Part shown: in pieces, positions 1-25,024 of the stretch | Position numbering within the stretch: position 1 is the stretch's first letter | Layout: every line of letters starts with the position of its first letter | From: a virus | Length of the DNA: 25,024 nt | Reading direction: 5' to 3' (one strand) | Virus record (IMG/VR): IMGVR_UViG_3300048113_000246 | Span: 1-25,024 of that record | The notes under the pieces: model-generated | Databases searched by the model: none | What the model saw: only the letters and a program-made list of their open reading frames with translations | What the model was told of the DNA's origin: nothing | Translations under genes and position numbers: made by a program

Positions 1-3000
1 TGCACTATCTTCGGAAACAAAATCTACACCCTCGGAGAATTCCATAGTTTTGATTTCATAATATTTCTCATCACCTGCATCTAAGTTTGACCAAGAAACA
101 AGGTCACCAATTCTAAAGATATCAGCAGACTGATCAGCAACTTGCTGAGTTCTGATGAAGGAACCAGATTCATTGGTGCTAGCATAATCAGAATTAATTG
201 GTTGCTTATCATTCTCTAGAGTCAGAGTCTGAGAAGGAACATCCCAAATACGGACAGTTCCATTGATTAGATTGTCGTAAGTTTTGGTAGGATCAGAAGG
301 ATTGATTCCAGTAACTAGTTGACCAAACGAGAAATCAGGATTTACTTTAATTGCACCAGCAGCACTTACAACAACTGTGTTATCTTCCAGGGAACCACTT
401 TCTTGCGATTGCAGAGAAAGGAAGAGTTGCTCATTTGCTTTAAAAACATTGTTGTTCTTAACTTTAACAAAGATAGTATTATCTGAAGTTCTGTATCTAA
501 CAACTTCGCCACGAGAACCAGATGCCTCGATATTTTGAGAATCGTTACCAATACCTTCAACAGTTTGACCAGCGTTAATAACAATTGGATTACTGTTGCT
601 GTCTAGGTTGCCACTTAGAGACAATCTGTATACAGGATAGAACTCAATGACTTGTAATCTCTTACCATATCTGTTTTCTTTACCAGAACCATTCTCGATT
701 CTGTTGGAAGATAGTTTGATAGAAGATGTCTTGAGATCAAGGATTGGAGACAGATATGTCTTAGTAGAAGAAAGTGTTAGTCTGTAGACAAGACTATTAC
801 CAAGGTTGTTGAGCAGAGTGTTGATTTCTGATGCAACAACTTTCTGGTTGATAAAGAACTGTTCTTCGTTAAGGAACGTTCTTTCAAAATCAGCAACAGA
901 GTATGAAGTATAGTTCTGGGTGTTGGAGTCAACAGGAACTACATTAGTTGTCTTGATTGTAGTATCAATGTTTGTAGACGGCGACTGAATATAGGAGAAC
1001 TGTGCAAGAACTCTCTCATACTTCTTATTAGAAGTAATCAATCCACTAGCACCACCACCAAATACTGTGTCTGCTGCTCTGCCAATTCCTGATACACAGA
1101 ATGTATCGATACCACAGTTAGATACCCTGAACAAAGTAGTATTCAGTGATCCTTGTGTATATCCAGCAGTAGTCTCTAGATTCTTGAAGAATACATACGA
1201 CTTATCATCTTCAAAACCATGATTCTTATGGTTGACCTTGATAACATTATTGTTGTTCTTAAACAACTCAGACGTTGCATTGGCATTTGCAAATGCAAAT
1301 GTCTCTAGAGGATTGTTAATCATCTTTTCATAACTAAGCGACTGGTTAGTGATGTCAATGGTTGCATTAGAAGAGATATCAAACTCAGCACGATACAGAG
1401 TAAACTTGATATCTTCAAACAGATCCTCTACCCAAGAACCAGTGTTCTGTGATTTGTAGACAGAACCAAGTGATGGGTTAGTAGTAACTGTAGTGTTAGT
1501 TGCGATTTCAGTCTCACCAAGTTTAGACGCCCAGATTTTGTAGTCCTGAGAATCGGTCTCAACAACTAGAGCATACTCAGTATTGTTTTGTAGATATACA
1601 GGATAGTCAAAGTGGAATTTGGTTGGAGTTGTAGATGGAACAACGCCAGTAGTATCTGTAGCAACGCCCATTCTTACAGCAGGTTCTGTAATCTCGATCT
1701 CTGCTTCGATAACTGCTCCGCCGTTACCAATTCCTGTGCCTCTGATAACAATCGAAGGTGGTTCTGTGTATCCTCTACCAGCAAGAGTGATAGTAGAATC
1801 ATAGATCAGACCACCAGATACTACAACCGTTCCCGTCGCGTTGCTACCGCCAGGTAGACTTGGAGACTCAACAGTAATAGTAGCAGTGTCATAGTTATCA
1901 CCAGCATTAGAAACCTTCAGTGCAGAGACAACACCAGAGTCCTTAGCAATTCTTGCAGTGATCTCAGTATTGTTTGCATTATTGAATGTAGTGATAGAAG
2001 AAATCTTCAGACGCTCGTCAGGAACAAATGCGATGCCGTTATTATTATCAAGAACAATAGTGTAAACCTGCTCATTGGTCAGGACAATTTCATTGTCTTC
2101 TGAGATAGCAAGTTCGTTGTTATTCTTATCAAGAACCTTCAATACAGGACCAGATGCATTACTAGATTCTCCAGAAATTGTTTCGTCCTTGAGAATGATA
2201 ACAGTATCTGAAACATATGCTTTCAGGTAAGTGTAAGGTTCAACAACAACCTCAGTTCCAGGAACAACATTCTTGCCTGGTTTCTCGGAGTTGACATCAG
2301 TCAGGTATACACGAAGAGGAATAGTATCACTCTTAGTGTTAATGAACATATCTACGCCAGTTGCAAATACACCACCCTCGTAATTCTCAACCTTAAAGGT
2401 CTGAGCGAGTGGGTTTGGTTTCTGCTCTTGCTCAGTATTGCTAGAGACCAACTGGGTTCCTTCATTTGATTTGAAGTAAGCAGGTTTTGTAGATACAATA
2501 GAAGCAGGATTCTCTGGTAGAAGACCAGTTGCGTAGAACTTAGTTTCTGCAAAAGTCTCTACAATTTCTTTATCAGCATTTGTGCTGCTAGATGTAAATC
2601 TAAGAGTCTTCTCGCCAGTGGTGATTCTAATTTCTTCAGAATTTGCATCATAAGATACAGTTTCTTTATCACCTGTCCACTGTGATGCTTGACGTGGTGC
2701 CTTACCAGCAGGAATCAGAACGATGCCACTTGCATTACCATTTGCATCAGTGATGATAGGAGCATTGAATGTAGACAAAGAGTTACCAGGGATTCCAGTG
2801 AATCTGATATCGGGAACAACCCAACGGTTGATCTTCTTACCTTCTAGGAATACAAATACCTCAGTCTTGGGTTTCAGTCTACGAATGTTAAACTTAACAG
2901 GGATGCTACGAGCAAAGTATTGCAGAGAGTTGACAACAGACTTACCACCACTCGTCTTCGTAGATACACCCTTAGGAGTTTCGTTGTTCTGTGGACTGAT

Positions 3001-6000
3001 GTTAGAAGAACTTGCAACAGATGCAGCAGTTACTTCTTCTGCAACAATCTCATCATTAGTCTTAGATAGACCGTTAATATTATAGAAAGATCTCTCAGTT
3101 CCATTCCATGTTACTAGGAATGAGTTATACAGACTGCTGAATGCAGAAGAGATATCAGACTTAGCAAGGAAAGGAACAAACAGGTTAGTATTGTTATCTG
3201 TTACGAGAGGAACCGTGTTTCTATCATACCAGGAGTCAACGTTAGGATTAACGGATAGATCACCAACATACTGTAGAACAACAAATGGGTTGGGATTGAT
3301 AGTCTTGGTGGCAAAATTGTTACCAAGTAATCTCTGGTTTGAGAATGGTAGAGAAAGAACACCATTATTGTTGACATAACCAGCAACTCTTCTCTGGTCT
3401 TCTCTAGTGTTGACTTCCTTAACAAGAAGACTTTCTTCGCTAACCTGTGGTCTTAGAACAGACTGTTGAGAGTCCATAGCACAAGCATAGTCATCTGACT
3501 TGACATCTCCCTTATGTGTTTCAAAGTTATCAACATAGAAACCAGTCTTAAATCTGTCTAGACCGATCTCATCCTTAACTTGCATATTCAATGCTTGCTG
3601 CTCAAGGATGCTCAATGATGTGTAATACTCAAGACGTTCGACACGTTGATTGAGTTTACCGATATCCTTCATCGTATAACGCTTGTTCTCAACAGGAACA
3701 ATTCTTACATCTCTAAAACTATCAGTGTATGCAGGAACATACAGATAGAACAAAGGCATAGAATCACTAAGAGTTTCAGGTTTAGATGGGTTCAAGGAAG
3801 AGTTGCCTTTCTTGACAATAAAACTACCTTGAGTATTGAGGAATACACCATCAATTCTATCAAGATACTGATCCTTGTTATACTTAACAGTCCAAGGTAG
3901 GTTCAGATCATCGGATGGTGTGCTGGATGGAATACCAGAAGTTGCAGTGAATGATAGATACTCATTCTGTGCTAGGAAGGATCCGTCCTGATACCCTGGA
4001 AGGATGTTTGTGTTGTCAACCTTAGGTCGGAAGTCAATGACATCCTTCAAGGAGACTAGACCACTGACTGAGGAATTAAATGATGGAATCTCAGTTTCAG
4101 TAACACCTGCTTCATGCAGATAAGAGTCAATCGTGCAGAAGTCACCTTGTGAATGCTCGAAGTAATCGAAAGAAATGATCAACTGTCCTGTAGGAGCAGA
4201 TACTCCTGGTTTTAGAACTAGTCTTGCAGTATCATAGAAGGTATCTCTTTGACCATTGTCGAAGGTATACCTATCAGTTACATCTGTTCCAGATACTAGG
4301 TTACCACCTGCATCAACAGTAGGAGGTGCAGAGACAGAACCTTCATATACATACCTCAATTTGTATACGTCAGAATAGGAGACGATCTGGATAGTCTCGC
4401 CGCCATTCTCCTGTCCTCTAAATGGAACGACATTTGTTCCACCAGATTGAACAATAATTTGCTTGTTCTCAACAGAAGTCTTAAGTCTTGGTTTTGCTTT
4501 AGATACTTGCAGTGTAGCAGTCAACTTCAATGTTGGGAAGTTGATAGAAGGAACAGCAAACGTAGGATCTCCTACTTCTGGATTAGCAACTCTATTTTCT
4601 AGTGCTGCTCTAATTTGGTCAATGTTACCAAAATAGTTTTCTGGGAAGTTAATAGTAACACTACCAGCAGTCAGGTTGCTATCGGACTGATCGATAGTTA
4701 CAAATGAAGGATCGACATATACAACATCACCTTTCTTCAGTGCTCCTGTGAATGGAAGCAGAACAGGAGGATCATTAACAGGATCCGCTCCTAGTTCAGA
4801 ATTGTGAATTGCAACACCAGGATCTAGAACTGTAATCAAGAAGTTCTCTTGAGTAAAATCAGCAAATCTCTGTGTTCCGAATGGAAGTTGTGCAGCAAAT
4901 GATATGTTACCACTACCAGAAGATGCAGTAGTAATAAAATCTCTTCTGAAGTAGTAAGTGATCTTGGAATCTTCAGATGAATCAATCAGTGACTTGATCT
5001 GCTTATCTCCTGTTGGGAATACTAGAGTTCCAACTGGATTCTCGATAAGAGGTCTCTGGTTTACAACCGATGCATTAACAACATCTGCTAGCAGTGCGCG
5101 ATCCAAGTAAATTCTTGATCTCTTGACACCATCAGGTCTGGTTGCATACTGGACAACATACTTGAATACGTCGCCATTGACATCGGAGAATAGAACAGTA
5201 TCACCTTGAATAAGATTTCTCGATGCATCACCGTTAAAACCATTACACTCAATATACTTGTATCCTCTGGTTCCAGAGAATGTAAAATCAGTAATGGCAG
5301 TAGTTGTAGTATAACCAGTTCTCTCTAGTTCGATATCAGCAGAGAATTTGTTCTTGCTACCAGAACCAAAAGCAGAATATAGAGACTTGACGTTCTTAGG
5401 TGAGTAAGTATATACTGTATTCCTAAACAGAACAGGAACAATATTTGCTCCGTTCAGTGGAAGTGGACTAACACCACCAACTTCTACTACAGGTGGTTGT
5501 GAGAAGATTTGAGTAACTGCTGTTCTATCTTTGACATATACTCTAGAGATAGCACCAGACCCTTGTATTACCATCTCAATGGCACTTCTAGGATACTCTA
5601 CGCCATCTAGGGAGATGACAGGGTTTCCTACGTTGTAGGAGTCACCACGCTTGACACAGATGAAGTGAGAAACGGTATTCTCTACAGCAATCTTAAGTGT
5701 TCCACCATCTTCTCCTAGGATAGTCTCTCCAGGTGAAAATACACCAGTCACCATAGTGACGAATAATTTATTGATAGATGAGTAGGTTGCAGACGTGCCG
5801 CCTTCAATAACAGCAACTGCTCCACTAACAGCACCATAGATATACTTGCCAGGAATGAACTCAGTTCCTGTAATAGTCTCTTCTAGAAGAATGCGAGTGA
5901 AGAACTCAGGAGCAAAGAACGAGAAGTCAAAGATGGAGTTATACTTTTCAACACCACCAGTCAGTTTTCCTTTAGATACAATCTTATCAGTATCTTTATT

Positions 6001-7881
6001 GAAACCAGGACTTACTTCTTTAAGTGCAATGTTCTTTGGTTTTGCTAGTCCTACAATAGGAGTGATGGATTCGTTGTAATCTCTAATTACAAACAGAGGA
6101 GAGTTTCTTGTCTGAACCTCAACTTCAGTTTTATAGAGTTCACGAACAAGATTGATAGAATCTGTCAGATCATAATCAAGTAAGAATACATCTAGTTCAC
6201 CACGATTACCTTTAACAGTCAGTTCGAGATATGTCGCTGCACCTGTTCCATCAATTTCAGGTCTCCTTACTTTAGAGAAAGAAAGAACATCAACGTATGA
6301 ATAGGTATTAGTGTTACCAGAGTCAGAACGAGTCTTGATGAACCACAGTTTGGAGATAGTAGACTCTAGTAGAGCATCAGTAAAACTATCTGAATTAAAA
6401 GCAGGGTCCTCAATAGAACAGTAGATAGTCTTAATACCATCAGCTACTTCATATCCTAGACCACGACGATCAATAGTCTGCTTGACATCACTATCTGCTT
6501 CGGTATCATTCAGACCTACAGTGCCGTCATTGTATACAGAGTTCAAGAATACGGTTGGATATGCATTCAGTTCTGCACCTTCTGAGTTTAGAGGTGTAGT
6601 GCCATATACGTTGGTAATGAAGAATGAAGTCAGACCAGATGTTTTGAGAGTTTGATTTTCTCTCTTTAGTGAATCTCTTGCCTTATCAATTTCAATATAC
6701 TTGGTCTCTTTGTTCTTGACCTCGTAACCTTTGATGTATGCTTTACCACTACCAATGGTTCCTACCAACTTTGCTTCAGCAACGTTGGGGTTTAGACCAT
6801 TGACAAGACCTGCATCATCCTTGGAATAGAATCCAAGGTTGTCATTTTGCTGATAGTATTCTCTAACTTGCAGAGGGAATGGTTCTACAACATAGTCGCC
6901 AGACTCATCAAAAGTCTTTCTAGCGAGTGCTGCTTCAACCAAAGAGAAATCATTTGCTTTGAGTTGCTTCTGAATGACACCACTCTTAACGAGTAAAAGT
7001 TGGATGAAGTTTCTATCAGTTAAAGCAAAGTAGTCATACTTAACTAGTTGAAGATCAATCTTGAGACGATGTGCTCCAGGGGCAGAGAAGTTCGAGAAAC
7101 CTCTTGCATTGTCATATAGAGATGAATCTTGCTCTGGTGTTACCAGACTTTCAGAAATTGTAAAACCAACCTTAGCAGAAGGTTGATCATAGTATTTGTT
7201 AACAATGAGCAGCTGCTCAGAATTTCTCACAAAGTATCCATTAACAAAATAGATGCCTTCCTCTACCTTAACGGCAGAAGAATAACCCATCGCAGGACTG
7301 TCTAGGAAAGACTCTACGCCTGTATCAGGATCGGTTACAGTAACAGATGTAGGCAGAGAGACCCCATCGGTGCCGACGACCAACAGAGGAGAGTTGACGC
7401 CCCCAACAACCTCCAATGTTTCGCCTTGGCGGAATCTCTCTTCATCGCCAGATGAACCACTATCCAGATAGTTAACGTAGATAGTGTCAGATTCTGTATC
7501 CGAACCATATTCTGTCGCTACAACAGTAGCAACAACACTTGAAGAAATACCTTCAACCTTCAGACCGACAAGGGTCTTGATATCATACTTTTGATACGTA
7601 ATGTTACCATCGTCATCAGAAATTGCTACTTCAGATACCGATGACAACTTAACAAAATTAAGTCTTGTGTTGAGACCTACTTCTCCAGGCACAACAAGAT
7701 CGCCTTGCTTGAAGACGTTCCTACCGAAATTTTCTAATTGAGTCTGCAGAACAGACTGGAGAGTGGTTAACTCTCTAGCCTGAACTGCATACCCTGGTCT
7801 GAATAGAACCTTATAGAAATTTTTCTGTGGGTCAAAGTCTTCAAAGTAAGGCGATGCGTTTAAGTTAGTATTCTGGGGCAT
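1..7881 (-). CDS. Giant virion structural protein with DUF4815-like N-terminus (3' end beyond window)
   Basis: An uninterrupted frame runs from an ATG at 7879-7881 to the left edge: 2627 codons with no stop seen, so the C-terminus is missing. I recognise the N-terminus (PYFEDFDPQKNFYKVLFRPG, then QARELTTLQSVLQTQLENFG) as the DUF4815 type found in T4-like marine phage structural proteins. Further along are IYFVNGYFV (about residue 210), a helical heptad-like stretch with RVERLEYYTSLSILEQ (about 1412-1427), and GxGY-type beta motifs near 1990 and 2030 (AGRGYTEPPSIVIRG). The long, beta-rich, low-cysteine sequence suits an extended particle protein. It follows gp8 after a 55-base gap. T4 has the wedge and pin genes 9 and 10 here, so a peripheral baseplate or fibre-attachment role is inferred. 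No clear Shine-Dalgarno site precedes the ATG. Confidence 0.85.
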   Translation of the reverse strand, partial: MPQNTNLNASPYFEDFDPQKNFYKVLFRPGYAVQARELTTLQSVLQTQLENFGRNVFKQGDLVVPGEVGLNTRLNFVKLSSVSEVAISDDDGNITYQKYDIKTLVGLKVEGISSSVVATVVATEYGSDTESDTIYVNYLDSGSSGDEERFRQGETLEVVGGVNSPLLVVGTDGVSLPTSVTVTDPDTGVESFLDSPAMGYSSAVKVEEGIYFVNGYFVRNSEQLLIVNKYYDQPSAKVGFTISESLVTPEQDSSLYDNARGFSNFSAPGAHRLKIDLQLVKYDYFALTDRNFIQLLLVKSGVIQKQLKANDFSLVEAALARKTFDESGDYVVEPFPLQVREYYQQNDNLGFYSKDDAGLVNGLNPNVAEAKLVGTIGSGKAYIKGYEVKNKETKYIEIDKARDSLKRENQTLKTSGLTSFFITNVYGTTPLNSEGAELNAYPTVFLNSVYNDGTVGLNDTEADSDVKQTIDRRGLGYEVADGIKTIYCSIEDPAFNSDSFTDALLESTISKLWFIKTRSDSGNTNTYSYVDVLSFSKVRRPEIDGTGAATYLELTVKGNRGELDVFLLDYDLTDSINLVRELYKTEVEVQTRNSPLFVIRDYNESITPIVGLAKPKNIALKEVSPGFNKDTDKIVSKGKLTGGVEKYNSIFDFSFFAPEFFTRILLEETITGTEFIPGKYIYGAVSGAVAVIEGGTSATYSSINKLFVTMVTGVFSPGETILGEDGGTLKIAVENTVSHFICVKRGDSYNVGNPVISLDGVEYPRSAIEMVIQGSGAISRVYVKDRTAVTQIFSQPPVVEVGGVSPLPLNGANIVPVLFRNTVYTYSPKNVKSLYSAFGSGSKNKFSADIELERTGYTTTTAITDFTFSGTRGYKYIECNGFNGDASRNLIQGDTVLFSDVNGDVFKYVVQYATRPDGVKRSRIYLDRALLADVVNASVVNQRPLIENPVGTLVFPTGDKQIKSLIDSSEDSKITYYFRRDFITTASSGSGNISFAAQLPFGTQRFADFTQENFLITVLDPGVAIHNSELGADPVNDPPVLLPFTGALKKGDVVYVDPSFVTIDQSDSNLTAGSVTINFPENYFGNIDQIRAALENRVANPEVGDPTFAVPSINFPTLKLTATLQVSKAKPRLKTSVENKQIIVQSGGTNVVPFRGQENGGETIQIVSYSDVYKLRYVYEGSVSAPPTVDAGGNLVSGTDVTDRYTFDNGQRDTFYDTARLVLKPGVSAPTGQLIISFDYFEHSQGDFCTIDSYLHEAGVTETEIPSFNSSVSGLVSLKDVIDFRPKVDNTNILPGYQDGSFLAQNEYLSFTATSGIPSSTPSDDLNLPWTVKYNKDQYLDRIDGVFLNTQGSFIVKKGNSSLNPSKPETLSDSMPLFYLYVPAYTDSFRDVRIVPVENKRYTMKDIGKLNQRVERLEYYTSLSILEQQALNMQVKDEIGLDRFKTGFYVDNFETHKGDVKSDDYACAMDSQQSVLRPQVSEESLLVKEVNTREDQRRVAGYVNNNGVLSLPFSNQRLLGNNFATKTINPNPFVVLQYVGDLSVNPNVDSWYDRNTVPLVTDNNTNLFVPFLAKSDISSAFSSLYNSFLVTWNGTERSFYNINGLSKTNDEIVAEEVTAASVASSSNISPQNNETPKGVSTKTSGGKSVVNSLQYFARSIPVKFNIRRLKPKTEVFVFLEGKKINRWVVPDIRFTGIPGNSLSTFNAPIITDANGNASGIVLIPAGKAPRQASQWTGDKETVSYDANSEEIRITTGEKTLRFTSSSTNADKEIVETFAETKFYATGLLPENPASIVSTKPAYFKSNEGTQLVSSNTEQEQKPNPLAQTFKVENYEGGVFATGVDMFINTKSDTIPLRVYLTDVNSEKPGKNVVPGTEVVVEPYTYLKAYVSDTVIILKDETISGESSNASGPVLKVLDKNNNELAISEDNEIVLTNEQVYTIVLDNNNGIAFVPDERLKISSITTFNNANNTEITARIAKDSGVVSALKVSNAGDNYDTATITVESPSLPGGSNATGTVVVSGGLIYDSTITLAGRGYTEPPSIVIRGTGIGNGGAVIEAEIEITEPAVRMGVATDTTGVVPSTTPTKFHFDYPVYLQNNTEYALVVETDSQDYKIWASKLGETEIATNTTVTTNPSLGSVYKSQNTGSWVEDLFEDIKFTLYRAEFDISSNATIDITNQSLSYEKMINNPLETFAFANANATSELFKNNNNVIKVNHKNHGFEDDKSYVFFKNLETTAGYTQGSLNTTLFRVSNCGIDTFCVSGIGRAADTVFGGGASGLITSNKKYERVLAQFSYIQSPSTNIDTTIKTTNVVPVDSNTQNYTSYSVADFERTFLNEEQFFINQKVVASEINTLLNNLGNSLVYRLTLSSTKTYLSPILDLKTSSIKLSSNRIENGSGKENRYGKRLQVIEFYPVYRLSLSGNLDSNSNPIVINAGQTVEGIGNDSQNIEASGSRGEVVRYRTSDNTIFVKVKNNNVFKANEQLFLSLQSQESGSLEDNTVVVSAAGAIKVNPDFSFGQLVTGINPSDPTKTYDNLINGTVRIWDVPSQTLTLENDKQPINSDYASTNESGSFIRTQQVADQSADIFRIGDLVSWSNLDAGDEKYYEIKTMEFSEGVDFVSEDSA

Positions 7882-7906
7882 TGTGTATTACTAACGTTCT
7901 GATTTT

Positions 7907-7930
7907 CCTAACCTTATTTAGGAGGTTAGG
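7907..7930. repeat. Perfect inverted repeat between gp8 and the DUF4815 gene
   Basis: CCTAACCT (7907-7914) and AGGTTAGG (7923-7930) form a perfect 8-bp stem around an 8-base loop. On the minus strand the stem is followed by AAAATC rather than a T run, so it is not a classical terminator for gp8. The loop contains the promoter-like CCTAAATA. Confidence 0.6.
7915..7922 (-). promoter_or_regulatory. T4-type late promoter-like octamer CCTAAATA
   Basis: On the minus strand the octamer reads CCTAAATA. It matches the last six bases of the T4 late consensus TATAAATA except for the second base of the NATAAATA form. It lies 33 bases before the DUF4815 ATG, in one of the few intergenic gaps, and exactly fills the loop of the inverted repeat. 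The position is suggestive but the match is imperfect. Confidence 0.4.
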
Positions 7931-7936
7931 AATGGA

Positions 7937-9820
7937 TCAGAACTCAATTACCAACTTAATGTCTTCAATTTGGTCAGCAGCACGGGTGATCAGTCTTCTG
8001 TTCTCGACATAGATGATGTCACCAGAGTTCTGCTCGATCTCTGGGAAACCGAAACCATTGGTGAAACTGATACCAAGAAGCGTGGTTGCAGTAACGCCAG
8101 TGTTAACAGCACCAGAAGCGAGTGATGCAGCACCAACAATGTTAGCACTATCATCGAATGCTCTTACAACACCTTGATCAGCATGAAGATCAGGTGACTG
8201 GATATACTTAAGAACGCCATCCGTAGTTGAACCAGCATCAAGCGTCCAGGAAACAACGGTGCCTTTAGCAGTTCCACCGCCAGCAAGTGCTTGGGTGATT
8301 GTTTCGTCAGAAACGTAATCTGCGCTTGCTCCAGTAATCTTAGCAGCATAGAGACCGTTCAAGGTATCCAGGACTGCAAAGTCAGTAGTGGTCCAGTTGA
8401 ATGGGTCCTTGATGATGCCGATACGACGGAAGTCGTTATCAACAGGGAAGTCTCCAGAACCTTCAGCATAGGTCAGACGAATGTTGGTCATGACACGCTT
8501 AGCGTTCAGTTCCAGTTCAAAGTCAGCACCGTGACCACCTTGAGGAGGAAGAACAACTTCCAGAGCACCTGTTCCACCAACACCAGTTCTAGCGGTGGTT
8601 AGTGCTTGCTCTGCATACAGACCATACTTGATACCACCAACAGTTGCGCCGTCATCCAGTGCAATACTAGCGTAGGTATAACCTGCACCGTTAACAACCA
8701 CTTCTGTAGATTCAATCGCACCAGCGGTAACGACAATCTTCACAACAGATTCGGTTCCAGATACTTGACCATCGCCAAGGACAGGTGCATAGTGGGTTCC
8801 GTTAGGAAGACCCGATCCAAGATCCTCAACTAGAACAACGTCGATAGCACCATCAACAGCAGCTGCTTCTGTAGCAGCACGAGTTGCTTCGCCAGCCAAG
8901 TTGATTGGCATGAAGTTGGTAGACAAGAAGCGCAGAACGTCATCGGTAGGGATAGTATACATATACTTCCAAATGTATCCCGAACCAGCAGTGTTAGCAA
9001 CTACTGCATCAGCACTCTCGGTGAAGAGACCGCTTCCTGCATCATAGGTTCCTTGACCTGCAGAAGGAGTAGTCTTTGGTTCGTATACAGGGTTAGGATC
9101 TACCTGACCTGGGAACTGACCATTGTAGATACACTTGAAGACTTCGTAGTTCGAGTTAATTACATAGAACTTAGAAGCACCAAGACTAGAAGCACCAGTA
9201 GTGGCTTGCTTGCCTACTTGACCAGTGGTCGTTGCGGAGTAGTCAGGCTTATACATATCGAAACGAGGCTCGGTAGCGAGCAGGTTCCAATCGTAACGAG
9301 TGATAACAGCACGAGCGAACTGATCGGTGATACGCTTAGCAGCGATAATTTCGTCATAGACGCTGAACTTCTCGATCTGGTTGTCCAGAGGAGTAGGAGG
9401 GGTGTCTTCTGTTGCGTAACGGTATACACCAGCGCGTGCCTCAGCGCCAGTATCTGCTGCTCCGTTCCAACCCTCAAGAACTGCATTAGGCAGTGGGGTT
9501 GCGTTTACGGAAGGAGTGACATCACTTAGGATCAGTGAATTGTCATATACCTGTTCGATTGAAGCTTTGAAAGGGGAGTTTGCAAAAGTGTAGCTTCCGT
9601 TAGTATCGGATGCAACATAAACGAATTGGTTTTCTGCGAAAGCGACAGCGTTCTGTGAATAGATTTCAAGAAATGCATCCCAGCGTTGGGGGCGACCAAC
9701 AAAGAAATACATTCTTGTCTTTTCAGGACTATCTTCTGCTCCACCAGCGGGCTCACTAAGAGACTCCAAAAACTGTTTAGCATTAAAGATTCTAAACTTA
9801 TCTGAGATGATTGCAGCCAT
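7937..9820 (-). CDS. gp8: Baseplate wedge protein gp8-like, enlarged
   Basis: This is a structural subunit of the T4-type baseplate wedge. The 627-residue protein has the landmarks of T4 gp8 in order: an N-terminal IISDKFRI segment, TRYDWN near residue 175 (T4 has RRDWG), FYVINSNYEVFKCIYNG near 214, GSGYIWKYMYTIPTDD near 285-300 (T4 GYVWEYLFEIPPD), RRIGIIKDPFNW near 462, and SGDIIYVENRRLITRAADQ then IEDIKLVIEF at the C-terminus (T4 SGEMIYMENRPPIIMAMDQ). T4 gp8 is 334 residues. The extra length lies mainly before TRYDWN, between about 300 and 460 (including a GAGYTYASI beta motif near 376), and between 480 and 600. A perfect late-promoter octamer lies 35 bases upstream. The Shine-Dalgarno site is weak. 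Confidence 0.9.
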   Translation of the reverse strand: MAAIISDKFRIFNAKQFLESLSEPAGGAEDSPEKTRMYFFVGRPQRWDAFLEIYSQNAVAFAENQFVYVASDTNGSYTFANSPFKASIEQVYDNSLILSDVTPSVNATPLPNAVLEGWNGAADTGAEARAGVYRYATEDTPPTPLDNQIEKFSVYDEIIAAKRITDQFARAVITRYDWNLLATEPRFDMYKPDYSATTTGQVGKQATTGASSLGASKFYVINSNYEVFKCIYNGQFPGQVDPNPVYEPKTTPSAGQGTYDAGSGLFTESADAVVANTAGSGYIWKYMYTIPTDDVLRFLSTNFMPINLAGEATRAATEAAAVDGAIDVVLVEDLGSGLPNGTHYAPVLGDGQVSGTESVVKIVVTAGAIESTEVVVNGAGYTYASIALDDGATVGGIKYGLYAEQALTTARTGVGGTGALEVVLPPQGGHGADFELELNAKRVMTNIRLTYAEGSGDFPVDNDFRRIGIIKDPFNWTTTDFAVLDTLNGLYAAKITGASADYVSDETITQALAGGGTAKGTVVSWTLDAGSTTDGVLKYIQSPDLHADQGVVRAFDDSANIVGAASLASGAVNTGVTATTLLGISFTNGFGFPEIEQNSGDIIYVENRRLITRAADQIEDIKLVIEF

Positions 9821-9854
9821 TGTTGTTTTCTCTGGGACGTTTTAATATCTGATT

Positions 9855-9862
9855 TATTTATA
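9855..9862 (-). promoter_or_regulatory. Perfect T4-type late promoter TATAAATA before gp8
   Basis: On the minus strand this octamer is exactly TATAAATA, the T4 late (gp55/gp33-dependent) consensus; cyanophages use NATAAATA. It sits in the 59-base gap upstream of gp8, with its end 34 bases before the ATG. That leaves room for a start site and a short leader. Confidence 0.7.
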
Positions 9863-9865
9863 TGC

Positions 9866-9873
9866 TATTTATT
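9866..9873 (-). promoter_or_regulatory. Second late promoter-like octamer AATAAATA
   Basis: The minus strand reads AATAAATA, fitting the NATAAATA cyanophage late-promoter form. It lies just upstream of the perfect TATAAATA and just after the stop of the 176-residue gene. It could be a tandem late promoter or simply part of the AT-rich gap. Confidence 0.4.
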
Positions 9874-9879
9874 TTCAGA

Positions 9880-10410
9880 TCACTCAGGACCAGAAAATTG
9901 GATCATTTCATCGTTATTATTTAGAGTAGTCGGACCAGTTTTTACGTATCCCGTAAATGTAGTCGCAGTTTTCTCCGTATATTCAATCAATTGTCTCGCG
10001 GCAGTGAAGATATGACCACTGGTCTCGAAACTTGATGTTGCAATTACATTAATGATGGTAGGATTCTCCGCATCCACTGATATAGTTTGGTTTCCATCTG
10101 CCATGGTGACTCCCATAATCATACTTGAAGGACCAGCATTGAACTTATCACCTGATAGAGTGAAGGTAGACTGTGGTCTCAATTCAAAATCTCTAATAGC
10201 AAGTTGCGGAAACGCTCTTTGAATATCTTCAATAACATGATCACCTTCAAATTTAATAAACTCAAAATCTCGTAGTGTGTATGTAACAGCACCACTAGTA
10301 AATGATGAAAATCCATCAGGGATTCTCTTTCCGAAATTAGTGACATCGATGGTGTTGCCATCTCTTTTTAAGACAGTTCTAAATCCTGCTGCTAATTGTA
10401 ATTCTGGCAT
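9880..10410 (-). CDS. Putative baseplate or virion structural protein, 176 aa
   Basis: The 176-residue protein begins MPELQLAAGFRTVLKRDGNT and contains RDFEFIKFEGDHVIEDIQRAFP near residues 47-68. The rest looks mostly beta, with IINVIATSSFETSGH and a GYVKTGPTTLNNNDE segment near the end. I do not recognise a named family. It has no signal peptide or membrane segment. It starts inside the stop of the giant gene (shared TAATG), which implies coupled translation, and ends just before the gp8 promoter. Its place between the gp7-position giant and gp8 suggests a small accessory wedge component. That role is inferred from context only. Confidence 0.75.
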   Translation of the reverse strand: MPELQLAAGFRTVLKRDGNTIDVTNFGKRIPDGFSSFTSGAVTYTLRDFEFIKFEGDHVIEDIQRAFPQLAIRDFELRPQSTFTLSGDKFNAGPSSMIMGVTMADGNQTISVDAENPTIINVIATSSFETSGHIFTAARQLIEYTEKTATTFTGYVKTGPTTLNNNDEMIQFSGPE

Positions 10411-13400
10411 TAGTTTCTAGTTTTAATTGATGTTTCTAGAACGACAAGTTCAGTATAGTAGTCAAGGACACCCATCTCTCTTTGTAGCATAACATCAGCA
10501 GGTTTTTCACGTCCTTCATGCTGTGGGAGATGTGCTCTCACAGTATATGTAGATGTTATAGATGGTCCAGCAGTAATTGCAATAGATTCAATCGTCGTGA
10601 GAGTAGCGACGATAGCAAGATCCAGTTGCTGTTGAATCTGCTTAGGTCCATCTTCAGACGAACCACCAAGAATACCACCATCAGCACCTCTTGGGAAGTC
10701 AACCAGAGCAGGAATGCTTTCTGGAGTTACAATTACTCTGGAGATTGTATTAGTCAACAGAGCATTCATAGATGCTTTAGCAGGTTGTGCCGCAGCGTAG
10801 AGTTCTGTGGTGATGTTTCCAGATACACTAGAGATTGCAGATACTGTTCTGAATCCTTCAAACTTAGTAATCTCAGTCTGAGTCTGAAGACCCAGTTCGA
10901 TATTGATCTGAACGTCAATCTCCGAGATCGTAGTCGTAGAGGCAATAGTAACAACGTCACTACTGATGGATTCTACACTAGCATTAATTTGCGTAATCTT
11001 ACTAACACTTCCAGCAATTTGCTCTGCACTTACGACAGTTGTTGGAGGAATGATTGTAATCTGCTTAGTAATGTCATAATCAAAGTATAGGTCAAGATCA
11101 AGATTTCTGGTAGACTGGATGAAACGATCATCCAACATTCTAACTTCAGTATCATGTGTTACTGTGTTAGTAACAACGATGACGGTCTCTGGAGAGATAG
11201 CGACGGTTTCTTGAGCAGGAGTAGCAATACTCCTGATTCCGACTTCGATAACTGGAGTGACGACAGGTGTAATAATCTGGAACTCGTTCTCAATCTCGAT
11301 GTAGCGAGCATCAGACTGTTTGATCTCCTGCTCACTGATAACTTGTGACTTAAGTTCAACCAACTGAGCGGAAGACATTCTGACTTCAGACTCAGTAATA
11401 AGGATAGTTGCAGGTCCAACAGGCAGGACAGTAACAAATTCAGGTAGAGTTCTAAGATACTGACCAGCATTATGTGCTTGTGCCGTAGATCCTTCAATAC
11501 CTCTAGTGAGATCAAGGAATCTGTCTCCAAGAGTAGAATTGTAAGCAACAATCTCTTTTCCGATCTGCAATTTGCCTTGCGATGGGAACAGACTTGTATT
11601 TCCAATATATGCAGTTGTTCCTGTTGGAGATAGAGGAGCATCGAGGAATGCACCTGTTACACTGTAGGTATCCTGAGCAGCATAAACAATAGGAGCATTG
11701 ATTTGCTTATGTAATGTCGATGTAATTACATCCACACCCATTTCAGGAGAGATATCTGTAATAACAGCAGTTGGTGAATCAAGAGTTACCGTAATAGTAA
11801 GTTCATTGATATTAAGTTCGGATGCAACCTGATCGAATGCGCCAGATGCTTCTCTCTTGGTATACTGATAGTATTCTGCTTTTCTAAGTTCTGTTCCTGC
11901 TTCGCGAGCAGTAGTATGGAGTTCTGTGATAAAGACAGAATCTGCCTTTACTTGGTCGCCAGCAAGACCACCAAGTGCAATAATAGAAAGAACACTAGAA
12001 ACAGCACCTTCGCCAGTCAACAGAATTTCTGTTTGAACAACAGATAAGGCACCACCACCTGCAACTTCCGTATTTACACTAATAATAGTTTCAGACTTAA
12101 CTACTCTAGTAGGATTCCTCTTAACAAAATATCCTCTAGTGACAACTACTTTGGGTGGTTGAGTATAACCAAAACCACCATTTGTTAATACAACATCTAG
12201 AACCTGTCCATCTTTCGTAAGAACTTCTGCTCTAGCACCACCACCATTACTATCAACAGGAACAAACTTGAGTTGTGGTGGAACAAAGTATTGATATGCT
12301 GTTGGTTGTAATAGAATACCAGTATTGAAGAATAGAGCAAGATCCCTCTTGTTCCACTCAAGATCATTAAATCCAAGAGAAACAACACGACCAGTTCCAT
12401 CAATTTGACTGGTTACGCTAAGACCCTCTCCTCTAACAATACCATTGTAATTACTTACATCGACTTTAGAGAAGTGCTCATACTTAGCAGTCTGACCCAA
12501 TCCAAAGTTTCTTAGATTTGCTTTACCAGGAACATACTCAATTGTTCTAAATTCATTCTCACCATCAACTAGGATTTCATCTCCAGCAATGATTTCCAAT
12601 TCAGTATTGTTTCTTATATCATATACTGAGTTTCCATTCTCAGAACCTCTCAACCATTCAGGAATATCTCTAGCAAGCAAACGCTTACCTTCATCATCTA
12701 CTGGATATGAAATATCAATCGAGAAAACACTGTTGATATTATTAAAAGAAATTGGATTCGAGAAATCTGCTTTATCGGAAACATAAATTGCAGAAACTCT
12801 AGTGTCATCAGCAGTATTTTGTGTTGGATCATATGACAACTCAGAAAAATCAATGTTCGATGCATTCAAAAGTGTGAATGTAAAATCAACTGGTGTTACA
12901 CCAATTTTTGAAGATCCATTTGCAGTTCCATCTTCAAGTTCATCAAATCTTATTAGAGAAATCTTTCCTAAGAGTTTTCTAGTTCCATCTGAAGTGATGG
13001 TAAACAAATTCTTAGGAGTAGTTGGATTGAAACTATACAATCTACTCTGGAATTCATTATATTCTTGATTTCCAGCAGATGTATCGATAACTCGCTGACA
13101 TCTAATAATAATCTCATTAGTAAGACCAACACGATCATAATCATAGAATGATAGAGTCTTGGGGACATCTCTACCATACAGAGAAATCAACCTTACATTG
13201 TTCTGAACTGATTGACCAGTTTCAGGAATGTAACGAGTAAGATTTGATGTGAATGTGATATTTGGACCATTGATTGTATAAGAGTCTGGATTTTGCAGAA
13301 CTCCATCAACAAACACCAAGACAAATCTGCCATCGGTGATGTTCTTGACTCTACCATCAACTTCACCAAAGATTAGATAAGGACCTGTTCCTCTATATGG

Positions 13401-16400
13401 AATCAAACGATTATCAATTTTGAATCTATCGTAACTACCGACTCCATAACCAAAGAAAGTCTCTCTTTGATCTAGTTGAACTGGAACAGGATCAATATCG
13501 TCTGCAAAGTTTCTAGGTGGTTCTGCAAATACAATCGCATCTGCTTGTGATCCATTTCTTCTTAAAATATAATATGCATTACCCAATGGTGCTTCTGCAG
13601 ACTCTTTTGCTTCTTGCAAAATGCCATTGATAAAGATCAATAATTTCTCACCAGGATCTGCCTTTACAGCAGTGCCATCTTCCCAATATAGATCAAACTG
13701 ATTCGCAATTCCATCAAAATTAGGAGAGATGTCCCTAAGTTTTCTTAGATAACGAGAGTTGAAAGTATCGTCTTTGAACTTAAATGCTTTACAGATTAGT
13801 GATGCAGATTCAGTCTCGTAAGTATCATCTAAGTTCTCTCCTGTTTGTGGGAAGAGAGGACCGAGAGGAGGTTCATTAAATGTTATCTGTGAACCAGATA
13901 CTTTAAATGATTTGCCAGGTTCCTGTGCAATTCCATTTATAGTAAGGAATAATTCTTGCTCATTGTATGGAGAGTATGCAAGATAGTTTGCTTTATCTAC
14001 AAGAGTAAATGTTTTTCTACCGAGAATGTTGCCATTACCAATGACACCTTCAACTACATCATATGCAGGAGATTTAACTTCGGTAATTTCAAGAGTAATA
14101 TAAGATGCTGCATTTTCGTAGAGAGTGATCTCATCACCAACCTCAAACTCATATGCAATATTAGAAAAGTCTGATTCAGTAGATTGAACCAATCCACCAA
14201 ACTCATAGTCATCACTGGAAGGACTATTAGTAAATTCACCAAATGAGAATAGGTAACCAATATCCATACGAATGATCTTGGTCAGATCAAAGATACCTGA
14301 CCCAGTAGTTACATACTCATCATTAGGAAGAATAGTGTAATTATCACTAGTATCCCAAGATTGGGTAGAAGAACCAGCACCAACAAAAGGACCAACAGCA
14401 GGTTGGTTGTTGCTGTTGCTTACAAGTTTAAATTTAATCCAGTGAGCATAAGCACCAGCTGGAACAGTTACCCCACCACTAAGAGAAGTGTAAACTAACG
14501 TGTTATCAGCTGCTTTAGTGATTGATCTGATAGAACCTACATAATCTTCCTTACTTGCATAACGACCAGTGAAAGGTTCTTGGATAGTTAGTTCTCTAGA
14601 AATAATTCCTTCAGTATCATACTCATCAATAGAGATAGAACCTTGACCTCTAATCAAGTTTGTATCTGCTACTGTTACAAAGGAATTAGTAACCCTTGTG
14701 CTCTTCCTCTCTACAGTTACTGTCTTAGGAGAAAGTTCAATATAACTGATAGATGTAGTAGGAGTCTGATCAGTCGGCATTGTTGCTTCCTGTTCAGAAT
14801 CAATCAGAACTTCACCGAACAGTTGGAAACCTGCAGGGTGTGTAGTCTGCTTGATTAGATCTCTCCATACATCAATAGCAGTTCTAGACTGAATGACATA
14901 TGAGAAGTCTTGATAGTAGTAAGAATCAGTTACCTTTTGATATCTACTACCAACCTTACCTTTATCAGATGCATATCTACCAAGATTGTCAAAATAGGTT
15001 CTGATATCAGAATCAAACTCAGTAAACAGAACATCAGATACTTCAATAGATCTACTAGGATCCATTGCAGAATAAAGATTTAGGGTGGTGTCTACAACGC
15101 CACTTACTTTATTAAGTCTAAGAATATTTGATCCTGTTCTCCAACCTTTGTCAGAAACATAACCACTGAAGATTAGTGAAGAACCAACACGCTGCTCTAC
15201 TCGCTCTCCCTTGTAGAACTTAGCATCTCCTTTGTAGATGATAGCGTAGTTTGATCTATAAGTAGACTCAATAGTCGCATCATTGTGGAAAGAACCGCCA
15301 TTACTGATAATGCTAATATCTTGTGGTAGACCGATGCTCTCAGATTCAAAGAATGCATCGATATCACCTTCATATACCGATACAATAGGAGCAAAGGTGA
15401 AACCACTGCCACCTGCTAAGACATCAATTCTAGTAATTCTTCCTTGATCGCTTACTACACTAAAGTGAGCACCAACGCCATCTCCATTGGTAACAACTGC
15501 TTTAGGATTGATGTAGTTCTTACCACCATTATCAATTTGAACACCTTTAATTGACTGAGTGATAGAATCCCACTCTACAGTCAGTAGTGGTTCGTTGTTA
15601 TCTGTTACAAGACAACCCTCAACAATAGGAGATCTCTTATATCCTTCTCCAAGATTATTAATTGTGGTCTTAGTGATCTTACCTTCAGCAAAAGGTGAAG
15701 ATGTTGTGTATATGATGTTGCCAGTTCCTTGATAATCAGGAACGTCAGGCAGCTGATATGCAAACTTTGTAGATGTTGTGAACTTAACTGTCTTAGGTCC
15801 AGTCAAAGGATCATCAATAACTTTCAATGAAGCACTATCTGTATTGACATCACTAGACGCCTTAATAAAGTAGTAATACGTGTCAAAGTTAACTGGGAAT
15901 CTCTGTTGAGCAAGACCAGAAATATTAGGACCAAAACCTAATGTGATAGCAACAAATGAACCAGCGTTTCCTGGTTGAATACCACTTATCTCTTTCTCTT
16001 CAGTAAAAATAGTTCCCGTTTTACTAGCAGAGAAATCAAGGAACACACCACTCATAGAAACATGACTGGTGTCAAACAAATAACGATAGTATTTCTGAAT
16101 ACGAATGTCAGTGTTTCTACCATACGTTGCAAAATTGACATCCTTAGAAAACTCTAAGTTGTTTTGACCAGCAGTAGATGAAGCAATATTGATAGACTTT
16201 CTAGGAGAACTATCATCCTGGAAAATACTACTGTTAGTAACTTCTCTAGGAGAGGGAGCATCATAGTTGTATGCTAGAGTTACCTCTTGAGTGGTTGCAT
16301 CATAATCAATAATATATGGATCATTGATACCATCGCCAAGAGGTCTTGAGTCTTCTTGGAATCTGTAGATGCCGTTATACAGTCTTACTGTAGTATTATC

Positions 16401-19400
16401 AAAGTGATTGGTGACAACAGTATCAAACTGTCCTCTTTGAACAGTAGCAGTTCTTGCATTATTGTCAATAGATGTGACTTTTACAATCTCGCTATTAATT
16501 TGCAGATAGTCATTCTCAGACAGTTTCTGAATACTTCTTAGTTGTAATACGGTGTTAGTTAAAGAGAAACCAACATGATCAACTTCCAATGCCAACCTTT
16601 GGGTTGAATTGGTAGAATCTAATCTATTGAGAGATGCATCAGCAACTGATAGGATGTCACCCTTAATGTAGTTCTGTCCTTTAGTTGTAACAGTAACTAT
16701 ACTGACACTGCCATATCCAGTATTGTTGTAGTCACTAACAACAATAGTTGCTTTCGCATTATCAGGATCTCCAACAGATCCAATATCAGTTCTTACCTTG
16801 CTTTGATCGAAAAAGATAAGTTCAACATCTTCATATGTTCCTGCTTGATATGCTATACCACCATTAAGAACTTCTGACTTGCCAACACCACTATCAGTCA
16901 TGACTGAAGTGAAAGAAGGTGCTCTCAGTGTAATCTGTTGATAGAATCTCTTTCTTACATAATAAGTTGTTGTAGTATCTGCCACACTAGGAATAAGATC
17001 CATATTTACAGCACTACCAACACCAACATTGTGTGGTTCGGATGTAGATACCAAAGCATAGTTGTTATCCACAACAAATGCTTGGATGTTCTTACTTAGT
17101 TCGTTGTAGATGACAACTTCTAGACCTACAGTATCTCCAAGAACTGTGCTCTGGAGAAAATAGTTCTTAGTAGCACTTTCAGGAACAACAAACTCTCCTT
17201 GAGTCACTTCGACTCTAATAGAGTTTTGGTTTGATACAGACTCAAGGACTCTACCTCTAGCAATGACATCATCATCGCCATCTGTTAAGAGTAGTGTTGC
17301 TTCTGCACTAAACGATCCATTACCAGACAAGATAATACTGATAATGTTGCTAGAAGAGTTTAAATTTTTGTCAGACTGATATGTTCCTGATACATTCTCA
17401 AGAACAAACTCATTTCTATTAGAAATGTCTCCGATAACCCTACCAGTGTAGTTGCTATCTTCTTGAGTAACAGTATCTCCTTCAAACAGATAGCAAGGGG
17501 CAATAGTCTCAATATAAGAGACTGCTAGAGTATTAGTAGGATCTAGATCATTTGATTTGAGTGATGTAACAGTCTTACCAGTAACCTCTGCGACAATCGC
17601 AGCTGCTCCAGATCCTTCGGTTCCAGTGTTATTAACAATGAATCTATTGCCAACTTTGAATGATGCTGGAGAATCCTCTACATTCAATGCAGAAATACTA
17701 CCACTAGTGGTTTTGTTGATCTTCAGAATAGTATTACCACCATTGCTAGGCATTCCTAGAGTTTTTAGTCTCTTGGCATACTTTGGTAAATCATCCTGAG
17801 ATAGATCTGCATTATAGTTAGAATCAACAGGTAGTGAGTAATAATTTGATCCTAGGATATATGGGAATGCAGGATCGCCATTAATATCGATAGTAATAAA
17901 GTATGCATAGACTCCTGCTGGATATTCTGGTGTTGCACAGAATCTTCCATTGTTTTCGTCTAATTCTAATTTACCAGTCTGAGTGCTAGGTCTCCACTCA
18001 TAATCTTCAATAAAAGTTCCAAGTGGGAACTCAGATGGATTTGGACCGCCAAGTCTGTTGCCCTTCAGATAATATGCTGATGACAGTCTGCTGACAGCAC
18101 TACTAGTGTCTAGAGGGTTCTCATAACCATAAGGACCATAAATTGGATTGCCATCATAAGCAAATCCTAAAATAGGAGAGTGTGAAGTTCCATCATCATT
18201 CAGATCAGTTCTAAGATCAGAAGGATTGGCAACAATACCATAACCATACCCTTTAGTAGGATTGTAGTTCTGGAATGCATAACCATTAGATGAGTCTAAC
18301 TCAGACTGCAGTTTCTTATAGCGATCTTTGGTATATGTAACGATATCAGATGTTGCTGCTGCTCCATCACCAACAGGTAGAATATCGACTATCACATTTC
18401 CTTTGGAGTAGAACTTACCTTCGTCTACTTGCTCAAAGTCAACAATTTTGCCATTTGCTAAAACAGTATTGTATTCTGCAAAACGACCTTTGCCAAGACG
18501 ATCGATAATTCTTACTGTAGGTGGTGTAGTGTAGTATTCACCAGCATCAATTACTTGAATACTTGTAATTCTACCAAAAGTAACAGTAGCAGATGCTTTT
18601 CCGTTTCTACCAGAAGTAATAGTTACAGTTGGTGGAACAGTATATACAGTCTGATCAAGAAGTTCAATACTGTCAACAACTTCACCTGCTAGGAAAGATC
18701 TTGCTCTTCCTGGAATATTGTTAATCAGAACATTAGGGGGATCCTGGAATCCAGCACCTTTTTGTGAAATATTGAACTTGGTGATAGGACCAAATTTGAC
18801 TTGATCAAAATCTCTATAACTGAAAGCAAGAGTTCCATCAACTAAGATGCCAACATCTCTTTGTGTTGTTTTATACGATTCAGTAATAACTTGAGGATTC
18901 TTACGAATCAACCTCATCGTCTTCTGATCTTGCAACTTCTGCTGAGTATTTGCAAGAAGAATAGGTCTAGTTGGGAAAGAAGACGAACAGATGTAGTAAT
19001 AGTTGCTATCTTCATAAACAGCAGCAACATCACCAGGCAGATCTCCAATCTGAGACTGAATAGTAGGATTTGCTGCTTCAGCATTCTCTTGACTCAGAAT
19101 CCAACGAATGGTATTCTGTGGAGTCATAATAATGGGATCTCTGGTCTCGAAACCTGCACCAGATACCTGAATGCGATCTCCTTCCTCAGAATAAGGAACA
19201 GGAGCATCAGTGCTCAAGTTATAAAGGACACCAAGGACTAGAAGCTTGACGTTTCCAGAGGTAACTGTAGAAAAACTGTAAACAGATTCTCCAGCAGCAT
19301 AAACAATATTGCTTTCTCTGTCGCTAACTAGAAACTGAGTGACACTTTTATCATTATACTCAAATTCTTCCCCACGGATTATAAATCTGCCTGTAGAAGA

Positions 19401-20396
19401 AAATCCTTCTGTGGAAAACACATTGATACGATCTCCAACAGTAAGACCATTATCAAAGTCTTCTGTTAACTCGGTTTTAGATGCAATCTTGAATGTATTG
19501 TTAATCGAAGACGTATCTAAAGCAATTTCATATAGTTGCTCTCCATCAACTGTGCCAGCACCGAAAACATTGTCTACAATACCAGATGCAAAACCTGCAT
19601 TGGGATTAAATGAGTCTATGCCTTGAACAATCTCTTCTCCAATGAGATCAGATACATTACCCGCTAAAACTTTTACTTTTAATGAGTAAGAGGTGATCCA
19701 ATCGGATGTGGATGCTTTTACAGTAAAATCTTTTGGTCTTACAACCTCTGGAGTGTCATTTCCTACCAGAGTGTTGAAAATAAACTTGATTGACCTATCA
19801 GTGCCTTTTGCACGATAGAAACTAGTAATATTCTTAATTAGAGTTCGCTTGTCTACCTTCTCATTCAGATACTTTTCTGGGAAGGATGCAAGGTAGTCAG
19901 ACTCAAAGTTCTTGACAATAGCATACAAGAACAGGTTGCTGATGTTCTGGACTGCCACACCTGAGTTGTGACCCACAGCAAGCGTTGTTACGAAGTTGCT
20001 TGCCTCGTATAGGTCACCTAGTTTTGTATTGCCACTGACTCCACGAGAGACATCACTGAGAGTGTTACCATTTCTCTCTTTGTAAAACAAGATCTCATCG
20101 TTAATCTTGATGTAACCATTTTCCACAGGGAAAGAAGATGCATCAATCAATTCAATAGTAGTATCACTCGCAGATACTGCTACTGCTAATTCTGTGCCTT
20201 GTGCTAGAAGACTTTTCTCATAAAAATCGATATCACGATATTTCGTGATATTCTGAATCACGTCGAGAGGTTGACCCCTAAGTTCTAACTGCTCGTAATA
20301 TTTCTCTACAACTTTAGAAAAATTTTCGTAGTCAGAAGAAATGAACTCAGGTAGTTGACTCTCGATTAGAGTGGATATTCTCCTAGTCTCTGCCAT
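10410..20396 (-). CDS. Giant baseplate structural protein in the gp7 position (VrlC-like cyanophage protein)
   Basis: One intact 3328-codon frame runs from an ATG six bases after the gp6 stop. Residues 1-260 are helical and wedge-like (LPEFISSDYENFSKVVEKYY, then TLIKNITSFYRAKGTDRSIK near 195), as expected for a protein that packs on gp6. A YHYH-like domain lies near 735-855 (AYDGNPIYGPYGY, NGRFCATPEYPAGVYAYF). GxGY...P beta motifs recur near 544, 580, 615, 1235, 1578, 1618, 1658 and 2735. Four fibre-like NG(I/V)xQxP units lie near 2149, 2249, 2356 and 2686. RG-containing modules occur near 80, 326, 1296 and 2929. The last 330 residues are rich in T, S, I and V. T4 gp7 is 1032 residues, so if equivalent this version is about threefold larger. 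Its wedge role is inferred from gene order; annotators of related phages have used the name VrlC. Confidence 0.85.
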   Translation of the reverse strand: MAETRRISTLIESQLPEFISSDYENFSKVVEKYYEQLELRGQPLDVIQNITKYRDIDFYEKSLLAQGTELAVAVSASDTTIELIDASSFPVENGYIKINDEILFYKERNGNTLSDVSRGVSGNTKLGDLYEASNFVTTLAVGHNSGVAVQNISNLFLYAIVKNFESDYLASFPEKYLNEKVDKRTLIKNITSFYRAKGTDRSIKFIFNTLVGNDTPEVVRPKDFTVKASTSDWITSYSLKVKVLAGNVSDLIGEEIVQGIDSFNPNAGFASGIVDNVFGAGTVDGEQLYEIALDTSSINNTFKIASKTELTEDFDNGLTVGDRINVFSTEGFSSTGRFIIRGEEFEYNDKSVTQFLVSDRESNIVYAAGESVYSFSTVTSGNVKLLVLGVLYNLSTDAPVPYSEEGDRIQVSGAGFETRDPIIMTPQNTIRWILSQENAEAANPTIQSQIGDLPGDVAAVYEDSNYYYICSSSFPTRPILLANTQQKLQDQKTMRLIRKNPQVITESYKTTQRDVGILVDGTLAFSYRDFDQVKFGPITKFNISQKGAGFQDPPNVLINNIPGRARSFLAGEVVDSIELLDQTVYTVPPTVTITSGRNGKASATVTFGRITSIQVIDAGEYYTTPPTVRIIDRLGKGRFAEYNTVLANGKIVDFEQVDEGKFYSKGNVIVDILPVGDGAAATSDIVTYTKDRYKKLQSELDSSNGYAFQNYNPTKGYGYGIVANPSDLRTDLNDDGTSHSPILGFAYDGNPIYGPYGYENPLDTSSAVSRLSSAYYLKGNRLGGPNPSEFPLGTFIEDYEWRPSTQTGKLELDENNGRFCATPEYPAGVYAYFITIDINGDPAFPYILGSNYYSLPVDSNYNADLSQDDLPKYAKRLKTLGMPSNGGNTILKINKTTSGSISALNVEDSPASFKVGNRFIVNNTGTEGSGAAAIVAEVTGKTVTSLKSNDLDPTNTLAVSYIETIAPCYLFEGDTVTQEDSNYTGRVIGDISNRNEFVLENVSGTYQSDKNLNSSSNIISIILSGNGSFSAEATLLLTDGDDDVIARGRVLESVSNQNSIRVEVTQGEFVVPESATKNYFLQSTVLGDTVGLEVVIYNELSKNIQAFVVDNNYALVSTSEPHNVGVGSAVNMDLIPSVADTTTTYYVRKRFYQQITLRAPSFTSVMTDSGVGKSEVLNGGIAYQAGTYEDVELIFFDQSKVRTDIGSVGDPDNAKATIVVSDYNNTGYGSVSIVTVTTKGQNYIKGDILSVADASLNRLDSTNSTQRLALEVDHVGFSLTNTVLQLRSIQKLSENDYLQINSEIVKVTSIDNNARTATVQRGQFDTVVTNHFDNTTVRLYNGIYRFQEDSRPLGDGINDPYIIDYDATTQEVTLAYNYDAPSPREVTNSSIFQDDSSPRKSINIASSTAGQNNLEFSKDVNFATYGRNTDIRIQKYYRYLFDTSHVSMSGVFLDFSASKTGTIFTEEKEISGIQPGNAGSFVAITLGFGPNISGLAQQRFPVNFDTYYYFIKASSDVNTDSASLKVIDDPLTGPKTVKFTTSTKFAYQLPDVPDYQGTGNIIYTTSSPFAEGKITKTTINNLGEGYKRSPIVEGCLVTDNNEPLLTVEWDSITQSIKGVQIDNGGKNYINPKAVVTNGDGVGAHFSVVSDQGRITRIDVLAGGSGFTFAPIVSVYEGDIDAFFESESIGLPQDISIISNGGSFHNDATIESTYRSNYAIIYKGDAKFYKGERVEQRVGSSLIFSGYVSDKGWRTGSNILRLNKVSGVVDTTLNLYSAMDPSRSIEVSDVLFTEFDSDIRTYFDNLGRYASDKGKVGSRYQKVTDSYYYQDFSYVIQSRTAIDVWRDLIKQTTHPAGFQLFGEVLIDSEQEATMPTDQTPTTSISYIELSPKTVTVERKSTRVTNSFVTVADTNLIRGQGSISIDEYDTEGIISRELTIQEPFTGRYASKEDYVGSIRSITKAADNTLVYTSLSGGVTVPAGAYAHWIKFKLVSNSNNQPAVGPFVGAGSSTQSWDTSDNYTILPNDEYVTTGSGIFDLTKIIRMDIGYLFSFGEFTNSPSSDDYEFGGLVQSTESDFSNIAYEFEVGDEITLYENAASYITLEITEVKSPAYDVVEGVIGNGNILGRKTFTLVDKANYLAYSPYNEQELFLTINGIAQEPGKSFKVSGSQITFNEPPLGPLFPQTGENLDDTYETESASLICKAFKFKDDTFNSRYLRKLRDISPNFDGIANQFDLYWEDGTAVKADPGEKLLIFINGILQEAKESAEAPLGNAYYILRRNGSQADAIVFAEPPRNFADDIDPVPVQLDQRETFFGYGVGSYDRFKIDNRLIPYRGTGPYLIFGEVDGRVKNITDGRFVLVFVDGVLQNPDSYTINGPNITFTSNLTRYIPETGQSVQNNVRLISLYGRDVPKTLSFYDYDRVGLTNEIIIRCQRVIDTSAGNQEYNEFQSRLYSFNPTTPKNLFTITSDGTRKLLGKISLIRFDELEDGTANGSSKIGVTPVDFTFTLLNASNIDFSELSYDPTQNTADDTRVSAIYVSDKADFSNPISFNNINSVFSIDISYPVDDEGKRLLARDIPEWLRGSENGNSVYDIRNNTELEIIAGDEILVDGENEFRTIEYVPGKANLRNFGLGQTAKYEHFSKVDVSNYNGIVRGEGLSVTSQIDGTGRVVSLGFNDLEWNKRDLALFFNTGILLQPTAYQYFVPPQLKFVPVDSNGGGARAEVLTKDGQVLDVVLTNGGFGYTQPPKVVVTRGYFVKRNPTRVVKSETIISVNTEVAGGGALSVVQTEILLTGEGAVSSVLSIIALGGLAGDQVKADSVFITELHTTAREAGTELRKAEYYQYTKREASGAFDQVASELNINELTITVTLDSPTAVITDISPEMGVDVITSTLHKQINAPIVYAAQDTYSVTGAFLDAPLSPTGTTAYIGNTSLFPSQGKLQIGKEIVAYNSTLGDRFLDLTRGIEGSTAQAHNAGQYLRTLPEFVTVLPVGPATILITESEVRMSSAQLVELKSQVISEQEIKQSDARYIEIENEFQIITPVVTPVIEVGIRSIATPAQETVAISPETVIVVTNTVTHDTEVRMLDDRFIQSTRNLDLDLYFDYDITKQITIIPPTTVVSAEQIAGSVSKITQINASVESISSDVVTIASTTTISEIDVQINIELGLQTQTEITKFEGFRTVSAISSVSGNITTELYAAAQPAKASMNALLTNTISRVIVTPESIPALVDFPRGADGGILGGSSEDGPKQIQQQLDLAIVATLTTIESIAITAGPSITSTYTVRAHLPQHEGREKPADVMLQREMGVLDYYTELVVLETSIKTRN

Positions 20397-20402
20397 TTAA
20401 GC

Positions 20403-22211
20403 TTACTCTGTGTAAATCGTGAATGAACTCTTTGGAATATCAACATCGAGATAAACCTCTCTCGACGCACTAATATCATTGCTTAGTGGGATAGTTCTCA
20501 CTTCGATTCGATTATCGAAGAAACTACCTTCAATAACTGTCAGATCATAAAGTTTGATCTCTCCCTTAATATAATCAACCGTTCCAACAGAGTCGTTTAA
20601 AACGATTTTCTCACCTGAGATAGAGTCTATTCTATATAGGACGATTTTACCAGAGCGATCTTCGAGATAGACTGTCCAGAGAGGATATTCACTTACTTTG
20701 AAACCTGTTGACTGGACAATTACATCCTCATCACAAGTATTATCGAAAGCATTTTGGAAACATAGTTCGTAGAAGAACTTACTATTGATCTGAGGATAAA
20801 AATCCTTTCTCATTTTCACAGTGGTAAGATTACTGTTAATACTACGATCAGCATCATCAATTACACCAACAAACTTAGAGAATCTAAACTTGCCATTAAA
20901 CTTCTCTGTATCAGAAGATGCAATGTATGCTTCTAGACCACCGAGAACCTTAGACTTAATCTCATCTCTAGTCTGATTGGTCTTTTCTTTAGAATAGTAA
21001 ATATTGGACTTTAGTTCAACATACAAAATAGAAGCATCGATGACATCAGGAGTGATGGATGCCACCATGTATGGTTTCAGTTTATCTACAATCTCTTTTT
21101 TAGTTACAGAACTCAATCTACGTGCAGTAGATGGTTTGACAACAATCTTGACCTTACCATACTCAGGGGGATCATCCTCTTCACCACCAAATGTAATGAT
21201 ATCAGCAATAGCAGGATAGATCTCTCTTACAATTGCTGCATAGTCTTGTGCCGTGACTGCTCTGTTCTGTGTTCCATAGAACTTAGGAGCATTAAACTTG
21301 ATCTTAGAAACAGATTCGATCTCTGCGCCCCCTAATGCCGCCTCTACGAGGTCTGTAGCAGCAGAGTAGTCAACAGTGTAGTTTAGGTTAGAATCGCCTG
21401 CAGGGGTTTCTATGATGCCATTGAAGGTGAATGCTCTTGCTCCGTTAGCATCAGGACCATTCGTTGACAGATATGTAATTTCTACTTGGTTACCAGACTC
21501 TAGTTGTCTACCTAGGACACCATCACCAAAAAATACTTCATACTGCTCATCTTCGGTTTCCTCAACATAGAAAACACTTGACTCACTCGTAATGTCTAGG
21601 ATACTATCTGCTCTCGCATATATCTCTCCTAAAGTGCTTTGTGCAGATGCGAAAATACGGACTCTAAGGGACGAAACGTCTGCATTGGGGTTCTTGATCA
21701 CAAAACGGTTTGATCGTGCTGCATTAACCGTATAGGTGTCAGTGATGAAGTTTCCTTCGTAAATATCGATGCTATCAAAAGTTCCGATGTTATTAATAAC
21801 AGGAACCTTAATGTCCTCAACCGCTACAAAATTGTATACGCTACCATCAAATGTAGAATTGAAACCTGTTCCTTTTCTTAGAACGATTTCATTCGGTGCA
21901 GTGTTTGGAAATGTTATTCTAAAAGACAACTTTGCCTTTGGTGATGTTGCTGACTTGGGAGTGTAACCCAATTGCTTCGCCAGCGCCACCACATTGTCCC
22001 TGAGCGTTGCCGAATCAAGGAACGTCTCGTTCACCACCATATTAGTGTTGAACGCTGTATAATACGTATTATATGCCAATACGTCGAGAAGGTTCGACCA
22101 TACAGAACCTTCAAAATCAAAATCAGTAAACTCTCCCTGCGATCTCAAGTATTCCTTGAGAGCAGTCTTGATATCTGCAAAGTCTAGGTTTGATAGTTGA
22201 ACGTATGGCAT
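20403..22211 (-). CDS. gp6: Baseplate wedge protein gp6 (baseplate J-like)
   Basis: This is the wedge protein that in T4 forms the inner ring of the baseplate with gp7, gp53 and gp25. At 602 residues it is close to T4 gp6 (660). The N-terminus (MPYVQLSNLDFADIKTALKE) and LLDVLAYNTYYTAFNTNMVV are typical of T4-like marine phage gp6. FGDGVLGRQL near 227 is the baseplate-J signature region. FYGTQNRAVTAQDYAAIVRE near 310-330, followed by FGGEEDDPPEYGKVKI, is the conserved C-terminal core. The ATG lies within the gp25 stop (TAATG), so translation is probably coupled. The giant gene follows after six bases. Confidence 0.95.
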   Translation of the reverse strand: MPYVQLSNLDFADIKTALKEYLRSQGEFTDFDFEGSVWSNLLDVLAYNTYYTAFNTNMVVNETFLDSATLRDNVVALAKQLGYTPKSATSPKAKLSFRITFPNTAPNEIVLRKGTGFNSTFDGSVYNFVAVEDIKVPVINNIGTFDSIDIYEGNFITDTYTVNAARSNRFVIKNPNADVSSLRVRIFASAQSTLGEIYARADSILDITSESSVFYVEETEDEQYEVFFGDGVLGRQLESGNQVEITYLSTNGPDANGARAFTFNGIIETPAGDSNLNYTVDYSAATDLVEAALGGAEIESVSKIKFNAPKFYGTQNRAVTAQDYAAIVREIYPAIADIITFGGEEDDPPEYGKVKIVVKPSTARRLSSVTKKEIVDKLKPYMVASITPDVIDASILYVELKSNIYYSKEKTNQTRDEIKSKVLGGLEAYIASSDTEKFNGKFRFSKFVGVIDDADRSINSNLTTVKMRKDFYPQINSKFFYELCFQNAFDNTCDEDVIVQSTGFKVSEYPLWTVYLEDRSGKIVLYRIDSISGEKIVLNDSVGTVDYIKGEIKLYDLTVIEGSFFDNRIEVRTIPLSNDISASREVYLDVDIPKSSFTIYTE

Positions 22212-22603
22212 TATCGAGTTCTCTCTAGGAAGAATTCTATGGCGACAGGAAAGTCTTCTCTACCAATAATTTCAAATTCTAAAGCAACGTCAAATCCATT
22301 GTCGTCAAAATTAGTATCAACTTCTAAACCAGTAACCGTAATTCTTGGTTCAAACTGATCTAGAGTCTGACGAATGTCATCGCCAATTTCAGCAGCAGTC
22401 GCCACATCTAGGTGCTCAAATAGTAAATTACGAAGATTAGACCCCAGATCTGGTTGAAATGGTCTCTCGCCCTTTGAGGTAAGCAGCAAATTGACGACTG
22501 CTTGTTTAATTGCAGCATCATCCTTCTTGACAATTAAGTCACCTGTTACAGGATGGGGTTTGAACGTTACATTCAAATCCTTGAAGGTCTGAAACTTTGC
22601 CAC
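22211..22603 (-). CDS. gp25: Baseplate wedge protein gp25
   Basis: The 130-residue protein matches the GPW/gp25 family in length (T4 gp25 has 132) and motifs: KPHPVTGDLIVKKDDAAIKQ, VVNLLLTSKGERPFQPDLGS, LRNLLFE, and a C-terminal IEFFLERTR. In T4 gp25 sits at the junction of wedge and sheath, and relatives exist in R-pyocins and type VI secretion. The start is read as GTG at 22601-22603 because it directly precedes AKFQTF and no better ATG is present. No strong Shine-Dalgarno site is seen. A late promoter-like motif ends 24 bases upstream, suggesting this gene may open its own late transcript. Confidence 0.93.
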   Translation of the reverse strand: MAKFQTFKDLNVTFKPHPVTGDLIVKKDDAAIKQAVVNLLLTSKGERPFQPDLGSNLRNLLFEHLDVATAAEIGDDIRQTLDQFEPRITVTGLEVDTNFDDNGFDVALEFEIIGREDFPVAIEFFLERTR

Positions 22604-22627
22604 ACGAATAGTAGAGTGTATCTTATC

Positions 22628-22635
22628 TATTTAGC
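22628..22635 (-). promoter_or_regulatory. Late promoter-like GCTAAATA before gp25
   Basis: The minus strand reads GCTAAATA, overlapping the stop codon of the 48-residue gene, and its end is 24 bases before the gp25 GTG. It shares CTAAATA with the motif before the DUF4815 gene. The same 7-mer also occurs by chance inside the 176-aa gene (near 9919), so position is the main support. Confidence 0.35.
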
Positions 22636-22777
22636 AGCCCATCAAATTATCTAGTCGCTTTCTTTCTTCTTTCAATTTCTCAGACTTCTTCAACCAATAG
22701 TCGCTAGCAGGTTGAGTGATAAGTGTCATTCCTGATCTTACAAACTTGTCGCCAAGGTCTGTGGGACTATTTGCCAT
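22631..22777 (-). CDS. Small conserved-style protein, 48 aa
   Basis: The ATG at 22775-22777 has a good Shine-Dalgarno site (AGGAG, eight bases away) and the frame runs 48 residues to a TAA. The sequence starts MANSPTDLGDKFVRSGMTL and ends in a charged helix (WLKKSEKLKEERKRLDNLM). There is no cysteine pair, signal or membrane segment. It overlaps the end of the upstream gene by 11 bases and lies just before gp25, which points to co-expression with baseplate genes. I do not know its function. The ribosome site and phage-style overlap make it a credible gene despite its size. Confidence 0.7.
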   Translation of the reverse strand: MANSPTDLGDKFVRSGMTLITQPASDYWLKKSEKLKEERKRLDNLMGC

Positions 22778-23204
22778 TGATAATTCTCCTATAAAGTGTT
22801 GGTGACCAATATTGATAATAATCAGTCTTGTGTAATTGTTCTCTTGCCTTCTCTAATTTATCACGCTTTTGAATGAGTAACAAGTTTCCTTCATTAAAGT
22901 TACTTTGCACTCCATTAATATGTGTTGCGTCATCCATATGATCATCAAGCGCATAGTATACACTTTGACTCATATTAATTTCCGCAACCCGTTGCATCAG
23001 AGCGCATTCAGAGATATCGTCCTCCAAAATGTAGACTATCACGTCCGCATTTGGTAATGAACTCAGAGTCACACGCCGTAAGGCACGCTCCTCTATATGA
23101 ACAGACGCAGAAAAAGCGTAGGGACATATGGCATGACCACCTAGATCCCCACGCTGCTCAGAAATATATTTAATCCATTCCTTAACTCTACTTACCTTGT
23201 CCAC
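22767..23204 (-). CDS. Protein of unknown function, about 145 aa, with CPYA motif
   Basis: The frame ends RRIINGK at a TAG inside the start of the 48-aa gene. The start is uncertain. A GTG at 23202-23204 gives 145 residues and a 17-base overlap with the upstream 47-aa gene; an ATG at 23241-23243 would give 158 and a 56-base overlap. The N-terminal half reads VKEWIKYISEQRGDLGGHAI then CPYAF, faintly recalling the W...LCPFA pattern of DUF1415 proteins. The middle is beta/alpha (ADVIVYILEDD), and the C-terminus is a charged helix (LLLIQKRDKLEKAREQLHKT) with DYYQYW after it. No catalytic set can be assigned, and the DUF1415 resemblance is weak. Confidence 0.65.
   Translation of the reverse strand: MDKVSRVKEWIKYISEQRGDLGGHAICPYAFSASVHIEERALRRVTLSSLPNADVIVYILEDDISECALMQRVAEINMSQSVYYALDDHMDDATHINGVQSNFNEGNLLLIQKRDKLEKAREQLHKTDYYQYWSPTLYRRIINGK
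22786..22790 (-). promoter_or_regulatory. Shine-Dalgarno site for the 48-aa gene
   Basis: AGGAG on the minus strand lies eight bases before the ATG at 22777. It is one of few clear Shine-Dalgarno sites in the window and fixes the start of this small gene. Confidence 0.7.
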
Positions 23205-23331
23205 GATACATTTTCTTTTTACTATTTCTGCTAGTGGCAGCATACTTCGTGTGCTTCCCACAACCCTGTCGGGTCTTCTTGGGAGTTGGTTCGATAAATG
23301 TGCCACCAGTCAGTGAAGGACGCTTTGCCAT
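23188..23331 (-). CDS. Very basic small protein, 47 aa
   Basis: A 47-residue frame starts at ATG 23329-23331: MAKRPSLTGGTFIEP, then KKTRQGCGKHTKY and a C-terminal KKKMYRGQGK. It has 13 Lys/Arg and a single Glu, so it is strongly cationic and could bind nucleic acid or a polyanionic partner. I recognise the KRPSL...GGTF...KKTRQG...YRGQGK pattern from small proteins in T4-like marine phages, but no function that I know of. It is embedded in the baseplate-side gene run, with a possible extended -10 promoter just upstream. The overlapping frame of the next gene hides it from simple ORF calling. Confidence 0.75.
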   Translation of the reverse strand: MAKRPSLTGGTFIEPTPKKTRQGCGKHTKYAATSRNSKKKMYRGQGK

Positions 23332-23355
23332 GGGTTTTCTTTGAACGACTCACAT

Positions 23356-23364
23356 ATTATAGCA
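23356..23364 (-). promoter_or_regulatory. Possible extended -10 promoter (TGCTATAAT)
   Basis: The minus strand reads TGCTATAAT, an exact extended -10 element for the host sigma-70-type polymerase, 24 bases before the ATG of the 47-aa gene. No convincing -35 element is visible. It overlaps the small palindrome AGCATA-AG-TATGCT at the end of the PAAR-like gene. It may be a host-polymerase promoter or coincidence. Confidence 0.3.
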
Positions 23365-23367
23365 TAC

Positions 23368-23763
23368 TTATGCTGCTGCTGCACCACCTGCAGCTGCTCC
23401 CGCACCAGTCTGAAACTGCACTGATGACGGGGCAAACGGTGCAGTCAGTGGTCTCGGTGATCCTGCAATAAATGCTTCATCCCCTTGCAGTGCTGGTTTT
23501 AACTTTTGAATGTAGATCGACTTGTTAATCAGAGTCTTGATAATCCTTGTGCCACCTGTAGGATCAATACATCCTGGTGGTGTTGCAATGGGAACCCCTG
23601 GCACTGGAGTAACAGGAGTCCCCTCTGCAAAGAATGGTGTAGGTTTCTTGTCCATAAAGATCCCTGCCTTCACTGGAGTCCCCTTCAGTGGCGCTGCAGC
23701 AAACGTGCAAGTAGCATTGGTGCTCACAGTATCCATTGTAGTTGGAATCGCTAGTGCTGGCAT
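23368..23763 (-). CDS. PAAR-like baseplate spike-tip protein
   Basis: The 131-residue protein is rich in Pro, Gly and Ala and has evenly spaced short beta segments. The stretch near residues 79-95 (LINKSIYIQKLKPALQGDEA) fits the PAAR/PAAR-like pattern of a strand, an NGKP-like turn and GD; TPPGCIDPTGG (about 61-71) would be the preceding loop. PAAR proteins cap the central spike of contractile tails and type VI systems (T4 gp5.4). There are two cysteines (19 and 65) and no histidine, so the usual three-His, one-Cys zinc site is absent. The C-terminus is an unusual Gly/Ala-only run after residue 119. It overlaps the upstream gene by 13 bases. The family call is moderate; a different small tail protein is possible. 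Confidence 0.6.
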   Translation of the reverse strand: MPALAIPTTMDTVSTNATCTFAAAPLKGTPVKAGIFMDKKPTPFFAEGTPVTPVPGVPIATPPGCIDPTGGTRIIKTLINKSIYIQKLKPALQGDEAFIAGSPRPLTAPFAPSSVQFQTGAGAAAGGAAAA

Positions 23764-23975
23764 AACTTGTGATCTAGGTGAACCTTAGAGTCCCTTGCAG
23801 TCATCTCTGCAACTGCACGAACCTCCTGTAACTGTATATATGTGTCATTCAGAAAGTCTACAAGGTTTTCATGTTCCTCAGATCCTGGACGACGATACAT
23901 CAGCGGTCCAGGTGTCTCAACTTCCTTCAGTCTCTTCTCCAAGGAATTCAACTTCACTTGTAGTTCTTGCTCCAT
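23751..23975 (-). CDS. Small putative coiled-coil protein, 74 aa
   Basis: The ATG at 23973-23975 is preceded by AAGGAA ten bases away. The first 18 residues (MEQELQVKLNSLEKRLKE) have heptad-like leucine spacing and suggest a short coiled coil. After a PGPLMYRRPG turn, residues 38-70 are mostly helical and charged. The stop overlaps the PAAR-like start by 13 bases, and the start lies 59 bases inside the preceding gene. No family is recognised. The position suggests a small tail or assembly factor, but that is only inferred. Confidence 0.65.
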   Translation of the reverse strand: MEQELQVKLNSLEKRLKEVETPGPLMYRRPGSEEHENLVDFLNDTYIQLQEVRAVAEMTARDSKVHLDHKLCQH

Positions 23976-24171
23976 TTTTAAAACTTTCCTTATAATTTAT
24001 ACCGTATGCCCCGAAGGCACTCGAAACATCAATTTCAGGTGCTGCGTCAGCAGCCCCAAAATAGTCCGTCGCAGCATCTTCGATTGCATCGGCAAATTCA
24101 TTGAACTCGTCGAACCTTTGTTCCTTTAGAACACCGTCCTTCGTCTTGTAAGTGATTTTGTGTTGTTCCAT
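23917..24171 (-). CDS. Small acidic protein, 84 aa
   Basis: The ATG at 24169-24171 is chosen over an upstream in-frame start because GAGGAG lies five bases before it and it directly follows the stop of the 37-aa gene. The protein reads MEQHKITYKTKDGVLKEQRF, then an acidic Asp/Glu/Ala-rich centre (DAIEDAATDYFGAADAAPE), and ends EVEFLGEETEGS. No family is recognised. Its last 59 bases also encode the start of the 74-aa gene in another frame, a long overlap even for a phage. That leaves a small chance that its C-terminal end is misread. Confidence 0.65.
   Translation of the reverse strand: MEQHKITYKTKDGVLKEQRFDEFNEFADAIEDAATDYFGAADAAPEIDVSSAFGAYGINYKESFKNGARTTSEVEFLGEETEGS
23994..24001 (-). promoter_or_regulatory. 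Late promoter-like TATAAATT
   Basis: The minus strand reads TATAAATT, seven of eight bases of the T4 late consensus, 18 bases before the ATG of the 74-aa gene. It lies inside the coding frame of the 84-aa gene, so it may be incidental. Confidence 0.25.
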
Positions 24172-24173
24172 GA

Positions 24174-24287
24174 TTACTCCTCGTCGAATATTGAGAATAC
24201 ACTGCTCCACACTGAGTGGAAAAATACATATAGGAAGAATTTACCTTCCTGGTCCCTATTACGTTTCTTCGCAGGTGCTCTAGTCAT
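24174..24287 (-). CDS. 37-residue hydrophobic peptide, possible membrane microprotein
   Basis: A 37-codon frame starts at ATG 24285-24287, two bases after the TAG of the 43-aa frame, with GAGG nearby upstream. Its stop is two bases from the next ATG. The peptide has a strongly basic N-terminus (MTRAPAKKRNRDQ), a hydrophobic aromatic core (FFLYVFFHSVWSSVFSIF, residues 17-34) and an acidic end (DEE). This layout suits a single membrane-crossing or amphipathic segment with the N-terminus inside. No family is known to me. Tight coupling on both sides is the main support for it being translated. Confidence 0.5.
   Translation of the reverse strand: MTRAPAKKRNRDQEGKFFLYVFFHSVWSSVFSIFDEE
24177..24182 (-). 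promoter_or_regulatory. Shine-Dalgarno site for the 84-aa gene
   Basis: GAGGAG on the minus strand, within the last codons of the 37-aa gene, is five bases from the ATG at 24171. It is the strongest ribosome site in the cluster and decides the start of the 84-aa gene. Confidence 0.7.
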
Positions 24288-24288
24288 A

Positions 24289-24420
24289 CTATACCTCAGG
24301 GGATTTTTTTATATAGTTCTGAATACCTGTTACTATGTTACTTCTCAGGATACTCTCAGTTTCTTTGAGACATAGCATAATATAACTAATCTCTTCCCTA
24401 AATGTTGTCAAGGGTTTCAT
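24289..24420 (-). CDS. Small peptide, 43 aa, first gene after late promoter
   Basis: The frame starts at ATG 24418-24420 and ends at a TAG that abuts the next ATG (TAGTATG). It reads MKPLTTFREEISYIMLCLKE, then TESILRSNIVTGIQNYIKKS, with an amphipathic helix-like pattern. The open frame extends upstream to 24489, but that version would read through the late-promoter motif, so the shorter form is preferred. There is no clear Shine-Dalgarno site and no recognised family. Only the stop/start coupling with the next small gene supports it. Confidence 0.4.
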   Translation of the reverse strand: MKPLTTFREEISYIMLCLKETESILRSNIVTGIQNYIKKSPEV

Positions 24421-24466
24421 GGCAAAATTTTCTGGGGCGATTTTTTTATATTGGAGGGACCCGAAG

Positions 24467-24474
24467 TATTTATC
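24467..24474 (-). promoter_or_regulatory. T4-type late promoter GATAAATA
   Basis: The minus strand reads GATAAATA, an exact fit to the cyanophage late form NATAAATA. It lies in the largest non-coding gap of the window (24421-24571), downstream of a terminator-like hairpin and upstream of the small-gene run. It is the best candidate for the start of the structural transcript. Confidence 0.6.
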
Positions 24475-24547
24475 TCGCTTGGGTAACACTTTGTAGGTTA
24501 GAGTAGGCGTAGGAGTCCCGCTCGGCGTTCAGGGGGTATACATTAAG

Positions 24548-24566
24548 GGGGGCATTAACTGCCCCC
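24548..24566 (-). terminator. Hairpin after the HicA-like gene
   Basis: A perfect 7-bp stem, GGGGGCA with TGCCCCC and a 5-base loop, begins five bases after the stop of the HicA-like gene. On the minus strand it is followed by CTTAATGT, a weak T tract. It likely ends or processes the upstream transcript before the late-promoter gap. Confidence 0.55.
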
Positions 24567-24571
24567 TGTGT

Positions 24572-24778
24572 TTAACTTAGTGCTGCCACTGATCTTCTAC
24601 ATTGTCTCTTAATCTGTGCCAATGCGTAGTTATCGCTTGGTGTCTTTGAGCATGTCTGAATGATACCTAGATCAGGGTGTTTGTATTTCAAATGCTTGGA
24701 ATCGTCAAAGAAAACAAATCCATACTCATCCATGATGGCATCAACTGCCTTCCTATACTTTCCGAGTTGTTTAGACAT
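24572..24778 (-). CDS. Small HicA-fold protein (HicA-like), 68 aa
   Basis: The 68-residue frame starts at ATG 24776-24778. After a helix (KYRKAVDAIMDEYGF) comes DDSKHLKYKHPDLGIIQTC, which lines up with the GSH-(hydrophobic)-(F/Y)(R/K)HP...(V/I)T core of HicA mRNA interferases, placing His29 at the catalytic histidine. The last helix (NYALAQIKRQCRRS) matches the HicA C-terminal helix. HicA toxins have a dsRNA-binding-like fold and cleave mRNA. No HicB-like antitoxin frame is adjacent, so it may be a solo RNA-binding or interferase-like phage protein. The Shine-Dalgarno site is poor. A longer upstream in-frame extension overlaps the neighbouring gene and is rejected. Confidence 0.65.
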   Translation of the reverse strand: MSKQLGKYRKAVDAIMDEYGFVFFDDSKHLKYKHPDLGIIQTCSKTPSDNYALAQIKRQCRRSVAALS

Positions 24779-24803
24779 AGTGTGTGTGGGGTTAGTGTAA
24801 AGA

Positions 24804-24820
24804 AAGGGGGGCGACCCCTT
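24804..24820 (-). terminator. Hairpin after the YETWN-motif gene
   Basis: AAGGGG and CCCCTT form a perfect 6-bp stem around a 5-base loop. On the minus strand this is followed by TCTTTAC, mildly T-rich. The stem overlaps the stop codon of the gene it would terminate. It resembles the hairpin after the next gene. Confidence 0.45.
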
Positions 24821-25024
24821 AGAGTTCTGCCAGCATCTCATCCATCTCATCGGTGTCGATGTCGTCGTGCAACCATGCCACGCCGTCGCCCGTGATATAC
24901 TCACCGAACTCATCGATGAATCGCTTCGCCCACTTGCGATACCCAAGGTTCTTGTTCTCCTTGGCATGGCGGTAGATCATCTCCTCATTGCCGATCCAAA
25001 GAGCGACGTTCCATGTTTCGTAGG
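24819..25024 (-). CDS. Small phage protein with YETWNVALWI motif (5' end beyond window)
   Basis: Sixty-seven residues plus a stop are visible; the start lies past the right edge. The visible part begins YETWNVALWIGNEEMIYRHA, a motif I recognise from small proteins common in phages, especially cyanophages, with no established function. It continues with a basic helix (GYRKWAKRFIDEFGEYI) and ends in an acidic tail (DDIDTDEMDEMLAEL). Base composition here is visibly more GC-rich than in the baseplate genes. It ends at a hairpin and is followed by the HicA-like gene, so the two probably belong to a different expression class from the structural genes. Confidence 0.75.
   Translation of the reverse strand, partial: YETWNVALWIGNEEMIYRHAKENKNLGYRKWAKRFIDEFGEYITGDGVAWLHDDIDTDEMDEMLAEL

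Follow-up and report, generated by a model that had tools for sequence, protein, structure and literature searches.

The viral DNA analysed here (the window: 25,024 nucleotides, positions 1 to 25,024 of IMG/VR record IMGVR_UViG_3300048113_000246, a 25-kb genome fragment) encodes a giant baseplate wedge protein in which residues ~463–852 appear to form a single YHYH-type domain (Pfam PF14240), split in two and devoid of its conserved histidines, that probably has no catalytic activity and serves the wedge as a structural or contact module. YHYH domains are widespread in phage baseplates, have no sequence relative of solved structure in the copy of the PDB that was searched, and carry two published guesses as to their function: a tail-associated zinc hydrolase with a site of three histidines and an aspartate, as predicted by Iyer et al. 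2021 (PMC7824862), and a role in carbohydrate binding or host recognition (PMC7029224).

The giant gene (Table 1) aligns along its whole length with the corresponding gene of cyanophage S-RIM44 (Kyanoviridae, Vellamovirus), with 95.9% nucleotide identity, which places the window phage close to S-RIM44; its product matches PHROG 4406 (E=0), a family of virion structural proteins, as well as baseplate wedge PHROGs. Pfam identifies the adjoining genes as gp25, gp6 and a gp8-like gene, in the order gp25-gp6-giant-gp8, which is identical in S-RIM44; the giant thus sits in the slot that gp7 takes in T4-type phages, and its P-HM1 homologue carries the annotation gp7. Like the T4 baseplate wedge protein gp7, it is encoded between gp6 and gp8, but it is far longer, and the Pfam search gave no significant gp7 family match (PF23786 Baseplate_wedge, 20.9 bits, below the cut-off of 27). 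An adjoining 176-residue protein (window 9880–10410, minus strand) resembles the C-terminal 150 residues of the giant family and matches PHROG 4406 positions 3078–3229 (E 1.4e-11), which suggests, at the sequence level, a duplicated or split-off tail. Up to base 9068 of 9987 the giant gene is 95% identical to those of Syn1 and several S-RIM44 isolates, and the DNA similarity ends there, indicating that ~300 residues at the C-terminus of the giant (window ~10410–11328, minus strand) have been exchanged between otherwise near-identical phages.

Table 1. Coordinates in the window of the giant gene and of the parts of its YHYH-type domain, with the evidence for each assignment.
Feature	Window position	Strand	Evidence
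Giant virion structural protein, 3328 aa, T4 gp7 slot	10410..20396	-	ORF, PHROGs and gene order
Putative N-lobe of the YHYH domain, residues 463–530, DSNYYYICSSSFPTRPI ... VGILVDGTLAFSYRDF	18807..19010	-	Profile and profile-profile match
Putative insert of ~160 residues (531–690), two GxGY..PP beta modules	18327..18806	-	No YHYH match; absent from intact proteins
Former metal-site strip (predicted), residues 699–725, ELDSSNGYAFQNYNPTKGYGYGIVANP	18222..18302	-	Profile alignments; 84 relatives
C-lobe, residues 736–852	17841..18191	-	Pfam PF14240 at 713–839; 131 bits over 686–852; invariant columns in relatives
C-lobe landmarks: DGNPIYGP (748–755), LDENNGR (812–818), PAGVYAYF (826–833), FPYILG			

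A preliminary description of the window, made from its letters, had pointed to a likeness with the YHYH family in the strings GFAYDGNPIYGPYGY, LDENNGRFCATPEYPAGVYAYF and FPYILGSNYY, all of which are present (window 17832–18194, minus strand, corresponding to residues 735–855). The likeness proves to be far above chance: PF14240 scores 88 bits on residues 713–839 against a cut-off of 25 (E = 1e-24), and a profile built from 40 full-length YHYH proteins, drawn from bacterial genomes and one phage (the cellular sample coming mainly from two phyla), gives 131 bits over residues 686–852. The proposal of a YHYH-family domain within a giant baseplate wedge protein is thus borne out. The PF14240 landmarks DG.PIYG, LDxxNG and GxYxY are all found in the window domain; with full-length bacterial members (such as entries L134 and L124 of our collection) it further shares the D of eDy, LDexNGR, PY..G, both lobes in the same order and an Asp before the tetrad. 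It differs from them in an insertion of ~160 residues between its lobes and in the absence of the YHYH motif and of all three histidines. Relatives of residues 690–880 occur in 463 phage records, almost all of them cyanophages, and the presence of the domain in the giant is not new, since ‘YHYH domain-containing protein’ is the name under which one homologue has been deposited. A Pfam match to the X25 pullulanase domain at residues 799–845 (15.8 bits, below the cut-off of 27) was taken as a chance overlap with the C-lobe.

The YAYF at residues 830–833, which had been read as an altered YHYH tetrad, is instead an ordinary motif of the C-lobe. Read from the N-terminus, the columns that do not vary among the 40 full-length proteins are Gly, Asp, His, Tyr-His-x-His, DG, D, D, NG, G and Y; the D...H...YHxH site, invariant in all 40, lies in the N-terminal half, and the C-terminal half has a separate motif of its own with the consensus GTYaYf. 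A non-redundant set of 36 cellular proteins, all with an intact site, has exactly YAYF at this second motif in 11 cases and forms such as YCYF, YHYY and YYYV in the remainder; none of the 36 has YHYH at that position. Both motifs stand in one chain in a 592-residue protein of S-SSM6b, which reads CGGHPEQDGEYHYH and, further on, GTYAYF. D-H-YHYH was found in 41 IMG/VR domains, with YAYF or WAYF as the C-lobe motif among the domains listed, and most viral YHYH proteins with an intact site also have YAYF, which is invariant in 84 relatives of the window type. Since YAYF occurs alongside an intact YHYH in the same proteins, it is not a ruined tetrad, and an easy misreading is thereby corrected.

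The loss of histidines that had been deduced from YAYF is nevertheless real, and extends to all three conserved histidines; it was misplaced, the affected positions being Y706 and Y719–V722, outside the cited motif. In the alignment to the cellular profile, D701 is retained, the third conserved His corresponds to Y706, and YHYH corresponds to Y719-G720-I721-V722, ~110 residues upstream of YAYF. A profile-profile alignment places the tetrad in the same strip, and a two-residue shift of register would give YGYG, leaving the outcome unchanged. Neither YHxH nor HxH occurs anywhere in the 3328-residue giant, so that no intact tetrad lies at another position. Of the predicted zinc-hydrolase site, the window domain therefore keeps the Asp and none of the three histidines. 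Of the 84 relatives of the window type, 72 could be read at the Asp, and every one of them retains it; a His is never found at positions 2 or 4 of the tetrad.

The division of the domain by an insert of ~160 residues had escaped the preliminary description and is new here; it is indicated by sequence profiles. The canonical profile (hmm 4–74) matches residues 463–530, weakly in the window protein alone (7 bits), and at the same place in ~60 relatives with domain E-values from 1e-3 to 1e-10, the P-HM1 protein giving 1.6e-10 alone. The intervening stretch does not match YHYH profiles (0.7% and 0.1% probability), and it is absent from intact YHYH proteins, whose two lobes are contiguous. Its modules read GAGFQDPPNV and GEYYTTPPTV, and similar GxGY..PP modules occur further along the giant. 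Every protein in this sample that has the insert lacks the His site, as do some without it. It could be argued that only the C-lobe derives from YHYH and that the N-lobe match reflects convergent beta structure, the domain being truncated rather than split; the faint match in the window protein would fit this, as would the S-CAM7, ACG-2014f and S-SRM01 giants, in which profile searches found no N-lobe signal. Against it, an N-lobe profile built from 41 relatives matches the canonical N-lobe in profile-profile comparison with 96.9% probability (E 1.5e-10; 0.4% for the reversed control), and the lobes have the same order and position in the ~60 relatives as well as in three giants 6797–7189 residues long, so that we regard truncation as unlikely.

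An AlphaFold2 model of residues 455–880 (mean pLDDT 84.7, pTM 0.76) contains an all-beta insert that is among its most confident parts (pLDDT 84–96); the model of an intact viral protein (L189) was moderate only (pLDDT 72.5, pTM 0.78). Searching the PDB by sequence returned chance matches and no relative of the YHYH domain, and searching it by fold gave no significant match to either model. In a library of viral folds, proteins labelled ‘YHYH domain-containing’ and further giants of cyanophages gave the best matches, including S-RIM14 (E 1.4e-12 over 442 columns, TM 0.45, rmsd 11); these matches are consistent with a split domain but too loose to prove the split. The N- and C-lobes presumably pack together.

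Both lobes are under purifying selection. The ratio dN/dS against relatives is ~0.06–0.25 in the N-lobe, the insert and the C-lobe, and, for the two comparisons that allowed its computation, 0–0.06 in the strip of the former site; 80 of 426 positions are invariant across 41 sequences, and the reading frame is open in all relatives. The S-CREM2 homologue (ORF 122, 77594–83407), which carries the domain at 79904–80365, has been detected in virions by mass spectrometry with 91 unique peptides (PMC10665884), in a relative rather than in the window phage itself. Loss of the name-giving motif might suggest a decaying remnant without function, but in the face of these dN/dS values, invariant positions and open frames there is next to no chance of this. 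A hydrolase that is still metal-dependent, with an altered site composed of D701, H739, Y706, Y719 and acids of the C-lobe, would accord with the zinc-hydrolase prediction for the family (PMC7824862) and with the retention of both D701 and H739; but the family histidines are all gone, H739 is the single His left in residues 455–872, and from one relative to another the residues in place of the tetrad change freely (YGIV, YAYY, YGHV, YGVC), which makes such an enzyme very improbable.

The main rival takes up the idea of carbohydrate binding or host recognition (PMC7029224): the C-lobe would be a working site for a ligand (glycan or calcium), the domain a receptor-contact module, and the His site would have had a separate, dispensable function. 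His-less phage proteins and intact ones alike show no variation at the Asp, Asn and Gly residues of the C-lobe (DG.PIYG, LD..NG), and strong C-lobe conservation would equally fit a retained ligand site; the same residues could, however, merely hold the fold, PDB searches yielded neither a relative of solved structure nor a lectin with a matching fold, and receptor-binding domains are usually more variable between strains than the window domain, which is 98% identical to that of S-RIM44. We consider a ligand-binding C-lobe rather doubtful, and favor a non-catalytic module. On this reading the domain comes from the same stock as the bacterial YHYH proteins, and in the ancestor the histidines presumably bound metal; the domain has lost the three histidines of the D...H...YHxH site, and a block of GxGY..PP beta modules splits it just before the former site. 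The C-lobe would preserve its fold together with the surface formed by the conserved DGNPIYGP, LDxNNGR, GxYAYF and FPYxxG, while the insert may contribute a projecting beta arm to the wedge, the domain having a putative structural or contact role in which presumably no catalysis remains.

The preliminary description had also missed that the His-less state extends across the entire family of cyanophage gp7-slot giants; the site is lost in some proteins outside it as well. Among distinct cyanophage giants of the gp7 slot in which the site is readable (n=68; a further 13 distinct rows were unreadable), it is lost in 67, partial in one and intact in none, and the three giants of 6797–7189 residues show the same split and the same loss of histidines. 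Their records each also encode a separate protein of 534–539 residues with an intact site. Giants of ~4850–4950 residues in other IMG/VR records (L270, L273, L275) are likewise virion-type proteins with a YHYH domain, but their domain is uninterrupted with D-H-YHYH intact, and the gp6-like protein in the same records is longer (~1143 residues). In IMG/VR records G501–G504 and G508 the gp6-like matches cover only part of gp6 or its like and fall within longer proteins (1142–1145 residues); in G508 a gp6-like match falls in a 1763-residue frame, the same length as the YHYH-bearing frame of that record. Separate viral proteins of ~280–590 residues (S-SSM6b AGG54298.1, L189 and L240) share a phage-borne YHYH domain and the same C-lobe, including YAYF, with the window protein, but keep D-H-YHYH and are uninterrupted. 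Single-domain viral YHYH proteins of 281–298 residues from IMG/VR (L203, L221, L224, L229, L233, L238, L209–L232) have YRYR or YHYM as their tetrad, indicating repeated loss of the site. A tree of C-lobes implies at least seven changes between intact and broken sites, although with 114 columns many of its forks are poorly resolved, and we relied only on its starred cases (L256 among the intact giants, and L234 beside L192).

The S-SSM6b protein (AGG54298.1; L096 / L269:6883–8655), with its intact YHYH domain, is encoded directly after the giant, and past that domain has a region with LHGSGGNG and GVSNGAA motifs resembling an alpha/beta hydrolase, for which Pfam gave no match at 0.01. Three contigs filed under Lewinella, Sphingobacteriales and Planctomycetaceae MAGs (L119, L120 and L121) encode cyanophage-type giants, 56–59% identical, and are probably cyanophage DNA binned with bacteria. 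The complete S-RIM44 genome contains one YHYH match; the window being a fragment, a separate intact YHYH gene may lie elsewhere in its phage.

These distributions raise the tentative possibility that YHYH, predicted to be a metal-dependent enzyme, was converted by phages on several occasions into a component of the baseplate without catalytic activity, with the separate intact YHYH protein of some phages as a possible active partner in a division of labor. In the cyanophage gp7-slot branch the predicted metal site is gone in its entirety and the C-lobe is still strongly constrained, so the enzyme guess is not transferable by name; provided that the site consists of the three histidines, the published zinc-hydrolase prediction, as judged from sequence, cannot apply to this branch. 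Natural pairs of intact and His-less domains, some of them in one genome, make the enzyme question testable.

Follow-up and report, generated by a model that had tools for sequence, protein, structure and literature searches.

A lone HicA-like protein of T4-like cyanophages with a conserved histidine and no detectable HicB partner

The DNA analyzed here, referred to as the window, is a virus record of 25 kb (25,024 nucleotides) from a T4-like cyanophage. Its segment from 20403 to 25024 shows 93.6% DNA identity to Prochlorococcus phage Syn1, some S-RIM44 records being equally close, and Synechococcus is the recorded host of both phages. On the minus strand at 24572-24778, an open reading frame (ORF) with an ATG at 24778 and a stop codon ending at 24572 encodes a HicA-like protein of 68 amino acids, designated P0001, which belongs to PHROGs family phrog_2053. 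The protein is basic (12 K + R versus 7 D + E) and its translation contains the core SKHLKYKHP with the histidine as residue 29. In Syn1 the annotated start precedes the matching ATG by 44 codons, resulting in a protein of 110 amino acids; similarity among relatives of P0001 starts near residue 4-7, and we therefore favored the start giving 68 amino acids. Relatives are encoded at 57 loci in viral contigs, and a tblastn search with P0001 at E ≤ 1 identified 79 phage records, all of them cyanobacterial phages by name. Comparison with the window copy gave dN/dS ratios of 0.13-0.36 in 11 of 12 pairings, the twelfth showing saturated synonymous sites. Hence, the ORF at 24572-24778 is a real gene.

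The baseplate wedge genes gp25 (22211-22603) and gp6 (20403-22211), both encoded on the minus strand, form a structural cluster at 20403-22603 as identified with Pfam, PHROGs, and the comparison with Syn1. The first clear gene downstream of the HicA-like gene (23917-24210, minus strand) was assigned with PHROGs to phrog_9448, a family of unknown function, and lies in the unit leading to gp25 and gp6. The upstream neighbor (24819-24980, minus strand) encodes a protein of 53 amino acids, which belongs to phrog_871 and weakly matches DUF7249. Two further ORFs were observed on the minus strand. A single ORF of 3,328 amino acids at 10410-20396 adjoins gp6, and its Syn1 homologue is annotated as "hypothetical protein", T4-LIKE GC 826. 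An ORF of 66 amino acids with a GTG start at 24289-24489 gave a best family match no better than E 0.3; it contains a late-promoter match and may be spurious or have a later start, although an equally long ORF, Syn1_086, is annotated at this position in Syn1.

A terminator-like hairpin with a GGGGC-loop-GCCCC core is located at 24548-24566 (minus strand), starting 5 bases past the stop codon of the HicA-like gene. It is followed at 24467-24474 (minus strand) by the motif GATAAATA, which matches the cyanophage late promoter, defined as NATAAATA with the core ATAAATA (PMC2984593). Both features were first noticed in 13 chosen loci (13/13 and 12/13, respectively) and then counted in the 41 loci that represent the window's clade among the 57 viral loci, many of them near copies of each other. 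The hairpin core was present in all 41, and ATAAATA was found within 700 bases past the gene in 39, being missing in L031 and L041. Alignment of the 13 loci revealed that the stem is kept, whereas the loop varies in length and the tail is more or less T-rich, less markedly in the window than in most relatives. The distance of the motif past the gene was about 83-142 bases in 11 of the 12 loci carrying it and 350 bases in one. Upstream of the gene, no late motif was found in the 13 loci within 400 bases (246 bases in the window). Across the whole window, three late-promoter matches were found versus 5.1 expected, a number not above chance. A simple promoter and terminator scan returned nothing usable for the HicA-like gene, the hairpin tail failing the tail rule of the scan. 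Because a hairpin follows the stop codon and a late motif precedes the baseplate genes, the HicA-like gene appears to be the last of the preceding unit and to stand outside the baseplate unit. An earlier sequence-only reading had placed it next to the structural operon, which holds by position; the two signals nevertheless separate it from the structural unit. From this layout, expression would be early or middle.

P0001 matched phrog_2053, a PHROGs family without assigned function, over nearly its full length (E 6.5e-24, residues 5-66 on positions 5-67 of a profile of 72). The sequence-only reading had proposed a HicA toxin fold, and this was checked by profiles and by structure. The Pfam profile HicA_toxin (PF07927) matched P0001 with 14.9 bits (E 0.03), which is under the cut-off of 27; the S-H35-type sister proteins of cyanophages exceeded this cut-off with 30.5 bits (L057) and 33.6 bits (L116), and 24 of the 42 family members were matched at E ≤ 1, the best at E 5e-7. 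Pfam is no strict test for phage HicA proteins, because Adephagia gp91, a proven toxin, remained without any match and LeBron gp82 reached 15.1 bits. The PADLOC HicA-like model matched P0001 at E 4.2e-5; since it misses E. coli HicA, this match alone cannot tie P0001 to classical HicA. Furthermore, the PHROGs toxin family phrog_353 matched L057 at 8.6e-9. Profile-profile comparison gave 96.5% for the cyanophage family versus a wider phage family and 96.1% for the wider phage family versus classical HicA, whereas direct comparison of the cyanophage family with seven classical HicA-type proteins reached only 62.8%. A search of NCBIfam yielded no useful match, the family profile found no HicA among the sequences of solved structures (one chance match, E 2), and no relative was found when genome contigs were searched with the profile of the family alignment. 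L057 as a single query retrieved two viral loci, one of which was its own record.

Two weak matches were recorded in addition. The profile Phage_T4_Gp30_7 was matched by three of the 42 members, L052 among them, with a best E of 0.043, a faint hint that T4 gp30.7 might have the same fold as the HicA-like family. The S-PM2 record contains a second weak phrog_2053 match at G001:C1:6246-6377 (L123; E 0.02, profile positions 2-44), which is possibly a diverged paralogue or due to chance.

An AlphaFold model built from 41 sequences (mean pLDDT 83.7, pTM 0.68) shows the order helix-three strands-helix, with helices at residues 7-18 and 50-65 and strands at 22-25, 30-33, and 40-43. Foldseek comparison with the PDB placed HicA-family chains at ranks 1, 2, 3, 5, and 9, the top three being chains of two entries, with weak E-values of 0.2-0.7, none of them ≤0.001. 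In VIA-align 2, ranks 1-5 were all occupied by HicA-family entries (5yrz, 6g26, 4p78, 4c26, and 1whz; Z 6.5, 6.4, 6.2, 5.2, and 5.1; 53-57 residues aligned) and unrelated chains followed at Z 5.0, a Z below 8 being possibly a sign of a common arrangement. A search of viral models returned HicA-like names at ranks 6, 8, 29, and 44 among the best 50 rows. P0001 is predicted, at modest scores, to have the dsRBD-like arrangement of the HicA fold. Sister proteins above the Pfam cut-off, the PADLOC match, and the best matches of the modelled fold agree, and on these grounds P0001 is almost certainly kin to HicA, as the earlier reading had suggested.

The histidine singled out in that reading proved to be conserved. 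All 42 aligned relatives have His29, the most distant of them at 30% identity, and so do all of five further relatives (L096, L097, L116, L249, and L250). These 42 rows consist of the window protein, Syn1 (L059), and 40 of the 57 viral loci. Among the other 17 loci, 14 duplicate a retained row over the compared stretch and three (L015, L036, and L037) are truncated at the end of a contig. L096 and L097 lie outside this alignment and were reached by a separate locus search. In the model, His29 is located in the turn before strand 2, and it aligns with His23 of E. coli HicA. This residue and its equivalents are described as important for RNase activity or toxicity (review PMC11594946), and His29 is a putative catalytic histidine. 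The stretch SKTPSDNYA (residues 44-52) forms the loop from strand 3 to helix 2 and is likewise found in 42 of 42 rows; this count is biased, because peptide patterns across that stretch were among the means by which the viral loci had been collected. The histidine count is less biased, because the distant loci lack the single pattern that includes the histidine. Other relatives show the variants SKTPSDKYA (L250), SKTPSDRYG (L116), and SATPSDNYA (L096 and L097). Owing to the gathering bias and these variants, conservation of SKTPSDNYA was set aside as a stand-alone proof. The conserved blocks of the P0001 family map to that end of BpsHicA which holds the turn between strands 1 and 2 and the loop from strand 3 to helix 2, the end at which catalysis and the contacts to substrate and antitoxin are proposed to take place (Butt et al., PMC3969222). 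P0001 has D-S-K at positions 26-28 and thus no glycine at the second or third residue ahead of the histidine, and the family mostly has D/E/Q, S/T, and K/N there; a glycine occurs two residues before the histidine in L057 and three before it in E. coli HicA.

The statement of the sequence-only reading that neither neighbor looks like HicB was borne out, as Pfam and PHROGs revealed no HicB similarity in either of them. Beyond the locus, HicB was undetected in seven cyanophage records, the window's own genome being covered as a 25 kb record only. The HicB-like family phrog_8245 was absent from all seven and was found in the Adephagia control; PF15919 and PF05534 were absent from six cyanophage records, one of them of 150 kb. 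PF15919 was also negative in 18 of 18 records including that of Adephagia, whose known HicB it missed, so that only the phrog_8245 search has a positive control. Comparison of 17 loci (the window and 16 relatives, about 3 kb per side where present) revealed the HicA-like gene as the sole family common to all. It lies upstream of the baseplate genes in one cyanophage clade, and a helicase-annotated gene is nearby in nine of 10 loci of the other. In several loci of the latter clade, phrog_818 (function unknown) was observed at up to about 0.8 kb from the HicA-like gene (L060:4186-4572, L249:2241-2714, and L051:2657-2971). A type II HicAB system is recognized by an hicB that is adjacent or elsewhere in the genome; judged by profile searches, neither was detected for the HicA-like gene.

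An outward search starting from L116 led to proteins named "HicA-like toxin" of Arthrobacter and Microbacterium phages with weak E-values (0.03 and 7), and further relatives were found in Mycobacterium, Gordonia, Pseudomonas, Ruegeria, and Komagataeibacter phages. In the resulting alignment A6 the histidine is present in 19 of 20 rows, seven of which are from cyanophages, the exception being L245. The loop of the non-cyanophage proteins reads exactly TPSD in six of 14, is a close variant (such as TPSE, TASD, SASD, or TPNC) in seven, and is looser in L245. These TPSD-type proteins, among them Ottawa gp35, Coltrane gp27, WhoseManz gp7, Adawi gp84, Sour gp71, and an unannotated protein of Astolliot, resemble P0001 in the histidine (12 of 13 rows of A6), the TPSD-like loop, and a basic end of helix 2. 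They also resemble it with respect to the antitoxin: phrog_8245 was unmatched in 20 of 21 records with such proteins (seven cyanophage and 14 other records), that is, HicB was undetected in 13 of the 14 others. The exception is Gordonia phage Skog, which has a phrog_8245 match about 13 kb away. The cyanophage branch differs by its longer signature SKTPSDNYA..Q..RQ.RR, whereas the others mostly show TPSD.R(S/A).KN..(A/S).LRR. In Gordonia phage Sour (L248), a gene for a DNA-binding protein at 1157-1693 (minus strand) runs opposite to the HicA-like gene and overlaps the end of the latter, and the DNA-binding protein is a candidate non-HicB partner in that clade.

Classical HicA proteins (PF07927, COG1724; E. 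coli HicA, BpsHicA, and Y. pestis HicA3) share with P0001 their size, the predicted helix-three strands-helix order, the basic composition, and a histidine just before strand 2 (SNHLKL in E. coli and SKHLKY in P0001). Unlike them, P0001 has no detected HicB, carries SKTPSD in place of P-x-H in the loop from strand 3 to helix 2, shows Q..RQ.RR in helix 2, and lacks the glycine before the histidine. Adephagia gp91/gp90 and LeBron gp82 provide a second comparison as HicA-like proteins borne by phages, gp82 being also described as an orphan; both gp91 and gp82 differ from P0001 in having no TPSD loop, and Adephagia has a HicB partner. Gp91 was reported to be strongly toxic in M. smegmatis; in alignments its H31 falls on the catalytic residue, and one of the substitutions recovered when gp90 was missing is H31R (PMC11373665). 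Within cyanobacterial phages, a HicAB system has been reported for Planktothrix phage PaV-LD (PMC6293099).

We propose that P0001 is a lone RNA-acting protein of the HicA superfamily, most likely a ribonuclease using His29, which is made before the late phase; we assign this reading as a whole a probability of roughly 0.5. P0001 would act on RNA alone, without a partner. Cleavage would involve three elements: His29 at the turn leading into strand 2, the SKTPSD loop, and helix 2 with its basic residues R58, R61, and R62. Being made before the late phase, the protein would cut host and/or early phage transcripts, as T4 RegB does, and, in place of an antitoxin, the timing and strength of its expression would keep its amount in check. 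T4 RegB is a small phage ribonuclease which is made early and has no antitoxin; the likeness to P0001 holds if the ribonuclease reading is true, and to our knowledge no relation exists between the two. The parts of this proposal differ in strength. The predicted binding of RNA is probable, putative RNA cleavage is slightly favored, and a putative role in the turnover of host or early mRNA is put forward tentatively. The sequence-only reading had offered a host-mRNA shut-off factor and a dsRNA-binding regulator as possible roles.

P0001 might instead be a catalytically silent protein of HicA fold, limited to binding structured RNA (or a protein) and thereby, for example, protecting or regulating phage transcripts. 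The orphan LeBron gp82 was non-toxic upon overexpression in M. smegmatis, a result for which its authors allow differences in expression (PMC13148394), and TTHA1913 (1WHZ), one of the fold matches of P0001, is thought to be a non-toxic HicA homologue (PMC3969222). Furthermore, P0001 lacks the P-x-H that classical HicA has in the loop beside the presumed active site, and it has no counterpart of a glycine which is important in BpsHicA (G22, two residues before H24) and has been noted in gp91 (G28, three residues before H31; PMC11594946, PMC11373665); by position, E. coli HicA corresponds to gp91. However, pure binding would not obviously need a histidine that is kept in all aligned relatives down to 30% identity and almost throughout the rows from unrelated phages. 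We consider a silent binder fairly unlikely.

It is improbable that P0001 acts as the toxin in a toxin-antitoxin pair with some other protein, unlike HicB, or an RNA as its antitoxin. In the window the next gene upstream belongs to phrog_871, a family that occurs in eight of the 17 compared loci, and the overlapping gene of Sour would suit such a pair as well. Seven of these eight loci belong to the window's clade, however, and phrog_871 was not found in nine of the 10 loci of the other clade; where present, it is about 200 to more than 1,000 bases away from the HicA-like gene and once lies downstream. No family other than that of P0001 is common to all 17 loci, and an addiction module would presumably be of little use to a virulent T4-like phage.

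The sequence-only reading had also suggested an interference with HicAB modules of the host. P0001 would then be a decoy for the HicB of the host or disturb these modules in some other way. Host genomes were reached via phage psbA in a second scan of genome contigs. A HicA fold could in principle bind HicB, and in the wider host family HicA was matched above the cut-off in 86 of 251 sampled genomes; matches were obtained for RCC307 (one), WH5701 (one), and SynAce01 (six, four of them above the cut-off). In the genus of Synechococcus WH7803, by contrast, HicA at E ≤ 0.001 was unmatched in 29 of 31 genomes and found in two, and HicB_lk, a model that is not very sensitive, was matched in one and unmatched in 30. 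WH7803 itself, the recorded host of S-PM2 and S-M1, which both carry the gene, has no HicA match. Because HicA and HicB_lk are lacking from nearly all genomes of this genus, interference with host HicAB is unlikely, though conceivable for some hosts given the HicA carriers of the wider family; moreover, the altered loop belongs to the end thought to meet the antitoxin, and a decoy function is very improbable. Searching the 251 genomes of the host family with phrog_2053 yielded six weak partial matches (E 0.0018-0.0082). Among L225, L226, and L229, which were read for the motif, only L226 showed a TPSD reading. This ORF, on a short contig of a host-family genome, has the motifs HLKIK and TTPSD, and a TPSD-type HicA-like protein may thus lie in a cyanobacterial bin or in a co-binned phage contig.

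An accidental resemblance to HicA of some other small alpha-beta fold with a different function is the least probable explanation of all: P0001 alone falls under the Pfam cut-off and its fold scores are modest, but Pfam via the relatives, PADLOC, phrog_353, profile comparison, and the model all agree on HicA.

Orphan HicA-like proteins of phages are as such not new, because many actinobacteriophage records already carry the label "HicA-like toxin" with no antitoxin named. Gerdes (2024; PMC10865869) describes 14 contexts of HicA domains; a term search of the text gave no hit for "orphan", "without HicB", or "TPSD", and "solitary" refers there to hicB and vapC alone. Among the titles and abstract openings retrieved from the open literature, none dealt with this cyanophage HicA-like family. 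New here is the combination of a HicA-type fold and histidine with a different loop, no detected HicB, and relatives in several phage groups. Extending the proposal of a lone ribonuclease, the TPSD-loop proteins could form a distinct antitoxin-free HicA lineage of stand-alone ribonucleases which serve host or early-mRNA turnover in unrelated phages, TPSD replacing the loop by which classical HicA meets both RNA and HicB. This extension is speculative, and we rate it as unlikely.

With these results, phrog_2053, now listed as "unknown", gains a testable function, and P0001 points to a branch of HicA that is apparently without antitoxin and spread over several phage groups. If active, the protein would be a new means by which phages control RNA while infecting abundant marine cyanobacteria; an inactive protein would show that a toxin fold has been converted into a mere RNA-binding component.
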